Origin: Paenibacillaceae bacterium
Lineage (GTDB): Bacteria; Bacillota; Bacilli; Paenibacillales; CANHGK01
DNA: 64,000 bases
Reading direction: 5' to 3'
NCBI GenBank assembly: GCA_947460235.1
Contig: CANHGK010000010.1
Span: forward strand, 1-64,000
Part shown: positions 1-64,000 of the stretch, piece after piece
Numbering within the stretch: position 1 is the first letter of the stretch
How the letters are laid out: every line of letters starts with the position of its first letter
Program-made: the position numbers and the translations under genes
Notes under the pieces: generated by a model
Databases searched by the model: none
Told to the model about the DNA's origin: nothing
What the model saw: the letters and a program-made list of their open reading frames with translations, nothing else

Positions 1-54
1 GCGGCGGCGAGTGAAAAATTGTTTGGTGAGGTGATGATGCATGATCCGTTATGA
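1..54 (+). CDS. 3' end of an upstream gene (partial)
   Basis: The first reading frame is open from the window edge and reads AAASEKLFGEVMMHDPL before a TGA at 52-54. It would overlap the start of the next gene by 14 bases, which fits the tight overlaps seen in the rest of the operon. Too short to identify. A second frame also ends nearby (TGA at 32-34), so which one is real cannot be settled here. Confidence 0.4.
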   Translation, partial: AAASEKLFGEVMMHDPL

Positions 55-1012
55 ATATTTGGATGATTCCATTCAGGAATCGGACATTCATCCGAATCAT
101 TTGTTTGAACAAGAAAAAAAATTAGCGGAGCAATTTGTTCGAGGGTTACACGGAGATCGTGCATCCGTATTTTCACCATGTCCAGTAAACGGAATGCTTC
201 GAGAGGAAGTGTTGTTTGAAAAATGGGGTCAAACATACGTCATCAGTCCTGGCCATTGGTCCGTCGGATTGGGACAAATGCCAGATGCGTCGACGTGGCA
301 CACCTATTTTTATGATTCCGATTTAGCAGCATATCGCGCATCAAATGTATATCAGAAACGAGTTTGGCAATTGCGGCAAAAATTATGGGAATCATTGATG
401 GAATGGGTGGAAGGACGCTGTATCCGCTATGGTCATCACCGCGCGCTGCGGGTTGCAGATTGGGGAACGAAATTTATCGGCTGGCGAGATACGGCCATGA
501 AGTCTCCGTTTGTGCAACAACTATCTGTCATTGATCCATTGCCACCTCTTCAAGAAGAGCAACAAGACGCGCGGTTTGAGGCTGTGTTTTTGATGGATGT
601 ATTGCAACGAACATTGGACCCTAAATCGTTGTTAGAAACGATTCATCAGTCGATGGAAGATGAAGGGCTTCTATTTATTACAACCCGATCAGGTACGGGG
701 TTTGACATACTAACATTGCGTGAACAATCTTCAAGTGTTTTCCCATTGGAGCATATTTTCTTGCCATCACCAAGCGGAATGAAACAATTGCTCGAGTCAA
801 CCGGTTTTGAAGTGTTGGAATTGTCCACGCCGGGATTGTTTGATGTCGATTTTGTGCGCAGCAGCGAAACGGAGATTCCGCGCGATCAATTTTTTCAACG
901 TTACATGAACTCGCTGGAACAGGAAGCGATTTTTGAGCGATTTCAGCAATTTCTTCAGCAAAACAATTTAAGTTCACATATGCGGGTACTGGCAAGAAAG
1001 AAGGTCGGTTAA
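41..1012 (+). CDS. Class I SAM-dependent methyltransferase-like protein
   Basis: A 323-residue protein whose second half looks like a class I methyltransferase. A weak motif I region (VADWGTKF, about residue 137) is followed by FLMDVLQ and then EDEGLLFITTRSG (about 210-222), the usual post-strand-4 and strand-5 elements. The C-terminal LLESTGFEVLEL helix-strand is also typical. The canonical glycine-rich GxGxG is not well kept, so SAM binding is inferred. The N-terminal 120 residues are not recognised. A GGTGAGG sequence precedes the ATG. It is the first complete gene of the glycan operon and its stop lies 1 nt before the next start, so a role in sugar methylation is likely but unproven. Confidence 0.65.
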   Translation: MIRYEYLDDSIQESDIHPNHLFEQEKKLAEQFVRGLHGDRASVFSPCPVNGMLREEVLFEKWGQTYVISPGHWSVGLGQMPDASTWHTYFYDSDLAAYRASNVYQKRVWQLRQKLWESLMEWVEGRCIRYGHHRALRVADWGTKFIGWRDTAMKSPFVQQLSVIDPLPPLQEEQQDARFEAVFLMDVLQRTLDPKSLLETIHQSMEDEGLLFITTRSGTGFDILTLREQSSSVFPLEHIFLPSPSGMKQLLESTGFEVLELSTPGLFDVDFVRSSETEIPRDQFFQRYMNSLEQEAIFERFQQFLQQNNLSSHMRVLARKKVG

Positions 1013-1013
1013 G

Positions 1014-2078
1014 ATGTCAAAATGTCGCGTTGCGATCATTGGTATGGGCAAAATGGGCAAAATCCGCTATCAGTCGCTTGAGCAACATGGCGGATTTGAT
1101 ATTGTTGCGATTTGTGATGTGAATTCGGCGATTGCGGAAGCGTATCCGAAAGCAACATGTTATTCGAAGTGGCAGGACATTCTCGCGTTGGAATTAGACG
1201 CTGTGTTTGTATGCACATTTAATGATGTGATCTGTGAGATCGTATGTGCGAGTCTGGACCGCGGATTTCATGTGTTTAGTGAAAAACCACCAGGTCGCAA
1301 TGTTGCGGATGTGTCGAGAATGATGGAAGCGAATGATCGGAATCCGCAGTGCAAGGTGAAATTTGGGTTTAATCATCGCTTACACTATGGTGTAATGGAA
1401 GCGAAAGCGTTAATTGATAGCAAGCGATATGGCGAATTGATGTGGGCGCGCGGGGTGTATGGCAAAGCGGGCGGTCAACAATTCGGTTCAGATTGGCGCG
1501 CAAATCCATCAAAAGCGGGCGGGGGGATTTTACTCGATCAAGGCATTCACATGCTTGATCTGCTTTTGTATTTTGTTGGAGATTTTGTTGAAGTCAAAAG
1601 CATGGTGGAGAATGCTTATTGGTCAGATGTCCGATTAGAAGACAATGCATTCGCACTCATGCGAACGGAGACTGGAAAAGTCGCAATGATGCATTCCAGT
1701 GCGACGCAGTGGAAGCATAAATTTTCACTTGAGTTATTTATGAAAGAAGGATATATCATTGTAAATGGTATTTTGTCTTCGACGCGAAGTTATGGCGAAG
1801 AATCGGTCACATTCGCGAAAAAACAATTCGAAGACGAGACGCGTGCAGTGGGCAAACCACGAGAAGAAACAATTTATTTTGACCGTGATGACTCGTGGCG
1901 TTTGGAGATTGAAGAATTTTATGATGTGGTGACAGGCAAAAAAACAGAGTACCATGGAACGCTCGCAGATTCATTCCGTTGCATGTCACTTGTCTATCAA
2001 ATTTATGATGCCGATCCAAAAGGCTTTTGGGGTGAACAATCACAACATGACAACGCGCAGCGACATACAGGCTCGTAA
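1014..2078 (+). CDS. Gfo/Idh/MocA family NAD(P)-dependent oxidoreductase
   Basis: Residues 5-20 form a Rossmann nucleotide-binding start (VAIIGMGKMGKIR). The family's EKP signature reads SEKPPGR near residue 92, and the C-terminal half has the usual GGILLDQGIHMLDLLLY segment around residue 170-185. The Lys of EKP is the family's catalytic or substrate-positioning residue. Length (354) is normal. These enzymes oxidise or reduce sugar hydroxyls, often on nucleotide sugars. Here it sits between a methyltransferase and a Maf-like protein in a glycan operon, so a nucleotide-sugar dehydrogenase is the best guess. The exact substrate is not visible. Confidence 0.85.
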   Translation: MSKCRVAIIGMGKMGKIRYQSLEQHGGFDIVAICDVNSAIAEAYPKATCYSKWQDILALELDAVFVCTFNDVICEIVCASLDRGFHVFSEKPPGRNVADVSRMMEANDRNPQCKVKFGFNHRLHYGVMEAKALIDSKRYGELMWARGVYGKAGGQQFGSDWRANPSKAGGGILLDQGIHMLDLLLYFVGDFVEVKSMVENAYWSDVRLEDNAFALMRTETGKVAMMHSSATQWKHKFSLELFMKEGYIIVNGILSSTRSYGEESVTFAKKQFEDETRAVGKPREETIYFDRDDSWRLEIEEFYDVVTGKKTEYHGTLADSFRCMSLVYQIYDADPKGFWGEQSQHDNAQRHTGS

Positions 2079-3093
2079 CATCATCGTTTTTGGTGCAAGT
2101 ACAATTCTGAAAGAATTATTGGCATTGCCCATTGAGATCATGCTGATTTCGGATAATGATTCAAATAAGTGGGGAACGAAAATACACAATATTGATGTGG
2201 TTTCGCCAGACCAACTTAAAAGGCATCTATCCAAGGAGACATTGGTCGTTATTGCAAGCGAAAGCTATGCGGAAGCAATGAAACTGCAATTGATTGAACT
2301 CGGTTTTTCGGCGGAACATCAAATCATCAATGCATCCGTTTTAATTAGAGAATGGATTTCTGACAAACATGGCGAAGCGATGGATCGGTTGAGAAATATT
2401 CATCAGGGACAACGCGCTTTTCTCATTGGCAACGGACCAAGTTTACAGATGGCTGATTTGGATCTGCTCAAAGACGAAATTACCTTTGGATGCAACAAAA
2501 TTTATTTAGCCTATACAGAAACGACGTGGCGTCCAACGTATTATTGTGTGGAAGATAAATTGGTCGGACAATACAATGCCCCGCAAATACGGGAATTGGG
2601 TGGGGTCAAATTTTTTGCACATCCATTGATGCCGAATTTATCGCCGGATCCTTCGGCGAATTGGCTTTTCCAGCAGGGACTCGGGGAAGTTGATGGTGTA
2701 CCCGATGTGCGATTTTCGAAAGATCTTCGTGAAGGATTTTATGGCGGTTGGACCGTGATCTATTTGATGATGCAACTTGCTTGGCATATGGGGATTCGGG
2801 AATTGTATTTACTCGGTATCGATTTTCATTTTGAAATTCCGGTTGAAATGAAACCATTAATCAACGAAGCGGGTGTGACAATTCAGGGCGATGCGATTGG
2901 GAATCATTTTTCGAAACAGTATCGCAATTCCAGCGAACCTTGGTTCACTCCGGCATTACAGAAGCAGTATGAGGTTTTTAAGTATGCAAACGAAGTGTTT
3001 ACTTCTGCACAAGGTAGTATTGTGAATTGTAGTCGACGTACGAAACTGGATGTATTTCCAATTCGGTTACTGGAAGACGTCATGAATGGCTGA
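2047..3093 (+). CDS. DUF115 / Maf-like motility-accessory protein
   Basis: Start chosen at ATG 2047 because GGGGTGA lies about 10 nt upstream; it overlaps the end of the previous gene by 32 nt. The protein is about 348 residues. Residues 10-90 look like a small Rossmann domain (NIIVFGASTILKELL). Then comes the DUF115/MptE-like core with LIGNGPSLQMADLDLLKDE and FGCNKIYLAY, later LYLLGIDFHF. DUF115 proteins include Maf, needed for flagellin glycosylation with nonulosonic acids. With pseudaminic acid genes downstream and flaG at the operon end, a Maf-like role in attaching or delivering the sugar is a reasonable inference. Confidence 0.7.
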   Translation: MTTRSDIQARNIIVFGASTILKELLALPIEIMLISDNDSNKWGTKIHNIDVVSPDQLKRHLSKETLVVIASESYAEAMKLQLIELGFSAEHQIINASVLIREWISDKHGEAMDRLRNIHQGQRAFLIGNGPSLQMADLDLLKDEITFGCNKIYLAYTETTWRPTYYCVEDKLVGQYNAPQIRELGGVKFFAHPLMPNLSPDPSANWLFQQGLGEVDGVPDVRFSKDLREGFYGGWTVIYLMMQLAWHMGIRELYLLGIDFHFEIPVEMKPLINEAGVTIQGDAIGNHFSKQYRNSSEPWFTPALQKQYEVFKYANEVFTSAQGSIVNCSRRTKLDVFPIRLLEDVMNG

Positions 3094-3106
3094 TGGAGGG
3101 AATGTT

Positions 3107-4498
3107 TTGAAGAAGAAACTCGCGGTTGTCATTTGTACATATAACAAAAAGGAGTATGTCGATCGTTGTGTAGAGACGGTGCTGGCGTCAACATTTCAGG
3201 ATGTAGATGTTTTTGTTGTCGACAACGCTTCTGCTGATGGGACGGAAACTTTTTTAAGAGATAAATATACGGATCAAATTACGGTGATTCAAACGGGAGC
3301 GAATTTGGGTGGTGCAGGCGGATTTAACCGTGGAATTGTGCATGCACTAAAGTCCGACTATGAATACATTCATTTGATGGACAATGATGTTACGGTCGAT
3401 CCAGTTGCGATTCAAGTGTTGATCGATCAGTTAGACGGAAATTCGGAGGTCGGTGTAGCAGGTTCGTTGATTCTTTCTATGGATCATCCAGATTTGATTC
3501 AAGAATTTGGGGCATCCATTCATCCGGAAACGTACGAACTTGTGTTGCATCATACGCGGCAATCGATTCATGAACTTGTGTTGCCACTTACGGAAGTCGT
3601 CGATTATGTGCCATGTTGTTCGTTAATGATTCGGACGTCTGTATTAAGAGAAATTGGACCAATTGACGAAAGTTACTTTATTTATTGGGACGATATTGAC
3701 CTCTGTAAGCGCGTATGGCTTTCGGGAAAACAAGTCATTGTTTGTGCGGCTTCAAAAGTTTGGCATAAGCGCGGCGCAGCCATTCGCAAGGATACATTTA
3801 CACATTATTATTTTTGGCGCAATCGGCTCCGATATTTTACGAAGTACTTATCTGCCGAAGCATTACCACATTTCTTGGAGCAATATTTCGCACAGTTATT
3901 CCGATTAAGTTTTTTTCTGCAGTTAAAAGGTCAAACATCTCCTGTACGTTCAATCTACGAGGCGATTGATGACGTCCTGCAACATCAGAACGGAATGGCG
4001 CGTCCAGCGCGAATTTTTCCAAGAAGTTTAGTGAATCCATCGTTTGAGGATTGGTTATCAAAACAGACGTCAATAATCGTGCAGTATCGTTCTGCACAAG
4101 CAACTCATTCAGTGTTGGAACCAATGGTGAGCGCTAAACAAATTCGATCGTTAACGATTGTTGCGCAAGGCGATGTGTTGGATCAACTCAAGACTGCGGA
4201 ATCGCAAATAGATGTGAACTGGATTAGACAAGAACGTCTTGAAGAATTGGATCGACAAATGACGAATGGTGAGGCGGGTCACGTAATGGTGGTCGATCAT
4301 GTGTTAGATGCGGCCCAGTCCCAATCGACATTTGATGCCGTATTGATCGATCCGTGGATGAATGTTATTGCCAATGAAGCAGACTGGTATTACGTGAAAA
4401 GTTATCAAAAAATGTCCGATTTTATGGAATATACGGTATACTTGCCGATGAAGCAAAAAATCATTGCGTGGGTAAATGAGACGAACGAAAAACCGTGA
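3107..4498 (+). CDS. Family 2 glycosyltransferase with C-terminal extension
   Basis: A TTG at 3107 is preferred as start because GGAGGG lies 6 nt before it; an in-frame ATG at 3086 would overlap the previous gene. Residues 3-230 are a GT-A domain: LAVVICTYNK at the start, VVDNASADGT, then NLGGAGGFNRG and the DXD-type MDNDV, with IDESYFIYWDDIDLCKR near residue 190. The GGAGGFNRG pattern is common in rhamnosyl- and galactofuranosyl-type GT2 enzymes. About 160 C-terminal residues are not recognised. It probably adds a sugar to the glycan made by this operon; donor and acceptor are unknown. Confidence 0.85.
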   Translation: MKKKLAVVICTYNKKEYVDRCVETVLASTFQDVDVFVVDNASADGTETFLRDKYTDQITVIQTGANLGGAGGFNRGIVHALKSDYEYIHLMDNDVTVDPVAIQVLIDQLDGNSEVGVAGSLILSMDHPDLIQEFGASIHPETYELVLHHTRQSIHELVLPLTEVVDYVPCCSLMIRTSVLREIGPIDESYFIYWDDIDLCKRVWLSGKQVIVCAASKVWHKRGAAIRKDTFTHYYFWRNRLRYFTKYLSAEALPHFLEQYFAQLFRLSFFLQLKGQTSPVRSIYEAIDDVLQHQNGMARPARIFPRSLVNPSFEDWLSKQTSIIVQYRSAQATHSVLEPMVSAKQIRSLTIVAQGDVLDQLKTAESQIDVNWIRQERLEELDRQMTNGEAGHVMVVDHVLDAAQSQSTFDAVLIDPWMNVIANEADWYYVKSYQKMSDFMEYTVYLPMKQKIIAWVNETNEKP

Positions 4499-4525
4499 AA
4501 ATGCGACTTCATTGGAGGAACAAGA

Positions 4526-5101
4526 ATGCCCAAGTATCAGTGTTTGAATGAAAATCTGTTCTTTTTTCCTCCATATCGCATCGAACCACTCCGACTTGAA
4601 GATATGCATGCTATCAAAACATGGCGAAACGCACAAATTGACGCGCTACGCCAAGTTCGTCCATTAACTGATGAAGATCAGCAAACATATTATGCTGAAA
4701 TGGTTACGAGAAGTTTTGCCGAACCAAAACCAAGAATTATTTTATTTAGTTTTCTGTTGGGCGATCAATGCATCGGTTACGGTGGGTTGACGAATATCGA
4801 TTGGGATGCAGCGCGCGCAGAGTTATCGTTTTTGCTTGACCCAGAGCGTACAAGGGATCACAATGCATACGCAAGCGATTTTTCAGCATTTATAACATTG
4901 GTCAAAGAAGTAGCCTTTGAACAGTTGCGCTTCCATCGATTGTTTACGGAGACGTATGACCTACGTCCGTGGCATGTTCGTGTGTTAGCGCAAAGCGGCT
5001 TTGAATTTGAGGGCCGGATGCGAGATCATGTGAAAATCAACGGTCGATGGGTAGACTCGTTGTTACACGGTTGTGTAAGGGGGAGTGATGGACATGTTTG
5101 A
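4526..5101 (+). CDS. GNAT-family N-acetyltransferase, candidate PseH role
   Basis: A 191-residue RimJ/RimL-type GNAT protein. YRIEPLRLEDMHAIKTWRN at residues 12-31 is the usual N-terminal start, and the C-terminal EFEGRMRDHVKINGRWVDSLLHG is a hallmark of GNATs found beside NeuB/PseI genes. GGAGG stands 8 nt before the ATG. In pseudaminic acid synthesis PseH acetylates the 4-amino sugar made by PseC. This protein is the only free-standing GNAT in the operon, so it is a candidate for that step, but it belongs to a different GNAT branch from the Campylobacter enzyme as I remember it. Confidence 0.75.
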   Translation: MPKYQCLNENLFFFPPYRIEPLRLEDMHAIKTWRNAQIDALRQVRPLTDEDQQTYYAEMVTRSFAEPKPRIILFSFLLGDQCIGYGGLTNIDWDAARAELSFLLDPERTRDHNAYASDFSAFITLVKEVAFEQLRFHRLFTETYDLRPWHVRVLAQSGFEFEGRMRDHVKINGRWVDSLLHGCVRGSDGHV

Positions 5102-7007
5102 AAACAAACGAGTATTCATTAGCGGAGGCGCAGGAGTCATCGGACTTGAATTGGTGAGTATGCTTCATGCTCAAGGGGCGCATATTTTGGTTGGGGATTT
5201 GAAACCACGACCGATCGACTGGCCAGCATCGATTCGTTATCGCCAAGGCGATTTAAATACGATGACCTTCCATGAAGTTGCTGCGTTTGGACCGGAAATC
5301 GTGTTTCATTTGGCAGCAACGTTCGAGCGATCGACGGAAAGTTATGAGTTTTGGGAAGAAAATAATATACATAATGTAACGTTAAGTCATCATTTGATGA
5401 CGGTGTTAAAAGATTTACCGATGCTGAGACAGGTCGTTTTTGCTTCGAGTTATTTGATCTATGACCCGTCATTATACTTATTTGAACAAGCTCAAGTACA
5501 AGCGATTCGATTAAATGAGCAATCGGCCATTCGACCTCGTAATATGTGCGGGGCAGCCAAGTTGTTGCATGAGGTCGAATTACAGTTTTTGAATCACTTC
5601 AAACATGAGCAATTCCGCGCAGTTTCCGCGCGGATTTTTCGTAGCTATGGCAAAAATTCAAGAGATATTATTTCACGATGGATACGTGATTTATTAGCTG
5701 ATAAAGTAATTACTTTATTCCGTGATGAAGGGTTATTTGATTATATTTATGCGGGTGATGTTGCTGCTGGTTTGATGAAATTGGCAGAACATCGCGCGGA
5801 AGGAATCGTTAATTTGGGGACGGGACGGGCGCGCCGTGTTTCCGAAGTGGTGGATGTATTAAAGACGCATTTTCCGAAGTTGCAATTCGTTCGCGGCGAA
5901 AGCGACATTCCATTTGAAGCGTCTGAAGCAGATATGAATACGTTCGAACAAGCTACTGGGTGGAAACCACTGCGGATGTTGGAAGATACAATTCCAGAAA
6001 TGATTGCGTACGAACAGGAACAAGTAATCGCAATGGAGTCAGCACCGAAGTTGAGAAAGCTTGGAAATGTATTAATTACGAGTGTATCCAAAAAGGTTCC
6101 GCTAGTTCAGGCAGTGAAGCGCGCGGTACAGTGGATTGATCCGCGATCGAAGGTGTTTGGTGGAGATGTGAATCCAAATTGTATCGGAGCGTATGTGGTG
6201 GATGCATTTTGGAACATGCCTCGTTTGGACGAATTGTCGGTTTCGAAACTGATTAGCTATTGCCGTGAAAACGAAATTTATGCCATTATTCCAACGCGAG
6301 ATGGAGAACTTGCGTATTTTTCAAATTTTCTTGAACCACTCAATGATGCGGGCATACAAGTCATGATTTCGAAGAAAAACACGATTGAAATTAGCGTGGA
6401 TAAATTGCTATTTTTTGAACAATTGAACGCTGAATTCCCGGTGATCGCTACTGCTCAGAACATAGCGGATATTGATTCAGTTCGATTTGTTGTGAAAGAG
6501 CGTTTTGGTGCAGGGTCACAGTCCATGGCATTGAATGTGAATCGTGAAACGGCAGAGGCGTATGCCACGAGCCTAACAATGCCGATTTTTCAGCCATTTA
6601 TCGAAGGTACAGAATATAGCGTGGATGTTTATGTGTCCGCGAATGGTAAAGCACACGGCGCAGTGGCACGCACGCGAGATTTAATTGTAAATGGAGAATC
6701 ACAAATTACGACGACGGTGAGTGAACCTGAGTTGGAAACGCTTGTATGTCGTATGGTCGAATCAATCGGGATTTATGGGCATGCCGTGATTCAAGTATTA
6801 AAAGATCAAAATCATCATTACCACATGATTGAGTGTAATGCGCGTTTTGGTGGTGCTTCTACATTGAGTGTTGCGAGTGGTTTGGAAAGTTTTTATTGGT
6901 TTTTGCAGGAGAGTCGAGGGTGTAACCTTTCGGAAATGGCATTTATCCGTTCTGTTAACGAACAAAAACTTGTGCGTTTTGCAGTGGATCAAATCACGCA
7001 ACAATAA
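5088..7007 (+). CDS. SDR (epimerase-like) and ATP-grasp fusion protein
   Basis: A fusion of two enzymes. Residues about 5-305 are an extended SDR: RVFISGGAGVIGLELV binds NAD(P), FHLAATFE and FASSYLIYD follow. The usual YxxxK catalytic pair reads MCGAAK here, so the Tyr is replaced by Cys (DNA TGC, near 5548). Residues about 325-639 are an ATP-grasp domain of carbamoyl-phosphate-synthase type, with FVVKERFGAGSQSM as the ATP-binding Lys region and MIECNARFGG as the metal-binding strand. ATP-grasp enzymes join a carboxylate to an amine. Start is ATG 5088, 4 nt after AAGGGGG; ATG 5094 is also possible. The gene overlaps the GNAT gene by 14 nt. Substrates unknown; ligation of an acid to an amino sugar is one possibility. 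Confidence 0.8.
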   Translation: MDMFENKRVFISGGAGVIGLELVSMLHAQGAHILVGDLKPRPIDWPASIRYRQGDLNTMTFHEVAAFGPEIVFHLAATFERSTESYEFWEENNIHNVTLSHHLMTVLKDLPMLRQVVFASSYLIYDPSLYLFEQAQVQAIRLNEQSAIRPRNMCGAAKLLHEVELQFLNHFKHEQFRAVSARIFRSYGKNSRDIISRWIRDLLADKVITLFRDEGLFDYIYAGDVAAGLMKLAEHRAEGIVNLGTGRARRVSEVVDVLKTHFPKLQFVRGESDIPFEASEADMNTFEQATGWKPLRMLEDTIPEMIAYEQEQVIAMESAPKLRKLGNVLITSVSKKVPLVQAVKRAVQWIDPRSKVFGGDVNPNCIGAYVVDAFWNMPRLDELSVSKLISYCRENEIYAIIPTRDGELAYFSNFLEPLNDAGIQVMISKKNTIEISVDKLLFFEQLNAEFPVIATAQNIADIDSVRFVVKERFGAGSQSMALNVNRETAEAYATSLTMPIFQPFIEGTEYSVDVYVSANGKAHGAVARTRDLIVNGESQITTTVSEPELETLVCRMVESIGIYGHAVIQVLKDQNHHYHMIECNARFGGASTLSVASGLESFYWFLQESRGCNLSEMAFIRSVNEQKLVRFAVDQITQQ

Positions 7008-7030
7008 CCAAGCGCGGAAGGAGCCAGGGT

Positions 7031-7720
7031 ATGCCAATTGTTGTTTTTGATATGGATGATACATTGTATGTTGAAACAACATATGTACAAAGTGGATTTC
7101 AAGCCGTGTGCACCTGGTTAACGGAAGCCTTTGGAATTGATTCGCGGGATGCATTACGTGTGATGAATGCTGTGCTACATGCGGAGGGACGCGGAAAGGT
7201 ATTCGATCGCGTATTAACGGAATATGGATTATTCAATCGAACAAACGTACGAAAATGTTTAACCGCGTATCGATTACACCAACCACAGATTGTTCTGGAC
7301 GAGGCAACATTACCTTGTTTTGAACGATTGCGAGTAGAATTCCCACTTTATCTTGTGACCGATGGGAATAAAATTGTTCAAGCAAATAAAGTTGCGGCGC
7401 TCGGACTCGATGAGTGGATGCGCTTCTGTTATATTACACATCGTTATGGCCGATATCATAGTAAGCCTTCCCCGTACGTTTTTCATAAAATTTGCGCAAG
7501 GGAACAGGTTGCGCCGCAAGATGTTATTTACGTAGGTGACAATCCGCACAAAGATTTCATTGGCATCAAAAAAGAGGGATTTCGCACGGTGCGAATTATG
7601 CGTGGTGCTTTTAAAGATGTTGAATTGCGCGAGGAATATGAAGCAGACATTCGAATTGATTCGCTTGATGAATTAACAGTACCATTCATTGAACAATTAA
7701 CTGGACGGGGGAACATGTAA
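7031..7720 (+). CDS. HAD-superfamily phosphatase
   Basis: A 229-residue HAD hydrolase of the IA type. Motif I is VFDMDDTLY at residues 4-12, motif II is the Thr in LVTDGN (about 112), motif III the Lys in SKPSPYVF (about 146), and motif IV is YVGDNPHKDFIG (about 170). The alpha-helical cap lies between motifs I and II. AAGGAG stands 8 nt before the ATG, and the stop overlaps the start of the synthase gene (TAATG). In nonulosonic acid clusters such phosphatases may remove the 9-phosphate or act on a precursor; the pseudaminic route itself does not need it, so its substrate is uncertain. Confidence 0.8.
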   Translation: MPIVVFDMDDTLYVETTYVQSGFQAVCTWLTEAFGIDSRDALRVMNAVLHAEGRGKVFDRVLTEYGLFNRTNVRKCLTAYRLHQPQIVLDEATLPCFERLRVEFPLYLVTDGNKIVQANKVAALGLDEWMRFCYITHRYGRYHSKPSPYVFHKICAREQVAPQDVIYVGDNPHKDFIGIKKEGFRTVRIMRGAFKDVELREEYEADIRIDSLDELTVPFIEQLTGRGNM

Positions 7721-8769
7721 TGCATACTTTTCAAGTCGAACACTATCGTATCGGTGCAGATGCCCGTCCATTCATCATTGCTGAAATGTCTGGCAATCAT
7801 AATCAGTCATTAGAACGAGCACTCGCGATTGTGGAAGCGGCGGCTAATTCGGGCGCGCATGCCTTGAAAATCCAAACATACACCGCGGATACGATGACAA
7901 TCGATATTCGTGATCGGGAATTTTACATTGATGACGATAAGAGCCTTTGGAAAGGCAATTCATTATATGAGTTATATCAACATGCCTATACACCGTGGGA
8001 ATGGCACAAGCCCATTTTTGATCGTTGCAAAGAATTAGGCATGATCGGATTTAGTACGCCGTTTGATGCAACGGCAGTTGATTTTTTGGAATCGCTCGAA
8101 GTTCCAATGTACAAAATCGCCTCGTTTGAGAATACGGATATTCCGCTGATCCGTAAAGTTGCTCAAACAGGCAAACCGGTCATTATTTCAACGGGAATGG
8201 CTACCGCAGCGGAATTGGATGACACGGTTCGTACTCTTCGCTCCAATGGTTGTGAACAATTTGTGTTGCTCAAATGCACGTCGACGTATCCTTCAACACC
8301 GACAGATAGCAATATTGCAACGATTCCGCATCTGCGCGGATTGTTTCAATGTCAAATTGGATTGTCCGACCATACGATGGGCGTCGGGGTTTCCGTTGCA
8401 AGTGTGGCTTTGGGGGCTACGGTCGTGGAAAAGCATTTTACCCTTCGCCGAGCAGATGGTGGTGTCGATTCCGCATTTTCCATGGAACCAGAAGAATTTG
8501 CACAATTAGTCATCGAGACCGAACGTGCTTGGCAATCCATTGGCGGCATTCAATATGGACCGACTGAACGCGAGAAAAAATCGTTGGAACATCGCCGCTC
8601 ATTATATGCAGTTCAAGATATTGCTGAGGGTGAAGAGATTACATCTGAGAATGTTCGGGCCATTCGTCCGGGATTGGGCCTGGCACCAAAGTATTTTGAT
8701 CAACTGCTAGGTAAACGATCTCGTCAAGCCGTCAAAAAAGGAACGCCGATGAGTTGGGAACTGATTTAA
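7720..8769 (+). CDS. pseI: Pseudaminic acid synthase (NeuB family)
   Basis: Condenses a 2,4-diacetamido-trideoxy hexose with phosphoenolpyruvate to give a nonulosonic acid. FIIAEMSGNHNQSLERAL, then HALKIQTYTADTMT and SLYELYQHAYTPWEWH, are the pattern I associate with PseI rather than NeuB or LegI. The barrel covers about residues 1-285, with the metal-binding DHTMG segment and EKHFTLRR, and an antifreeze-like SAF domain fills the last 60 residues (SLYAVQDIAEGEEIT onward). Length 349 is usual. The start overlaps the stop of the HAD gene by one base, so translation is probably coupled. A legionaminic acid synthase cannot be fully excluded without alignment. Confidence 0.88.
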   Translation: MHTFQVEHYRIGADARPFIIAEMSGNHNQSLERALAIVEAAANSGAHALKIQTYTADTMTIDIRDREFYIDDDKSLWKGNSLYELYQHAYTPWEWHKPIFDRCKELGMIGFSTPFDATAVDFLESLEVPMYKIASFENTDIPLIRKVAQTGKPVIISTGMATAAELDDTVRTLRSNGCEQFVLLKCTSTYPSTPTDSNIATIPHLRGLFQCQIGLSDHTMGVGVSVASVALGATVVEKHFTLRRADGGVDSAFSMEPEEFAQLVIETERAWQSIGGIQYGPTEREKKSLEHRRSLYAVQDIAEGEEITSENVRAIRPGLGLAPKYFDQLLGKRSRQAVKKGTPMSWELI

Positions 8770-8805
8770 GTGACATGACATCATTTTGGAAAGAAGGTTG
8801 GCGGC

Positions 8806-9537
8806 ATGGCAGGAAATTGGATCATCATTCAAGCGCGGATGAGTTCGACGAGATTACCAGGCAAAGTGTTGCTACCGCTTGGCGGGTTGACGTCACTTGA
8901 ATATGTCGTTCGGCGATGTCAAAACGTACCTTCTGCAGCGGGTGTCATGGTAGCGACAACCATTCATTCTGAAGATGATGCCATTGAAGTGTGGTGTGAT
9001 TCGAGAAATGTCCGGTGTGTTCGTGGCAGTAAGGATGATGTATTATCGCGTTATCTTTTGGCTGCGAAAACGGTGGACCCAGAATATATCATTCGTGTGA
9101 CGAGTGACTGTCCGTTTATTTCATATGAATTATTAGAGACTGGATTACTTCTTGCTGCGGATAAAAAACCTGATGTTGTTCGTTGGCGGATGACGTCACC
9201 GGTTTCTAGGGGGATTTTGCCGGAGATTATCAAAGCTTCTGTACTTCGCGATTCGGAGGAAATTGCCCAGTTGGAACGATTCCGTGAACATGTCACGTTG
9301 TATATTTGGGAGCAGTTACAAAATTATGCGGTGGAGGATGTTTATCTTCCGAGCGAATTGCTTCTAGGTGAATACCGAATCACGTTGGACGAGCCGGATG
9401 ATTATCGATTGTTATGTACAATCGCGGACTATTTTAAGGGAAATCTTGATGTTCCAACTGCCGAGGTCATTCGTTACTTAAAGGAACATCCACAGATTGC
9501 ATTGATGAATGCGCATGTTCAGCAAAAAATGCCGTAA
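8806..9537 (+). CDS. CMP-sugar cytidylyltransferase, SpsF/PseF-like
   Basis: A 243-residue nucleotidyltransferase of the SpsF / CMP-KDO synthetase group. IIQARMSSTRLPGKVL (residues 6-21) is the CTP-binding signature, DDVLSRYLLAA and IIRVTSDCPFIS are the next conserved strands, and YRITLDEPDDYRL closes the catalytic domain. In the pseudaminic pathway PseF activates the acid with CTP. Placement right after the synthase gene supports that role. AAGAAGG lies just upstream of the ATG. Confidence 0.8.
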   Translation: MAGNWIIIQARMSSTRLPGKVLLPLGGLTSLEYVVRRCQNVPSAAGVMVATTIHSEDDAIEVWCDSRNVRCVRGSKDDVLSRYLLAAKTVDPEYIIRVTSDCPFISYELLETGLLLAADKKPDVVRWRMTSPVSRGILPEIIKASVLRDSEEIAQLERFREHVTLYIWEQLQNYAVEDVYLPSELLLGEYRITLDEPDDYRLLCTIADYFKGNLDVPTAEVIRYLKEHPQIALMNAHVQQKMP

Positions 9538-9569
9538 AAACATGAGATAGAAAGAATCGGGTGGTTATG

Positions 9570-10520
9570 ATGAACATTCTTTTAACGGGTGGCGCTGGAT
9601 TTATTGGACGTTGGGTTTTGCATCAATTGCTACTTGAGGGTCATCAAGTCGTCGTTTTCGATGATTTTTCGAACGGGCGAGAAGAAAATATTGCCGAGTT
9701 TGCCAATCATTCTGGATTGCGAACCGTGATTCGCGGGGATGTGAAAGATGCTGCATTGGTGCAGGATCTTTTTTCCGTTTATCAATTTGAAAAATGTTTT
9801 CATTTAGGTGCATCGATTAATGTACAGGATTCGATCGACGATCCAAAAACGACCTTTGATAATGATACCGTTGGAACATTTGTTATCCTAGAAGCATGCC
9901 GAAAGGCGAACACCAAAGTTATATTTATGAGCACCTGCATGGTGTATGACCGATGTGCAGATGAACAAGGGATTACAGAAGTACATCCAACGAAACCGGC
10001 ATCTCCTTACGCAGGTGCAAAAATTGCTGCAGAAAATATGGTGCTTTCCTATTATTATGCCTATGGATTGCCAACGGTGGTCGTGCGACCATTTAATACG
10101 TACGGCCCGTATCAAAAATCGGGCGGCGAAGGCGGCGTTGTGGCGATTTTTATCAAACGAAGTTTACAAAACATGCCGCTGAATATTTACGGAGACGGCA
10201 CGCAAACGCGCGATTTATTGTATGTTGAAGATTGTGCTCGTTTCGTTGTAGATGCAGGCTTTTCAGATCGAGTAAACGGTCAGATCGTAAATGCGGGATT
10301 GGGTGAAGACATTGCGGTTAATCAGCTTGCGGAATTGATTAGCGCAGGCCGATCGGAAATTCGTCATGTAGAACACATTCATCCCCAAAGCGAAATTATG
10401 AAACTCAAATGCAACTTTTCGAAAGCCCAAACGCTATTAGATTGGGCTCCTCAAATAAGCCTACAAGAAGGAATTGCAAAAACAGAGGAGTGGATCGCAA
10501 AGGCAGGCGATCTCATTTGA
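9570..10520 (+). CDS. NAD-dependent sugar epimerase/dehydratase (SDR)
   Basis: Start taken at ATG 9570, 5 nt after GGGTGG; GTG 9561 and ATG 9567 are alternatives. MNILLTGGAGFIGRWV is the NAD-binding motif. FHLGASINVQDS and FMSTCMVYD follow, and the catalytic YxxxK is intact in SPYAGAKIAAE. The residues after the catalytic Thr are CM rather than the Asp-Glu pair of 4,6-dehydratases, so an epimerase is more likely than a dehydratase. VRPFNTYGPYQ and RDLLYVEDC are also typical. It acts on a nucleotide sugar for the glycan. It does not look like PseB, the inverting dehydratase that starts the pseudaminic route. Confidence 0.83.
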   Translation: MNILLTGGAGFIGRWVLHQLLLEGHQVVVFDDFSNGREENIAEFANHSGLRTVIRGDVKDAALVQDLFSVYQFEKCFHLGASINVQDSIDDPKTTFDNDTVGTFVILEACRKANTKVIFMSTCMVYDRCADEQGITEVHPTKPASPYAGAKIAAENMVLSYYYAYGLPTVVVRPFNTYGPYQKSGGEGGVVAIFIKRSLQNMPLNIYGDGTQTRDLLYVEDCARFVVDAGFSDRVNGQIVNAGLGEDIAVNQLAELISAGRSEIRHVEHIHPQSEIMKLKCNFSKAQTLLDWAPQISLQEGIAKTEEWIAKAGDLI

Positions 10521-12550
10521 ATAAATATGATCATTTAAAGAAATTATATCTAGAAATTGAACGACAGATATCAAATGGTGCGATCGAATCCGCAGGAAAG
10601 TCGCTTGAAGCATTTGCTGCAATCACAGATGGTGCCGTTGAATCAAGTATTCGGGCGAATCTACTGACTGCTCAACATAAACTTGAACAGGCGGCTGTTG
10701 TTTTGCAAAAAGCGATCATCCGGTATCCCTTTCATGTAGACATAAATATTAATTTGGGCATTGTGTATGAATTAAGTGGCAAACCATTAGATGCCACTTA
10801 TTATTTTGCGCGTGCAAAAAAAGTTGCGACGACAAAAGAGGATATCGAATTTTGCGAACAATCGATTCAGAAAAATAGAAATACATATCTTGAAGTACAC
10901 AAACAAGATCAACTCAATTTACAAAAATATAATGAAATGCTTAAAACGGTTGACGATTTACTCAATGAATCAGATGACCGGAATTTTCCGTTAGACCGAC
11001 AAAATAAAAGTTTAATCCGTAAATCGATTCGCGAAAACGGACAATTATTTAAGTTTGTGAATTTGTACCAGCCGTTTAACATCATTGATATTGATGAAAA
11101 CAACCGCGTTTTTCATAAAACAGAAATTTATGAAGGATTCCGTGCGACGGATGTGACAATTGGGATTCCGCAAGAAGTGATTATTCCGATATCCATTATC
11201 GATGATTTATGCCAAATCAAAATTTCTGATCAGCAAGATCAAATGCATTTTGCATACGACGAAATTGATGCCAACCATTTTGTGATGTTACGTGTACCCC
11301 CTACGCAAAAGTTACAAATTCAATCTGCGAAACCAATCTTTATTGGAAAGCCAATTCCCGTAAGGGATCAGGCGGTCGGACCAAGGCTAGTCTTACAAAT
11401 TTTTGTGGACGGGTTGTCGGCCGCATTCCTCAAAAAAGAAGGTTTTGAACAATTGATGCCCAATACTGCGCGTATGTTCAGTGAAGGAACCGTTTTTATG
11501 AACGGTTATGCGACGGGAGATTGGACCCTTCCAAGTCAAGCTTCCATTTGCACGGGAAAATATACTTCGAATCATGGATTGTTTCATCCACGCAATCGAG
11601 ATGATCATTTTGAGGATCGAAACAAATTCGTTGGAGAATACATGCAGCAGGCGGGGTACTTTAGCGGGCGAATATGTAGTTGCTGGCGGATGACACCGAC
11701 TTATGGTTTTCATAAGGGACATGATCGGTTTGTTTATAAAAATTTTCTTGGTGGAATGGATTCAAAAGAAGTCGTCAGTGAAGCGATCGAACATTTGGAA
11801 ACATTTCGACACAAACAAAATTATTTGTGGCTTACCCTTGAGGATTTGCATCATGTGGCCGATCAAATTGATGATAAATTGTTTAGTCAATCCGAATTGG
11901 TTTGGACGAAGCGCAAAAAAAACAACTCCGGCCAGAAAAGTGTATTTAAGTCATATCACCCGGAAATGATCGAGCGTTACCAGATTGAACTACACCGAGT
12001 TGATGTGTATCTCGGCGTGTTATTTGATTATGTCCAAAAACACTATGGAAAAGACGAGTTACTAATCGTACTTCAATCGGATCACGGCCAAACGTTTTTG
12101 GAGGAATCACCACATCCGAACCATGAGAGCAGACGGAACGTACCGATCCTGTTCTATGGAAGAGATATTCCTGCACGAAATGCTGACGAAATCATAGAGA
12201 ATGTAGATATATTACCTGCGATGATGCATCTTTTGAATAAACCGATTGTTGAACCGATCGATGGCAAGGTACCATTTGCGTTTGGTGGCAATAAAGCTCG
12301 AACGTACTCATATTCTGAAGTCCTTTATCCAGGGCAACCCTATCGTGCGGCGTTGTCGGATCGTACACATACATTTTATTTTGAATCGGTGTTACCCGTT
12401 GGGCATGATGGTTTGGTAGATTTTTCGAAATTCACCTATGAATTTATCAATTTTGCGAGTGGAAATGACGAAAAAGAATTATACACAGAAATATGTACGG
12501 AACGGCTTGAGGCGATTTTTGCGCATATGAAACGACGGTTTCGTTTTTAA
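10517..12550 (+). CDS. Alkaline-phosphatase/sulfatase superfamily protein with TPR-like N-terminus
   Basis: Start chosen at TTG 10517, overlapping the previous stop by 4 nt; an in-frame ATG lies at 10409 inside the epimerase gene. The protein is about 677 residues. Residues 1-130 are helical and TPR-like (NLGIVYELSGKPLDATYYFARAKK). From about residue 290 there is a metal-dependent phosphatase/sulfatase fold: LQIFVDGLS has the first Asp, TLPSQASICTG places a Thr where sulfatases have Cys, and SDHGQTF is the third metal site. The Thr nucleophile points to a phospho-transferase or phosphodiesterase, as in phosphoethanolamine or phosphoglycerol transferases, rather than a classical sulfatase. No membrane segment is evident, so it is probably cytoplasmic. 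Confidence 0.7.
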   Translation: MNKYDHLKKLYLEIERQISNGAIESAGKSLEAFAAITDGAVESSIRANLLTAQHKLEQAAVVLQKAIIRYPFHVDININLGIVYELSGKPLDATYYFARAKKVATTKEDIEFCEQSIQKNRNTYLEVHKQDQLNLQKYNEMLKTVDDLLNESDDRNFPLDRQNKSLIRKSIRENGQLFKFVNLYQPFNIIDIDENNRVFHKTEIYEGFRATDVTIGIPQEVIIPISIIDDLCQIKISDQQDQMHFAYDEIDANHFVMLRVPPTQKLQIQSAKPIFIGKPIPVRDQAVGPRLVLQIFVDGLSAAFLKKEGFEQLMPNTARMFSEGTVFMNGYATGDWTLPSQASICTGKYTSNHGLFHPRNRDDHFEDRNKFVGEYMQQAGYFSGRICSCWRMTPTYGFHKGHDRFVYKNFLGGMDSKEVVSEAIEHLETFRHKQNYLWLTLEDLHHVADQIDDKLFSQSELVWTKRKKNNSGQKSVFKSYHPEMIERYQIELHRVDVYLGVLFDYVQKHYGKDELLIVLQSDHGQTFLEESPHPNHESRRNVPILFYGRDIPARNADEIIENVDILPAMMHLLNKPIVEPIDGKVPFAFGGNKARTYSYSEVLYPGQPYRAALSDRTHTFYFESVLPVGHDGLVDFSKFTYEFINFASGNDEKELYTEICTERLEAIFAHMKRRFRF

Positions 12551-12572
12551 GATCAATTAAGGAGGGATTACG

Positions 12573-13097
12573 ATGGCTGACGCATTCACGATGTTGTTGA
12601 CAGGACTTAGCGGAGCAGGAAAAACGACAAATGCCAAAATGATTGTCACAGAATTGCAAAATCGAGGGATTCAAGTTGAATTACTTGACGGTGATGTCGT
12701 TCGAGATGAAATTGGTAATTTGTTTGGTTATACACGTGAGGAGCGTAACAAAGTCAGCAAAATCCATCGTTTTCTTGCCAAAATGTTAAATCGAAACGGA
12801 ATTTCAGTGATTGTTGCAGCGATATCGCCATACGAAGAAATGCGTGAAAGTTACCGAAACGAAATTAAAAATTATGTTGAAGTCTATGTGGAGTGTCCGA
12901 TTGAAGTGTGTATTGAGCGCGATGTAAAAGGAATCTATCAAAAGGCAATTCGCGGCGAAATGAAACATGTCATTGGGATCGATGAGTCATTCGAAGTGCC
13001 TCAAAACCCAGATATTGTTGTGAACACTTCCGCAGCTACAACTGAAGAAAATATGATCCAAATCATCGAAGCGCTAAAGGAAAAACAGTTTGCTTAA
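12573..13097 (+). CDS. APS kinase-like P-loop kinase (CysC family)
   Basis: A 174-residue kinase of the adenylylsulfate kinase family. GLSGAGKTT (residues 10-18) is the P-loop, LLDGDVVRDEIG matches the family's LDGDN(I/V)R strand, and RDVKGIYQKAIRGEMK with IGIDESFEVPQNPDI matches the C-terminal lid. The helix that in APS kinases reads ENxRR, contacting the APS adenine, reads NKVSKI here, so substrate may differ. No ATP sulfurylase or sulfotransferase is in the window. AAGGAGGG precedes the ATG. Either it makes PAPS for a sulfated glycan, or it phosphorylates another substrate for the neighbouring phosphatase-fold protein; the sequence does not decide. Confidence 0.75.
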   Translation: MADAFTMLLTGLSGAGKTTNAKMIVTELQNRGIQVELLDGDVVRDEIGNLFGYTREERNKVSKIHRFLAKMLNRNGISVIVAAISPYEEMRESYRNEIKNYVEVYVECPIEVCIERDVKGIYQKAIRGEMKHVIGIDESFEVPQNPDIVVNTSAATTEENMIQIIEALKEKQFA

Positions 13098-13114
13098 TCA
13101 TAGGGGGTTAGCGT

Positions 13115-13801
13115 ATGCAACGTGAACACGAGAACCACTTAAAGGATGCCGAAGCAACGAGACAATATTGGAATGCATTTTATACTGGGCATGACATCCA
13201 TGAGGCGTCTCCTTTTTTTCATGTCGTGCAGCGTGCGTTTTCTCATGATTTTTTGGTGGTGGATGTTGGTTGTGGGTCTGGCCGAGATGCATTTTCATTT
13301 GCAACGAGTGGATATGAGGTTTGTGCGTTTGATCAGTCGGAAACGGTGATCAGTAAAAATAATGATAAAATTGTAAGCTTGGCAAGCAATGATGTGCAAC
13401 TATCTTTTGAAGTGATCGATTTGTCGGATCCGGTTGAGTTGCAACGTTTTTTTGCGCGAGTTCGATTGCAAGCGACTGTTAAGAAAAAATATCTACTTAT
13501 TTATATGCGTTTTTTATTACATGCCATTGATGAGTCCACACAACAGATCTTATTTGATGTACTTTCGCAGGAATTAGTAACCGGTGATGGCATGGCCATG
13601 GAATTTCGCACAATCGAAGACCAGTTTTTAAATAAAACGTATCAGAACCATTTCAGAAGGTTCATCGATTCAGAGAAATTGGTCGATGAAATGAACATTC
13701 AACATAGAATGGACGTATTCCATTTTGTAAAGGGAACCGGGTATTCGAAATATAACGATGAAGATCCCTATTTAGCGCAATTATTAATGATCAAAAAATA
13801 G
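13115..13801 (+). CDS. Class I SAM-dependent methyltransferase
   Basis: A 228-residue methyltransferase with a clear motif I, LVVDVGCGSGRDAFSFA, at residues 47-63, and the acidic end of strand 2 in VCAFDQSE. The region YLLIYMRFLLHAID corresponds to strand 4. RBS GGGGG stands 9 nt before the ATG. It sits between the APS kinase-like gene and the DUF4910 gene. In the similar Campylobacter gene block a methyltransferase accompanies the DUF4910 and FkbH-type genes, where the flagellin sugar carries a di-O-methylglyceric acid; an O-methylating role here is an inference from that arrangement. Confidence 0.82.
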   Translation: MQREHENHLKDAEATRQYWNAFYTGHDIHEASPFFHVVQRAFSHDFLVVDVGCGSGRDAFSFATSGYEVCAFDQSETVISKNNDKIVSLASNDVQLSFEVIDLSDPVELQRFFARVRLQATVKKKYLLIYMRFLLHAIDESTQQILFDVLSQELVTGDGMAMEFRTIEDQFLNKTYQNHFRRFIDSEKLVDEMNIQHRMDVFHFVKGTGYSKYNDEDPYLAQLLMIKK

Positions 13802-13828
13802 TCGGTTTGGCGTAAGGTGGTGATCATT

Positions 13829-15097
13829 TTGGAAATTGAAGATTCACTATATCAATATATCGAGCGATTGGTACCCATACCACGAAGTATTACAGGAAAT
13901 GGGGTGCGTCAAACATTAGACATCCTCAGCGAAATTGTTCCAATCGTTCAACACGAAGTGCCTAGTGGGACCGAAGCTTTTGATTGGAACATTCCAAAAG
14001 AATGGAATGTTAACGATGCGTATATTATTACTCCTGATGGTCGGAAGATCGCTGATTTTCATGTAAATCCTTTGCATTTGGTTGGGTATTCACCGCCAAT
14101 GCGACAAAAAATGTCGTTAGCTACATTGCAGAAACATCTTTATTCATTACCGCAGCAACCGAGTGCAATTCCATACATTACTTCCTATTATGAGGAACGT
14201 TGGGGATTTTGTTTGACTCAACAAGAACGGGATCACTTGGCGGATGGTGAGTATGAAGTTGTCATTGACAGCAATTTGCATGACGGATCAATGACTTATG
14301 GCGAATTAATAGTGCCTGGAGAAACGGATGAGGAGATTATGTTTACTTCTTATGTGTGTCATCCATACATGGCTAATAATGAATTGTCCGGTCCAGTTAT
14401 GAATGCACATATTGCAGCTTACATACTGGAGCAACCGAAAAGAAAATATACGTACCGTTTTTTGTGGTTGCCGGAGACGGTAGGTGCAATTCTGTATTTA
14501 TCAAAACATCTGGCGTATTTAAAACAGAAAGTCATTGCGGGTTTTGTGTTAAGTTGTATTGGAGATGAACGTGCGTTTTCCGTCGTTCAATCACGACTCG
14601 GAAATTCGTATGCGGATCGTGTGGTAAATGTGGTAATGCAGTTTTTTTATTCAGAATGTAAATTTTATAGTTTTTTAGATCGTGGTAGTGATGAACGGCA
14701 ATTTTGTGCACCGGGTGTTGATTTGCCTTTTGTAACACTCTGCAGATCTAAATTCGGAGAATATCCTGAATACCATACATCGCTAGATAATCTAGACATC
14801 ATCAGTAAAAATGGATTAGGACAAAGCTATGACTGGATTCTGCGATTATATCGATTAATCGAAAACAATAACAAATACTGTGTCACTCATTTTTGTGAAC
14901 CGAATTTAGGCAAACGGGGATTATATGACACGTTAAGCAGCAAGGGGTTGTCTGCGATGTCCAGACATATCCGAAATGTACTTGCTTATTGTGACGGTAA
15001 TCATGACGTAATTGATATTAGTTACAGAGTAAAATTGTCACCAGATAAAACGATGCAGTTCCTCGAAATTCTGAAACAACATAATCTTATTCATTAA
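13829..15097 (+). CDS. DUF4910 / DUF2172 aminopeptidase-like protein
   Basis: Start taken at TTG 13829 because AAGGTGG ends 8 nt before it; GTGs at 13817 and 13820 are alternatives. The protein has about 422 residues. RLVPIPRSITGNGVRQTL at the start and GELIVPGETDEEI followed by VCHPYMANNELSGP around residue 185 are the DUF4910 family pattern, an M28-peptidase-like fold. It ends with a winged-helix-like stretch (SYRVKLSPDKTMQFLEIL). Members occur in glycan loci. Campylobacter jejuni Cj1295 belongs to this family and was linked to di-O-methylglyceroyl modification of pseudaminic acid. The reaction itself is not known to me. Confidence 0.82.
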   Translation: MEIEDSLYQYIERLVPIPRSITGNGVRQTLDILSEIVPIVQHEVPSGTEAFDWNIPKEWNVNDAYIITPDGRKIADFHVNPLHLVGYSPPMRQKMSLATLQKHLYSLPQQPSAIPYITSYYEERWGFCLTQQERDHLADGEYEVVIDSNLHDGSMTYGELIVPGETDEEIMFTSYVCHPYMANNELSGPVMNAHIAAYILEQPKRKYTYRFLWLPETVGAILYLSKHLAYLKQKVIAGFVLSCIGDERAFSVVQSRLGNSYADRVVNVVMQFFYSECKFYSFLDRGSDERQFCAPGVDLPFVTLCRSKFGEYPEYHTSLDNLDIISKNGLGQSYDWILRLYRLIENNNKYCVTHFCEPNLGKRGLYDTLSSKGLSAMSRHIRNVLAYCDGNHDVIDISYRVKLSPDKTMQFLEILKQHNLIH

Positions 15098-15116
15098 CCA
15101 AACGGAGATGATGGCG

Positions 15117-16895
15117 ATGTTCGGAGACGGACCACTTTCGTTAAGCGAAGTTACGAAACGATATCGTCAATTAAATATAAATGTGAGCAATCCAACCAGA
15201 ACGGTGGTGAGGATTGCTTTGCTGTCTAATTTTACGATTCGCGGCATGGCGGAAGCGCTGACGGTAGCCTTTAACGAGCACGGGATCGTCGCAGATGTGT
15301 GGACATGTCCATACGCGCAGCAAGAGCAATACGTTTATGATGCGAAAAGCGAATTATATACGAGGGAACCCCAGGTCATCATTGTGTTGAACGATATTGA
15401 GAAATGGTTCGGTCTACACGAGGTTTTAACCGAGACACTAACGTTCCGTGATGCGTTACAAACGCGCTCAGAGATCATTTCAAACCAACTACACGCACTA
15501 TTACAAACACTGTTGAGTCGATCAAAAGCAAATGTCTACTGGTCAGGCTTTGATTGGTATGAGAACGGAATGAATGGAATGTTAGCGGATCAAAAGGGCG
15601 TTTCATTGTTGACGCAAATGATCACGAAGATGAACGCTGACATTGTCGGTGCGTTTGGATCTGAACGTCAATTTTATTATTTCGATTTTCCAGCATTCGC
15701 GCGTGAAATCGGTCAACAACAACTGTATGACTTGCGATTACGCCAATTGGCGGATCTGTGTATCAGTCCCGAATGGTTTTATGCGTTAGGTCATGCATTC
15801 GTGCGAAGCATGTATCCACTGATTAAATCGCCTTCAAAGTGTATTGTCCTAGATTTGGACCATACGATCTGGGGCGGTGTACTTGGCGAGGACGGGTTTG
15901 AAGGAATTCGTATGGGGCAGCGCGGCGACGGATGGGCATTTTGGATGTTTCAACATGGGTTGAAGTTATTGAAATCTCGCGGTTTTTTGCTTTCTATCGT
16001 GAGTAGAAACGAGCTTGCTGATGTTGAACATGTGTTGCGCGCACATTCGGATGCGGTTTTGAAATATGAAGATTTTGTAGCAATTCGGTGCAATTGGGAG
16101 CGAAAGTCGGGAAATATTCGTTCCATCGCTGACGAATTAAATATCGGATTAGATGCACTGATTTTTTTCGATGATGATCCCGTGAATCGTGCAGAAGTTC
16201 GATCTGCCGTACCGGAAGTCATCGTTCCAGAATTATCGCTAGAACCATTGGAATACCACCAACTTCTTCGAAAACTGCCATCACTTCAAGTCTATGAGAT
16301 CACGGAAGAAGATTCGAAGCGAACACAAATGTATCTCGAGCAGCGGAAGCGGAGCGATGCGAAGTCGAGTTTCGAAAGTTTGGATGCCTATTTGCAAAGT
16401 TTGAAGTTGGAAGTGTTAATTGACACATGGCAACAAGGAGATTTAAAACGCTTAGAACAGCTTTTTCAGCGCACGAATCAATTTAATACGACCCATATTC
16501 GATTAACACAGCAACAGTTGCTGGAGTATCGTGAACGGTCAGATGTTTGGTGTCGTATTGTTCGAATTAATGATCGATTTGGTGATCATGGGGATTCGGG
16601 CGCGGTAATCGTATATAAGGTCGCGGATCAATGGGTGATTGAAATGTTTTTATTAAGTTGTCGTGTGCTTGGCCGCGGCATAGAAGATGCAGTCATTGCG
16701 ACGGTCGCGAAGAATGCCGCTAGCGCGGGTGCAAGAAAAATTATTGTTAAATATACCGAGCATCCGAAAAATACACCGGTAAAACAATGGTTAGCAGCTT
16801 CGCCGTTTTTGCCTACGCAAGACGGCTATGCATTTGATTTGGTAAAGGAATATCCCTATAAAATGTTTATACAAATAAAGGAGTCTTTGGGATGA
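15117..16895 (+). CDS. FkbH-type HAD IIIC protein (glyceryl-ACP loading)
   Basis: A protein of about 592 residues. The N-terminal 230 residues are the FkbH-associated domain (RIALLSNFTIRGMAEAL). The HAD IIIC core begins at CIVLDLDHTIWGGVLGEDG, the family's DxDxT motif, and continues with SIVSRNE and FFDDDPVNRAEV. A GNAT-like C-terminal domain has FGDHGDSGAV and FLLSCRVLGRGIE. FkbH enzymes take 1,3-bisphosphoglycerate, remove phosphate and load D-glycerate on a carrier protein thiol. The carrier gene follows with a 4-nt overlap, so the pair is very probably functional. Start is ATG 15117, after CGGAGATG; ATG 15108 and 15111 also exist. Confidence 0.9.
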   Translation: MFGDGPLSLSEVTKRYRQLNINVSNPTRTVVRIALLSNFTIRGMAEALTVAFNEHGIVADVWTCPYAQQEQYVYDAKSELYTREPQVIIVLNDIEKWFGLHEVLTETLTFRDALQTRSEIISNQLHALLQTLLSRSKANVYWSGFDWYENGMNGMLADQKGVSLLTQMITKMNADIVGAFGSERQFYYFDFPAFAREIGQQQLYDLRLRQLADLCISPEWFYALGHAFVRSMYPLIKSPSKCIVLDLDHTIWGGVLGEDGFEGIRMGQRGDGWAFWMFQHGLKLLKSRGFLLSIVSRNELADVEHVLRAHSDAVLKYEDFVAIRCNWERKSGNIRSIADELNIGLDALIFFDDDPVNRAEVRSAVPEVIVPELSLEPLEYHQLLRKLPSLQVYEITEEDSKRTQMYLEQRKRSDAKSSFESLDAYLQSLKLEVLIDTWQQGDLKRLEQLFQRTNQFNTTHIRLTQQQLLEYRERSDVWCRIVRINDRFGDHGDSGAVIVYKVADQWVIEMFLLSCRVLGRGIEDAVIATVAKNAASAGARKIIVKYTEHPKNTPVKQWLAASPFLPTQDGYAFDLVKEYPYKMFIQIKESLG

Positions 16896-17131
16896 CGGAA
16901 CTTTTTGCATTGATACAGGCTCACATGGCAGATGTCCTTCAGGTAGAGCCCGAATTGATTCGTTTGGCTACTCGTAGAGATGCGCTCGCAGAATGGGATT
17001 CATTCAATCACTTGATGCTAATGATGGAATTGGAAAAACGCATGAATATTGCATTTCGTACAGAGGAAATTCAGGCAGTTCATACGGTCGCGGATTTGCT
17101 AAAGGTGGTTGAAGAAGCGAAAGGGAGATGA
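16892..17131 (+). CDS. Acyl carrier protein
   Basis: A 79-residue carrier protein. The phosphopantetheine site is the Ser in EWDSFNHLMLMMELEK (Ser 37), a DSF variant of the usual DSL. The helix pattern and the acidic recognition helix fit the family. Its ATG lies inside the last codons of the FkbH-type gene (ATGA overlap) and the MaoC/AAC(3) fusion begins 6 nt after its stop, so it is a dedicated carrier of this operon rather than the fatty acid ACP. Confidence 0.92.
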   Translation: MTELFALIQAHMADVLQVEPELIRLATRRDALAEWDSFNHLMLMMELEKRMNIAFRTEEIQAVHTVADLLKVVEEAKGR

Positions 17132-17137
17132 TGGTGT

Positions 17138-18340
17138 ATGGCATACTCTATTGAACAATTGACACCTGGCGTCTCTGAATCATTTCATGTAGCTATTACA
17201 GAAGAATTGCACCATCGATTTGGCATTTTGTCAGGAGACTTGAGTCCAATTCATCAATTGGACGAATTCAGCATACATTATGGGTTTCAAGGCAAAATTG
17301 GCTATGGATTTTTTCTGGGTACTTTATTGTCCCGCATGTATGGGATGCATTTGCCTGGGGGCACGTCAATCTGTATGCAACAGGACTTAAAATATAAGTT
17401 GCCTTATTATGTCGGCGATACACTACAGGTGAATTCGACCGTGAAAAGTGTATCGGAAGCGGCGAAAATGGTACAGATTACGACGGTAATTACTCGTCAA
17501 AACGGAGATGTTGTGCTCGAAGCGACGGGTTGGGTGAAAATTTCGTTTGAAGCAAATCATTGTGTTCCACTTTTTGAACATGATGGACAAGAGGTTTATG
17601 CATTTCATTTTGAACAAGCACTGCGTGAGTTAGGAGTGCAAACAGGCGACGATTTATACATCCATAGCGATATCACGTCATTTGGCAAATTAAAGTGTTT
17701 GGATCGAAAGACATTATTCGGTGCACTTGTAAATGCCATGCGAGACGTGACCGGTTCGACAGGCTCACTCATCGTCCCAACGTTTACCTATGATTTTTGT
17801 CAGAGCGGTATTTTTGATTTGATCAAATCAAAATCAGAAGTTGGTGTTTTCTCTGAATTTATAAGGACGTTGCCGAATGCGGTCAGAACCGATCATCCAA
17901 TTTTTTCACATGCGATTTTATCTGAGCAACCGGAGCAATATTGTGAAATAAATGCAGATAGTTTTGGTGATGACTCGCTGTTCGCAAAATTAGTCAAGCG
18001 AAAGGCGAAGATTCTATTTTTAGGAACTTCGTTTGATCGTGCTACACTAATCCATCATGCAGAACAACAAATTGGTGTTCCGTATCGCTATATTAAAAAA
18101 TTTGATGGTATTCTTCGTAAACACGGTGAAGAGTATCCGGTTGAATCGACGTATTATGTTCGCGATCTAAACGTAAATCCAACACTTACCATGGCACCAT
18201 TTACAGCGCACATGAAAGATTTAGCGCTTTTGAAAGAAATAAAAATTGGCGCTGGCAAGTTGTTGCTGATCAATGCGGACGATTTTGTGAATCGAGCAAT
18301 TGAGCAGATCCAATTGAATCCATATTATTTTGTAAAATAG
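17138..18340 (+). CDS. MaoC-like hydratase and AAC(3)-family N-acyltransferase fusion
   Basis: A 400-residue two-domain protein. Residues 1-140 are a hot-dog MaoC domain: GILSGDLSPIHQLDEFS keeps the Asp and His of the hydratase-2 motif, and GKIGYGFFLG follows. Residues 148-400 are an aminoglycoside 3-N-acetyltransferase-type domain, with LIVPTFTYDF, RTDHPIFSHA and LGTSFDRATLIHHAE carrying the family's conserved His residues. AAC(3)-type enzymes acylate amines. Directly after an acyl carrier protein gene, it probably moves an ACP-bound acyl group onto an amino sugar. The MaoC part may bind or trim the ACP-bound acyl chain. This fusion is unusual in my experience. It is not evidence of antibiotic resistance. 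Confidence 0.82.
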   Translation: MAYSIEQLTPGVSESFHVAITEELHHRFGILSGDLSPIHQLDEFSIHYGFQGKIGYGFFLGTLLSRMYGMHLPGGTSICMQQDLKYKLPYYVGDTLQVNSTVKSVSEAAKMVQITTVITRQNGDVVLEATGWVKISFEANHCVPLFEHDGQEVYAFHFEQALRELGVQTGDDLYIHSDITSFGKLKCLDRKTLFGALVNAMRDVTGSTGSLIVPTFTYDFCQSGIFDLIKSKSEVGVFSEFIRTLPNAVRTDHPIFSHAILSEQPEQYCEINADSFGDDSLFAKLVKRKAKILFLGTSFDRATLIHHAEQQIGVPYRYIKKFDGILRKHGEEYPVESTYYVRDLNVNPTLTMAPFTAHMKDLALLKEIKIGAGKLLLINADDFVNRAIEQIQLNPYYFVK

Positions 18341-18360
18341 CTTGGAAAGGGTGCTTACTA

Positions 18361-19551
18361 ATGAAAAAGCTAGCGGTTCATGGGGGCACGCCGGTGCGTT
18401 CGTCAATGCTTCCATATGCCACGCAATCCATTGATGATTCCGATGTGGCAATTGTTTCGCAAGTCATGAGAAGTTCATATTTAACGCAAGGACCTTGGGT
18501 TGAAAAGTTTGAACAGGCAATTTGTGATCGAGTTGGTGCCAACTATGCGGTGGCGTTTTCTAGTGGAACAGCGGCATTGCACGGTGCTTATCAGGTAGCG
18601 GGGCTCGGACCTGGGGACAAAATGATCACTTCACCAATTACGTTTGTCGCGACATCAAACGCCGCTTTTTATACGGGTGCAAGTCCTGATTTCGCGGATA
18701 TTGATCCGAATACCTATTTGCTTGATCCGACATGTGTGAAGTCAGGGATGAGCGACAATGTTAAATTAATCGCGCCAGTGGATTTTACCGGACAACCAGC
18801 ACCGATTGATCAGTTTAAAAGCATTCTTGGTGAAGAACGTCCCGTGATTTTGCAAGATGCTGCGCATTCACTAGGTGCAATTGACCAAGGTCGGCCTGTC
18901 GGGAAAATTGCAGATATGACGATGTTTAGCTTTCATCCGGTCAAACAAGTTACAACCGGTGAAGGTGGAATGATTGTAACGGATAACGCCGACTACGCGA
19001 AAGCATTGGTTGATTTTCGGAGCCATGGAATCACGCGCGATTCAAAGCGACTGATCGAAAATCATGGGCCGTGGTATTATGAGATGCAATCACTTGGATA
19101 CCATTATCGGATGACCGATCTTCAAGCGGCACTCGGTTGCAATCAACTGCTGCGATTAGATGAATTTTTGTTTCGTCGCCGTATGATTGCATCTACTTAT
19201 CAGCAAGCATTTGCGAATTTACCCGGCATCCAGATCCCGACCATTCGGGAGGGCGCCGAATCAGCTTGGCATTTGTACGTCATTCAATGGCGAGTCGGTG
19301 CGTTCCGTGTTTCGCGAAAAGAACTTTTTGAGGCGATGCGTGCCGAAAATATCGGAGTACATGTTCATTATATCCCGGTCCACCACCAACCTTATTATCA
19401 AAAAAACGGCTTTGCAGGAAAAACATATGAACGTGCTGAATCTTATTATTTGCAGGCGATGACATTGCCTTTATTTCCAGCAATGACAGATCAAGATGTT
19501 ACTGACGTGATTGATGCGATTCATAAAGTTTACAACATGCATGTGATATAG
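18361..19551 (+). CDS. pseC: Nucleotide-sugar aminotransferase, PseC-like (DegT/DnrJ/EryC1)
   Basis: A PLP-dependent aminotransferase of 396 residues. YLTQGPWVEKFE, AVAFSSGTAALHGAY and ITSPITFVATSNAAFYTGA are the pattern of UDP-4-amino-4,6-dideoxy-L-altrosamine aminotransferases. ILQDAAHSLGA gives the PLP Asp, and the PLP Lys is the one in FSFHPVKQVTTGEGG. HVHYIPVHHQPYY near residue 340 is also typical. In the pathway PseC aminates the product of PseB, before PseH. It is the last gene of the operon, 132 nt before the FlaG start. Confidence 0.87.
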   Translation: MKKLAVHGGTPVRSSMLPYATQSIDDSDVAIVSQVMRSSYLTQGPWVEKFEQAICDRVGANYAVAFSSGTAALHGAYQVAGLGPGDKMITSPITFVATSNAAFYTGASPDFADIDPNTYLLDPTCVKSGMSDNVKLIAPVDFTGQPAPIDQFKSILGEERPVILQDAAHSLGAIDQGRPVGKIADMTMFSFHPVKQVTTGEGGMIVTDNADYAKALVDFRSHGITRDSKRLIENHGPWYYEMQSLGYHYRMTDLQAALGCNQLLRLDEFLFRRRMIASTYQQAFANLPGIQIPTIREGAESAWHLYVIQWRVGAFRVSRKELFEAMRAENIGVHVHYIPVHHQPYYQKNGFAGKTYERAESYYLQAMTLPLFPAMTDQDVTDVIDAIHKVYNMHVI

Positions 19552-19590
19552 AAAATTTGAAATAAATTTAGAAAAAATTTAAATTGCTAT

Positions 19591-19617
19591 TAATTTTTCA
19601 GATAACAAAGCCGATAA
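19591..19617 (+). promoter_or_regulatory. Sigma-D (sigma-28) type promoter for flaG
   Basis: TAAT at 19591-19594, 15 nt, then GCCGATAA at 19610-19617. The Bacillus sigma-D consensus is TAAA-N15-GCCGATAT, so 3 of 4 and 7 of 8 bases match with exact spacing. Transcription would start near 19624, about 60 nt before the flaG ATG. Confidence 0.8.
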
Positions 19618-19682
19618 TAGAAATAGGGTCTATTTATTTAATGGACAAATCAGAACGGCTTATTTTTTTGGAGGTGATTGAA

Positions 19683-20105
19683 ATGGCTGATTTTCAATCG
19701 ATATCTAATAACGCATATACAAATGCAATGAACAATCGCGACGTTTCTCAAAACGTTGAGCGAGTAAAAAAAGAAGTTGAAGCGATGATGGTTGGATCGG
19801 CAGAACCGGCGGTTGTACAGCCTGTTGCTCAGCCTGTTGCTCAAAATAAAATGGAACAAAAATCGGAAAAAACTTCTTTTGGAGAAGAACAATTGGTGCG
19901 TGCGATTCAACATGCGTTGAAATCTATGGAGGGAAAATCTACGCATTTACAATTTTCTGTTCATGAAAAAACAAAGCAGATTATGGTGAAAGTGTTGGAT
20001 AATGAATCGGGAAAAGTTGTTAGAGAAATTCCTTCAGAGAAGACATTTGATTTTCTTGCGAAAGTCTGGGAAATGACGGGATTGTTAATTGACGAGAAAC
20101 GTTAA
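19683..20105 (+). CDS. flaG: Flagellar protein FlaG
   Basis: Start is ATG 19683 behind the strong site GGAGGTGAT at 19670-19678. The protein has 140 residues. Residues 1-70 are low in order and include a VQPVAQPVAQ repeat. Residues about 75-140 form the FlaG domain: LQFSVHEKTKQIMVKVLD, then VVREIPSEKTFDFLAKVWEMTGLLIDEKR. FlaG is linked to flagellin filament length and usually lies between the flagellin gene and fliD. Here fliD and fliS do not follow. A sigma-D promoter precedes the gene, and a strong terminator follows it, so it can be expressed alone with the late flagellar genes. Confidence 0.93.
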   Translation: MADFQSISNNAYTNAMNNRDVSQNVERVKKEVEAMMVGSAEPAVVQPVAQPVAQNKMEQKSEKTSFGEEQLVRAIQHALKSMEGKSTHLQFSVHEKTKQIMVKVLDNESGKVVREIPSEKTFDFLAKVWEMTGLLIDEKR

Positions 20106-20113
20106 CCAACAGG

Positions 20114-20165
20114 AAAGATTATCTTTTTCACAGCGTGACATACGCGAAGAAGGTAATCTTTTTTA
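20114..20165 (+). terminator. Rho-independent terminator after flaG
   Basis: A 15-bp stem with two G-U pairs (arms 20115-20129 and 20146-20160), with an inner GCGT/ACGC pairing in the loop, followed by a run of T. Confidence 0.88.
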
Positions 20166-20289
20166 TTGCACTAATAAAACTGATAATTCTGTAAAATTAC
20201 TTTGAAACCGTATCGGCATAGTGAAATTAGGTAAAAAATATTATATAATTTAATTACAACATGAAAAAAATGAAACTGTGGTGATGAGA

Positions 20290-21390
20290 ATGGTACGCAA
20301 ATTGAATTGGATCTTTGCGCTATTTGTGTTAGTTGGACTATTTACTGGGACCGTTGTATTTGCATCGACAACTGCAACCGCTTCGAAAGTTGCGGATATA
20401 CCCAACTTGCTTTATAACGCGTATGTTGCCCGATCGGATCAATTGAATCTAACCTATACAGGTAAGATGACCGAGATTACACAAGCAAGCCTGAATACTG
20501 CACTTAATACTGCAATGGCAAAAAATGATTATATTCATTTTACGATGAAAACTTATGGATACAGTACATCCGTTGTGAATGGGAAATGGTTAATCACGTT
20601 TCCAGCAACCTATTGGGAAACTGCATCAGAAGTAGAGGCGGTTACGGCAAAGGCTGTTGAAGTCTTCTCTCAAAATGTATCGGTCACAATGAATGCTCAC
20701 CAAAAAGTAAAAGCGTTGCATGATTGGTTAGTTACTCATTTTGAATATGATACATCGATGGTGGAACATTCTGCTTACGCAGGGATAACGGGTGGGAAAA
20801 CCGTGTGTCAAGGTTATGCGTTGATGATGTTTAAGTTGTTAACCGCTGCAAAAATTCCAGTGCGTATCGTAAGCGGCAAAGCGGGCGGACAAAATCATGC
20901 ATGGAACTTGGTTCAATTAGACACCAAATGGTATCATCTCGATCCAACATGGGATGATCCGGTTCCCGATGTAAGTGGACGAGTGGTCTACTCGTATTAT
21001 ATGTTAAGTGATCCTGAGATTAAGCGAAACCATACGCCAGTTGCTGGGTATCCAGCGGCTACGACATATTATGATCAAACGCTGATTTCACTAATTACAT
21101 CCGATAAATCGAGAGCTTCATTTTATAATTCATTTTTGACAACGTTGAGCTATCAGTATTCATTGCCTTCGAATACAGTGAATAATGCTACTGAATTAAA
21201 AACCAAAATTACAACGGCAATTCGAGCAAGTCAAACATCATTGGTTTTTAGATATATGAATAAGGCAACGTTTTTAAATGATTTGAAGACTGCGTTAAAA
21301 GGAACTAATAAATCAGCTTCTTATTCGATGTCTGATTATTCAAAAACGGCAACGACAAATGACGGAATTGTCACGTTGACACTGCGTTAA
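20290..21390 (+). CDS. Secreted transglutaminase-like protein
   Basis: About 366 residues from ATG 20290; GTG 20278 and ATG 20284 lie in frame upstream. Residues 1-26 are a signal peptide (Arg/Lys start, a hydrophobic core, VVFAS cleavage region). The transglutaminase-like core has Cys 173 in GGKTVCQGYA, His 203 in GQNHAWN and Asp 218 in HLDPTWDDP, a complete Cys-His-Asp triad. Residues after about 250 are not recognised. Such proteins may be cysteine proteases or cross-linking enzymes at the cell surface. It stands alone between two terminators. A -10-like TATAAT lies at 20244-20249. Confidence 0.87.
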   Translation: MVRKLNWIFALFVLVGLFTGTVVFASTTATASKVADIPNLLYNAYVARSDQLNLTYTGKMTEITQASLNTALNTAMAKNDYIHFTMKTYGYSTSVVNGKWLITFPATYWETASEVEAVTAKAVEVFSQNVSVTMNAHQKVKALHDWLVTHFEYDTSMVEHSAYAGITGGKTVCQGYALMMFKLLTAAKIPVRIVSGKAGGQNHAWNLVQLDTKWYHLDPTWDDPVPDVSGRVVYSYYMLSDPEIKRNHTPVAGYPAATTYYDQTLISLITSDKSRASFYNSFLTTLSYQYSLPSNTVNNATELKTKITTAIRASQTSLVFRYMNKATFLNDLKTALKGTNKSASYSMSDYSKTATTNDGIVTLTLR

Positions 21391-21397
21391 ATGATTG

Positions 21398-21456
21398 AAC
21401 AAACCTTGGTGAAAAAACTCTTTAAAAAGAGTTTATCACCAAGGTTTGTTTTTTTT
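21398..21456 (+). terminator. Rho-independent terminator after the transglutaminase gene
   Basis: A long inverted repeat: AACAAACCTTGGTGA at 21398-21412 pairs with TCACCAAGGTTTGTT at 21436-21450, with an inner CTCTTT/AAGAG pairing, followed by eight T. Confidence 0.93.
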
Positions 21457-21782
21457 GCAAAGCAAGGTTGTAAAATCCGAACGTTCAAACTTGAAATCGC
21501 TTCCAATACAAACGTATGCGCACTTGTGTACAATATTCACACTTGCCTGTGGATAATGTGCATAATTGTGTGAATAACGCATCAAATCGAGCTTTTTGGA
21601 CGTTGCATAATGTGCATTGCATTGTGACTAGTTGTGAATATCTGAATATTAGAACCATTAGAACAACTCGAAAACCGCATGAACACTGGAGGGCAAACGA
21701 TTTACCATAAAAACCGCATGAAACAAGCTTTTTTTTGTGTTTTTTAATGTATAAAAACCTGTGAAAAACAATAAAATATTGT
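21457..21782. other. Non-coding interval rich in DnaA-box-like sequences
   Basis: No supported gene lies in these 326 bases. The interval holds the DnaA box cluster listed separately and further near matches: ATATTCACA at 21533-21541 and TGTGAATAT at 21633-21641, each one base off the TTATNCACA consensus on one strand or the other. It is A+T-rich near its right end. Confidence 0.7.
21548..21577 (-). promoter_or_regulatory. Cluster of three perfect DnaA boxes
   Basis: Read on the minus strand, TTATCCACA (21548-21556), TTATGCACA (21557-21565) and TTATTCACA (21569-21577) all fit the DnaA consensus TTATNCACA without mismatch. All three point the same way. The first two abut and the third starts 12 bases after the second. 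No dnaA or dnaN gene is near, so this resembles a DnaA-binding cluster outside the origin. Binding is inferred from sequence only. Confidence 0.65.
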
Positions 21783-21811
21783 TTGACACTCAAAAATGTC
21801 AATGCTATTAT
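21783..21811 (+). promoter_or_regulatory. Sigma-A promoter of the first cold-shock gene
   Basis: TTGACA at 21783-21788, 17 bases, TATTAT at 21806-21811: a perfect -35 and a -10 with one mismatch. Transcription should begin near 21818, giving a leader of about 220 nt before the cold-shock ATG at 22039. Confidence 0.82.
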
Positions 21812-21817
21812 GGGTCT

Positions 21818-22038
21818 TGTGGCTGAATTGTTCACCAAAATTTAGTTGAAATTGTTATTTTGATACATAAGCACTGGAACGTTCATGGCGTATCGGTTCG
21901 GATGACATGCGGTTCTGAAACTGAGTCTAACGGATATGTACGGCGTGATGATAGAGGCTCTTGAATTCAAACTACATATTTCAATTGATGGACGAACAAT
22001 ACCATCAATTTTTTAAATATGAAAGGAATGTTGTGATC
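21818..22038 (+). promoter_or_regulatory. Long 5' leader of cold-shock mRNA
   Basis: About 220 non-coding bases between the predicted transcript start and the cold-shock ATG. Long structured leaders are known in cspA-type mRNAs, where they act as RNA thermosensors. No fold was computed here, so a thermosensor role is inferred from length and gene identity. Confidence 0.5.
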
Positions 22039-22239
22039 ATGGTAACAGGTACAGTGAAATGGTTCAATGCTGAGAAAGGTTTTGGCTTCATTTCAGTTGA
22101 AGGCAAAAACGATGTGTTCGTTCACTTTTCAGCGATTCAAACAGACGGCTTCAAATCATTAGAAGAGGGTCAAGCGGTTCAATTCGAAATCGTTGATGGC
22201 GCTCGCGGTCCTCAAGCTTCAAACGTAGTTAAACTTTAA
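22039..22239 (+). CDS. Cold-shock protein (CspA family)
   Basis: A 66-residue single OB-fold protein. [15 protein letters not shown] is RNP1 and DVFVHFSAI is RNP2; the end is [10 protein letters not shown]. It binds single-stranded RNA or DNA and melts mRNA structure at low temperature. Start is ATG 22039, with GAAAGGAA about 10 nt upstream; in-frame codons further upstream lie in the leader. A second, very similar gene follows 125 nt later. Confidence 0.96.
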
Positions 22240-22270
22240 TATTTGTGCATGCCCGGTGTTAGCCCGCCGG

Positions 22271-22286
22271 TTGCTTATATAAGCAA
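22271..22286. repeat. Perfect 16-bp palindrome between the two cold-shock genes
   Basis: TTGCTTATATAAGCAA is a perfect palindrome. It lies 78 bases before the ATG of the second cold-shock gene and could be a protein-binding site or a small hairpin. Confidence 0.6.
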
Positions 22287-22364
22287 TTTGCAATGCTCAC
22301 AGTAGCGTATGTAGCAGCAGTTTCAGATTTACACATCACACCCAGTTATTGGAGGCTATCTCAC

Positions 22365-22562
22365 ATGCAAGGTAAAGTAAAATGGTTTAACGCAGAAAAA
22401 GGTTACGGTTTCATCGAGCGCGAAGACGGTGGCGATGTATTCGTTCACTTCTCAGCAATCCAAACAGATGGTTTCAAAACTCTTGAAGAAGGCCAAGCGG
22501 TTTCTTTCGACATCGTTGATGGCGCTCGTGGTCCTCAAGCAGCTAACGTTTCCAAATTGTAA
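22365..22562 (+). CDS. Cold-shock protein (CspA family), second copy
   Basis: A 65-residue cold-shock protein with [14 protein letters not shown] (RNP1) and DVFVHFSAI (RNP2). The block from [14 protein letters not shown] to the end is almost the same as in the first copy, so the pair is a tandem duplication or has undergone conversion. GGAGG at 22351-22355 is 9 nt before the ATG. A strong terminator follows. Confidence 0.96.
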
Positions 22563-22582
22563 TTTTTTGCATAAGCAAACAA

Positions 22583-22625
22583 AAACCCGTAAGGTTGGTA
22601 GTTACCAACTTTGCGGGTTTTTTTA
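22583..22625 (+). terminator. Rho-independent terminator after the cold-shock pair
   Basis: AAACCCGTAAGGTTGGTA pairs with TACCAACTTTGCGGGTTT across a 2-base turn, with one or two mismatches, followed by a run of T. Confidence 0.93.
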
Positions 22626-22709
22626 TGTTGTTAAAAAAGTACTGCAGGAAGTTTGTTAATTCAGAAGAATATGAATAGATACACAAAATCAAAAACGTCC
22701 TATTCATTT

Positions 22710-22737
22710 TTGTTAAGAATTTTCCGAATAATATAAT
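22710..22737 (+). promoter_or_regulatory. Candidate sigma-A promoter of the giant repeat-protein gene
   Basis: TTGTTA at 22710-22715, 16 bases, TATAAT at 22732-22737. It lies 73 bases before the ATG. Confidence 0.55.
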
Positions 22738-22809
22738 ATTTCTTATTTGTTAGAAGGGAGTTCTCTGTTCAGAATGTAATCAGGAGTCTAAACATCCAAG
22801 GAGGGATTT

Positions 22810-25800
22810 ATGATGATGAAAAAATCACGTTTCTCATCAGTAGTAGTCAAAGTGCTAATTATTGCCATTTTTATGTTCCAATTTAATGTGTTTACGTCAT
22901 TAGCAGTCGTTGCATCACCCCCTATAGCTGGCTCAGTCATTTCTGTGAGCAACAATTACGGAACAGCGGATACCGTCTACATAGCCTCAGGCTTAGGGGT
23001 TGGGGATGTAGTAAGGGTGTACAATACGGCTACTATCGTTTCTCCATTAGGATCTGGAACCGTATCGTCTGGTACATCTCTTACTGTTACGTTGACGACG
23101 GGATTGGCTACTGGTGTTGGAACAGCTTATGTGTCGGTTCAAAAAGCAGGAGCAAGTTATTTAGAAAGTATTCGTGTTGCCAAAGCGTACACATCTGAAA
23201 CATCTTCAGTGCCGGTTTTAAGCAACGTTTCAACGGAAAACTTCAAAACGGGTGTAAATGACACAATGACCGTAAATGGTTTATTACCAAACGATCAAGT
23301 GAAAGTCTATGCTACTTCGACTGCAACGACGCCAATTGTTACGAGTAACAGTGTATCTTCAGGAACAACTTCAATTGTGATTTCTCAATTGAATATGTTT
23401 GCAACATCAACAGCTGGAAGCGTATATATTACTGTTAAAGGTGCGGGTAAGCGTGAAAGCACTAAATTAACAGTTCCATACAAAACAGATGTTACCACAA
23501 CACCGATTGTAAGTAATTTTGTTGTAAAAAATGCGAAGTCTAGTGCGAATGATACGATGATTGTATCGGGAGTAACGTCAGGCGATATTGTAAAAGTTTA
23601 TTTTGATGCTAGATTTTTATCTGCCAATTATACGTCATCAGCAGTAACTGCTGGTAGTACGTCGTTAACGATTACGAGTAGTTCCTTATTTAATACCTCC
23701 TCTGGTGGTACGGTTTATGTAACAATCACGAATGTTGATAAATACGAAAGTACGAAAACGGCAATCAGTTATGGATCGGACATGTCAGTGATTCCTACCA
23801 ACATTGCATTTACACCAACGAATAATAAAACAAGTGTGAATGATTCATTGGTTGTTAGCGGCTTGCAGGCAGATGATATTGTGAATATTTATGAATCATT
23901 AACAAGTACGGTTGCAGTAGGCACATCGGGTTCTGTTGCTTCCGGTCAAACATCAGTTACATTTACAAGTGTAAACATGTTTGCGAATTCCAATGGCGGA
24001 ACTGTGTATGCAACGGTAACAAGTCTGTATAAAAACGAATCGGCTGCGAGAGTTGCGCTTGCGTACCCATCAGATGTTTCGACAGAGCCGCGTACGATTA
24101 CAATCGTTCAAAATCCAACAGGCACGTTAGACACTGTTACTGTAACTGGTTTAGCAGTTGGTGACGTGATTAAAGTTTATAGCACAGCTTCTGGTGGAAC
24201 GGCGTTAGGTACTTCATCTGCAGTATCTGGAAGTGCAACACAAGTGACATTATCCGTAAACTTAAATCCAAGAGGCGGAAGCGCTTATGTGACAGCAATG
24301 CGTGCGAATAAAAGCGAAAGTATTCGTGTGGCAAAAGCATTCCAATCGGAACCAGTTTCAACACAAACGTTAATATCTCGTATTTCGGGAACGAATCAAA
24401 AATCAAGTGTTGCAGATACGATGGTCGTTACAACATTGGCTGTTGGAGATCAAGTTTATGTATATGATGCATTAACAGGTGGAAATGAATTGGGTCACTC
24501 ATCCGCGATCGCATCAGGAACGGTTGCGAATTTATCGATCGCAAACTTATTGCCAAATACTGCGGGTGGACAAGTGTATGTTGCGATCAAAAATCCAAAT
24601 AAACTGGAAAGTTCGCGTGTAGCATTCGGATATGGCACGGATAAATCAGCTGTACCTGTAGCGTCTAATTTCACATTATTCAATGCGGCATCTTCCGTAG
24701 CAGATACGATTGATGTCAGTTCTTTAAGCGTAGGAAATACGATTCGGATTTATTCCTCTGAAACTGGTGGGACTTTATTAGCGGAAGATGCGGTAACGTC
24801 AGGTACGACCTTATCATTCTCAGCTGTTGATTTGTTACCAACAAGTACAAATGGTCAAGTGTACGCAACATTGGAGACATCCACAAAATCGGAAAGTGAT
24901 CGAATTGTGTTGTTCTATGATTCAGATCAATCATTACCACTTTTATCTGGTCAAGTTACTGTGACGAACCATAAAAAAGGTGTTGCGGATACAATTGATA
25001 TTACTAGTTTACCTGAAGCTGCCGTGATTTACGTTTACGATGGAAATGGTGATTCTGCGAATTTATTGGCAACATCAGCTGCAGTTGCTTCCGGTAGTAC
25101 AAGTACTACGATAAGTGGTGTGGACTTACTTGAGGCTTCAGGTGACACATTCTATATTTCAGTGACGAATGACGATATGGGTGAAAGTGAACGAATTGCA
25201 ATTACGTATAGCGCAGAACAAATTGCTACAATCCTAGATCCAACGCAAGTGACAATTGTAAATAATAAAGCTGGACAGGCAGATTCAATTACAGTTTCCG
25301 GAATGACCACTGGAGATACAATTTATGTGTATACTTCTTCAACGGCGACAACACCAACTCAAACGGTAAACTATGCTTCCGGTACGACGATTGTAATTTC
25401 GGCAAATGATTTGTTAACAGCGGGTTCAGATCGCGGTACGATTTATTTGGCAATTACAAATGCAGACAAATCAGAAAGTCCGAAGTTGTCTTGTGATTAT
25501 TTATCAGATAAAACGCCAACACTGTTTAGTTCACAAATTGCAATCACCCAAACCTACACTGGCGCAGCAGACCAAGTTGTTGTGAGTGGCTTGCGCGTGG
25601 GTGATGTGGTTAAGTGGTATGATACGTCAACGAAAACCAACCTAATCCGTCAAGGAACAGTTTCGTCTGGAACGTCGTATACGTTTAGCGGGACGGATTG
25701 GTTGACTTCAACGGGTGGTGACGTGTACCTTACCGTGACATCGAATTTGAAAACGGAAAGCGTGATTATTGGTAAATCATATGCGTCTGAACCGAGAACG

Positions 25801-27318
25801 ACATTGTCAATCTCAGGACTCTCCAAATCTTCGTTAAACAATCGCTCTGGAGTCGCAGATACATTTACTGTATCCGGTTTGGCTGCGGGAGATGTAGTCA
25901 TCGTATACGATTCATCAACTGGCGGTAATGAAATCACTCGAGGATCTGTTGCGTCCGGAGCTACGTCTGTGACGATAAGTTTTGTGGATATGTTTGATGA
26001 CACGACCGGAAATGTATATGTATCAATCATGGAAAATCATAAGTTGGAAGCGGTAACTCGTACTTCTTACACGTATGCGACCGTTGCACAAACTGCGGAT
26101 ATTGATTCATCAAATGTTTTGGTAAAAAACTATGTTGGGACAACGAATGACACCATTACCATTTTTGGTTTGCATCCATTGGATGAAATAAATATTTATT
26201 CAAATGCAGCTGCAACGATCCAAAAATGTGAAGCGACGACAACAACAAATTGTACGTGGGCAGTTTCTGGTTCTGGAAACTCAGTAACGGTTACTGACTT
26301 GGCAGGATTATCGGATACTGCAGGAGGTACATTCTATGTAACGGTTCAAAATACGACATTGGACGTAAGTGATCCGGTCATTGTTTACTATAGTAATGCA
26401 AGAACCGTTCAACCGATTGTTTCAAGTGTTGCAGTTACGAACAGTGAAATTGGAACAAATGATAGTCTTGTGATTACTGGATTATCAAGTGCAGATGTTG
26501 TGAAAGTATATGCTGCTGCTAGCGGGGGGTCGGCGATTGCTGGTGGTGCTCAAACAGAGTGCGCAAGTAGTTGTACAGGCGGTGCGGTTTCGGGTCAATT
26601 GACATTTGGTGGTTCTGAGTTCTTGACAGATACAGGTGGCGATATTTATGTGACAATTACAAGTACAAATAAATTAGAAAGTAACCGTACAAAAGTCACT
26701 TATAATGCAATCAATCAAACAGCAACGCCAACAACAATCGCAATTGTTAACTATCCAGCGTCTGTTGCAGATGATTCCATTACCATTTCTGGATACACTG
26801 ATACCAATTTGACATACGTTGTGAAAGTGTATAATGCAACAACGAATGCATTGCTTTCTACAAGTGGAACGATCTCGTTGGATGGAAGTAATGATATTGT
26901 TTATGACGGGGCTGATATTATTGCTGCATCCAATGCGGGTAATGTCAAAATAACCGTAACGCAAAGTACGTTACTTGAGTCGGCGAAATCGACATCGAAA
27001 GCATTTACGAACGATTATACTGCACCGGTCGCAAGTGCGGCGAAAGTGCAAGTGTTCAATGATGACACGAACACAGACATCGTTCGCGTGAAGATTTCAG
27101 GGCTTCTAGCAGGAGATCTCGTATTTGTTTATGAGACAGGCACATCGACAGATTATACGAGTGGCGGTTACACTGCGTTAGCTGGGGATGCAACTGCAGG
27201 CTATGTCAAAATTACAGGCCTAACATTGATTGGTGCCGGGGGATCAGTCGATGTGACTGTTAAGCGCGGTGATTATGCGGAAAGTTCAGCAGTTAGTGTT
27301 GCCTATGCCGAAGAATGA
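22810..27318 (+). CDS. Giant secreted protein of about 15 tandem beta-type repeats
   Basis: A 1502-residue protein. A signal peptide covers residues 1-35 (MMMKKSRF start, hydrophobic core, VVASPP). The rest is about 15 imperfect repeats of about 98 residues. Each has the plan N-x(4)-ADT(I/V)-x-V-SGL-x(2)-GD-x-V-x-VY, then an SG-T turn, GG-x-VY-x-TV and a K-x-ES element. The core motif occurs as SGLGVGDVVRVY, NGLLPNDQVKVY, SGVTSGDIVKVY and so on up to SGLLAGDLVFVY. Repeats 12 and 13 each hold a Cys pair (KCEATTTTNC, ECASSC), probably disulfides. No SLH domain or LPXTG motif was seen, so the anchor is unknown. A surface fibre or adhesin is the best inference. AAGGAGGGA precedes the ATG, and terminators flank the gene. 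Confidence 0.85.
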   Translation: MMMKKSRFSSVVVKVLIIAIFMFQFNVFTSLAVVASPPIAGSVISVSNNYGTADTVYIASGLGVGDVVRVYNTATIVSPLGSGTVSSGTSLTVTLTTGLATGVGTAYVSVQKAGASYLESIRVAKAYTSETSSVPVLSNVSTENFKTGVNDTMTVNGLLPNDQVKVYATSTATTPIVTSNSVSSGTTSIVISQLNMFATSTAGSVYITVKGAGKRESTKLTVPYKTDVTTTPIVSNFVVKNAKSSANDTMIVSGVTSGDIVKVYFDARFLSANYTSSAVTAGSTSLTITSSSLFNTSSGGTVYVTITNVDKYESTKTAISYGSDMSVIPTNIAFTPTNNKTSVNDSLVVSGLQADDIVNIYESLTSTVAVGTSGSVASGQTSVTFTSVNMFANSNGGTVYATVTSLYKNESAARVALAYPSDVSTEPRTITIVQNPTGTLDTVTVTGLAVGDVIKVYSTASGGTALGTSSAVSGSATQVTLSVNLNPRGGSAYVTAMRANKSESIRVAKAFQSEPVSTQTLISRISGTNQKSSVADTMVVTTLAVGDQVYVYDALTGGNELGHSSAIASGTVANLSIANLLPNTAGGQVYVAIKNPNKLESSRVAFGYGTDKSAVPVASNFTLFNAASSVADTIDVSSLSVGNTIRIYSSETGGTLLAEDAVTSGTTLSFSAVDLLPTSTNGQVYATLETSTKSESDRIVLFYDSDQSLPLLSGQVTVTNHKKGVADTIDITSLPEAAVIYVYDGNGDSANLLATSAAVASGSTSTTISGVDLLEASGDTFYISVTNDDMGESERIAITYSAEQIATILDPTQVTIVNNKAGQADSITVSGMTTGDTIYVYTSSTATTPTQTVNYASGTTIVISANDLLTAGSDRGTIYLAITNADKSESPKLSCDYLSDKTPTLFSSQIAITQTYTGAADQVVVSGLRVGDVVKWYDTSTKTNLIRQGTVSSGTSYTFSGTDWLTSTGGDVYLTVTSNLKTESVIIGKSYASEPRTTLSISGLSKSSLNNRSGVADTFTVSGLAAGDVVIVYDSSTGGNEITRGSVASGATSVTISFVDMFDDTTGNVYVSIMENHKLEAVTRTSYTYATVAQTADIDSSNVLVKNYVGTTNDTITIFGLHPLDEINIYSNAAATIQKCEATTTTNCTWAVSGSGNSVTVTDLAGLSDTAGGTFYVTVQNTTLDVSDPVIVYYSNARTVQPIVSSVAVTNSEIGTNDSLVITGLSSADVVKVYAAASGGSAIAGGAQTECASSCTGGAVSGQLTFGGSEFLTDTGGDIYVTITSTNKLESNRTKVTYNAINQTATPTTIAIVNYPASVADDSITISGYTDTNLTYVVKVYNATTNALLSTSGTISLDGSNDIVYDGADIIAASNAGNVKITVTQSTLLESAKSTSKAFTNDYTAPVASAAKVQVFNDDTNTDIVRVKISGLLAGDLVFVYETGTSTDYTSGGYTALAGDATAGYVKITGLTLIGAGGSVDVTVKRGDYAESSAVSVAYAEE

Positions 27319-27350
27319 TTTTGAACGCTAATTAATTGATTTTGACCGGG

Positions 27351-27383
27351 AAGGACCGAAATATTTTTCGGTCCTTCTTTATT
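27351..27383 (+). terminator. Rho-independent terminator after the giant repeat-protein gene
   Basis: AAGGACCGAA at 27351-27360 pairs with TTCGGTCCTT at 27367-27376 across a 6-base loop, followed by a T-rich stretch. Confidence 0.92.
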
Positions 27384-27459
27384 TTTAAAGGTTGATAGGA
27401 AGGGATTTTGCATTGTGAAATCGAATTAGTCTGTATCTGGAGCAAGGGGGAGGAGCAAT

Positions 27460-28029
27460 ATGAATATTCATATTCGCGGCGAGCACATGGCAGTCACGGA
27501 AGCACTTCGTGAATACGCAACTCGCAAAATCGGTAAACTGGAAAGGTACTTTGAACGACCGTTAGACACGGATGTTCATGTCACGCTAAGCGTGGTACGC
27601 GAGCTTCATTCGATTGAAGTGACAATTCCAATACCGGGTTTGTTGTTGCGGGGCGAGGAACGCAGTGAGGACATGTATGCTTCGATTGACCTCGTGATGG
27701 AGAAGTTAGAGCAACAAATTCGCAAGCACAAAAGTAAGCTGACTCGCAAAACGCGACATAACAGTGAGCAACGCGCGGTCTTTAAGGAAGTTTCCGTCGC
27801 TCCTATTGTTGCCGTTTTGGATGAGGAAGATGCAGATGAAGACGATTACGATGTTGTGAAGACCAAACGCTTCCAATTCAAACCGATGGATATTGATGAA
27901 GCGATCCTCCAAATGAATTTGGTCGGTCATAATTTTTACGTATTCGCGAATTCTGACACAGCTAAAGTGAGTGTCGTTTACAAGCGAAACGACGGTCGCT
28001 ATGGCTTGATCGAGCCAGACAAAGAGTAA
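27460..28029 (+). CDS. hpf: Ribosome hibernation-promoting factor, long form
   Basis: A 189-residue protein. Residues 1-100 are the ribosome-binding HPF/YfiA domain (MNIHIRGEHMAVTEALREYA at the start, KLERYFERPLDTDVHV, EDMYASIDLVMEKLEQQIRKHK). An acidic linker (DEEDADEDDYD) follows. Residues 130-189 are the dimerization domain (VKTKRFQFKPMDIDEAILQMNLVGHNFYVF). The long form pairs 70S ribosomes into 100S dimers in stationary phase. In Bacillus hpf sits just downstream of the flaG-fliD-fliS-fliT genes; here it is near flaG but with different genes in between. Confidence 0.96.
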   Translation: MNIHIRGEHMAVTEALREYATRKIGKLERYFERPLDTDVHVTLSVVRELHSIEVTIPIPGLLLRGEERSEDMYASIDLVMEKLEQQIRKHKSKLTRKTRHNSEQRAVFKEVSVAPIVAVLDEEDADEDDYDVVKTKRFQFKPMDIDEAILQMNLVGHNFYVFANSDTAKVSVVYKRNDGRYGLIEPDKE

Positions 28030-28058
28030 TTATTATTACATTTGATTTTTAAAATGCG

Positions 28059-28095
28059 AAACGGCCCTCGAGTGTGACTCGAGAGGCCGTTTTTA
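28059..28095. terminator. Bidirectional terminator between hpf and the aldo/keto reductase gene
   Basis: AAACGGCCCTCGAGT pairs with ACTCGAGAGGCCGTTT (one-base bulge) across a 3-base loop, with T after the right arm and A before the left arm. It serves both convergent genes. Confidence 0.88.
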
Positions 28096-29139
28096 TTATT
28101 GGTGATGTGATTGTTTTCGGTGATTGATCAATTGATCTTCAAATGGTCCAAACAATGAATCTCGCACATAATCACGTGTGTAGAACTCGTGAGGAAACCC
28201 AAGTTCAATTCGGCTAACATGGTCGAGTCGTGCCATTTGTTCGAGAGACAGCTCAAAGTTGATACAGGCGATATTGGTAGATAATTGTTCAAGCGTTCGA
28301 GCGCCTAAGATGGGGATGATGACGCCGGGTTGTTGCCGAAGCCAGTTGAGTGCGATCTGTGCGGGCGGTCTACCCATTTCGATGGCGATACGTTGTACTT
28401 CGTGAATAATAGCAGCATGTCGTTCGGCTTGTGTGATGCCTCGCTCACCATAGCGTTTCGGCTCTGGATTGGCGGCAGTATATTTGCCACTGAGAATACC
28501 GCCCGCAAGTGGTCCCCAAGCGGTGACGCCAAGATCCAATTCCCTTGCCATCGGGAGTAGTTCACGTTCAACGGTACGTTCCGCTAAGCTGTATTCCACT
28601 TGTAGTCCGATAAAAGGTGACCATCCGCGCAATTCCGCAAGCATTTGAGCGCGGGATACAACCCATGCAGGTGTATCGGAAATGCCGATATAGAGCACTT
28701 TGCCACTTCGTACAAGATCATCCAAGCCACGCATCAGTTCGTCAATTGGAGTCATAAAATCCCAAACATGCAACCAAAACAAATCGATATAATCAGTTTG
28801 CAGACGTTTCAGGCTTGCTTCGATTGAGCGAACCATGTTTTTGCGGTGATTACCAGAACCGTTGATATCATTGCGATTCATCGTTAATGAATATTTGGTT
28901 GCAAGTACAACTTCGTCACGATGACCTTGCATCATTTCGCCGAGTAACGTTTCACTCGTGCCACCGGTGTAATAATTTGCGGTATCAATAAAATTGCCGC
29001 CAACATTACGGAATTTACTGTACACTTGCTGACACATTGATTTATCGGAGCCAAAGCCCCAATCTTTCCCGAATGTCATTGTGCCAAGAGATACTTCAGA
29101 AACACGTAGTCCACTTCGTCCCATTAATCGATAGCGCAT
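28096..29139 (-). CDS. Aldo/keto reductase
   Basis: A 347-residue NADPH-dependent oxidoreductase. YRLMGRSGLRVSEVSLGTMTFG starts the barrel. The catalytic tetrad is visible: Asp and Tyr in NFIDTANYY, Lys in VLATKYS, His in LFWLHVWD. The C-terminal part has GPLAGGILSGKYT, typical of the YajO/Tas-like branch. The ATG overlaps the stop of the upstream membrane gene by one base, so the two are co-transcribed. The substrate is not visible. Confidence 0.92.
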   Translation of the reverse strand: MRYRLMGRSGLRVSEVSLGTMTFGKDWGFGSDKSMCQQVYSKFRNVGGNFIDTANYYTGGTSETLLGEMMQGHRDEVVLATKYSLTMNRNDINGSGNHRKNMVRSIEASLKRLQTDYIDLFWLHVWDFMTPIDELMRGLDDLVRSGKVLYIGISDTPAWVVSRAQMLAELRGWSPFIGLQVEYSLAERTVERELLPMARELDLGVTAWGPLAGGILSGKYTAANPEPKRYGERGITQAERHAAIIHEVQRIAIEMGRPPAQIALNWLRQQPGVIIPILGARTLEQLSTNIACINFELSLEQMARLDHVSRIELGFPHEFYTRDYVRDSLFGPFEDQLINHRKQSHHQ

Positions 29140-30545
29140 TATGGTTTGCTCCCTTTAACCCGTTTGCGGCGATCGCGTTCGCGAAGGAGACGGAACGTTG
29201 CGACGGTGCCGAGAATAAACAAAAACAATGTCGGGTAGTTGTAACGTGGCTGCCCTTCAAAAACGAAGAACAATGACGAGAAAAATCCGATATAAACCCA
29301 GACGACGATATACAACATCCGATCAATGTTTGGTAACAACTGTTGGCGTGCGGTCACAAGTGATTGGGTTTCCGTGTTTGGTTCGATGATCGCTTGTTCG
29401 GGATCTCTTTTGCTACGAATTTTACGAACGAGTAACCAAATGCCGCCAACGATCGTAAAAATTACAATAAAGAAAAGCATAATATCTACGAGTAAACCAG
29501 CAACTAATTTTAGCGCGATGAACCAAGTGTGTGACATCAATTCTTTGAATTGGGGATCATTTGTTTGATACGTCCAGTTGGAAATATCGTTCCCACCAGC
29601 AAAAAAAGTATTCAAAATGCGCAATCCACCAAGACCGAGAAACTGAAATGGGTGATTAGCAATCCAATGGATCGCTTCATCTCGGTAAATCTTTTCTGCT
29701 CTAGGGTCAATGGCACCATATTTGATACCTAATTCGTCAAGCTTTGCTTGAAATGTTGCTGACGTAGGGATTTGTTCGATGCTAATATATCTTCCGATAT
29801 GGTTTGCATCATTATTGTTAAGATAAAGATTATATCCACCGTTAAAGGATACCGGAATAATCATTTTCCATTCGTTATAATTGTAGATTGTCATGGGTGA
29901 AATGGTTGCAAACATAATGATGCCGACAAGAACGGCGTGCACGCCGGAGCGTAAAAAGCGAACGATTAATTTGCCATTCGGATCATACGAGCGTAGCCAA
30001 AACACAGCAAATGCAATGACTGGAAAAGCCATAAAATAAGGCTTCGTTAATGATGCGATCCCTGCTAAAATTCCAAGCGGGATAACGTGCCACATTCGCG
30101 GATATTCAACAGTTTGCAATAATACAAGTAAAAGCATCAGGAATAAGGTGAAGATTTCGGTGCCAACCGTGCTGTTGTAGGCAATGTAATTCGGTAATAG
30201 TGCAAATAATAAAAGGGCCATACGATGATCACTTCTCCGCTTAAACAAACGCGTGCACAGCAAGTGGAACAGGATCAATGAAAGTGAGGAAATTCCGACA
30301 TTGACTGCTTTTGCAATCCACAGGTCAGTCGATTCGAATAAGCGGAAAAATAAAGATAAAACGAACGAAGAACCCGGCCCTACATATCCTAATACCCAAT
30401 CTTTTGGCGGACCTGCTAAGTTGACAGCCATATCGTAATAATATTTAAAATCTGAAACTGGAATGTTCGGAATCAATTTTGCCCAGATGAAACGAAGCGC
30501 GATCCCTATTCCGATCATCATGAATTCCCATCGCCATAACCGCAT
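29139..30545 (-). CDS. GT39-like membrane glycosyltransferase
   Basis: A polytopic membrane protein of about 468 residues. Start taken at 30545 because GGGGGTG precedes that ATG; an in-frame codon lies at 30608. MRLWRWEFMMIGIGIALRF is the first membrane helix and VSDFKYYYDMAVNLAG the outer loop with an acidic residue, as in the PMT/ArnT/GT39 group. Eight or more hydrophobic helices follow. These enzymes use polyprenyl-phosphate sugars as donors outside the membrane. The C-terminus is rich in Arg and Lys. Its pairing with an aldo/keto reductase gives no clear pathway. Confidence 0.75.
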   Translation of the reverse strand: MRLWRWEFMMIGIGIALRFIWAKLIPNIPVSDFKYYYDMAVNLAGPPKDWVLGYVGPGSSFVLSLFFRLFESTDLWIAKAVNVGISSLSLILFHLLCTRLFKRRSDHRMALLLFALLPNYIAYNSTVGTEIFTLFLMLLLVLLQTVEYPRMWHVIPLGILAGIASLTKPYFMAFPVIAFAVFWLRSYDPNGKLIVRFLRSGVHAVLVGIIMFATISPMTIYNYNEWKMIIPVSFNGGYNLYLNNNDANHIGRYISIEQIPTSATFQAKLDELGIKYGAIDPRAEKIYRDEAIHWIANHPFQFLGLGGLRILNTFFAGGNDISNWTYQTNDPQFKELMSHTWFIALKLVAGLLVDIMLFFIVIFTIVGGIWLLVRKIRSKRDPEQAIIEPNTETQSLVTARQQLLPNIDRMLYIVVWVYIGFFSSLFFVFEGQPRYNYPTLFLFILGTVATFRLLRERDRRKRVKGSKP

Positions 30546-30682
30546 CGACGCACCCCCTTGACCGATTATAATAATACTATTTTGACTGAAATAGAAGAAC
30601 GATGTCAAATGATAAGAGATTCAAAAGAAAATTGTGATATGATTGATTTAATAAACTATTTTGAAAGGGAGGCCTTCTGAGG

Positions 30683-31669
30683 ATGGCATCAATACATGAC
30701 GTTGCGCGAGAAGCAAACGTATCGGTGACGACCGTTTCTCGAGTAATGAATAATCGAGGATACATCAGTGAGGCAACACGAAAAAAAGTTTTTGCGGTCA
30801 TGGATCAACTCAATTATCGTCCGAACGAAGTGGCGCGATCGTTGTTTCGTAAAAAATCAAATGTAATCGGTGTGATCATTCCGGATGTTTCGTTTTCGTT
30901 TTTTGCGGAATATGTTCGTTATGTTGAAGAAGAAGCTTATGCGAATGGTTATAAAGTTATGATCTGTAATGCGCTTGATGATGGTCAGAAGGAGCGGGAA
31001 TATATAAGAATGCTTCGATCTAGCCAAGTGGACGGCATTATTTTGGGCAGTCACACCATGGATATTCACGAATTTGAAAATTTACAGTTGCCAGTAGTCA
31101 CATTGGATCGGACCGTTCCAGGTGTCACTTGCGTGACTTCAGATAACGACGCTGGCGGACGTATTGCGACGCAGGCGTTGCTCGATCGCGGATGCCAACA
31201 CATCGCACACATTCGCGGTCCCATAGAATTAGAAACGCCGGCCAATCGGCGAAGCGATGCGTTTGCTGAAGTTGCAGGCGCAAGTGGAGTGAAACATACG
31301 ATTTTGGAAACTTCAAATAATGAATTTGTTTTTAACGCATATTTGAAATTAGTCGAGAAAATGTTTCAGGAACACCCGTCCATCGATGGTGTTTTTGCAA
31401 GTAATGATTTATTGGCACTCGCGGTTTTACGGGTGGCGAAAATGATCGGTAAGCATGTGCCAGAGCAACTTCAAATTATTGGATTCGATGGTGTGCATGA
31501 AGCGACGGTTAGTACACCGCAAATGGCAACAATCAGTCAAGACATTCCATTGATGGCTAAGGAATCGGTGCAGCAACTTTTAAGTATCATCTCTGAAGAA
31601 TCAACAGAAGCCATTAAAATTGTATTGCCTGTGCAATTTATTCATGGAGAGACGATCCTTCCGAAATGA
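30683..31669 (+). CDS. LacI-family repressor, sucrose operon (ScrR-like)
   Basis: A 328-residue regulator. The N-terminal helix-turn-helix is SIHDVAREANVSVTTVSRVMN, the hinge helix is NEVARSLFRKKSNVIGVI, and the rest is the periplasmic-binding-like domain with SDNDAGGRIATQALLDRGC and IDGVFASNDLLAL. It is followed by a GH32 hydrolase and a fructokinase, so it very probably represses sucrose use and binds the site at 31702-31721. GGAGG precedes the ATG at about 10 nt. Confidence 0.9.
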   Translation: MASIHDVAREANVSVTTVSRVMNNRGYISEATRKKVFAVMDQLNYRPNEVARSLFRKKSNVIGVIIPDVSFSFFAEYVRYVEEEAYANGYKVMICNALDDGQKEREYIRMLRSSQVDGIILGSHTMDIHEFENLQLPVVTLDRTVPGVTCVTSDNDAGGRIATQALLDRGCQHIAHIRGPIELETPANRRSDAFAEVAGASGVKHTILETSNNEFVFNAYLKLVEKMFQEHPSIDGVFASNDLLALAVLRVAKMIGKHVPEQLQIIGFDGVHEATVSTPQMATISQDIPLMAKESVQQLLSIISEESTEAIKIVLPVQFIHGETILPK

Positions 31670-31701
31670 CAAGAATGACTCAAAGGATACCGTTTTCAAG
31701 T

Positions 31702-31721
31702 GTGTCAAACGGTTGATACAC
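31702..31721. promoter_or_regulatory. Candidate LacI-type operator
   Basis: A 20-bp imperfect palindrome centred on C-G at 31710/31711 (GTGTCAAAC then GGTTGATACAC), with the central CG typical of LacI-family operators. It overlaps the -35 box of the scrB promoter, which fits repression. Confidence 0.6.
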
Positions 31722-31741
31722 AATAAAAAACAATGTATCAT
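31713..31741 (+). promoter_or_regulatory. Sigma-A promoter of the scrB-scrK unit
   Basis: TTGATA at 31713-31718, 17 bases, TATCAT at 31736-31741. Each hexamer matches the consensus at 5 of 6 positions. Confidence 0.65.
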
Positions 31742-31837
31742 CAACTTATAAGTATGAGTTGCGTGATGTTGGTGCAGTCCGCGGTTAGCAAATCTAATCG
31801 ATGGATGCGCCTTTTTTATTGGATGGGAGTGAGACTG

Positions 31838-33334
31838 ATGTCAGTTCACGATGTAAGTCATAAAGGTAGTGCGGTACAGGATCCTTTTCGGCCTGTTTAT
31901 CATTTGTCTCCGCCTGCAGGTTGGATGAACGATCCAAATGGTTTGGTCTATTTTCAGGGATATTATCATGTTTTTTTTCAATATGATCCATATAAAACCA
32001 GTTGTGATTTAATGCACTGGGGCCATTTTCGGAGTAAAGACTTGATATCGTGGGAAGTGCTCCCAATCGCGTTGAATCCTGACAAGGCGTATGACCAAGA
32101 TGGTGTGTTTTCGGGAAGTGCGATCGTAAGCGGAGATGAATTGGTATTGATATATACCGGGAATCGCTGGTTAGGTGAAAATCGCGAAAGAATCCGTCAA
32201 GTACAATGCGCTGCTTCGAGTCGTAATGGCGTCTTATTTACGAAATTTGAAGATAATCCGATTATTGAACAATTGCCAATCCCAGCATCGATGCATGTGC
32301 GCGATCCGAAAGTATGGAATGAAAGCGACAAGTGGTGGATGGTTCTTGGTAATGAAATTGATGGTCGTGGGCGAGTACTTTTATTTTCATCAATTGATTT
32401 GCATGAATGGGATTTTGTGAGCATTATCGCAGAGAGTGATGGACTATACGGATACATGTGGGAATGTCCGGATTTATTTGAATTGGACGGAAAACGTGTG
32501 TTGTTATTTTCTCCGCAGGGGATTTTTGCTGCAGGAGATCGCTATCAAAACTTGTATCAGACCGGATGTTTTGTTGGTAATTGGAATGAGCGCGAACAAA
32601 AGTTTGTGATACCTGATGATGGTTTGGTGTTTGAGGAGTTGGATTTTGGGTTTGATTTTTATGCTGCACAAACAACGCTTGCGCAAGACGGACGACGATT
32701 GATGTGGGCTTGGATGGATATGTGGGAAAATCCTGGACTAACTTCGCAATACGGATGGGCAGGGGCACTCACAATTCCGCGAGAGTTATCGCTCGGATCG
32801 GATGGTCGGGTATGGATGGCTCCGGCACGAGAGTTGCTCGGTGCAAGAGGCGTAGAAACGATCGTTGTAGAATTACTTGATTCAAGTTTAGCGCATCGCG
32901 AAATCTCATACGAGGCAGGGACTGCTTATGAAATGAGCATGAGTTTTGGACTGGACCCGTCCGAAAATCATCGCTGGTCTGTGTGGCTACGTGCGTCCGA
33001 AGATGGTTCGCAGCGCACGGAATTCCGAATCATTCAAATGGGTGATCAGTTGAATGTTGAATTTGATCGGACATTGTCGGGTGAAGGTGCGCTCGGACTT
33101 CGTAAAGCAACGGTTCCCGTAACGTTTAATGGGCTCTTGACGTTACGTTTTTTTGTGGATCGATCGAGCGTTGAATTGTTTGTAAATGATGGCCAAATTG
33201 GAATGACTGGACGAATTTTTCCTAACATAACAAGCGATCGGGTGCGTGTGTTTGCTGAAGAAGGTCATGGAATGATGCATTCGATGGTGATTTATCCACT
33301 TCGCAGTATTTGGATGGCAGGAGATGAACAATGA
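31838..33334 (+). CDS. scrB: Sucrose-6-phosphate hydrolase (GH32)
   Basis: A 498-residue glycoside hydrolase. HLSPPAGWMNDPNGLVYF holds the nucleophile Asp 32 in WMNDPNG. RDPKVW is the transition-state-stabilising Asp motif and WECPDLFEL carries the acid/base Glu. A C-terminal beta-sandwich includes RFFVDRSSVELFVNDG. It cleaves sucrose or sucrose 6-phosphate. Start is ATG 31838 behind GGGAGTGAG; an ATG at 31733 lies in the promoter and is not used. The stop overlaps the kinase start by 4 nt. No sucrose transporter gene is in the window. Confidence 0.93.
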   Translation: MSVHDVSHKGSAVQDPFRPVYHLSPPAGWMNDPNGLVYFQGYYHVFFQYDPYKTSCDLMHWGHFRSKDLISWEVLPIALNPDKAYDQDGVFSGSAIVSGDELVLIYTGNRWLGENRERIRQVQCAASSRNGVLFTKFEDNPIIEQLPIPASMHVRDPKVWNESDKWWMVLGNEIDGRGRVLLFSSIDLHEWDFVSIIAESDGLYGYMWECPDLFELDGKRVLLFSPQGIFAAGDRYQNLYQTGCFVGNWNEREQKFVIPDDGLVFEELDFGFDFYAAQTTLAQDGRRLMWAWMDMWENPGLTSQYGWAGALTIPRELSLGSDGRVWMAPARELLGARGVETIVVELLDSSLAHREISYEAGTAYEMSMSFGLDPSENHRWSVWLRASEDGSQRTEFRIIQMGDQLNVEFDRTLSGEGALGLRKATVPVTFNGLLTLRFFVDRSSVELFVNDGQIGMTGRIFPNITSDRVRVFAEEGHGMMHSMVIYPLRSIWMAGDEQ

Positions 33335-34290
33335 GTTTGGTCGTATGTATTGGTGAATTGTTGGTTGATTGGTTTCCTTTGGCTTCTGGGCAATCGCTTC
33401 GTGATGCGGAAGTGCTCGTGAAGAAGCCCGGCGGTGCACCGGCGAATGTGGCTACCGTTATTGCGGCGCTCGGCGGTGAGGCAGCGCTCGTTTCGCATGT
33501 TGGTTCTGATCCGTTTGGTGAATGGCTTCGGGAAGTCGTTGCGGAATATGGAGTCGATGTTCGAACGGTTGGCAGAAGTAAGCGAGCGGCGACAGCAATG
33601 GCATTCGTGGCGCGACTTGAAAATGGAGATCGTGATTTTGTGTTCGTGCATGGTGCCGATCATGATTGGTCATGGGGCGATGCGGAGCAAGCGGCGGTCG
33701 AGTCGGCGCGAGTTGTCCATTTTGGGGCGGCCACTTTGCAAGTGTCTGCAGAGGTGCGCGAACACTATACAAAGATCATGCAGTTTTTATATTCATCGGG
33801 CGGAATAAAAATAATTAGCTTCGATCCGAATTTTCGCGAGGATTTGTGGAAAAATAAAGTGCACGAGTGGTGCGAATGGGTACGAGAATGCATACCTTTT
33901 TGCCACGTGGCCAAGTTTAGTGATGAAGAATTGCTGCTAATAACTGGTGCAGAATCACTGGACGCGGCAATGACACGTGTGCGCGACTGGACAAATGCAG
34001 TAGTACTTGTAACGTGCGGACCCGGTGGTGCATATGCGCTACTGGAAAATGGGCAGGTGCAAGTTCCGAGTGTGCCTCTAGATGGAGCAGTTGTTGATAC
34101 GACAGGGGCGGGTGATTCCTTCGTAGCTGCGGTGCTGTGGTTAATTAGCATGGAATCGGAGCCATGGGTTGCTGTGAACATCGATCGGACGCGATGGGTT
34201 AATTGGTTAGGGCAAGCGAATCAAGTGGCTGGGCGGATTTGTCAGCAAGTTGGCGCAATGCCGGTGTGGAGAAATGAGTGTGTGAAATAA
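33331..34290 (+). CDS. scrK: Fructokinase (PfkB family)
   Basis: A 319-residue ribokinase-type sugar kinase. VKKPGGAPANVATVIAALGG is the substrate-binding motif near residue 30, GSDPFGEWL follows, and VVDTTGAGDSFVAAVLW near residue 257 is the ATP site with the catalytic Asp. It phosphorylates the fructose released by the GH32 enzyme. The ATG lies within the last codons of scrB, so translation is coupled. Confidence 0.92.
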   Translation: MSLVVCIGELLVDWFPLASGQSLRDAEVLVKKPGGAPANVATVIAALGGEAALVSHVGSDPFGEWLREVVAEYGVDVRTVGRSKRAATAMAFVARLENGDRDFVFVHGADHDWSWGDAEQAAVESARVVHFGAATLQVSAEVREHYTKIMQFLYSSGGIKIISFDPNFREDLWKNKVHEWCEWVRECIPFCHVAKFSDEELLLITGAESLDAAMTRVRDWTNAVVLVTCGPGGAYALLENGQVQVPSVPLDGAVVDTTGAGDSFVAAVLWLISMESEPWVAVNIDRTRWVNWLGQANQVAGRICQQVGAMPVWRNECVK

Positions 34291-34341
34291 AAATATGAAG
34301 ATGAATTCATTTCATTACAGTCCGTTTTGTATAAGTATTGC

Positions 34342-34372
34342 ATCGAAAATCGTAACTTTTCTTGTTTTCGAT
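34342..34372. repeat. Inverted repeat downstream of scrK
   Basis: ATCGAAAA at 34342-34349 and TTTTCGAT at 34365-34372 form 8-bp perfect arms around a 15-base loop. It may end transcription or bind a protein. The T-tract is weak. Confidence 0.35.
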
Positions 34373-34451
34373 CCGAAAACCGGTCGGGAATCAAGTTAAT
34401 TCTATGCAATTGTTATACAATAAAAGTAATTCAACGGAATGGAGTGGGCTT

Positions 34452-34832
34452 ATGAAACCGTTTATCAAAGCAATGATTGTGGGTTTACTTATTTTGGTTC
34501 TTTCGGGATGTTCTTCGGAGACAACATCAACTGAATCCTCAAGTACAATCGGATCGGGGAACACAGCTGCGACAGACGCTCTTGTTGTAACGGCAAAGAA
34601 TTTTCAATTTGATCAAGCTGAATTTCATGTAAAGGCGAACAAGGCATTGAAAGTAACGCTGAAAGTGCCTGAAGGGATGCATGGTCTTTCGATACCAGAT
34701 TTGAATGTGTCCATGATGTCCGCAGGAGTAATGACGGTCGATGCGAGCAAACCAGGTACGTATGATATGATGTGTTCCGTTCCATGTGGTGAAGGTCATT
34801 TAATAATGAAATCGAAACTGGTTGTTGAGTAA
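34452..34832 (+). CDS. CuA-type cupredoxin lipoprotein
   Basis: A 126-residue lipoprotein. Start is ATG 34452 with GGAGTGG upstream. A lipobox ends at Cys 20 (LILVLSGC), then a Ser/Thr-rich linker to residue 40. The cupredoxin domain covers residues 42-126. The end reads CSVPCGEGHLIM, giving Cys 108, Cys 112, His 116 and Met 119, with His 77 upstream: the exact spacing of the CuA site of cytochrome oxidase subunit II. It lies on the outer face of the membrane and probably binds copper for electron transfer. No oxidase genes are adjacent. Confidence 0.85.
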   Translation: MKPFIKAMIVGLLILVLSGCSSETTSTESSSTIGSGNTAATDALVVTAKNFQFDQAEFHVKANKALKVTLKVPEGMHGLSIPDLNVSMMSAGVMTVDASKPGTYDMMCSVPCGEGHLIMKSKLVVE

Positions 34833-34856
34833 TGGTAGCTAAATATTAATTTGTTT

Positions 34857-34893
34857 CTGTCCAGTTGCCGTTTAGGCGCTGGGCAGTTTTTGT
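34857..34893 (+). terminator. Rho-independent terminator after the cupredoxin gene
   Basis: CTGTCCAGTTGCC pairs with GGCGCTGGGCAG around a short loop, followed by TTTTTGTTTG. Confidence 0.85.
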
Positions 34894-34935
34894 TTGTATA
34901 ATAAAAATGAAAATGAAAAGAGAGAATGTGAGCGG

Positions 34936-36073
34936 ATGAACCAACGGTTTCAAGTGCTAGATGTGCTCAGGGGATTCGCATTATTTGGAATTTTACTGAT
35001 TAATATTTCGACATTTGCTGGGGCTGCAGGGCCTCCAGGTTTCGGAGCGTTTCCATCCATTTCGGATTGGATTGGGAGTAATATTCTACTGTTTTTTGTG
35101 GAATCAAAGTTTTTTACGCTGTTTTCATTTTTGTTTGGATTAGGATTTGCCATTCAGTTACAGCGTGCAGATGTTGCTGGTTTGAATTTTGGATGGCGAT
35201 ATTTTGCTGATATATGCTATCACTGGGGTCATCTTATTCTGGATGAGGAATTTGCCGGACCGCGCGATTTTGCGCTGGGTCGCAGGATTGTTAATCATAC
35301 CAAATTTGATATTAGTTGTTGTAGTTAGTCTGTTATTTTTGGCTCGGCTGGATCACGAGATTGGAGTAACATTAGCAACAGTCGATGCTGAATTTTATAA
35401 CGCATTTCGTAATGGATCTCTCGAACGAATAGCGTTTGTCATGAATAGTGATTATTGGACGATCACGGCAGAACGCTGGACTGGATATTTAGGTGCGTTG
35501 CCGCTCTTGATTTCGCGAATTCCAAGTGTGTTAGCGATGTTTATGCTCGGATTATTCGTGGGACGACAGCGAATGGCGGAACGGATCAATGATTACATCG
35601 CACCATTGCGGTCGCTGAGACGTTGGGGGTTTATCGTGGGATTTTCATTGAGTGCGCTCATCGTGCTTGCTGTCGCGACGGTGCCACCGTTAAATGGAAT
35701 TCTCATTTTATTTTTCGATCAGTTTTTGACCGGACCAATCTTGGCAATGGCATACGCGTCAGCGAATGTGTTATGGTTTCAAAATATGAAAGGTACATGG
35801 TTGCTTTCACGATTGGCAGACGTAGGGCGGATGGCGCTCTCAAATTATTTAAGTCAGTCAATATTAATGACGTTGATTTTTTATGGATATGGTCTAGGTT
35901 ACGCGGCGGACAGTTCGTTGATCGATGGTTTTTGGGTGGCAACGCTCATTTTCTTCGGACAAATGCTGGTTAGTGCATATTGGATGAAATGGTTTGCATT
36001 TGGTCCAATGGAATGGTTGTGGCGAATGATCACATCTTGGAACATCCAGTCGTTGCTGCGGACGGCTAAATAA
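34936..36073 (+). pseudogene. DUF418 membrane protein, broken by an internal deletion/frameshift
   Basis: The first part (ATG 34936 on) reads MNQRFQVLDVLRGFALFGI and FTLFSFLFGLGFAIQLQRA, the usual DUF418 N-terminus. It runs to GLNFGWRYF at about 35206 and then leaves the family pattern, ending at 35328. A second frame picks up at about 35192 with DGDILLIYAITGVILFW and continues to 36073, matching the rest of the family (six or so membrane helices, RMALSNYLSQSIL). About 20 residues normally found between WRY and WDGDIL are missing. Both frames read through the same bases 35191-35206, so a short-repeat deletion is likely. Two separate products are possible, but loss of function is more likely. 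Confidence 0.8.
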
Positions 36074-36099
36074 TTTAGCGAATGGGACGAGGTTATGTG

Positions 36100-36459
36100 A
36101 TGGATCGAAATCGGCGAAAAGAATTGCAGGAAGCTTACAAGGAAATAAAAACGATGATGGGTGTCGTTCAAATCACCAACAAGTTAAATGGAAAAAGATT
36201 TATTGACAGCTATCCGAACTTAAAGAATAAATGGTCAACGTTGAAGATGCAATTGAATATCGGGATGTTTCCGAATCCGGGATTGCAAACGGATTGGAAA
36301 AAATCTGGGGTAGAAGCGTTTGAATTTGAAATTCTAGAAGAGAAAGAAGTCAAGGAAGATACAGATGCACGCTGGGAAATCAAACAAATGGAAAAGTATT
36401 GGCTTGAGCAAATTCAACCCTTTGGCGACAATGGATATCATAAACAAGTGAAATCGTAA
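36100..36459 (+). CDS. GIY-YIG nuclease family protein
   Basis: A 119-residue protein with ATG 36100 preferred (GAGG about 8 nt upstream); ATG 36082 is possible. MGVVQITNKLNGKRFIDSYPNLKNKW is the divergent GIY-YIG-like start, and SGVEAFEFEILEEKE with WEIKQMEKYWLEQIQPFGDNGYHK completes a small domain often annotated as GIY-YIG nuclease family in Bacillales. Whether it cuts DNA is unknown; the exact GIY and YIG triplets are not kept. Confidence 0.75.
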   Translation: MDRNRRKELQEAYKEIKTMMGVVQITNKLNGKRFIDSYPNLKNKWSTLKMQLNIGMFPNPGLQTDWKKSGVEAFEFEILEEKEVKEDTDARWEIKQMEKYWLEQIQPFGDNGYHKQVKS

Positions 36460-36475
36460 AGGAGCGAAGGTCGAT

Positions 36476-36684
36476 ATGGCTATTGAAAAAGTTTCCGAAC
36501 ATATTTGGAGTATTCGGACGTGGATGATCATTCCGGTTACCGTTTGGTTGGTCGAAGAGTCGGATGGTTTAACATTTAATGAAAGTGAATCCGTGTCCAG
36601 TGTATGCACACCCAATCGAAATACCGCATTTGAACGGTGAATTGCCGTATCCTGGCCGGCGTTCAAGCTAAACGTGAATAGGGG
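36476..36684 (+). pseudogene. MBL-fold hydrolase remnant
   Basis: AAGGAG and ATG 36476 start MAIEKVSEHIWSIRTWMIIP and VTVWLVEESDGLT, a metallo-beta-lactamase-fold N-terminus. The frame then ends at 36640. In another frame the bases around 36595-36666 read PVYAHPIEIPHLNGELPYPG, the C-terminal part of the same family. The HxHxDH metal site and about 80 or more residues between them are gone. So this is a decayed gene with a large internal deletion, next to another decayed gene. Confidence 0.7.
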
Positions 36685-36765
36685 TTTTCAAAAAAGTATA
36701 AATTGCTGCAACTTTTCTTGAGTTTCATCCGTTTATAGAATCAAATGACTTGGAGGCTGACACTT

Positions 36766-37785
36766 ATGAAACATTTGAAAACAACAATGACACGCACAAT
36801 GGCACTTGCTTTATTGGTATTTTTGGCACTAACGATTCAATCTACAGCATTTGCAGAAGAGACATCCCCATCGGCGGCAACTGCCGAAGTAGTGATTGAT
36901 TCACCATCACCAACCGTATTTACGACACCAACTCCAGAAGAGCAAATTGCTTCGTTACAAGCTGGAATCGAAAAATACAAGTCACGTCTTGCGGAAGGCA
37001 ATGTAACGCCAGAAGAAATCAGTAACTTAAATGATACGATTAAACAGTTGGAGCAGTTGCTTGCGACCTATTTACAACCAATGCCAACACCAGAAATTAT
37101 GGTCGATCCCATTGCGATCCCATTCCCGTGCTTAGGTGCATATCTCGATGCAAATGGGCAAGTGAAAAATGCATGTTCACTTACTGGCGGAGAGATCGGC
37201 GGAGGTAGTGCAGGAAGTGAAGGGGTTGCACCCTGTGCAGTGGATTCGACGGCTACAACCGCGAATTCAGAAGTGCAATCGCAAGAAATGAGCGACACAA
37301 AATTAACGGCTTGTTTGAATGGGGTCACATTAGAAGATCAATCTGGTCAAATATATTATGCGCTTGGAGCAACCGCTGATGGCGATGGTAAAGTATACAA
37401 AATGGCGACATTACTTCGGGAGGCAGCACCAAATGTTTCTGTGAAACAAGTGCTGGCGTTCAGCGGTAAACATGTTTCGATTAATGGGTCTGCATTAAAT
37501 TTAGGGAATTTGAAACCGATTGTTAAAAAGGGTTCTACGTTACTTCCGGCTCGCAAATTATTGGAGTCCATGGGGCTCGCGGTAGCTTGGAATGCCCAAA
37601 AGAAAACGTTGACGGCTTCAAAGAAGGGTTATACATTGGAATTGAAGCAATATTCAAAGTCAGTTAAAGTAAACGGAAAATCGGTAAAACGGATGCCGGT
37701 TGCGCTAACCAAAGTAAAAGGCACATGGTTTGTTCCTGCAGCATATATTGCGTCTGAACTTGGTGCGGACGTGCAACGAGGATAA
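36766..37785 (+). CDS. Secreted copper-amine-oxidase-N (stalk) domain protein
   Basis: A 339-residue secreted protein. The start is ATG 36766, with GGAGG 10 nt upstream. A signal peptide (residues 1-31, ending STAFAEE) is followed by a Pro/Thr/Ser-rich linker and a helical stretch (EEQIASLQAGIEKYKSRLAE). The C-terminal 100 residues match the copper amine oxidase N-terminal 'stalk' domain: LKPIVKKGSTLLPARKLLESMGLAVAWN then KGTWFVPAAYIASELGADV. The middle has four Cys that may form disulfides. Stalk domains are common on Bacillales surface proteins. A precise role is unknown. Confidence 0.8.
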   Translation: MKHLKTTMTRTMALALLVFLALTIQSTAFAEETSPSAATAEVVIDSPSPTVFTTPTPEEQIASLQAGIEKYKSRLAEGNVTPEEISNLNDTIKQLEQLLATYLQPMPTPEIMVDPIAIPFPCLGAYLDANGQVKNACSLTGGEIGGGSAGSEGVAPCAVDSTATTANSEVQSQEMSDTKLTACLNGVTLEDQSGQIYYALGATADGDGKVYKMATLLREAAPNVSVKQVLAFSGKHVSINGSALNLGNLKPIVKKGSTLLPARKLLESMGLAVAWNAQKKTLTASKKGYTLELKQYSKSVKVNGKSVKRMPVALTKVKGTWFVPAAYIASELGADVQRG

Positions 37786-37796
37786 GGCATATCAAC

Positions 37797-37852
37797 AAAA
37801 ATAGCTGGCAGAATCGTCTTGTTGAAGACGTAATCTGTCAGCTATTTTTTAT
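37797..37852. terminator. Bidirectional terminator
   Basis: AAAATAGCTGGCAGA pairs with TCTGTCAGCTATTTT with one mismatch, with an inner CGTCTT/AAGACG stem, followed by T on the right and preceded by A on the left. It serves both convergent genes. Confidence 0.9.
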
Positions 37853-37856
37853 ATAA

Positions 37857-39002
37857 TTATTGGTTTATATCACCTAAGGGGATCGTGTGGATATCAGAAC
37901 TTCGCTGAGTTTTCCACCAAATAGGATATGATTTATTGGATTCATTTGCGCGTACAACTTCTCCGATCATCGGCGTGATCACTCGAAGATTTTTTCCTTC
38001 GGCTGCCTTTACAACTCGTTCAATTGGATCGAACCAACTGTGAATCGAAAGTGTAAATGCGCCCCAATGAATCGGCAATATCGATGTTGCCCGTATATCG
38101 ATTGAGGCTTGAACGGTTTCTTCTGGTAACATATGAATTGCTTTCCACAGTTCGTGGTATTGACCGCACTCCATAAACGCCCAATCAAATGGACCGTATT
38201 TTTCTCCAATTTCTTTAAAATGTGGACTATATCCACTGTCCCCGCTGAAATAGAGACGAGACGTAGCATCTTTCAAAATCCATGAGCACCAAAGTGTAGC
38301 ATTCCTGTCGTTAATGGTACGTCCTGAAAAGTGTCTTGCCGGAGCGCTGACGATTTGAAGTCCTTCCCATTCGAATTCATCCCACCAGTCATGTTCACTA
38401 ATCACGTTCGCATCAATTCCCCATCGCTGTAGATGCGCACTTACACCAAGTGGAACGAAAAAATGCTTCACCTTATTTTTTAAGCGCTGAATCGATCCGA
38501 AATCGAGATGATCATAGTGGTCATGCGATAAAAATACGGCGTCAATAATCGACAATTCCTCAATATTTAACGGTGTTTTGCCGCTATATCGATTGCCGCC
38601 TAACCACGGAAATGGGGACAGAGTATTTCCGAACATCGGGTCTAATAAGATCAATTTTCCGCGCCAATTCATCATTAAAGCGGAATGGCCGAACCAAACA
38701 AAAGATATTTCGTTAGGTTTGGTTAGTTGGTCCGTATGAAACGAAGCTGTGGGTAACGGGTGTTTCGGTCTTCGTGCTGCACCTCCAACCATAAACTGCC
38801 ATAAAACACCCATCATGGCGACGAATGGAATATGCATATTGGTTTCGATCTGATTTTCAAAGCGACCATTTTTGTAGATAGATTGCTTCGCAGCTTTATC
38901 CAATACAGATGGGTTATTTTTGGCGCCAAGTGGACGATAAAAACGAATTACTAACAGCGCGAACGCGATGAGGATTCCGAGTACCCAAAATAATGTCGTC
39001 AT
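37857..39002 (-). CDS. MBL-fold metal-dependent hydrolase, membrane-anchored
   Basis: Start taken at 39002, where GAAGGAGG precedes the ATG. The protein has 381 residues. Residues 3-22 are a hydrophobic anchor (LFWVLGILIAFALLVI). FVWFGHSALMM and LLDPMFG, then AVFLSHDHYDHLD (the HxHxDH metal site near residue 180), SAPARHFSGR and LYFSGDSGY are typical of the NAPE-PLD/UlaG-like branch; LPIHWGAF ends the core. It probably hydrolyses a phosphodiester or lactone. Substrate unknown. Confidence 0.88.
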   Translation of the reverse strand: MTTLFWVLGILIAFALLVIRFYRPLGAKNNPSVLDKAAKQSIYKNGRFENQIETNMHIPFVAMMGVLWQFMVGGAARRPKHPLPTASFHTDQLTKPNEISFVWFGHSALMMNWRGKLILLDPMFGNTLSPFPWLGGNRYSGKTPLNIEELSIIDAVFLSHDHYDHLDFGSIQRLKNKVKHFFVPLGVSAHLQRWGIDANVISEHDWWDEFEWEGLQIVSAPARHFSGRTINDRNATLWCSWILKDATSRLYFSGDSGYSPHFKEIGEKYGPFDWAFMECGQYHELWKAIHMLPEETVQASIDIRATSILPIHWGAFTLSIHSWFDPIERVVKAAEGKNLRVITPMIGEVVRANESNKSYPIWWKTQRSSDIHTIPLGDINQ

Positions 39003-39056
39003 GATCTTGCCTCCTTCACAATAGCTACAGAATAAGCGTATCATATCCTTTTCAAA

Positions 39057-39086
39057 TTGACACGGCTTCAAAAAAGGAATTATATT
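39057..39086 (+). promoter_or_regulatory. Sigma-A promoter of the GT1 glycosyltransferase gene
   Basis: TTGACA at 39057-39062, 18 bases, TATATT at 39081-39086, 40 bases before the ATG. Confidence 0.7.
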
Positions 39087-39126
39087 CATTTGTGAACTAG
39101 GTTCAATAGTTGAGGGGGTTATTGAG

Positions 39127-40395
39127 ATGACCATAACGATTTTAGCAGTTGGAACGCGAGGCGATACAGAACCGTATGTTGCACTTGGTGTAGCCTTGCA
39201 ACAAATCGGGTATCGTATCCGATTGGCAAGTTTTGAGAATTATCGCGCATACGTTGAAAGTTATGGGCTCGAGTTTTTCCCCGTTAAAGGTGATGTGACG
39301 CAGGTATTGAATACATCGGTTGCGAAACATGCGAGAAATGCAGACAACCCATTGAAAGTGTTGCTCAGTTTTCGTGAAATGAAAAAACTGGTATACGATG
39401 CACAATTTGATTTGTATGACGCGTGTACTGATGCGGAAGCAATTATTTATCATCCGGGGGCAATGATCGGACATTATTTGGCCAAAAAGTTTGGTGTGCC
39501 TGGTATTTTGGCAACACCATTTCCAATGAAACCGACACGTGATTATCCTGCGTTGATTTTTTATAAGGGGCCGAGAATGGGCGGCTGGTGGAATGAGTTT
39601 ACCCATCGTTTGTTTGAAAAAATCATGTGGTCAATGTCTTCAGGACCAATCATCCAATTTTGGAAAGCAAAATTCGGCAGTGAACCGATTGTTTTTCATA
39701 ATCCGTTTTTGTATCAGCAACAAGCGGAAATGCCGACGATTATTTCTTGTAGTTCGTCAATATTTCCTCGATCACCGAAATGGAACGACGCCGTGCATCA
39801 ACTCGGATATTGGTTTTTAGATGAAGATCCGAACTGGCAACCACCAGAAGAACTAAACATATTCTTAAAAAATGGGCCGGCACCTGTGTATGTTGGGTTC
39901 GGAAGTGTCGGTGATCCAACCGAAGCGGTTCAAACGACGAAGTTGATCATCAACGCACTTCAATTGGCCGGACAGCGTGGTGTAATTGCCACGGGGTGGG
40001 CTGGTTTGCAAGAGTCGATAGCAGTCCCTGAGGGGATTTATTTGCTTGACCATATTCCGCATGCATGGTTATTTCCGCGTATGGCGGTTGTTGTACATCA
40101 CGGCGGTGCAGGAACATCCGCAGCAGGCTTTCGAGCGGGGATCCCGTGTGTAATCATTCCGCATGCCAATGATCAGTTTGCATGGGCAAAACGTGCGGAG
40201 GAGCTTGGTGTGGCAGGACCTTCGATACCGCGCAAACGACTTCGAGCAACCAAACTTGCTGCATCTATTCAAGCAGCACTTCATCCAACCGTTGTTTCGG
40301 CCGCTGCAAAACTTGGAGAACAAATTCGCCGCGAAAACGGTGCAGTATTTGCTGCGGAAATCATCCAACGGACATTGCGGAACAACTATTTGTAA
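39127..40395 (+). CDS. GT1 family (UGT/MGT-like) glycosyltransferase
   Basis: A 422-residue GT-B fold enzyme. ITILAVGTRGDTEPYVALGVALQQIGY is the N-terminal domain start, as in sterol and macrolide glucosyltransferases. PVYVGFGSVGD begins the C-terminal domain and VVVHHGGAGTSAAGFRAGIP, with PHANDQFAWA, is the nucleotide-sugar site. It adds a sugar from a UDP- or TDP-sugar to a small hydrophobic acceptor. GGGGG stands 8-12 nt before the ATG. It is divergent from the MBL-fold gene and shares no visible pathway with it. Confidence 0.9.
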   Translation: MTITILAVGTRGDTEPYVALGVALQQIGYRIRLASFENYRAYVESYGLEFFPVKGDVTQVLNTSVAKHARNADNPLKVLLSFREMKKLVYDAQFDLYDACTDAEAIIYHPGAMIGHYLAKKFGVPGILATPFPMKPTRDYPALIFYKGPRMGGWWNEFTHRLFEKIMWSMSSGPIIQFWKAKFGSEPIVFHNPFLYQQQAEMPTIISCSSSIFPRSPKWNDAVHQLGYWFLDEDPNWQPPEELNIFLKNGPAPVYVGFGSVGDPTEAVQTTKLIINALQLAGQRGVIATGWAGLQESIAVPEGIYLLDHIPHAWLFPRMAVVVHHGGAGTSAAGFRAGIPCVIIPHANDQFAWAKRAEELGVAGPSIPRKRLRATKLAASIQAALHPTVVSAAAKLGEQIRRENGAVFAAEIIQRTLRNNYL

Positions 40396-40610
40396 CGCAT
40401 GGTGTTGCAACATCCTCGGCAGCTACTTCGTCAATTTTTTTCGAATGCCATTGGGAGTTTGTGTGGAAACAATCTGTCGCAAGTACTGATGGATATTTGA
40501 ATCAAGCATTTACACCTGCGTTTGTTGTTGCACAAATCCATGGGTTATTTTTCGAAAATGAGTTTGCGCATTGAGCTGGCCAATTAATATGCGATTGCGG
40601 AGGGATAAAG
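40396..40610. other. Interval with no supported gene
   Basis: These 215 bases hold short open frames in more than one reading frame but none with a ribosome site and a recognisable product. One frame ends at 40574 with ENEFAH. It may be a worn gene end. Confidence 0.4.
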
Positions 40611-41285
40611 ATGCCGGGAATTTTCAAAAATGATTGGTCCGATGTGATCGTTTCTGAACTAGAAAAAGAATATTTTGATGCATTGAACGTATTTTTAAAT
40701 GCGGAATACATGGAACAAAAGATTTTTCCGAGCAGAGAAGATATTTTTAATGCATTTCATCTTACGGCGTTTCGTGACGTGAAAGTCGTCATTCTTGGAC
40801 AAGATCCATATCATGGTGAGGGACAGGCGCATGGTTTGTGTTTTAGCGTTCAGCTTGGGATTAAGCCGCCGCCGTCGCTCGTGAATATTTTTAAAGAATT
40901 ACGTGAGGATGTTGGCGTGAATGTGTCAGGTCATGGCAACTTGGAATCGTGGGCAAAGCAAGGTGTATTTTTGCTGAACACAACATTGACGGTCCGGTCT
41001 GCGCAACCATTGTCACATCAAGGGCGTGGTTGGGAAATATTTACGGATCGAGTGATCGATGCTCTGGGTAATCGCGAACAACCGACGGTATTTATCTTAT
41101 GGGGGAGTCATGCGCAAAAGAAACGCAAAATGATCGATGAAACGAAGCATTACGTGATTGCATCCCCGCACCCGAGTCCGCTGTCATCGTATCGAGGTTT
41201 TTTTGGGAGCAAACCATTTTCGAGAGCGAATGAGTTTTTGCAGTCGAAAGGGCTCAAAGAGGTCGATTGGACGTTGGGGCTTTAA
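40611..41285 (+). CDS. ung: Uracil-DNA glycosylase
   Basis: A 224-residue family 1 uracil-DNA glycosylase. VVILGQDPYHGEGQAHGLCFS holds the catalytic Asp and the uracil pocket; LLNTTLTVR and SHQGRGWEIFTD follow. ASPHPSPLSSYRGFFGSKPFSRAN is the DNA-intercalation loop. It removes uracil from DNA at the start of base excision repair. GGAGGG precedes the ATG. The length is usual. Confidence 0.97.
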   Translation: MPGIFKNDWSDVIVSELEKEYFDALNVFLNAEYMEQKIFPSREDIFNAFHLTAFRDVKVVILGQDPYHGEGQAHGLCFSVQLGIKPPPSLVNIFKELREDVGVNVSGHGNLESWAKQGVFLLNTTLTVRSAQPLSHQGRGWEIFTDRVIDALGNREQPTVFILWGSHAQKKRKMIDETKHYVIASPHPSPLSSYRGFFGSKPFSRANEFLQSKGLKEVDWTLGL

Positions 41286-41389
41286 TTTTCAAAAATCTTT
41301 TTTTCTTTCCCCCCTCAAAAAATGAAAGCGCCTCCGAATAGTTTAGTCATCGAAATAAACTTTCAAATTTTGAATGGGGGAATTTAAGA

Positions 41390-42295
41390 ATGAAACAATT
41401 ATTCAAAGTGATTTCAGTGGCATTGATCGTAGCACAAGTGGTTGGCGGAGCATCAATGGCAATGGCAGCGAGCTCGAATTCAGGTGTTGTGAAAGGTTCC
41501 AAAGTAGCAGATAAAAAAGCAGCATTGAAAGCGAAGCAAGATGCCATTAAAAAAGCGATCGCGGCGTACATAGCGGCATCGAAAAACAATAAATCGAAAG
41601 TTGCACTTAGCAGTTTGAAGGCGCAACTTGCAAGCGTCGGCGTACGTGTTGTTGATACTCCTGCACCAGATTCATCGGCAACACCGGAACCAACTTCGAC
41701 GCCAGATGCATCAGTTACACCGGAACCAACTTCGACTTCGACAACTGCACCATCGGAAACACCAGTACCAACAGCAACTGTGGCACCATCAACAACACCA
41801 GCACCAACGGCAACTGTTGCACCAACGGCAACTGTTGCACCAACGGCAACTGTTGCACCTTCTGTGAAACCAGTTCCAACATCTTCACCATTCGTTCCTT
41901 GCATGGGTAAACCACATCATGAAGATGCAGATGATGATGGTGATGACGATCAAGATGGTGATGCGGAAAAACCGAAACCAAGTATAGTTCCTGCGGCAAG
42001 CACTGCACCATCCCAACCGGTTTGTGAGAAAAAGCCACATGGTCAAGAGCCAAAAGATCAAAAAGATGGTAAACATTGCGACAAGCAACAACCGAAACAC
42101 GAAAAGGGTCAACGTAATGAACACGAACAACAAAATGGACAACGTCCAGGCGATCTAACGCCTGAACAACCGCCGGTTCAACCAACCGTTAAAACACAAG
42201 TGACGAAGGATCTTAAGATTGAAAAAACAGATCGCGAACAAGGTCCGCAAAAGCAAAAGGAACAACGTGGATCGACAGGTCGCCCTCGTCATTAA
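41390..42295 (+). CDS. Secreted Pro/Thr-rich, highly charged low-complexity protein
   Basis: A 301-residue secreted protein. Signal peptide 1-27 (MKQLFKVISVALIVAQVVGG, cleavage after AMA). Residues 35-85 are a Lys/Ala helix. Residues 88-170 are a Pro/Thr/Ala linker with PTATVA units; three perfect 18-bp DNA copies lie at 41801-41854. The C-terminal half has an Asp-rich run (EDADDDGDDDQDGDAE) and then a Gln/Lys/His-rich tail. No enzyme motif. It may be a surface linker or a metal-binding protein, but this is a guess. GGGGG precedes the ATG. Confidence 0.7.
   Translation: MKQLFKVISVALIVAQVVGGASMAMAASSNSGVVKGSKVADKKAALKAKQDAIKKAIAAYIAASKNNKSKVALSSLKAQLASVGVRVVDTPAPDSSATPEPTSTPDASVTPEPTSTSTTAPSETPVPTATVAPSTTPAPTATVAPTATVAPTATVAPSVKPVPTSSPFVPCMGKPHHEDADDDGDDDQDGDAEKPKPSIVPAASTAPSQPVCEKKPHGQEPKDQKDGKHCDKQQPKHEKGQRNEHEQQNGQRPGDLTPEQPPVQPTVKTQVTKDLKIEKTDREQGPQKQKEQRGSTGRPRH
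41801..41854. repeat. Three perfect tandem copies of an 18-bp unit
   Basis: GCACCAACGGCAACTGTT occurs at 41801-41818, 41819-41836 and 41837-41854 without mismatch. It encodes A-P-T-A-T-V units and could vary in copy number by slippage without a frameshift. Confidence 0.85.
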
Positions 42296-42316
42296 TTGAA
42301 TAAATGATCGTAACGA

Positions 42317-42348
42317 AGAGTCGGGTTATAGAAATCCGACTCTTTTTT
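42317..42348 (+). terminator. Rho-independent terminator
   Basis: AGAGTCGG at 42317-42324 pairs with CCGACTCT at 42336-42343, followed by T. Confidence 0.9.
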
Positions 42349-42367
42349 GATTTAAAAATAGATTCAA

Positions 42368-42396
42368 TCGACATTTGGACAGGCGATTGGTATAAT
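42368..42396 (+). promoter_or_regulatory. Sigma-A promoter of the HSP90-family gene
   Basis: TCGACA at 42368-42373, 17 bases, TATAAT at 42391-42396, 38 bases before the ATG. One mismatch in the -35 and none in the -10. No CIRCE-like repeat was seen. Confidence 0.75.
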
Positions 42397-42434
42397 TTTT
42401 GCAAACGTTTTTAATTTAAAGGGGCGTTACAACC

Positions 42435-44276
42435 ATGGAGAAACCGAACTCAGGAGAGTTTCGTTTTCAAGTTAATTTATCTGGAATGATCACGTTATTG
42501 TCAGATCATTTATATAGTAGTCCGAGAGTGTTCGTGCGGGAGTTATTGCAAAATGGTGTGGACGCGATTCATGCTCGTGAAATGATTCAATCTGATCATG
42601 CAGGACATGTGAATTTTGAATTGATTCAACCGGAAGATGGCAGTGTACCGACGTTAATGGTTGAGGATGACGGGATTGGATTAACACGCGCGGATATTCA
42701 TCAGTTTTTGGCAATGATTGGACAAACGTCTAAACAAGGCGACGGTGTCGTGCAATCGGATGATTTTATTGGACGATTCGGAATCGGATTGTTGTCTTGT
42801 TTTGTTGTGAGCGAAGAGATCGTATTAATTACACGAGCAGTTAATGGAACGGAAACATTGGAATGGCGCGGGAAACCGGATGGGACGTATACGATTCGTG
42901 CGCTTGAGATGAATTTGACGCCAGGAACGCGCGTGTATTTGCGTGCGAAAGAAGAGTGTGTAGAACATTTTGTGCCAGCTGCGATTGAACATTCACTTCG
43001 GAATTATGGTGAGTGGTTGCCTTATTCCATTTGGTTTCGCACGGGTGAGAGTAACATCGCGATTCACCGTGAAAAACCGCTTTGGTTGTTTCAGCCGACG
43101 ATGTCTGATATGTCGCTCAATCATACGGAAGTAATTCGCTGGGCAGAAGATTATTTCCACGATTCGTTTATCGATTACATTCCGCTATTTTCTGAAACGG
43201 GACATGTGAGCGGAGCGGCATTTATTTTGGCATCACCAGTTCCAGCGAGTATCCGTCAGACGCACCGTGTATATTTGAAGAAAATGCTCGTGTCCGATCG
43301 GACAGAACATATATTGCCGGAATGGGCATTTTTCGTGAAATGTATTTTGAATACAAATGAACTTCAGCCAACGGCATCGCGCGAGCAATTTCATGATCAC
43401 CCGATTTTGGATACGGCACGTGTTGAACTTGGCGAAAAGTTAAAACAATATATCCTTCGCGTAGCGAACACGGAGAAACAAAAATGGGAGCAAATCGTAG
43501 GGATTCATCATTTGGCGATGAAGGCGCTTGCGGTTCAAGATGATGAGTTTTTTCGGGTCATGATTGATCAATTGCCTTTTTATACGACGATGGGACAGAA
43601 ATATATGGGGGATATTCGGACGGAACAAGATCCCATTTTGTATGCGGCGACGGATGCAGAATATCGTCAAATGGCAACTGTTGCAGGTGCGCAGGGGCTA
43701 CTGTTGATTAACGCTGGTTATGTGTATGACCGCGAATTGCTGGAGCGGATGGACTGGGTTTATCCGAGTTTGACGGTTGAGCAGATGGATCCGACGGAAC
43801 TGAGTAAACGATTAAAAGAAATCGACAGTGAAGCGCAAGATCGCGCGGCAAGCTTTATACATCATGCGAATGAGGTGCTAGAGCCTTATCAGGTGCGAGC
43901 GATTATGAAAAAGTTCTCACCAGCAGATGTCCCGGTATTATATACGACCCATCGTGATGTCGGATTTTTGCGCCAAGCACAGATGAGTGCGGAGTCTTCG
44001 AATATTTTGTTTGCGGCATTAATTGAAGAATTGACCGCGCCGTTCAAAGAAGAGCGGGAAAGTCAAGTTTGTTTCAACTATGACAATCGGCTGATCCAGC
44101 GTCTCCTAGATTGCACGAATGAACGGATTCGCGAACAGTCGATTCAGATGTTATATGTACAAGCTTTATTGTTAGGACATCATTCGCTTCGCGCGGCAGA
44201 GCGACGCTTGATGATGGATGGATTTATGACGTGGATGGATTGGGGTATGCGTATCGCTGACGAAGGTGGTATGTAA
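42435..44276 (+). CDS. HSP90-family molecular chaperone, divergent branch
   Basis: A 613-residue GHKL/HSP90 protein. The ATP site is complete: Glu and Asn in VRELLQNGVDAI, DDGIGLT, and GRFGIGLLSCF. The middle domain has LNTNELQPTASREQF, the counterpart of the HtpG LNVSRE segment. The C-terminal domain is present. It is close to HtpG in size but diverges in sequence, matching a second HSP90-type branch in Gram-positive bacteria. It is followed 36 nt later by a TPR-like gene, so it may work with a dedicated partner. The symbol htpG is not given because the branch is uncertain. Confidence 0.85.
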   Translation: MEKPNSGEFRFQVNLSGMITLLSDHLYSSPRVFVRELLQNGVDAIHAREMIQSDHAGHVNFELIQPEDGSVPTLMVEDDGIGLTRADIHQFLAMIGQTSKQGDGVVQSDDFIGRFGIGLLSCFVVSEEIVLITRAVNGTETLEWRGKPDGTYTIRALEMNLTPGTRVYLRAKEECVEHFVPAAIEHSLRNYGEWLPYSIWFRTGESNIAIHREKPLWLFQPTMSDMSLNHTEVIRWAEDYFHDSFIDYIPLFSETGHVSGAAFILASPVPASIRQTHRVYLKKMLVSDRTEHILPEWAFFVKCILNTNELQPTASREQFHDHPILDTARVELGEKLKQYILRVANTEKQKWEQIVGIHHLAMKALAVQDDEFFRVMIDQLPFYTTMGQKYMGDIRTEQDPILYAATDAEYRQMATVAGAQGLLLINAGYVYDRELLERMDWVYPSLTVEQMDPTELSKRLKEIDSEAQDRAASFIHHANEVLEPYQVRAIMKKFSPADVPVLYTTHRDVGFLRQAQMSAESSNILFAALIEELTAPFKEERESQVCFNYDNRLIQRLLDCTNERIREQSIQMLYVQALLLGHHSLRAAERRLMMDGFMTWMDWGMRIADEGGM

Positions 44277-44312
44277 AGCATATGAAATTAAGTTTAAAAG
44301 GTGGTGGGCGTG

Positions 44313-45407
44313 ATGCGGAAGTCTTTATCCGAATTGATGAACGAGCTTGACGGATTGCCGGACAGCTACGAAAAATTAAATGTATTAGAAATGGCGATTG
44401 AGCTCGCAGATGAGGAAAAGCAAATCGATAACGCCTACTATTTGCGACAAGAATACGTCTACTTAGCGCATGTGTTTGGTTATGCACAGAAGGCTTTGGT
44501 CGCATTTTTGTGGTGTTTAGAGCAATATGACAAACAACCAGAGCGTTTTGATGAACATGAACTACTTTGGCAATATAAATGGATGATGGGCGCGCTGGGG
44601 GGGTTCCCGCAATTGTCCCGAGAAAAATTGATGACGCTAGCAAGCGATATGCAGCGCCGATTTGAACGTTCGGGATGGTCACTTGGCCCAGTACAAGATG
44701 CGATGAGTGCATTGATGTATTTTCTTGGAGATTGGGATGCATCGCTAGATTACAAGGAAAAGTCGATGGTTGCTGAAGTGGACGGGCTATCGGATTGTCC
44801 TGCATGTCGCCAACAATTGCGCGTACAGTTTAACTATGACAAAGAAGATTACGAGCGTGTGGTGAAGGAATCGAAGATGATTCTGCAAGGTTCGCTCCGC
44901 TGTCGAACGGTTCCGCGCAGAACGTATCAAGTGCTAATGGATGTTGAATTTAAACGCGGTAACTTAGAAGAAGCGATGTCTTACTTGAAACGACTACAAG
45001 CGTGTATTCCATACGATGCCCAGCATTATATCGCATGGCTTGATTCCGTTACATTATTGTCGTTTTTGGATAATATGCAGGCGGTATCTTTGTATACCAA
45101 GCATTTTGCCATGGTACTAGATCAGGAGCAGCCGTTCGATCAGATGCAGGCATTCACTGTAGGTGCGATGGTGCTGCGTCAGTGGGAGAAAAATAATCCG
45201 GATGAAAAGCATTTAATCCTCGGATTTCCAGCGAAATTCCCACGGTTCACAAAAGGTGGTTTGTACGATGTGGTTTCGCTAAGACTTTGGTTTGAAACGC
45301 AAGCAAAGTCGATCGCTTCGCAGTTTGATAAACGTAATGCCAATTCATTTTTCAGTGGCCGGGTTCAACGCAAATTGACACTTGCCGACACATGGGTAAG
45401 TGGCTAA
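44313..45407 (+). CDS. TPR-like helical protein partner of the HSP90-family gene
   Basis: A 364-residue soluble protein. ATG 44313 is 8 nt after AAAAGGTGG; GTG 44301 and 44304 lie in frame upstream. It is almost wholly helical with TPR-like pairs, e.g. YEKLNVLEMAIELADEEKQ, YVYLAHVFGYAQKALVAFLWCLEQY and RTYQVLMDVEFKRGNLEEAMSYL. A DCPACR segment near residue 157 is CxxC-like. TPR proteins often bind HSP90 tails. The function is unknown, but the gene pair suggests a client adaptor or stress role. Confidence 0.65.
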   Translation: MRKSLSELMNELDGLPDSYEKLNVLEMAIELADEEKQIDNAYYLRQEYVYLAHVFGYAQKALVAFLWCLEQYDKQPERFDEHELLWQYKWMMGALGGFPQLSREKLMTLASDMQRRFERSGWSLGPVQDAMSALMYFLGDWDASLDYKEKSMVAEVDGLSDCPACRQQLRVQFNYDKEDYERVVKESKMILQGSLRCRTVPRRTYQVLMDVEFKRGNLEEAMSYLKRLQACIPYDAQHYIAWLDSVTLLSFLDNMQAVSLYTKHFAMVLDQEQPFDQMQAFTVGAMVLRQWEKNNPDEKHLILGFPAKFPRFTKGGLYDVVSLRLWFETQAKSIASQFDKRNANSFFSGRVQRKLTLADTWVSG

Positions 45408-45815
45408 CGATTGTGAAAGATAAAGATGGTATCCCAATAGAAGTGCAAATTACATTTATTTAATAGTAAGGATTTTGAATCATCCACCTGATTATTTGTC
45501 GTTAGATCATGCAATGATTATCGAAGGATTGCCCGCGAATACTTCATTCTCATTACCAAGTCCTGTAACGCCGGAACCGACGATTCAGAGTGCAACTGAA
45601 TGATTAAAAGACGAGAATTTTGTTACACGTATTACGTTGGTGCAAATCATGAAGAACGATCATTACAACAAAAATAGTTGGCAAAAAAATCTCCGATTTC
45701 CAGGAGATTTTTTTTATTTTTCACAATCACACAATTTCCCACAATCTTACCATCATCGTCCTAAAATTTATTGTCAGCATAGAAGATAGTAAATGTTATT
45801 TGTGGAGGTATCATC
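45408..45815 (+). other. Interval with a decayed gene remnant
   Basis: In this gap of about 400 bases a short frame from TTG 45475 to TGA 45603 reads LNHPPDYLSLDHAMIIEGLP and ends with a PVTPEPT linker; the same frame continues past the stop as LKDENFVTRITLVQIMKN. Upstream, DKDGIPIEVQITFI appears in another frame. This looks like worn coding DNA of a secreted protein, not a working gene. A terminator lies at 45687-45718. Confidence 0.4.
45687..45718 (+). terminator. Rho-independent terminator
   Basis: AAAATCTCC pairs with GGAGATTTT across GATTTCCA, followed by T. Confidence 0.85.
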
Positions 45816-46580
45816 TTGCAGAAAATAGAACAAATCTGGTCAAAAAACAGACTGTTAATACTTGTTGCAACTTCTGTATTTTTACTAGGATCAAGTGAAT
45901 GTATTGCAACTGGGACGGGAATCAGCACTGCTAAATTATTATCCGGAAAAGTGGGGAACACATCGTTGGCTGTTGTGAAAAAAGCTACGGCAACGCCTAA
46001 GCCTACACCTACGCCAATACCGAAACGGAAAGCTACACCAACACCGAAGAAAAAAGCTACACCAACACCGAAGAAAAAAGCTACACCAACACCGAAGAAA
46101 AAAGCGACACCGACACCAGCGCCAAAACGCACCCCGGCAGCAAAGACCCAGGGGAATTTATCGTATCAACCACAATTTCAACAAAATCAAAATGCCGCTT
46201 CGGGTAATCGGCAAAATCGAAATTTTCAAATGCCTGCAGGCGAAGCAATTACTGTAACGGGGACGATAAGTCAACCGGATAATGGTGGAAATTCGAGGTT
46301 TGCGATGTATTTATTGAAAGATGGAACGCACACGTATATTTTGAGAAGTAGAGACATTGATTTAACTTCGTATCTTGGTCAAAAAGTGAAAGTAGTTGGA
46401 ACGAAACGGACCACTCGACCTAGAAATAGTCCGAATCCTAACTTCAATGCTGATGCAAATGGAAATCGTGCCGGAAACGGCAATTGGAACGGAAGCGGCG
46501 ACACGTCAAATCGCCCCCGTGTTTCCATGCCTGCCAATGATGGAATGATTAGCGTTGATACCGTCACCTCTGCGCATTAA
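45816..46580 (+). CDS. Secreted protein with Lys/Pro/Thr repeats and a small OB-like domain
   Basis: A 254-residue protein from TTG 45816 (GGAGG at about 45804). Residues 1-32 are a signal or anchor segment. Residues 55-110 are a repeat linker of KKKATPTP units; three perfect 24-bp copies lie at 46029-46100. Residues about 145-195 (ITVTGTISQPDNGGN, then YLLKDGTHTYILRSRDIDL, YLGQKVKVVGTK) look like a small beta-barrel of OB type. The end is Asn/Gly-rich. Its stop overlaps the stop of the convergent DUF429 gene by 4 bases. It probably sits at the cell surface. Confidence 0.72.
   Translation: MQKIEQIWSKNRLLILVATSVFLLGSSECIATGTGISTAKLLSGKVGNTSLAVVKKATATPKPTPTPIPKRKATPTPKKKATPTPKKKATPTPKKKATPTPAPKRTPAAKTQGNLSYQPQFQQNQNAASGNRQNRNFQMPAGEAITVTGTISQPDNGGNSRFAMYLLKDGTHTYILRSRDIDLTSYLGQKVKVVGTKRTTRPRNSPNPNFNADANGNRAGNGNWNGSGDTSNRPRVSMPANDGMISVDTVTSAH
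46029..46100. repeat. Three perfect tandem copies of a 24-bp unit
   Basis: Copies at 46029-46052, 46053-46076 and 46077-46100 are identical; a fourth, diverged copy follows. The unit encodes a KATPTPKK-type octapeptide. Confidence 0.85.
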
Positions 46581-47275
46581 ATGACGACATCATATAGGTG
46601 ACCTTGCGTTCGATCTGCCGGGTAACACCACATAGATCTACCATTTATCCAGTGCCACGCGGCTAATGCGGCTCCGCAGGCGTCCAATCGATGAGATATA
46701 TTTTGAAACCAATCATAAGGAACATCATGTAGTCCGATGTTTGTTAATGAACTGCGAAGTTTTTCATAAGCGAGTTCATCTTTTTTGTAGTCTAGAACGT
46801 TTGGACGAACATCGAAATATTGTCGTAAAATCAGTGCTGCTCCAGGATGCACTTCGCAAAGTCGAATTGGAAGTTGTCGTTGATCGATGTACATTTGGAT
46901 CATTCTTGAGAGATGGATACCGCGCAACGTTAAATACACCATACGTTGAAATGTCGGTGCCATAATAGAACCGGATTTCATGCCTTGTTCTGTTATGAAC
47001 TGACGTAAATATTTATCTGCGGGACGATCTCCGCCTTTCTGATTATAGGAGAGCGGTGCATCAATTCCGATGACGATCGGCTCCGACCCATCATGTTTCT
47101 GGCAACAATCTTCAATAATAGATAGCAATTTTACATCAGTTAGCTCTTCCTGATAAATGGTTTCTCCCGGAAACCCATCGATCCATTCTAATCCGAATGT
47201 GGTCTCGCGAAAAATTGCAACAGCAGTATCGCGTACGTTAACCGGTCCTGATAAATCAATTCCAATGACAAGCAC
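46577..47275 (-). CDS. DUF429 family protein
   Basis: A 232-residue protein from GTG 47275, with AAGGTG 6 nt upstream. VLVIGIDLSGPVNVRDTAVAIF starts an RNase H/actin-like fold, PIVIGIDAPLSYNQKGGDR is the second acidic strand, and IRLCEVHPGAALIL with DACGAALAAWHWING completes the DUF429 pattern. The acidic residues suggest a metal-dependent nuclease, but the family function is not known to me. It is divergent from the export operon. Confidence 0.8.
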   Translation of the reverse strand: MLVIGIDLSGPVNVRDTAVAIFRETTFGLEWIDGFPGETIYQEELTDVKLLSIIEDCCQKHDGSEPIVIGIDAPLSYNQKGGDRPADKYLRQFITEQGMKSGSIMAPTFQRMVYLTLRGIHLSRMIQMYIDQRQLPIRLCEVHPGAALILRQYFDVRPNVLDYKKDELAYEKLRSSLTNIGLHDVPYDWFQNISHRLDACGAALAAWHWINGRSMWCYPADRTQGHLYDVVI

Positions 47276-47319
47276 GATGAACACCTTCTTTATCAAAATA
47301 ACATTAGGGAGGCCAGAAC

Positions 47320-49080
47320 ATGAGAAAGCGTAAGTTTGGCAAACGAATTTGGTTAGGGATCTTGTTACTTTTGATTGTAGGTGCAGGAGTCTATCAATGG
47401 CAAGTTGGTTTTGGAACAAAGACAGTTCAAACCATTCGTATGACACAAGTAAGAACTGGTAATATTTCCGTAGAAATTTCGGGGTCTGCGCCAGTAAAAC
47501 CGATTAATCGTCAAGATATTACGTCCGTTGCTGCAGGAACGATTAATTCAATTGCAATAAAAGAAGGCGATCTCGTTACGAAAGGCCAAACGCTGATAAC
47601 ATTCGACCGTGCTGCAGCAGAAACATCATTGCTACAAGCACAAACGAACGCAGATCAAGCGGTAAAACAAGTGGAAGATTTGAAAAAGTCCATTCAAAAC
47701 CTGAATGTTACAGCGCCTTTTGGCGGGGTAATCAAACAATTGACGCTTGCTTCTGGAGATAATCTTCAAAAAAACGGTGTGTTACTGACGATTGTTGATG
47801 ATTCCAAAATGAAATTAACCGTACCATTCAGTTCGGCTGCGGTAAAAACATTTAAATTAGGGAAATCAGTTGATGTCATTTTATCATCCATGATGGAGAC
47901 AATTCCTGGGAAAATAGTCGCAATTGCATCCAATGGATATCCTACGGAGCTTGGTGGTGAAGTTGTAGACGTTGATCTTCTTATTAACAATCCTGGCGCA
48001 TTGACGGAAGGAATGAAAGCAAGTGCTTCCGTCGAAACGACATCAGGAACGGTAACGAGCGCTTCAGAAGCTACTTTGCAATTTCTAAACAAACAAATGT
48101 TACGCACGGACCAAGGTGGTACCGTTTTGTCCATTGCAGTGCGAAACAATCAACGCGTCCAAAAAGGGCAGTCGCTTTTGGTGATCGATAATCCTGATTT
48201 GAATACGCAATTGAATCAATTTGCATTCAAACAATCGGATAGCGCTCGTCAACGAGATAATGCACAAAAACAATTGGATAATTTGACGGTGACAGCACCT
48301 TTTGATGGGGTTATTACGAATCTTACAGTGTATCAAGGGGATGAAATTCGTTCGGGGCAAGCGTTATTGACAATTTTTGATCCAAATCAATTACAAATGC
48401 AAATCTCAATGGATGAGTTGGATATCGTAAAAATTCAAACAGGCCAACCAGTTGATATTTCTTTAGATGCGTTAACCGAAACCGTACGGAATCCTCTTCA
48501 AGGTGAAGTCATCAAAATTGCAATGGAAGGTACGTCTACGAATGGTGTAACTACGTATCCTGTAGATATTGCAATCGAACCTTACGAAGGACTCAAACCA
48601 GGGATGAACGCCAATGCGAATATTATTTTGGAAGAAAAACAAGGGATTCTAATGTTGCCACTTGAAGCAGTTACGAAGTCGAGACGGAACGCGTACGTCG
48701 TCGTACAGGGTGACGGTTCAGCAACGCCGGTTCCTGCTGCAACGAGTGGAAATGGTCAGTTTACACGAGATCCGTTAACGCTTCTGCAAGCTCAAAATCC
48801 TGATTACTATAAAAATGCAGTCGTTAAATCGATCCAAACGGGAATAAGCAACTCTGGATATATCGAAATCACAGAAGGGTTGAAGCAAGGTGACGTTGTC
48901 TTGCTACCACCACTAGCAACCGCGAACCAAGTGACACAACAACGTGGCGCTACCGGAATTGGTGGCTTAGGTGGCGGCGGCTTTGGCGGCAGCGGCGGTG
49001 GTGGCTTTGGCGGCAGTGGTGGCGGTTTTGGCGGTGGTGGTAATCGATCTGGAGGCGGCAATCGAGGTGGAGGCCAATGA
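47320..49080 (+). CDS. MacA-like efflux adaptor with two lipoyl hairpins
   Basis: A 586-residue membrane-fusion protein. Residues 8-28 are a membrane anchor. A first biotinyl/lipoyl-like domain ([23 protein letters not shown], then [13 protein letters not shown]) is followed by a second, similar unit ([20 protein letters not shown], then [13 protein letters not shown]), so the lipoyl module is duplicated. A beta-barrel region and a tail of about 50 residues rich in Gly ([15 protein letters not shown]) end it. It links an ABC permease to the outside. The last bases overlap the ATPase start (ATGA). Confidence 0.87.
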
Positions 49081-49754
49081 TTCGAATCGAACAATTGACC
49101 AAATCGTATCAGATGGGCGGGGAGTCATTGCAAGTTTTGAAAGGGATTGATCTAGTCATCCATAAAAATGAATTTGCGGCAATTGTCGGTCCATCTGGTT
49201 CGGGAAAATCAACGTTGATGAATATGCTAGGTTGTCTGGATGTTCCATCGGGTGGGAAATATGAACTCGACGGTCAGGAAGTTAGCGGGATGGATGATGA
49301 TGAACTGGCAGAAATTCGCAATTTCAAAATTGGCTTCATTTTTCAGGGGTTTAATTTATTGCATAAATTAACGGCACTTGAGAATGTCGAACTTCCGCTA
49401 ATTTATCAAGGGTTATCGACGGAAGAACGCAGAGAACGTGCCATTCAATCCCTTGAAATGGTGGGGTTGGGTGACCGCACAGATCATAAGCCATTTGAAC
49501 TATCAGGAGGACAGCAACAACGGGTGGCCATTGCAAGAGCGTTGGTCACGAAGCCTCCAATCATTCTAGCGGATGAGCCTACAGGGAATCTAGACTCCAA
49601 ATCTGGAGCGGAAATTATTCGTATTTTGCATGATTTACATGCGAAAGGGAACACAATCATTTTGATTACCCATGACCCGAATGTTGCGCAACAAGCAAAA
49701 CGAATGATTCGTATTTCAGATGGCTTGATTGTTGAAGATGTGGAGGTGGGCTGA
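49077..49754 (+). CDS. MacB-type ABC transporter ATPase
   Basis: A 225-residue LolD/MacB-group ATPase. Walker A is GPSGSGKST (about residue 37), the Q-loop FIFQGFNLL, the signature [15 protein letters not shown] and Walker B ILADEPTG, then the His of ITHD. It powers the permease encoded next. Its start overlaps the adaptor stop and its stop overlaps the permease start, so the three are translated together. Confidence 0.95.
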
Positions 49755-50932
49755 TGGGGATCATTCAGGCTTACAAATTAGCGATTGCAAGTATTTTATC
49801 CGCAAAAGTTCGATCGTTTCTCACGATGCTTGGCGTTATTGTAGGCGTAGGATCAGTGATCGTGGCTGTCGGATTCGCTCAGGGTAGCACGAAGTCGATT
49901 TCAGATCAGATTAAAGGGCTTGGTAGCAATTTGATTCAAATTACAATTAATACTCGCGGGGGTAACCGGGGCGTAACACTAGACCAGTTACTTGATTTTT
50001 CGGATCAGCATGCGGATTCAATTGCAGCACTTGCGCCCACGATGAGTGCAAGTGTGACCGCGAAATATGGTACGAAAACACATGATACGACGATTAACGG
50101 AACATCGCAGGAATATTCGCTGATTCGAAATTTAAAAGTGCAAGAGGGTAGATTTATTCAATCGATTGATGTTGATTTGAGACAAAAAGTGGCGGTTGTC
50201 GGAACAGCAATTGTGAATGACATTTTTATTGATCAAGATCCAATTGGTGAAAAGATCATTTTGAATGGTCAAGTATTTACTGTCATTGGGGTGTTGGAAC
50301 AAAAAGCAAACGGTCAAGACTCATCCGATGATGATCAAATCGTCATACCGATTTCTGTTGCACAACGTTTATCTAACCAATCCGTCATCCGAAATTTTTC
50401 GATTCAAGCGGTGGATGCAGCGCAAGTGGATGCCGTAATGACGCAATTGAACACCTTTTTATATGGCATCTATCAAAGTTCTTCCGCATTCCGTGTATTT
50501 AATCAGGCTCAAATTTTATCGACATTGGATACCGTGACAGGGACGTTAACCGTAATTCTGAGTGGGATCGCGATGATATCACTTGTCGTTGGCGGTATTG
50601 GTATTATGAACATTATGTTAGTATCCGTAACGGAACGGACAAAAGAGATCGGGATCCGTAAAGCAATTGGTGCGAAAAAACGCGATATTTTGATGCAATT
50701 TTTAATTGAAGCTATGGTCGTTACTGGTATTGGTGGTTTATTAGGGATTGGAATAGGTCTTGGGGTGATCAAGTTTGTAATTGGCGGACTTGGTATCGTA
50801 CCTGAAGTGTATTCGATTACTTGGATTTTACTTTCTTTTGGGATATCCATTGCTGTTGGAATTATTTTTGGGTTATTCCCTGCCTATCGTGCGGCGAATT
50901 TAAGCCCAGTAGAAGCATTGCGTTTCGAATAA
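49754..50932 (+). CDS. MacB/FtsX-type ABC permease
   Basis: A 392-residue permease. [36 protein letters not shown] is the first helix with the family's typical start. A large extracellular MacB-PCD domain covers residues 45-250, then three helices (ILSGIAMISLVVGGIGIMNI, then VTERTKEIGIRKAIGAKKRDI, and the last two helices), ending with FGLFPAYRAANLSPVEALRFE. Such pumps drive export by a mechanical stroke without moving substrate through the membrane. The substrate is unknown; the operon suggests a link to the envelope. Confidence 0.95.
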   Translation: MGIIQAYKLAIASILSAKVRSFLTMLGVIVGVGSVIVAVGFAQGSTKSISDQIKGLGSNLIQITINTRGGNRGVTLDQLLDFSDQHADSIAALAPTMSASVTAKYGTKTHDTTINGTSQEYSLIRNLKVQEGRFIQSIDVDLRQKVAVVGTAIVNDIFIDQDPIGEKIILNGQVFTVIGVLEQKANGQDSSDDDQIVIPISVAQRLSNQSVIRNFSIQAVDAAQVDAVMTQLNTFLYGIYQSSSAFRVFNQAQILSTLDTVTGTLTVILSGIAMISLVVGGIGIMNIMLVSVTERTKEIGIRKAIGAKKRDILMQFLIEAMVVTGIGGLLGIGIGLGVIKFVIGGLGIVPEVYSITWILLSFGISIAVGIIFGLFPAYRAANLSPVEALRFE

Positions 50933-50957
50933 GAGCGAAATACAAAGGAGGATCGTT

Positions 50958-53300
50958 ATGAATCGGAAAAAACTCGGAATGATCGTAATGACGATGACAT
51001 TAATGCTAGGCGGATCGCCAGTTCTACATGCGTCTGCCCAGACGGAAAGTCATTCGATTCAATTTACAGATATTGCGGATCATGCAACATATGCGGATGC
51101 GGTTACTCGGTTACGTGCACTTGGGATTTTTAATAGTCAAAATAATAAGTTTGAACCACAACAATCTGTTACCCGTGAGCAATTTGCAAAAATGATTGTG
51201 ATCGCATCAAATCAAGTGGAGCGGTCGAATACATTGAGCGGTGCAACTGGAATCTTTCCGGATGTTACTAAAAACCGCTGGTCAAATGGATTTATTCAAT
51301 TAGCGGTTTCGTCAGGTTTTTTGAATGGATTGTCCGATCGTAAGTTTCATCCAACGCAAGCAATGACGTTTGCGTCCACGGTAACGGTGCTTGTGAGGAT
51401 GTTAGGTTATTCTGATCAGGATTTGAAGGGCGTTTGGCCAGACAACTATTTGAACAAAGCAGCGGACTTGCAACTTACAACAGGATTATCAATTTCAAAA
51501 TCAGCACCAGTGCCCCGTTGGGTGATTGCAACGTTAATGGATCGAATGGTAACGATGTCTGTGAAATCGGGACAAACATCAGGAAGCGGCGGTGCTGGAT
51601 CGAGCGGGGCATCTAATGCTACAAAATCGTTTGCGGAAACCGTAGGTTTATTTCAAGAAGCGATCGTTCTAGGTATTAATGGCACTGGCGAAGTTCAAAC
51701 ATCACAAGGGATTTTCCAAAATCCATCAAACTTCCAGATTTCGATTGGAGATACGATTCGTGTAAAAACAGATCATGGATCAATCGTAAATGTATATCCT
51801 ACGAAAATTAAACAACAGAGTTCTCGCGTGCGTAATTTGCAATTCCCAGCATTAACACTAGATATAGACGGTCAATCATCAACATATACATTGCTTCAAA
51901 CTTCGATCTATTACTTAAACGGGGTTAAAGTATCTTTTGAGCAATTAAAAACAGGATTGCGTGCGGAACAAACATTCGTTACCGGAACAATGGCTGGCCA
52001 TACATCGCCCGATTATGTTGTCATCAATGATCCGACAAGTGAAAGTGGTACGTATGCGGAACTCGTTGTCTTAGATGATCAGTTGTCTTCTGCAAAATTA
52101 GAATCAAATCAAATTGCTGCTGACAGCGGTGTATTCAATCTTGCAAACAAAAGCATCGTGCTTGAAAAAGGCTATAAATATGGAGTCTTCGTTCGAGGGG
52201 ATCAAGTGCAAGGATTCTATAAAGTGTTAAATCAAGTGGAACGAGATACGATTGTACAAGTGAATGGAAGCAGCCTTCAAGTTAAAGATGGCAATGGTCA
52301 AGCAAAGTCGATGTCATTGCCGCAAAAAACAATATATTATTACAACGGCACTAAACAAAATTACGATACATTAAAAACGATCTTTAAATCGGGTCAGACG
52401 ATTGAGTGGGGAACGGGTACGGAGGCTTCGAGTTATGCCTATGCCATTATTCGGGATCCATATATTACTGGCGTAATGAGTTTTGTTGAAGCAACGGTTT
52501 TATCAGATTCAAAGTTGAACGTGAAACTTCAAGCAAAACAAATTCAAACGGATCAAGGGATTTATACGTTGCTTGATGCCGCTGGCGGTGTAATGCCAGG
52601 TATTAAATACAGTCTAGCGATCGGCGCGAATGCGACGGTGATCAGTGCAAAACCATTAAATGAATCGGTTCGAGGAACGGTATTGCGTAATACTGAATCT
52701 CAATTGACTTGGATTTCAAATGGAAATCAAGGATCATTTACGTTGCCGCAATCAGCAGCCTATTATTATAACGGTGCAAAAACGACGTACGATTCGCTAA
52801 AATCAATTATCCAAGCGAATTCGACGATCGTCTTTGGCTATAATGCGAACCAAACAGGTTATGACTATGGTGTTGTTTTTGATCCATCATATAGTGTACC
52901 TCAAGTTGCGAGTGCGACAACGTCGTCGTCAGCGCAAGCTGGTCTAATTTCCTTAAACGGAAAAACCATCATTCGAGATAATGGTATATCAAATGTTTCA
53001 CTGATTCAGTTGAACGATGTCGTTTATGAAGTCTCAGATATCAATGGTCAAAATTCCTACATTCAAGTGTACTCAAATCGAGTATACGGAATGTTAACTG
53101 CCTTTTTGCCCAATGCACTTTCACCGCAATCGATTAGTGCGGATGTTTATAATTCGTCGCTCAAGAAATCGGAGTCCAAAACATATGAGTTAAGCAAGGA
53201 TTTTAATATGTCTACAGTGACGAACCCTGCGATAAAAGTTGGAGCCTATGCAACATTTTTGTTTGGAGTTGGTGGGAAAGTAATTGATATCGTTAATTAA
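50958..53300 (+). CDS. S-layer-homology (SLH) domain secreted protein
   Basis: A 780-residue secreted protein. Signal peptide 1-27 (MNRKKLGMIVMTMTLMLGG, ending ASA). Residues about 35-200 hold SLH-type repeats: FTDIADHATYADAVTRLRALGIF, FPDVTKNRWSNGFIQLAVSSGFLNGLSD and a third. These bind pyruvylated wall polymers. From residue 230 on, about four repeated beta units follow, each with TIYYYNGTKQNYDTLKT-like and YAIIRDP-like elements (SIYYLNGVKVSFEQLKT, AYYYNGAKTTYDSLKS). AAGGAGG precedes the ATG. It sits in the MacAB-like operon, so it could be exported with or act alongside the pump. Confidence 0.88.
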   Translation: MNRKKLGMIVMTMTLMLGGSPVLHASAQTESHSIQFTDIADHATYADAVTRLRALGIFNSQNNKFEPQQSVTREQFAKMIVIASNQVERSNTLSGATGIFPDVTKNRWSNGFIQLAVSSGFLNGLSDRKFHPTQAMTFASTVTVLVRMLGYSDQDLKGVWPDNYLNKAADLQLTTGLSISKSAPVPRWVIATLMDRMVTMSVKSGQTSGSGGAGSSGASNATKSFAETVGLFQEAIVLGINGTGEVQTSQGIFQNPSNFQISIGDTIRVKTDHGSIVNVYPTKIKQQSSRVRNLQFPALTLDIDGQSSTYTLLQTSIYYLNGVKVSFEQLKTGLRAEQTFVTGTMAGHTSPDYVVINDPTSESGTYAELVVLDDQLSSAKLESNQIAADSGVFNLANKSIVLEKGYKYGVFVRGDQVQGFYKVLNQVERDTIVQVNGSSLQVKDGNGQAKSMSLPQKTIYYYNGTKQNYDTLKTIFKSGQTIEWGTGTEASSYAYAIIRDPYITGVMSFVEATVLSDSKLNVKLQAKQIQTDQGIYTLLDAAGGVMPGIKYSLAIGANATVISAKPLNESVRGTVLRNTESQLTWISNGNQGSFTLPQSAAYYYNGAKTTYDSLKSIIQANSTIVFGYNANQTGYDYGVVFDPSYSVPQVASATTSSSAQAGLISLNGKTIIRDNGISNVSLIQLNDVVYEVSDINGQNSYIQVYSNRVYGMLTAFLPNALSPQSISADVYNSSLKKSESKTYELSKDFNMSTVTNPAIKVGAYATFLFGVGGKVIDIVN

Positions 53301-53317
53301 TTTTGAGAGGAATTTGT

Positions 53318-53995
53318 ATGATGAAAAAAATTAACTTGTTAAGTGTAAGTGTTCTTGCTTTAGCAATTGTGCTTGGTGGTTGTAGCTCTACGGCAACTCA
53401 ACCACAACAACAAATGGTTGACCAAGGCGGAAACATGCAAAATGGTTTCGGAGATCCAAGTGGCAATATGCAAGGTGGTAATGGTCAAGGACAAGGTAAT
53501 CGTCAGTTTCAACGGCCGGATGCCATGGGTGAAATTTCTGTATTGGATGGGAATAATGTAACGATTAAAGTCATTCAAATGCCGAATTTTGGCCAAGGCC
53601 AAGGTGGTCAACGCCAACGCACATGGAGAGCGGGGAGTTCACCACGTCCTCGACCATCAGGGTCACCTGGCCCTCGTCAACAACGTCAGCGTCAGTTTAC
53701 AGGCGAAACGAAAATAATAGCGCTTGACGGGATCGTAATTCAAAAAATGTCCTTCGGAGATAATGGGCCACAAATGGATCAAATTCAAGTGAAAGATTTG
53801 CAAATTGGTGATGTATTACAAGTCTTCAATAAAGCCGATGATCAATCGAAAATCGATCACGTAAGTGTGGGCGGTTTAGGCGGTGGAGGCGGCGGTTTTG
53901 GCGGCGGCCGTGGTGGAAATGGTGGAGGCCGTGGTGGAAATGGCGGCGGAGACGGCGGCGGTGACGGTGGAAACTGGCGCGGAAATAATGATTAA
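53318..53995 (+). CDS. Gly/Gln-rich lipoprotein of the export operon
   Basis: A 225-residue lipoprotein from ATG 53318 with GAGAGGAA 6 nt upstream. The lipobox ends at the Cys of LAIVLGGC. A Gln/Gly/Asn-rich linker, a short beta region (MGEISVLDGNNVTIKVIQM), an Arg/Pro-rich segment and then a second beta part (QIQVKDLQIGDVLQV) similar to small OB-fold domains follow. The tail is GGGGGFGGGRGGNGGG, like the tail of the adaptor in the same operon. Probably an envelope partner of the pump. Function not recognised. Confidence 0.75.
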   Translation: MMKKINLLSVSVLALAIVLGGCSSTATQPQQQMVDQGGNMQNGFGDPSGNMQGGNGQGQGNRQFQRPDAMGEISVLDGNNVTIKVIQMPNFGQGQGGQRQRTWRAGSSPRPRPSGSPGPRQQRQRQFTGETKIIALDGIVIQKMSFGDNGPQMDQIQVKDLQIGDVLQVFNKADDQSKIDHVSVGGLGGGGGGFGGGRGGNGGGRGGNGGGDGGGDGGNWRGNND

Positions 53996-54005
53996 ATAAA
54001 TAGAA

Positions 54006-54060
54006 AAGGGACAATCTGATTGGCAAAATTCGAATTTGAACTGCGATCAGATTGTCCCTA
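54006..54060. terminator. Bidirectional terminator hairpin
   Basis: GGGACAATCTGAT at 54008-54020 pairs perfectly with ATCAGATTGTCCC at 54046-54058. On the minus strand the stem is followed by a T-rich run, so it ends the small minus-strand gene. On the plus strand it is followed by TATTAAATTTTATT. Confidence 0.75.
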
Positions 54061-54067
54061 TTAAATT

Positions 54068-54235
54068 TTATTGAAGGTTTGTTTTCAACTCGGCTGCGAT
54101 GTTAAATTGGTTTTGAACGGAACGAATGACATCTGCTTTATGGTTTTTTAGCAACTCAATTACTTGAAGATGACGTTGAATGTCTTGATTAAATAAAGGT
54201 AAAATTTCATTAATGCGGTGAATCGCTGGATGCAT
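54068..54235 (-). CDS. Small 55-residue protein, unknown function
   Basis: On the minus strand, an ATG at 54235 stands 7 nt after GGGGG and opens a 55-codon frame ending at TAA 54068. The protein starts MHPAIHRINEILPLFNQDIQ and is helical, with a hydrophobic and polar alternation (IQRHLQVIELLKNH) fitting an amphipathic helix. The perfect hairpin just downstream would end its transcript. The good ribosome site, the terminator and the sensible composition support a real gene. No family is recognised. Confidence 0.6.
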   Translation of the reverse strand: MHPAIHRINEILPLFNQDIQRHLQVIELLKNHKADVIRSVQNQFNIAAELKTNLQ

Positions 54236-54680
54236 GAGATGACCCCCTAAATTGAATGCATATTCCGCATAACTGTAAGCGGATACAACGTATATAATTC
54301 AAAATACTTTTTGAAATCCCTGCAGACATAATGAAACGATTACAATCAATCAGGCAATTCAAACGTTTGCGCTACAAAATCAGACTAACATGCAGAGGTT
54401 TTAACGTCAATAGCATATTTTTGAATTGGTGAAACATCCATTCTTGGCATGTTATTCAATATACAGATTATGTGGAACGCCAAATTGTTGCAAAAATAGA
54501 GTTACCAATTCGGATGGGTTATATTCTGAAATCGTAAAAAGCGAACATTCAGGCAGGAGCACGACTGGCCTATGTCGAAGTTTCTTAGGACAAATTCTCA
54601 ATTGATGGACTTTTCAGAAGTCAATGGATAAGATGATTAAGACAAGTTTGCAAAAGGAACAAAGGAAAGGAGTGGGGCGA
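54236..54680. other. Interval with no supported gene
   Basis: About 440 bases between the small minus-strand gene and the TIGR01777 gene. Frames are broken by many stops on both strands. A worn coding remnant is possible (a frame near 54460-54540 reads IQYTDYVERQIVAKIELPIR), but nothing is recognisable. Confidence 0.5.
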
Positions 54681-55595
54681 ATGCGGATTTTATTGTTTGG
54701 CGGTACTGGGTTTATCGGACAACATGCGGCCAAACGTTGGGAAGAAGAAGGGCACGAAGTCATTGTTCTTTCCCGAAGACATACAAACGCTCCACATGGA
54801 AAAGTTGTTCTCTACGAAATTGATGAGATGGAGCAGCTGTTTAATTCCATTAAAGATGAATATGCGATCATTAATTTAGCAGGTGAATCGTTAAATAGTG
54901 GTAGATGGACAGTGGAACGGAAAAAAAGAATACTCGATTCAAGGACGATATTAACAGGAGCCATTGCACAGGCACTAGATAAAGCCGAGAATAAACCGAA
55001 AGTTTGGATCAACGCTTCTGCGATTGGTTATTACGGATATTCAGAAACGGGAATTTTTGATGAAAAAAGTGAGAGTGGCAAGGGGTTCTTGGCCGAAACT
55101 TGTTTGAAGTGGGAACTTGCTACCGCGCCGGCAATTCGGCATACTCGAGTTGTTCGGTTAAGACTAGGGATTGTACTTGGTGATGATGGTGGCGCATTAC
55201 AAAAAATGATAATGCCCTATCAATTCTATGTTGGTGGCAAAGTCGGAAATGGTTATCAGTGGGTGTCGTGGATTCACATCGATGACGTTGTTGGAATCAT
55301 TTCGCTTTGCTTAATCGATGAAACGATCAAAGGACCAGTAAATGCGACGAATCCGACACCGGTTACGATGGATGATTTCGGAAAAGCCATCGGTTTTGCT
55401 TATCGCAAACCACATTGGCTACCACTACCGGGGTTCATCCTGAAATTAATTTTTGGGGAAATGTCTGATTTGTTGCTTCAAGGCCAACGAGTAATACCTG
55501 AACGAATGAAGCAGGCAGGTTACAATTTTCGGTTTCGAAATCTTGTCATCGCACTTAAACAAATCAAATATGCTCAAAATAGCTTGAAAAAATAA
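54681..55595 (+). CDS. TIGR01777-family SDR protein
   Basis: A 304-residue extended SDR from ATG 54681, behind AAAGGAG. MRILLFGGTGFIGQHAAKRW binds the cofactor, AIINLAGESLNSGRWTVERKKRILDSR is the family's diagnostic segment (NLAGE, RW), and WINASAIGYYGYSE and LRLGIVLGDDGGALQKM follow. This is the YfcH/YfhF group, whose biochemical role remains unclear. The last 50 residues are the usual DUF1731 tail (WLPLPGFILKLIFGEMSDLLLQGQRVIPE). A terminator follows. Confidence 0.93.
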   Translation: MRILLFGGTGFIGQHAAKRWEEEGHEVIVLSRRHTNAPHGKVVLYEIDEMEQLFNSIKDEYAIINLAGESLNSGRWTVERKKRILDSRTILTGAIAQALDKAENKPKVWINASAIGYYGYSETGIFDEKSESGKGFLAETCLKWELATAPAIRHTRVVRLRLGIVLGDDGGALQKMIMPYQFYVGGKVGNGYQWVSWIHIDDVVGIISLCLIDETIKGPVNATNPTPVTMDDFGKAIGFAYRKPHWLPLPGFILKLIFGEMSDLLLQGQRVIPERMKQAGYNFRFRNLVIALKQIKYAQNSLKK

Positions 55596-55610
55596 TTCGA
55601 GATTTTATCC

Positions 55611-55657
55611 AAAAAACCACGAGACCGGAGTGAAATCCGAATTTGTGGTTTTTTTAT
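55611..55657 (+). terminator. Rho-independent terminator
   Basis: AAAAAACCAC pairs with GTGGTTTTTT, with an inner CGGA/TCCG stem, followed by T. Confidence 0.88.
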
Positions 55658-55758
55658 ATTTTCAAACGATGCACAAGTTCATAATTTTCGATAGAATGAG
55701 AAATAACTGATCATCATACTACCTAGTGAAATTCACAGATCCGATGGAGGGTTTCGAA

Positions 55759-56997
55759 ATGAGTCGCCGAGTTGTTGTTACAGGAGTGGGAGCTGTCACC
55801 CCGTTAGGATTAGACGTTGAATCAACATGGAATAAACTACTTCGCGGGCAATCGGGTATCGGAATGCTTACGCGAAGAAATATAGATGCATACCCAGCAA
55901 AAGTGGCAGCAGAAGTAAAAGATTTTGATCCAACGAATTGGATTGACCGCAAGGAAGCGAGACGGATGGATCGTTTTATTCATTTTGCCGTTGTTGGTGC
56001 AATCGAAGCGATGAAAGATGCAGGTGTAACCGTCGGTGAAACCGTTGATTCAGATCGAATCGGTGTTTGGATCGGAAATGGTGTCGGCGGACTTGAAACA
56101 TATGAAGAAAATTTGCGGGCATTAGATAAGCGTGGATATAAAAGAGTATCTCCATTTACAGTGCCAATGTTTATTACAAACATGGCATCCGGGCAAGTTG
56201 CATTACAGTTTGGTGCGCAAGGAATTAATGGATGCACGGTGACCGCTTGTGCATCGGGCGCCCATTCGATAGGTGATGCATTTCGTGCAATTCAGCGCGG
56301 CGATGCGGATGTAATGATTACAGGAGGTACGGAAGCCCCAATTACCGATATGGGTATGGGTGCATTTTCATCAATGACAGCTTTGAGCTTTAATCCAGAC
56401 CCATTAACAGCCTGTCGCCCTTTTGATCGCAATCGTGATGGTTTCGTAATTGCAGAAGGTGCAGGCATTCTCGTGCTTGAAGAATTGGAACATGCCAAAG
56501 CGCGTGGGGCGAATATTTATGCAGAGATTGCCGGGTTCGGTGCAAACTGTGATGCGTATCATATTACCGCGCCATCACCGGATGGAGCTTGCTGGGTCAA
56601 GGCGATGCATTTGGCCGTTCGTGAAGCGGGCGTGTCTTTAGAAGATGTGGATTATATAAATGCGCATGGGACAAGTACGCCGTATAACGATAAATACGAA
56701 ACTTTGGCAATCAAAAAAGCGTTTGGTGAACATGCGTACCGATTGAGCGTCAGTTCAACGAAGTCGATGACGGGACATTTGCTTGGTGGTGCTGGTGGAA
56801 TAGAAGCTGTATTTAGTGTGCTAGCAATTAAACATCAAATCGTACCTCCGACAATCAATTATCAAGATGCTGACGAAGAGATGGACTTGGATTATGTACC
56901 GAATATAGCAAAATCACGCAATGTTAAAGTGGCACTATCCAATTCGTTTGGATTTGGCGGGCATAATGCAGTGCTTTGCTTTAAAGAGTTAATTTGA
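55759..56997 (+). CDS. fabF: 3-oxoacyl-ACP synthase II
   Basis: A 412-residue condensing enzyme from ATG 55759 (GGAGGG at 55746-55751). The triad is complete: Cys 164 in [10 protein letters not shown], His 303 in [11 protein letters not shown] and His 340 in SMTGHLLGG. It elongates acyl-ACP in fatty acid synthesis, in the cytoplasm. It stands apart from other fab genes, and its stop overlaps the start of the TfoX-like gene by one base (TGATG). Confidence 0.95.
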
Positions 56998-57329
56998 TGG
57001 CATCAAATCAAGAGTTTGTTAATTTTGTATTGGATCAAATTCGTGGGTTGGAAACGGTCACTTCTCGAAAAATGTTCGGGGAATATGCAGTTTATTTTAA
57101 CGGGAAAGTGATCGCGCTCATCTGTGATGATCAGTTATTTGTTAAGCCGACACCGGAAGGTGCGTCTTTTATCGGAGAGCCAATTATGGCACCGCCGTAC
57201 CCAGGTGCGAAGCCGTATTTTTTGATTGAAGAACAATTGGATGATCGGGAATTTTTAATGAAACTGTTTGACATGACAGAGGCGGTTTTGCCTGTGCCGA
57301 AAAAGAAAGCGAATAAAAAAATAAAATAA
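56997..57329 (+). CDS. TfoX/Sxy N-terminal domain protein
   Basis: A 110-residue protein with the TfoX N-terminal domain: FVLDQIRGLETVTSRKMFGEYAVYFNGKVIALICDDQLFVKPT, then APPYPGAKPYFLIEEQLDDREFL. In Gammaproteobacteria the full-length protein controls competence. In Bacillales such single-domain proteins have no known role. It ends with a Lys-rich tail. Start ATG 56997 is coupled to the fabF stop. Confidence 0.88.
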   Translation: MASNQEFVNFVLDQIRGLETVTSRKMFGEYAVYFNGKVIALICDDQLFVKPTPEGASFIGEPIMAPPYPGAKPYFLIEEQLDDREFLMKLFDMTEAVLPVPKKKANKKIK

Positions 57330-57416
57330 ATCAACAAATTTGAATTTTCCGTGATATAATTTAAGAATATTCAGACTATTCGCAGCTCTAATACCTTTGA
57401 ATTAAGGAGGGAGCAC

Positions 57417-57857
57417 ATGGAAAGTCGACGAATGCTCATGCGCTTAGGGCAGATCGTTTGGGGTTTGGGCTTTATTCTTGTGACAAGTTTGGCGTGGTTT
57501 CAAGCATGGTCGATCATGATTGTGTCGCTGATTTTAGTGAGTTGGTTTTTCTTTGGAATGGCAAGTTGGATATTCACCCGAAGATTGATTCACCGTAGGT
57601 TGCGTGTGCTAAGACAAGAACGCAGAATTCGCGTAGAGGGGGAACGGATATCAGTTGAAGAAGACGGAAAATTGTTGCTCGTTCATCGTTCAGACGTTTT
57701 GAAAATCAGCGAATGGCCAAAGCACGGAATTGTTATTGATACACACGCTCGGAGGGGCGCTGTTACGATACCGAAAGACAGTAAAAATTACTATGAATTA
57801 CGCAATGCGCTTTTGAATTGGGATTCTCTATTTCTAGATATGTCAGGAACATCATGA
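57417..57857 (+). CDS. Small membrane protein, YcxB-like
   Basis: A 146-residue protein behind AAGGAGGGA. Two hydrophobic helices lie at residues 9-27 (IVWGLGFILVTSLAWF) and 31-50 (IMIVSLILVSWFFFGMASWIF). The basic stretch RRLIHRRLRVLRQERRIR follows, then a cytoplasmic beta domain (RVEGERISVEEDGKLLLVHRSDVLKISE) like those of YcxB-type proteins. Function unknown. A TATAAT lies at 57355-57360. Confidence 0.65.
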   Translation: MESRRMLMRLGQIVWGLGFILVTSLAWFQAWSIMIVSLILVSWFFFGMASWIFTRRLIHRRLRVLRQERRIRVEGERISVEEDGKLLLVHRSDVLKISEWPKHGIVIDTHARRGAVTIPKDSKNYYELRNALLNWDSLFLDMSGTS

Positions 57858-57965
57858 TTAGAATGGAAAGGTTATGTGACCGTCCCGATTTTGGGGCGGT
57901 TTTTCAGTTTCGTATCAGATTCAATGGGTTTAATTCAAGTATCAACCATCTGGAGGCGAACGAAA

Positions 57966-58357
57966 TTGAAAAAATGACTACTAATCGCATTAATGTCAAA
58001 GACGATTCTTGTCGCGACTGCGGATTGCTCGACAAACGCATCAACACCTTCGACATCCACTACCACACAATCAGCAACATCTGGTAAACAAACGGTAACG
58101 ATCGAAATGAACGAATTTATGTATAAACCGTTGAATATCGAAGTGCAAGCTGGTAAATCGGTACATTTTGTTATGAAAACATAGGGAAAGAACAAAATGA
58201 TATTAACAATGATGCAATTAAATTTAATGCTGATGTTGACCCAGGAAAAACAGTAGAAATTGATTGGACTGCACCGGCTGCAGGTGAATATGAAATACAA
58301 TGTGATAAAACGGGCCATAAATCAGCGGGTATGGTTATGAAAATGTTCGTAAAGTAA
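57966..58357 (+). pseudogene. Cupredoxin lipoprotein, frameshifted
   Basis: From TTG 57966 a lipoprotein-like start reads LKK, then a stop, then LLIALMSKTILVATADC and a Thr/Ser-rich linker. QTVTIEMNEFMYKPLNIEV and QAGKSVHFVMKT continue to a stop near 58183. The rest of the domain is in another frame: VDPGKTVEIDWTAPAAGEYEI and CDKTGHKSAGMVMKMFVK to 58357. The Cys, His and Met of the type 1 copper site survive, but an early stop and a frameshift break the gene. This makes it a decayed relative of a copper protein. A sequencing error is the alternative. Confidence 0.75.
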
Positions 58358-58378
58358 TAATAATAAAAGGTGTAAACG

Positions 58379-58412
58379 AGTCGACCCTTCGAGGGGTTCG
58401 GCTTTTTTTATT
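58379..58412 (+). terminator. Rho-independent terminator
   Basis: AGTCGACCC pairs with GGGTTCGGCT (one-base bulge) around a short loop, followed by seven T. Confidence 0.8.
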
Positions 58413-58559
58413 GCAAGTTCATTTGACGGAAGTGACAGAAGAGTATGTTATTTAAGCGTGTTAACTATTGTTTTATAATCTAAAATTAACGGTGGAAATT
58501 GTCGTGCAAAAGCCTACAGGTTGGAAGAAGAAGTATATTAACATAAAGGAACGTTAATC

Positions 58560-58775
58560 GTGGCCCTTGATTTACGGTCGTCGGGATTATTAGTTTGCTG
58601 CTGGATTCTGGTTGCTTGCCATTGTGTCGATGACCGAGGCATCGACACAATGGCAAGCAACGGGATATATGATCATTGTGGGACTGGGTTGTTTTTCTTG
58701 GGGTTTGGCGTGATTTTTGCAGTGATCATTTCAAAAATCAAATTAACGTATCATGCGCCGAGCGCGGAATTTTAA
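58560..58775 (+). pseudogene. Small membrane protein, probably frameshifted
   Basis: A frame of 71 codons starts at 58560, but the hydrophobic pattern changes frame. In one frame WLLAIVSMTEASTQWQATGY and MIIVGLGCFSWGL read well; the last part, GVIFAVIISKIKLTYHAPSAEF, is in the 58560 frame. So at least one frameshift lies near 58710. The region also holds a perfect 22-bp inverted repeat (58611-58661) inside the coding part, which may be linked to the damage. Confidence 0.45.
58611..58661. repeat. Perfect 22-bp inverted repeat with a 7-base loop
   Basis: The arm at 58611-58632 is exactly complementary to the arm at 58640-58661, with the loop ACCGAGG. There is no T-run after it, so it does not look like a terminator. 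Confidence 0.9.
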
Positions 58776-58789
58776 TTTTGTAAAACAAG

Positions 58790-58838
58790 AAGCGTCTCCG
58801 ATTCTCAAACAAATGAGAAGTGAGAGACGCTTTTTTTA
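58790..58838. terminator. Bidirectional terminator
   Basis: AAGCGTCTC pairs with GAGACGCTT, with an inner ATTCTCA/TGAGAAG stem, followed by T on the right. It lies between convergent genes. Confidence 0.88.
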
Positions 58839-60833
58839 TGGACATTTCGGTAGGGTTGGATTATTTGGTCGGGTCAGTTGCAATTGCAAAGTTCCAAGTT
58901 GGCGCGTGTTGAAACCGGCTTCGCAATAACATAAGTAATAACGCCACATCCGTAAGAATGTTTCGTCAAAGCCAAGTGCTTTGACTTGATCGCTGTTTTG
59001 TTCGAAATTGCTTAGCCAGGTTCGTAAGGTGCGTCCATAATGTGTGCCAATGTTTTCAAATGTTTCGATCGTAAACTTCGAATGTTCAGTCAGCGCCGCG
59101 CTGAATGCAGTCAAAGATGGGCATAGTCCACCAGGGAAAATATATTTTTGAATCCAGTCGGATTCGCGGCGGTACTGTTCATATCGTTGATCAATGATCG
59201 TGATGACTTGCATGGCGAGTATGCCGTCTTTTTTGAGCAGACGATCGCATGCAGCGAAAAATGTGCCAAAGTACTCATGGCCGACAGCTTCGAACATTTC
59301 GATCGAGACAATTTTATCAAATTGTCCTTGCATGTCGCGGTAGTCACAGTACACAACGTCAATGCGATCTTGTAAACCTGCAGCGGCAACACGAGCCTTT
59401 GCTTCAACCAATTGTTGTTCGGATAACGTGATCGTCGTGACGCGGCAACCGGTTTGCTCTACTGCGCGCATCGAGAAACTGCCCCAACCAGAGCCGATTT
59501 CAAGGACGTGATCTTCTTTCGTAATTTGAGCAAGTTTGATCATGCGGTCCAGTTTGTTGAATTGCGCTTCTTCAAGTGTGTCTTCCGCTTTTGCGAAAAA
59601 GGCTGAAGAATACGTCATCGTCGGATCCAAAAATTGTTGATACATTTCATTGGATAAATCATAATGAGCACGAATGTTTTTGCGACTGTTTTCTCTGCTG
59701 TTATGGCGGATTGCATGTCCGATGGAGTTGATCCACTTAAGCAAGCCAGCACCTTTGAAATCGCGTTCATCTGCGACATCCCGATTCTGTACAATCCATT
59801 CGAGCAATCCGGTTACATCTTGCGTATCCCATTCGCCGGCCATGTATGATTCTCCGAAACCGATATCGCTGTTGGATAAAACACGTGTAAAAAATTTCGT
59901 ATTCAAGATGTTCATAATTATGGCATGTTCCGCGTGTGGATCGCCGAAAAAATGTTCTGTCCCGTCGGGGAGACGCATCATCATTGCGCCTTTTTGGAAA
60001 CGACGAAAATAGCTGAAAACAAGGTTCATGGCGATTCGTAGACGCCATGAAGGCTTATTCACACGAAACGTTTGAGACGAGAGTGGTTCCGGCTTCATGT
60101 AAATTCGTAACCCCTTTTCATAATATAATCGTGCAGCTTGCCATAGGATTCGCGGCATTGTTAACAGTGCTGCAAATGGATATTTAATGATTCCTTCTAC
60201 AATAGATGCAGTCGAAAGTGTCCTTGATATCCGTCCGACCCATTCAGATGTAAATGAAATTGTATCACCATGCCATAGATCAACGCCAATACGAAGCGGA
60301 TTCATCGTCCAATCGCGGGGCACGCGAAAGCGATATTCACCGTCTACTGCATTAAATGGTGAAACGTGGAACTGCTTTGGTGTGCGGTACAGTATCCACT
60401 TTCCCTCGTAGGTTGGTTCGTCCAAGACGTAGATATGCCGTTCACCAAATGTATTATTCACCTCCGCAACGACGCAAAGCAACTCCTCGTTTGCGTTGCG
60501 GCATGCATAAAAACTGACGGGGTTAAAGACATAATTGAAAAGCCTTAAGCAGGTAATCAACTGAACTTTGGAAACCACATTTACATAAGGTTTTCCACGT
60601 AACTCGCGTAGTAATTTATCCTGTATCGATCCTTCACCGCGAAGGTAATCCGCATCATGTATCGATTGTAAGTTGATGTTATTGTACGAAAATGGACCAA
60701 TTTTTTGCGGAAGAGAAGGTAGTTCGTCCAAATCGATCGAACAAAAATAAACAGGGTAACGGAACGCGTGTTTCTTTGGCGTCGTACGCGCGTGCGCTAC
60801 ATGACCCATCCACAGTAACGAACGCGACATCAT
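58836..60833 (-). CDS. DUF1365 and cyclopropane-fatty-acyl-phospholipid synthase fusion
   Basis: A fusion of about 665 residues. Start taken at 60833 (GGGGGA upstream). Residues 5-245 are DUF1365: SLLWMGHVAHARTTPKKHAFRYPVYF, then LFNYVFNPVSFYAC and FGERHIYVL. Residues 265-665 are a CFA synthase: RAHYDLSNEMYQQFLDPTMTYSSAFF, the SAM site HVLEIGSGWGSFS, and VSIEMFEAVGHEYF. The C-terminus ends like other CFA enzymes (RMWRYYLCYCEAGFNTRQLGTLQLQL). It methylates unsaturated acyl chains in the membrane. DUF1365 and CFA genes are usually adjacent but separate; here they are one protein. It follows the FAD gene by 8 nt. Confidence 0.9.
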   Translation of the reverse strand: MMSRSLLWMGHVAHARTTPKKHAFRYPVYFCSIDLDELPSLPQKIGPFSYNNINLQSIHDADYLRGEGSIQDKLLRELRGKPYVNVVSKVQLITCLRLFNYVFNPVSFYACRNANEELLCVVAEVNNTFGERHIYVLDEPTYEGKWILYRTPKQFHVSPFNAVDGEYRFRVPRDWTMNPLRIGVDLWHGDTISFTSEWVGRISRTLSTASIVEGIIKYPFAALLTMPRILWQAARLYYEKGLRIYMKPEPLSSQTFRVNKPSWRLRIAMNLVFSYFRRFQKGAMMMRLPDGTEHFFGDPHAEHAIIMNILNTKFFTRVLSNSDIGFGESYMAGEWDTQDVTGLLEWIVQNRDVADERDFKGAGLLKWINSIGHAIRHNSRENSRKNIRAHYDLSNEMYQQFLDPTMTYSSAFFAKAEDTLEEAQFNKLDRMIKLAQITKEDHVLEIGSGWGSFSMRAVEQTGCRVTTITLSEQQLVEAKARVAAAGLQDRIDVVYCDYRDMQGQFDKIVSIEMFEAVGHEYFGTFFAACDRLLKKDGILAMQVITIIDQRYEQYRRESDWIQKYIFPGGLCPSLTAFSAALTEHSKFTIETFENIGTHYGRTLRTWLSNFEQNSDQVKALGFDETFLRMWRYYLCYCEAGFNTRQLGTLQLQLTRPNNPTLPKCP

Positions 60834-60841
60834 AATTCCCC

Positions 60842-62209
60842 CTAAGCGTCTGTTTTTAGCGAACGATCGAAGTATGCAGGTTGACTTATTTCCAAGGCCG
60901 GCCAAATGACATCAAAATGAGCGTTGACCATTTGGACGCTGGACCGTACCGCATCTTCATGGAATCCATAACCAAAATAACTCCCACAGTAGTATGTAGC
61001 TTGTCCGCCGTTTAGCGTAGGCAAATGTGTTTGGGAATTAATCGCATCAAACGAGAATACCGGATGCGTGTAATTCATCTCGCGGATGATGTGCTCATTC
61101 TTAATCGGTTGCGTGCGATTTAGTGTAACACAATAGTTTGTTGGTGTATTTAGTCCTTGCAGCGCATTCATGTAGTATGAAACGGATACTGGATGCTCTG
61201 GCGAAGATTTTGTTTCTTCTGTGTAATTCCAAGCTGCCCATGCCTTTTTTGATGGCGGGAGTACAGAAATATCGGTATGTAGCACGGTGTGGTTTTTGGA
61301 ATAATTCCAAGCGCCAAGCAACTTGTGCTCCATAGGTGTGGGTTGTTCTAACAATTGAAGCGCTTCGTTCGCGTGCGTTCCGAAAACGACGCGATCAAAT
61401 GATTCTTCGCGACCGTCTGAATGACAAATCGTAGCACTCCATTTGCCATGAACGTCAGCGGTGCGGCGGACGCGATCAATTTTGGCACCGGTAACAACGG
61501 TCCCTTTAAATGACTTCAGAAATGCTTTTACATATGCGTTGCTGCCGCCTTTGACTGTTTTCCATTGCAAACGGCGCTGATCTTGAACCGTCAGCAATCC
61601 GTGATTACGGAAAAAGTGAATAAACGACTGTGCGGGATAGTTTAGGATTTCGCCGGTTGGTGTGGACCAAATTGCCGCACCCATTGGCAATAAGTAAAGT
61701 GACATAAATTCCTTGGACAAACCCATCTGGCGAACATAATCACCAAGTGTAAGTCCGACTAATTTGTCAGAATCGGCATCGAGGAGCGCTTGTTTATTAA
61801 AACGCACCAAATCATTTAACATCCGCCAAAAATAGGGGCGGATCAAATTTCGACGCTGCGCGAAAAGTCCATTAAGTGAAGTGCCAGCATAGTATAACCC
61901 GCTACGCTCACTAAAATAACTAAACGACATCGTACTATTCCGATCTTCAACTTCGAGTTCCGCCAAAAATTGTTCGAAATACGGATAGGTCCGAGAGTTA
62001 AAGACGATAAAACCAGTGTCAACAGGCAAACCGGCGTCTGGACCGTTGGGGATTAATACGGTGTTTGTATGGCCGCCTACATATTCATTTTTTTCAAAAA
62101 GCGTTACGTCATATTTGTTTTGAAGTAAGTAGGCGGAAACGATCCCTGCAACGCCTGCTCCAATAATGGCGATTCGTTCTCTTTGGATGAGCTCAGTCAG
62201 CTTGAACAC
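60842..62209 (-). CDS. FAD-dependent oxidoreductase (amine-oxidase-like)
   Basis: A 455-residue flavoprotein. RIAIIGAGVAGIVSAYLL then LFEKNEYVGGHTNTV is the FAD-binding region at residues 12-50. RRLQWKTVKGGSNAYVKAFL and FDRVVFGTHANEALQLL follow, and GGQATYYCGSYFGYGFHEDAVRSS closes the FAD site. It belongs to the group found with DUF1365, CFA and DUF1295 genes. The GTG start at 62209 overlaps the previous gene by 17 bases, and its ribosome site is weak, so the exact start is uncertain. It probably oxidises or desaturates a lipid chain. Confidence 0.88.
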   Translation of the reverse strand: MFKLTELIQRERIAIIGAGVAGIVSAYLLQNKYDVTLFEKNEYVGGHTNTVLIPNGPDAGLPVDTGFIVFNSRTYPYFEQFLAELEVEDRNSTMSFSYFSERSGLYYAGTSLNGLFAQRRNLIRPYFWRMLNDLVRFNKQALLDADSDKLVGLTLGDYVRQMGLSKEFMSLYLLPMGAAIWSTPTGEILNYPAQSFIHFFRNHGLLTVQDQRRLQWKTVKGGSNAYVKAFLKSFKGTVVTGAKIDRVRRTADVHGKWSATICHSDGREESFDRVVFGTHANEALQLLEQPTPMEHKLLGAWNYSKNHTVLHTDISVLPPSKKAWAAWNYTEETKSSPEHPVSVSYYMNALQGLNTPTNYCVTLNRTQPIKNEHIIREMNYTHPVFSFDAINSQTHLPTLNGGQATYYCGSYFGYGFHEDAVRSSVQMVNAHFDVIWPALEISQPAYFDRSLKTDA

Positions 62210-63263
62210 CTCGTTTCACAAATCGGTAATGCGTGACAAACCATTCTTCTCCGCCACGGAAACCGAATAACTCCGCACAAGCCATGAAAAATACACGCCA
62301 GTATACCGTCCATTTGGTTATTTGATGTTCGCCATAAGCGGTTTTGAAAATGTCATTGATCTCATCTTTTTCGCGGTCCATGCGCTGTAACCATGCTTCA
62401 CACGTTTTTTGATAGTGCACACCGTTTACATGCCATAGTCTTTCGATGGATACTTCATCAGCGAAGTGTAATAGTAATTCCCGACTCGGCATTTGACCTC
62501 CTGAGAAGAAATATCTCGCCATCCAATCGGTTCCATCATTGTCTTCAAAGAAATACGGAGTATTTAGATGCGTGAAAATATGCACGAATAACTTACCACC
62601 GTCAACTAATAAATTGGATACCTTGTGCATCAGTTGCTCGTAATTACGCATGTGCTCAAACATTTCTACGCTCACAATTCGATCGAATCGTGCCACAGTT
62701 TGGAAATCATTCATATCTGCGGTGACAACCTTCAAATTGCCTAGTCCACGTTCGAGTGCTTGCCCATCAATATATTCTTTTTGCGTTGCAGAATTAGAGA
62801 CGGAAACAATCAGGCTGTTCGGGTAATGCGCGGCCATCCATAAGGATAACGAACCCCATCCACAACCGAGTTCTAGAACCGTTTGTCCATCGGAAAGATC
62901 CGCACGTTCACACGTTAATTGGAGCATCGCGGTTTCAGCTTCATGCAATTTATCTGCCCATTGAGACGCAGGAATAGTGGCCAATTCATTTTCCCATAGT
63001 GCACAGCTATATTTCAAATGCTTACCAAGTACGCGCAAATAAAATTCGGTGGGCACTTCGTAATGTTGTTCGTTCGCTTTATCCGTTTCTACGGCGATTG
63101 GAGATGCCTTGAGTGAATCAATATAATTTTGTAAATACTGAGGGTCGCTAATGGTTGCACGCTGGCTCTCTTTTTGGCGCTGGCGCAAAAGTTGTTGAAT
63201 TCCGACCCGAATGAACGAATCAGGCACTATATTTTTTTCAAGTAAATTGTCGATCCACATCAT
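62193..63263 (-). CDS. CFA synthase-like SAM-dependent methyltransferase, second copy
   Basis: A 356-residue methyltransferase starting at 63263 (GAGGAGAG upstream); a second ATG is at 63260. HYEVPTEFYLRVLGKHLKYSCALW is the CFA-type substrate region, TVLELGCGWGSLSLWMAA is the SAM site, and FDRIVSVEMFEHMRNYEQL is the catalytic segment. WMARYFFSGGQMPS follows. It lacks the CFA N-terminal domain. It heads the minus-strand set, so it acts with the FAD protein and the fusion on membrane lipids. Confidence 0.9.
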   Translation of the reverse strand: MMWIDNLLEKNIVPDSFIRVGIQQLLRQRQKESQRATISDPQYLQNYIDSLKASPIAVETDKANEQHYEVPTEFYLRVLGKHLKYSCALWENELATIPASQWADKLHEAETAMLQLTCERADLSDGQTVLELGCGWGSLSLWMAAHYPNSLIVSVSNSATQKEYIDGQALERGLGNLKVVTADMNDFQTVARFDRIVSVEMFEHMRNYEQLMHKVSNLLVDGGKLFVHIFTHLNTPYFFEDNDGTDWMARYFFSGGQMPSRELLLHFADEVSIERLWHVNGVHYQKTCEAWLQRMDREKDEINDIFKTAYGEHQITKWTVYWRVFFMACAELFGFRGGEEWFVTHYRFVKRGVQAD

Positions 63264-63385
63264 TAATCTCTCCTCATTAAAACATATACATAACCTATAC
63301 AAAGTATATACCACAATGCTAGAATTGAATACAGATACAACGTGACGTTTTTTAAAATAAAAATTTGGAGCAGTAGGTGGAAAAC
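63264..63385. promoter_or_regulatory. Divergent control region of the lipid-modification genes
   Basis: These 122 bases separate two divergent genes. They are A+T-rich and hold TATACATAACC and TATACAAAGTATATACC, TA-rich near-repeats that could be a shared operator or -10 elements. No clear promoter pair could be set. Confidence 0.4.
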
Positions 63386-64000
63386 ATGCAGACTTGGTTT
63401 TGGACATTGGTTGTTTTGGTTGGGTATATGACCTTGTTTTATTTATTTGCACTGCGATTACGGAACAATAGTATTGTTGATATCGGTTGGGGGCCTGGTT
63501 TTATACTTGTAGGTATATTTCAGTTCATGATGGTGGATGGGAACGTGTCAATCCGAACGATTGTGTATACTTGTCTTGTACTTGTTTGGGCAGCACGTCT
63601 TAGTTGGCATATCGGCCTTCGTAATCATGGAAAAAGTGAAGATTTCCGCTACGCAGCAATGCGCGCTGGATGGGGCAATGCGTGGTGGTGGAAAGGTTTC
63701 ACAAATGTGTTTCTTTTGCAGGCCGCGGTGTTATGGGTTGTTTCGATTCCAATTGTTATTCTGTGGCAGACGCCAGATGCAAGTTGGGATTGGATTGGTA
63801 TTCTTGGGGTTGTTATTTGGGGTGTAGGGATGTTTTTTGAAGTCGTTGGAGATGCGCAATTGGCAGCTTTTAAACGCGATCCGGCAAATAAGGGCCATGT
63901 GATAATGAATGGGTTATGGAAATTTACGCGTCATCCGAATTATTTTGGTGAGGCATTGTTATGGTGGGGCTTTGCGGCGGGGCAGCTAGGACTTACGTAT
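63386..64000 (+). CDS. DUF1295 (steroid 5-alpha-reductase-like) membrane protein, partial
   Basis: The gene starts at ATG 63386, with AGGTGGA upstream, and runs off the window after 205 codons. [38 protein letters not shown] is the first helix, with the family's SIVDIxWG signature. Later come GRN-type helices and [36 protein letters not shown], the diagnostic C-terminal segment. The family reduces or modifies lipids in the membrane. It is divergent from the CFA/FAD genes and probably shares their control. Confidence 0.92.

Follow-up and report, generated by a model that had tools for sequence, protein, structure and literature searches.

Five consecutive genes in a flagellar region of a Paenibacillaceae genome probably encode the making of a small hydroxyacyl amide and its installation on a pseudaminic-acid-type sugar bound for flagellin. 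We base this prediction on what was observed of the set: the genes that it contains, their tight order, the conserved residues, its recurrence in other genomes and alternative fusions. The set lies in a window of 64,000 nucleotides, the whole stretch of DNA that was analysed. Its sequence suggests a novel variant of a system that is known in part.

Layout and domains of the five-gene operon

Five open reading frames, all on the plus strand and head to tail, occupy positions 13115-18340 (Table 1), exactly where the first-pass annotation had placed them, and their family matches agree with those that it had named, the ones for the carrier protein lying under cut-off. The order is methyltransferase, DUF4910 protein, long FkbH-type enzyme, carrier protein and MaoC-AAC(3) fusion. 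The gaps within the set are 15, 10, -4 and 6 bp, the start of the carrier gene overlapping the FkbH gene by 4 bp, and gaps of 17 and 20 bp separate the set from its neighbours. pseI lies upstream, and pseC and then flaG follow downstream.

Table 1. Coordinates of the five-gene set and of neighbouring nonulosonate and flagellar genes in the window.
Feature	Position	Strand	Family match
MptE/Maf-like protein	1954..3093	+	PF01973, 36.0 bits (cut-off 34.6)
PseI pseudaminic acid synthase	7720..8769	+	TIGR03586, 506 bits (cut-off 340)
CTP-dependent cytidylyltransferase, probable CMP-nonulosonate synthetase	8806..9537	+	PF02348; NCBIfam matches weak, KDO-type only
SAM-dependent methyltransferase, class I, 228 aa	13115..13801	+	PF13649/PF08242, weak matches (PF13649 28.1 bits, cut-off 27)
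DUF4910/DUF2172 aminopeptidase-like protein, C-terminal winged helix (HTH_47)	13817..15097	+	PF16254, 319 bits (cut-off 26.6)
Long FkbH-type enzyme, FkbH_N (PF21211) and HAD-IIIC	15108..16895	+	TIGR01686, 280.8 bits (cut-off 146.65)
Probable stand-alone acyl carrier protein (ACP), 79 aa	16892..17131	+	NCBIfam ACP models, best E 4e-7, under cut-off (30 vs 66); WDSF serine
MaoC hydratase/dehydratase domain, about residues 1-145	17138..17572	+	PF01575, 30.6 bits (cut-off 27)
AAC(3)/Antibiotic_NAT acyltransferase domain, about residues 146-400	17573..18340	+	PF02522, 116 bits (cut-off 25)
PseC aminotransferase, next gene in operon	18361..19551	+	TIGR03588, 466.5 bits (cut-off 423.5)
FlaG	19584..20105	+	PF03646

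The FkbH-type protein is a candidate loader of a three-carbon acyl group onto the ACP. Its HAD motif DLDHTIWGG begins at residue 249 and its SCRVLGRG sequence at residue 517, and the protein matches BF1531 (PDB 3slr). In the literature, no characterised product was found for long FkbHs with FkbH_N. The probable carrier protein gave no Pfam match and can be aligned with four other FkbH-linked ACPs; its phosphopantetheine serine is Ser37 (nt 17000), within WDSF.

The DUF4910 protein is a candidate N-deacylase that would expose an amine. It matches PDB 3k9t, a 'putative peptidase', with E 5.7e-109, and its motifs CHP(x)nNNELSG, PET and YHTS are kept in relatives. Since it has Asn in the NDN/NNE motif where the peptidase-like 3k9t has Asp, its hydrolytic role is not certain. 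NNELSG was rejected as a mark of the DUF4910s of acyl cassettes, being common to all ten DUF4910 loci checked.

The methyltransferase may O-methylate either the acyl group or the sugar; its substrate cannot be read from the sequence. In the two related flagellar loci described below, no methyltransferase was found adjoining the set in one (L155) and the other (L053) has one of different size, so that it is no constant partner. O-methylation, which had been suggested as a possibility, is the weakest step of our proposal.

The last gene is a single 400-aa open reading frame (17138-18340) with MaoC and Antibiotic_NAT domains. The MaoC domain matches PhaJ (1iq6) with E 3.5e-12 and keeps the catalytic Asp34/His39 (SGDLSPIH), the same motif that is present in FkbH-linked MaoCs. 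The AAC(3) domain has the conserved HHAE at 306-309, aligned with 5ht0 and relatives, and among its relatives it is closest to the AAC(3) in the flagellar set of L155 (36% identity, E 6e-53). No other MaoC-AAC(3) fusion was found in about 800 genome draws from two partly overlapping samples of the order and phylum, nor did a named-genome scan with the fusion protein as query return a relative; the fusion seems peculiar to this genome.

The pseudaminic acid (Pse) pathway of the genome is recognised in part. PseI and PseC both score above their cut-offs, and PseB and PseG do not. The best PseB match (334.6 bits, cut-off 407.75) adjoins Maf and flagellins on another contig of the same genome, C2, which carries four main flagellins, FliD, FliS, Maf and this PseB-like gene. 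No PseG match above cut-off was found in the 99.2% complete genome, and family models recognised neither PseH nor PseF in it. The earlier description as a pseudaminic acid/flagellar locus holds for PseI, PseC and FlaG; because PseG was not found, the sugar can be called Pse-like but not proven to be Pse, and the nonulosonate here may be another one.

Recurrence of the set and its likeness to known systems

Conserved synteny and independent fusions support the prediction that the five genes are a functional set tied to nonulosonate and flagellar loci. Two further lineages of this phylum, both divergent, have DUF4910, AAC(3), ACP and FkbH beside maf, flagellin or pse genes. The order is flagellin-methyltransferase-AAC(3)-DUF4910-FkbH-ACP-glyoxalase-Maf in L053, where the pse set is complete, and FliS-Maf-Maf-FkbH-ACP-AAC(3)-DUF4910-che genes in L155. 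Because DUF4910 is 52% identical across divergent flagellar loci but FkbH only about 33%, the association of the parts is old. In nonulosonate loci of Maritalea and Sinorhizobium RAC02, fusions of AAC(3) with FkbH and of MaoC with SDR and ACP adjoin DUF4910 and NeuB, and PseB is also nearby in Maritalea. Since the fusions differ between genomes, Rosetta-stone reasoning suggests that the parts are one unit. Unfused ACP, AAC(3), MaoC, methyltransferase and FkbH stand in a row in the nonulosonate locus of a Planctomycetota MAG (L132), and Agrobacterium salinitolerans combines pseBCFGIH with AAC(3) and DUF4910. Six loci (L053, L155, L132, L183, L185 and L186) have the set together with PseI/NeuB, PseB or Maf. 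In further DUF4910 loci, AAC(3) and ACP are kept with an AMP-ligase (L060, L157) or FabH (L061) in use, as would be expected if AAC(3) takes acyl-ACP. Of the proposal that this is an undescribed version in a Gram-positive flagellar locus, the fusion is the part that seems to stand; the set itself is not confined to this locus, because alphaproteobacteria and further lineages of the phylum also have it.

A named-genome scan with the FkbH alignment gave at least 80 FkbH loci in bacteria and archaea. Among the matches listed, MaoC was near FkbH in 23 of 80 loci, and 21 of these 23 MaoC genes lay within 1 kb on the same strand. The hydratase is therefore a recurrent FkbH partner rather than the odd add-on that it had seemed, and the idea of a chance fusion was rejected. 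The usual order is FkbH-ACP-MaoC, an SDR reductase is often adjacent or fused, and this FkbH-ACP-MaoC(-SDR) arrangement ranges from Thaumarchaeota to Bacteroidota. DUF4910 was found in none of the 80 loci listed. Our literature search found no description of the FkbH-ACP-MaoC(-SDR) module, nor any paper that combines FkbH and MaoC with an acyl carrier protein.

At the level of published annotation, the likeness to Campylobacter jejuni that had been pointed out extends family by family to Cj1295, Cj1296/97 and Cj1302, to which the present genes would be homologous. In the Cj1295-Cj1304 region, the aminopeptidase-like Cj1295, an AAC(3) (Cj1296/97; PMC3025981) and a protein with an fkbH domain (Cj1302; PMC7099621) likewise lie in a flagellar Pse locus, and a Cj1295 mutant loses the di-O-methylglyceroyl group at C5 of Pse (PMC3068675). 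In the literature found, only Cj1295 has been linked by mutation to the unusual acyl group on flagellar Pse, and a 2026 genus-wide Clostridium study leaves Cj1296-Cj1310 aside. Among the differences, C. jejuni has phase-variable tracts and an epimerase gene. The present locus has MaoC fused to AAC(3), a tight operon and one methyltransferase, and PseG was not found.

Polyketide clusters share the logic of FkbH with a dedicated ACP, often with an O-methyltransferase (FK520 methoxymalonate, tetronates; PMC7489565). In contrast, the acyl group here is proposed to pass to an amine via AAC(3) rather than into a polyketide, and the FkbH is long, with FkbH_N. The Aeromonas polar flagellin glycosylation islands of group II, which are flagellar Pse islands, likewise include acyl genes based on ACP. 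These encode ACP, 3-oxoacyl-ACP reductase, AMP synthetase and LuxC/LuxE, and the Pse derivative is of an unexplained 376 Da (PMC7874193); the activating enzymes are other ones, and FkbH, AAC(3) and DUF4910 were not found in the description consulted.

Proposed pathway and alternative readings

We infer each chemical step, the nature of the acyl group and its position on the acceptor as follows. The FkbH-type enzyme would dephosphorylate a phosphorylated acid of three carbons (for characterised FkbHs this is 1,3-bisphosphoglycerate) and load it on the ACP phosphopantetheine, giving glyceryl-S-ACP. The MaoC domain may act on this thioester by loss of the 3-OH, giving 2-hydroxyacryloyl/pyruvoyl-ACP; a reductase could convert pyruvoyl-ACP to lactoyl-ACP, and the methyltransferase may O-methylate. 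The DUF4910 protein, as a metallo-aminopeptidase-like hydrolase, would strip the sugar of an N-acyl group that it already bears (acetyl), the position being C5 in Campylobacter. The AAC(3) domain would transfer the acyl group from the ACP to the freed amine, and, through the MaoC fusion, a single protein would both process and transfer it. The sugar would reach flagellin by way of PseI, the cytidylyltransferase and Maf proteins. In butirosin biosynthesis, BtrI/BtrH serve to move an acyl group from ACP to the amine of an amino sugar; the amide logic is the same, but the acyltransferase family is unrelated and the pathway makes an antibiotic.

The glyceryl amide on an amino sugar that was first predicted fits a functional set in nonulosonate and flagellar loci, but an intact glyceryl amide is less certain because MaoC recurs as an FkbH partner, often with a reductase. 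In a version of our preferred explanation that differs in its product, and which we consider somewhat short of even chances, MaoC would lead to pyruvoyl-ACP and the amide would be N-pyruvoyl or, if reduction and methylation follow, N-lactoyl/2-methoxypropionyl. The close, same-strand MaoC in 21 of the 80 loci listed, the frequent SDR beside or fused to it and the intact Asp/His dyad argue for this product, and its chemistry is paralleled by the lactyl starters proposed for some FkbH polyketide loading modules. However, no SDR adjoins the set within the window, the L053 and L155 modules have no MaoC near FkbH, and the known Campylobacter product retains both glycerate oxygens.

It is unlikely that the acceptor is another amino sugar of the flagellar glycan instead of a nonulosonate. 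The window and C2 do hold large mixed glycan clusters with other sugar pathways, aminotransferases and glycosyltransferases, and the Pse genes are incomplete, with PseG not found; against this, pseC is directly downstream, the six loci named above pair the set with nonulosonate or Maf genes, and the Cj1295 phenotype is on Pse. Genes of secondary metabolism or aminoglycoside resistance placed in a flagellar locus by chance are very improbable: the names FkbH and AAC(3) derive from such roles, and Erwinia/Rahnella plasmids carry the AAC(3)-FkbH fusion with MaoC-SDR-ACP and without nonulosonate genes, but the nonulosonate context is repeated, the operon is tight with pseC-flaG, and AAC(3) scores 84.2 bits against the resistance equivalog NF033082 (cut-off 270). 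We reject true aminoglycoside resistance because of this score and the context.

Implications for nonulosonate decoration

Returning to acylation of a Pse-type sugar, we see about equal grounds for and against a broader idea, in which DUF4910, AAC(3) and ACP would serve bacteria generally as a portable module that exchanges the N-acyl group of nonulosonic acids, with a swappable loader (FkbH, AMP-ligase or FabH), MaoC/SDR as optional tailoring, and the unassigned genes Cj1296-Cj1304 as its Campylobacter version. If this is true, the native N-acyl group would be stripped and whatever acid the loader puts on the carrier would be installed. The synteny and the three kinds of fusion outline a concrete pathway of loader, carrier, tailoring, deacylase and transferase for rebuilding in vitro. 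They also point to the genomes expected to have novel N-acyl nonulosonates, including those of free-living species for which no such structure has been reported. The recurrence of the split or fused set in distant bacteria makes an almost unexplored sugar decoration testable.

The five-gene set and its recurrence

ORF and domain analysis confirmed the five ORFs of the first-pass annotation, including coordinates, strand and family assignments. They lie in a tight gene run that opens with an APS-kinase-like gene (12573) and extends to flaG (19584); the successive gaps are 17, 15, 10, -4, 6, 20 and 32 bp. The two least certain assignments are the methyltransferase, which is near the cut-off, and the carrier protein (ACP), which has no Pfam match, is hit by ACP models at E 4e-7 and has the WDSF serine. 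MaoC and AAC(3) form one open 400-aa frame, each domain above its Pfam cut-off, a fusion known from a single genome; in alignments, the MaoC dyad Asp34/His39 matches PhaJ (1iq6) and the AAC(3) HHAE motif matches solved AAC(3) enzymes. In all 10 of the DUF4910 loci checked, Asn takes the place of the Asp presumed to bridge the metals in M28-like peptidases. The window DUF4910 protein reads NNELSG, versus NDNLSG in the structure 3k9t.

Relatives were gathered by FkbH, DUF4910 and AAC(3) searches (table). Only 6 of the 399 genomes of the phylum gave DUF4910 matches at E 1e-60, so chance does not explain why it recurs beside rare partners. The nearest relative of the window AAC(3) is that of L155. 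In Maritalea, the ACP region was recognized by tblastn and by its GWDSL motif; in Sinorhizobium, it is presumed from length. In L132, the aminotransferase may supply the amine directly, and L184 is the same carrier device serving another pathway.

Window features and comparison loci (L, loci in other genomes; ~, fused domains; MT, methyltransferase)
Locus	Coordinates	Content
Window	5085-7720	HAD-IA hydrolase, epimerase~ATP-grasp fusion (640 aa), beside PseI
Window	10409-13097	TPR-sulfatase-family protein (713 aa), APS-kinase-like protein; same operon, directly upstream of set
Window	13115-18340 (+)	MT, DUF4910, FkbH, ACP, MaoC~AAC(3)
Window	13817-15097	DUF4910
Window	22810-27318	1502-aa secreted-looking protein, many repeats of roughly 85-90 residues; downstream of flagellar locus
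L053		Flagellin, MT, AAC(3), DUF4910, FkbH, ACP, glyoxalase, Maf; also PseI/H/G/F/C/B, FlaG
L155		FliS, two Mafs, FkbH, ACP, AAC(3), DUF4910, chemotaxis genes
Maritalea myrionectae		AAC(3)~FkbH, MaoC~SDR with C-terminal ACP region, DUF4910; NeuB, PseB nearby
Sinorhizobium sp. RAC02		AAC(3)~FkbH, MaoC~SDR with C-terminal ACP region, DUF4910; NeuB nearby
L186, Agrobacterium salinitolerans	6980-10260 (AAC(3)-IS3-DUF4910)	pseBCFGIH, AAC(3) (looks short), DUF4910; IS3 transposase gene separates the last two
L132, Planctomycetota MAG		ACP, AAC(3), MaoC, MT, FkbH consecutive; NeuB/aminotransferase locus without DUF4910
L184, Erwinia rhapontici plasmid	7890-11794	AAC(3)~FkbH, MaoC~SDR~ACP, adjoining aminotransferase and ATP-grasp gene; without nonulosonate genes
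L061, Paenibacillus-like genome	8537-12268	DUF4910-AAC(3)-ACP-FabH (FabH in place of FkbH); possible transposase fragment nearby

The proposed acyl group and its loading

The proposal that a glyceryl group is carried on the ACP and amide-linked by AAC(3) to flagellar pseudaminic acid holds in outline, amended in its sugar and in its acyl group, which may be pyruvoyl or lactoyl given that MaoC is a recurrent partner of FkbH. Among the 80 FkbH loci from named genomes in the matches listed, 23 MaoC genes were found, all 23 on the FkbH strand and 21 less than 1 kb away, usually in the order FkbH-ACP-MaoC. A binomial test against uniform placement gives a probability of about 3e-16, which is only a guide since the loci are non-independent. 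The MaoC-bearing loci include Thaumarchaeota, Bacteroidota, Verrucomicrobiota and Alphaproteobacteria, and SDR reductases are fused or adjacent to several of these MaoCs. FkbH-ACP-MaoC triplets occur in L067, L069, L070, L073, L074, L091, L098 and L124 (Thaumarchaeota, Verrucomicrobiota, Ignavibacteria, Flavobacterium), followed in L124 by SDR and MBOAT; our literature search found no paper on them.

Because a ketosynthase gene is absent, the sole visible candidate substrate of MaoC is the three-carbon acyl itself. On chemical grounds, MaoC could dehydrate glyceryl-ACP to 2-hydroxyacryloyl/pyruvoyl-ACP, which an SDR would reduce to lactoyl-ACP. Considering that the window set has no neighbouring SDR, and that L053 and L155 have the module though no MaoC lies near FkbH, our claim stays with a putative glyceryl-derived acyl, for which glyceryl, pyruvoyl and lactoyl are all possible.

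In L060 and L157, an AMP-ligase replaces FkbH beside DUF4910, AAC(3) and ACP, and in L061 FabH does so. Hydrolase, acyltransferase and carrier are the constant part, and the carrier-charging enzyme is the variable part. This pattern supports acyl-ACP as the predicted substrate of AAC(3).

Sugar and flagellar context

The window contains a clear PseI (506 bits) and a clear PseC (466 bits), and it starts at the first base of its contig, mid glycan cluster. Another contig of the genome carries four main flagellins, FliD, FliS, a 651-aa Maf and a PseB-like gene, then a long glycan cluster reaching the contig end. The end of that contig and the start of the window's contig are probably chromosomal neighbours, parts of a single flagellar glycosylation island whose last genes are PseC-FlaG. 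Since no PseG was found in the genome, and a HAD-IA hydrolase and an epimerase~ATP-grasp fusion lie beside PseI instead, the sugar is best called pseudaminic-acid-type. This pair may stand in for PseG by non-orthologous replacement. In L160, a relative with 50% identity to the fusion protein lies inside a pse/flagellar locus, and Aeromonas island subgroup ID likewise has a HAD-IA hydrolase and no PseG (PMC7874193). The TPR-sulfatase-family and APS-kinase-like proteins suggest an additional glycan modification of sulfate or phosphate type.

Comparison with Campylobacter

In C. jejuni flagellin, 5-(2,3-di-O-methylglyceroyl)amino-Pse requires Cj1295, proposed by its authors to remove the C5 acetyl (PMC3068675). 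Cj1296/97 is annotated as AAC(3), its in-frame form being a fusion of both frames (PMC3025981); Cj1301 is annotated as an epimerase, and Cj1302 contains an fkbH domain (PMC7099621). The likeness of Cj1295, Cj1296/97 and Cj1302 to the window set is one of published annotation. The literature found on Cj1295, Cj1296/97, Cj1301 and Cj1302 describes no pathway, and Cj1296-Cj1310 are classed as not involved in a 2026 paper on flagellar islands of Clostridium (PMC13317340). Judged by sequence, the set is a new variant of a system already partly known, and it gives an explicit, testable candidate pathway.

Follow-up and report, generated by a model that had tools for sequence, protein, structure and literature searches.

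A conserved cluster of DnaA boxes outside oriC, upstream of the csp-hpf-secA genes in Paenibacillales and other Bacilli

Clusters of DnaA boxes outside oriC have been studied mainly in Bacillus subtilis and Escherichia coli, and their weight in Gram-positive bacteria is disputed. In B. subtilis, six such clusters jointly restrain initiation, and their joint deletion leads to early initiation (PMC13220808, PMC5295017), although according to one review their contribution to the control of initiation is not significant (PMC5295017). These clusters (in the ywlC, ywcI/vpr, gcp/ydiF, yqeG/sda, yydA and trmE regions) are intergenic and combine perfect with near-perfect boxes. Table 1 of PMC4447404 gives eight high-affinity B. 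subtilis DnaA sites, none of which is at hpf, and hpf, yvyD and secA are likewise missing from the sites that its main text names. In B. subtilis, DnaA boxes also stand upstream of DnaA-regulated genes such as sda and ywlC. In E. coli, the non-coding locus datA binds DnaA away from oriC and lowers the amount of active DnaA after initiation, while DARS1 and DARS2 are each built around a core of three DnaA boxes. Our literature search found no report linking DnaA with hpf, csp or Paenibacillus.

The locus described here lies in the window, by which we mean the whole stretch of 64,000 nucleotides that was analysed, on contig C10 of a 2.72-Mbp genome in 42 contigs. The first-pass annotation had noted three perfect DnaA boxes within 30 bp, all in one direction and with steps of 9 and 12 bases, and this is what we find at 21548–21577: three perfect TTATNCACA boxes on the minus strand, with start-to-start steps of 9 and 12 bp. 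Its placement of the boxes in a non-coding interval also stands, since the array is flanked by the stop of a transglutaminase-fold gene at 21390 and the start of the first cold-shock protein gene (csp) at 22039. Four further boxes with one mismatch each occur within ~220 bp of the array. The features of the interval and its surroundings are as follows.

19680–20105, plus strand: flaG (PF03646), a remnant of the flagellar neighbourhood represented by fliS-fliT in relatives
21525–21533, minus strand, and 21533–21541, plus strand: overlapping one-mismatch DnaA boxes, TTGTACACA and ATATTCACA, respectively
21548–21556, minus strand: DnaA box TTATCCACA, abutting the next box; position conserved in 42 aligned loci
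21557–21565, minus strand: DnaA box TTATGCACA, a perfect match; conserved in the 42 aligned loci
21569–21577, minus strand: DnaA box TTATTCACA, preceded by a 3-bp gap; conserved in the 42 aligned loci
21580–21599, strand not applicable: catcaaatcgagctttttgg, the diverged counterpart, by alignment, of a palindrome found in relatives, only weakly kept in this genome
21633–21641 and 21760–21768, both minus strand: one-mismatch DnaA boxes
21636–21650, plus strand: weak CodY-like box by consensus match, with 4 mismatches to AATTTTCWGAAAATT
21783–21811, plus strand: sigma-A-type promoter by consensus match, TTGACA-17-TATTAT, upstream of the first csp
22039–22239, plus strand: cold-shock protein gene 1 (PF00313)
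22365–22562, plus strand: cold-shock protein gene 2 (PF00313), overlapping an Rfam cspA thermoregulator match
27460–28029, plus strand: hpf, long-form ribosome hibernation promoting factor (PF02482, PF16321), the array-linked gene in relatives

The Rfam cspA thermoregulator match (22279–22618) corresponds to the second csp gene and its leader. Between csp and hpf, positions 22810–27318 encode a putatively secreted repeat protein of 1502 amino acids without a Pfam match, which is absent from this place in relatives.

The number of perfect boxes in the window is ordinary (6 against 3.65 expected), so it is their clustering rather than their count that is unusual. When the window was dinucleotide-shuffled 400 times (25.6 Mb in total), no triple within 30 bp arose and pairs within 30 bp appeared at 0.0025 per shuffle, which bears out the earlier estimate that such a triple is very unlikely by chance. 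Pattern searches, from which all counts for this genome derive, returned only two occurrences of a box pair with the 12-bp step in the whole genome, one being the array and the other lying near tadA (C14:11416). Three more perfect DnaA boxes adjoin tadA on that contig (L128:2269–2437).

Like the B. subtilis clusters, the array comprises several boxes (three perfect ones plus those with one mismatch), is non-coding and lies outside oriC. It differs from them in its locus, in its fixed tandem triple with 9- and 12-bp steps and in often abutting a single-copy palindrome. The array locus is absent from the B. subtilis high-affinity sites as given in Table 1 of PMC4447404, a mismatch that bears on orthology with a named cluster and not on the kind of element. 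The gcp/ydiF-type cluster is itself conserved in the same order as the array, and in the present genome a DnaA-box pair adjoining an ABC-F gene (C5:111403–111422; L201:1504–1523) is its likely counterpart.

Conservation was assessed at several depths, with family labels (f1, f6, f11 and so on) denoting groups as numbered in the genome collection. A blastn search with the array spacer matched 14 of 39 relatives of the same order, in each case along one stretch of 33–74 bp at the array with 76–88% identity. The 30-base array pattern, with up to 2 mismatches allowed, was present at least once in 341 of 392 genomes of the order, not all of them at csp-hpf since the matches include a second locus, and in 199 of 398 genomes of the class; the reversed pattern, used as a control, gave no match in the same genomes. 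Among the 30 loci whose context was first inspected (families f1–f10), 29 adjoin csp, hpf or secA, often after fliS-fliT. In one genome (G414; L140) two pattern matches stand ~2 kb apart between fliT and csp. A reading of all matches as one locus was rejected: those inspected in f11 sit elsewhere, most of them in a four-box layout of gcp/ydiF type, with the one inspected in full adjoining an ABC-F gene. Matches inspected in other Bacilli families often follow tsaD (gcp) and in part precede the ABC-F gene ydiF, which is the known gcp/ydiF cluster.

To avoid selection on the array itself, genomes were then sampled by hpf alone. Within Paenibacillales outside f11, 27 of 31 genomes carry the array at up to 2 mismatches (25 of 27 and 2 of 4 in the two parts of the sample), just upstream of csp-hpf-secA and 164–817 bp upstream of hpf. 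Best-mismatch counts are bimodal, at 2 or fewer or at 8 or more, apart from one degenerate case at 6. The hpf locus carries the array in other Bacilli families too, in 9 of the 30 genomes sampled: five have it no more than 1.5 kb from hpf and four at 2.6–3.8 kb; in f28, f32 and f33, ABC transporter genes (in those inspected) intervene between array and hpf and the array is retained. By contrast, none of 20 genomes of f11, which we infer to be the family containing Cohnella and also to contain Paenibacillus proper, carries the array, despite retaining csp-hpf-secA, and it is likewise missing from all 16 named Cohnella genomes. On these counts the array has been lost from the Cohnella-containing family, where it is therefore dispensable. 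Conservation of the boxes alongside their flanking genes, which had been proposed as a check on the initial reading, thus holds in most of the genomes sampled outside f11 and fails in f11 and Cohnella, where csp, hpf and secA persist. The proposal of a DnaA-box cluster outside oriC nonetheless finds good support in the sequence, spacing, orientation and locus of the array, all of which are deeply conserved.

Alignment of 42 loci gives the conserved element sharp limits, with conservation climbing abruptly at the first box and dropping abruptly at about +50, so bounding ~50 bp. Columns 30–49, which are independent of locus selection, read ATGAAAACAAGCTTTCAT in many of these loci, forming a palindrome that abuts the array; an 18-bp palindrome, ATGAAAAYAAGCTTTCAT, stands directly 3' of the array in L209, L211, L213 and others. 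In the genomes searched, at up to one mismatch, it has a single copy per genome and no occurrence away from the array, for which reason we rejected it as the site of a regulon. As a strong DNA hairpin it is a weak candidate (−2.3 kcal/mol, z −2.3). In several genera of f6 the palindrome is replaced, partly by a fourth DnaA-like box.

The array is not oriC itself, nor does it lie beside dnaA and dnaN. In this genome oriC is found on contig C2, with rpmH-rnpA-yidC on one side, dnaA-dnaN-recF on the other and seven perfect boxes of its own. Judged from contig ends, the distance from the array to dnaA exceeds ~172 kb on one side or ~41 kb on the other. Twelve f6 genomes that are complete or nearly so, in one or few contigs, have the array 112–162 kb from dnaA (mean 132, s.d. 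17) and in the same orientation as that gene. Not all genomes have it near oriC: the distance is 976 kb in G001, a genome of the same order, and 340–665 kb in f32, another Bacilli family. These distances fit an oriC-proximal role, with the exceptions given and with confounding by ancestry. A rule that the array is kept only where hpf is near oriC is suggested by f6 and f11 (in the latter, hpf is 489–756 kb from dnaA in four complete genomes), but G001 and f32 break it and the contrast is confounded by ancestry. In family f26 (L144), an array with 9- and 12-bp steps occurs within oriC, on both sides of dnaA by position.

What is observed directly, namely the sequence, spacing, orientation, locus and antiquity of the array and its proximity to oriC in most of the complete genomes from one related family, leads us to read it as an ancient DnaA-box cluster outside oriC, of the kind known in B. 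subtilis, upstream of csp-hpf-secA; it is probably a DnaA sink restraining initiation and may also tune the csp-hpf promoter (rough probability 0.6). Given that the six B. subtilis clusters restrain initiation and that hpf is not among the main sites, the array would be a further member of that kind. DnaA very likely binds there, judging from the quality of the boxes, their head-to-tail spacing, their sharply bounded conservation and a canonical DnaA, the protein encoded in this genome carrying the standard domains. Three strong boxes arranged head to tail would let DnaA load cooperatively, as their quality and spacing suggest, and the array could then draw DnaA away from oriC shortly after its own replication. 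The most likely effect of DnaA held in this way would be to restrain re-initiation, perhaps together with a local influence on the csp-hpf promoter.

A tentative alternative is that the array acts mainly as a DnaA-responsive operator, repressing or activating csp-hpf(-secA), so that ribosome hibernation and cold-shock proteins would follow the state of replication. Wherever context was checked, the array lies upstream of the csp/hpf unit and shares its orientation, and csp-less loci have it ~150–215 bp from hpf. Across relatives, the distance from array start to −35 is 116–228 bp; the best promoter match falls 116–169 bp past the array start in 23 of 25 array-bearing loci sampled by hpf first and 206–228 bp past it in the other two, with several f6 genera at 146–149 bp. 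A CodY-like box, again by consensus match, lies between array and promoter, and in B. subtilis several DnaA sites control adjacent genes (PMC4447404). Yet the spacing between array and promoter varies in helical phase across genera, and in this genome, where the array start is 235 bp from the −35, the boxes end ~206 bp upstream of it, which sets the array apart from sda and ywlC. The array is also kept in f28, f32 and f33 despite the genes between it and hpf. Moreover, f11 keeps csp-hpf-secA without the array, and the csp promoter is still visible in the four Cohnella loci inspected; persistence of the promoter in the array-less family, where inspected, weighs against an obligatory promoter role of the array. 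Finally, the gcp/ydiF cluster of B. subtilis lies downstream of both its neighbours (PMC4447404), so that promoter control does not follow from conserved linkage alone.

An extension that we regard as unlikely is that the array, the single-copy palindrome and the CodY-like box form a composite switch, in which DnaA, as a signal of replication status, and CodY, as a signal of nutrient status, would jointly set csp/hpf expression and a palindrome-binding protein would act at this site alone. In most relatives (L227–L253) the CodY-like box is placed between array and csp promoter, at roughly +87 or +110 relative to the array start, with a mean of 2.7 mismatches to AATTTTCWGAAAATT against 5.6 in shuffles.

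It is quite improbable that the array is a site of DnaA nucleotide exchange or hydrolysis resembling DARS or datA of E. coli, despite its three boxes, its non-coding and conserved nature and an abutting palindrome that could take a second protein. The geometry makes a DARS unlikely: boxes I and II of DARS face in opposite directions (PMC8682772), whereas all three boxes of the array are on the minus strand. The size, box number and IHF dependence of datA, which spans ~1 kb with five boxes (PMC5295017), make that kind of element unlikely for the array, in which only three perfect, near-abutting boxes occupy 30 bp of a conserved element of ~30–50 bp. IHF, datA and DARS are, in addition, absent from B. 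subtilis (PMC13220808).

That the array is a relic or spare copy of the oriC module, without present function, is very improbable: the near-identical array with 9- and 12-bp steps in oriC itself in some Bacilli (f26) speaks for it, but 30–50 sharply bounded base pairs would not persist across many families in a relic. A chance cluster in an AT-rich spacer, with which the lack of enrichment of single boxes in the window would agree, has a negligible probability, being already refuted by conservation across the order and further by the empty shuffles.

An ancient cluster kept in many Bacilli families and cleanly lost in the family of Cohnella offers a natural comparison by which to ask whether such sites time initiation. 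From its constant position upstream of csp-hpf-secA there also arises a possible connection, open to testing, between the initiation of replication and ribosome hibernation, and if the composite-switch reading were true, ribosome hibernation would be tied directly to the replication initiator.
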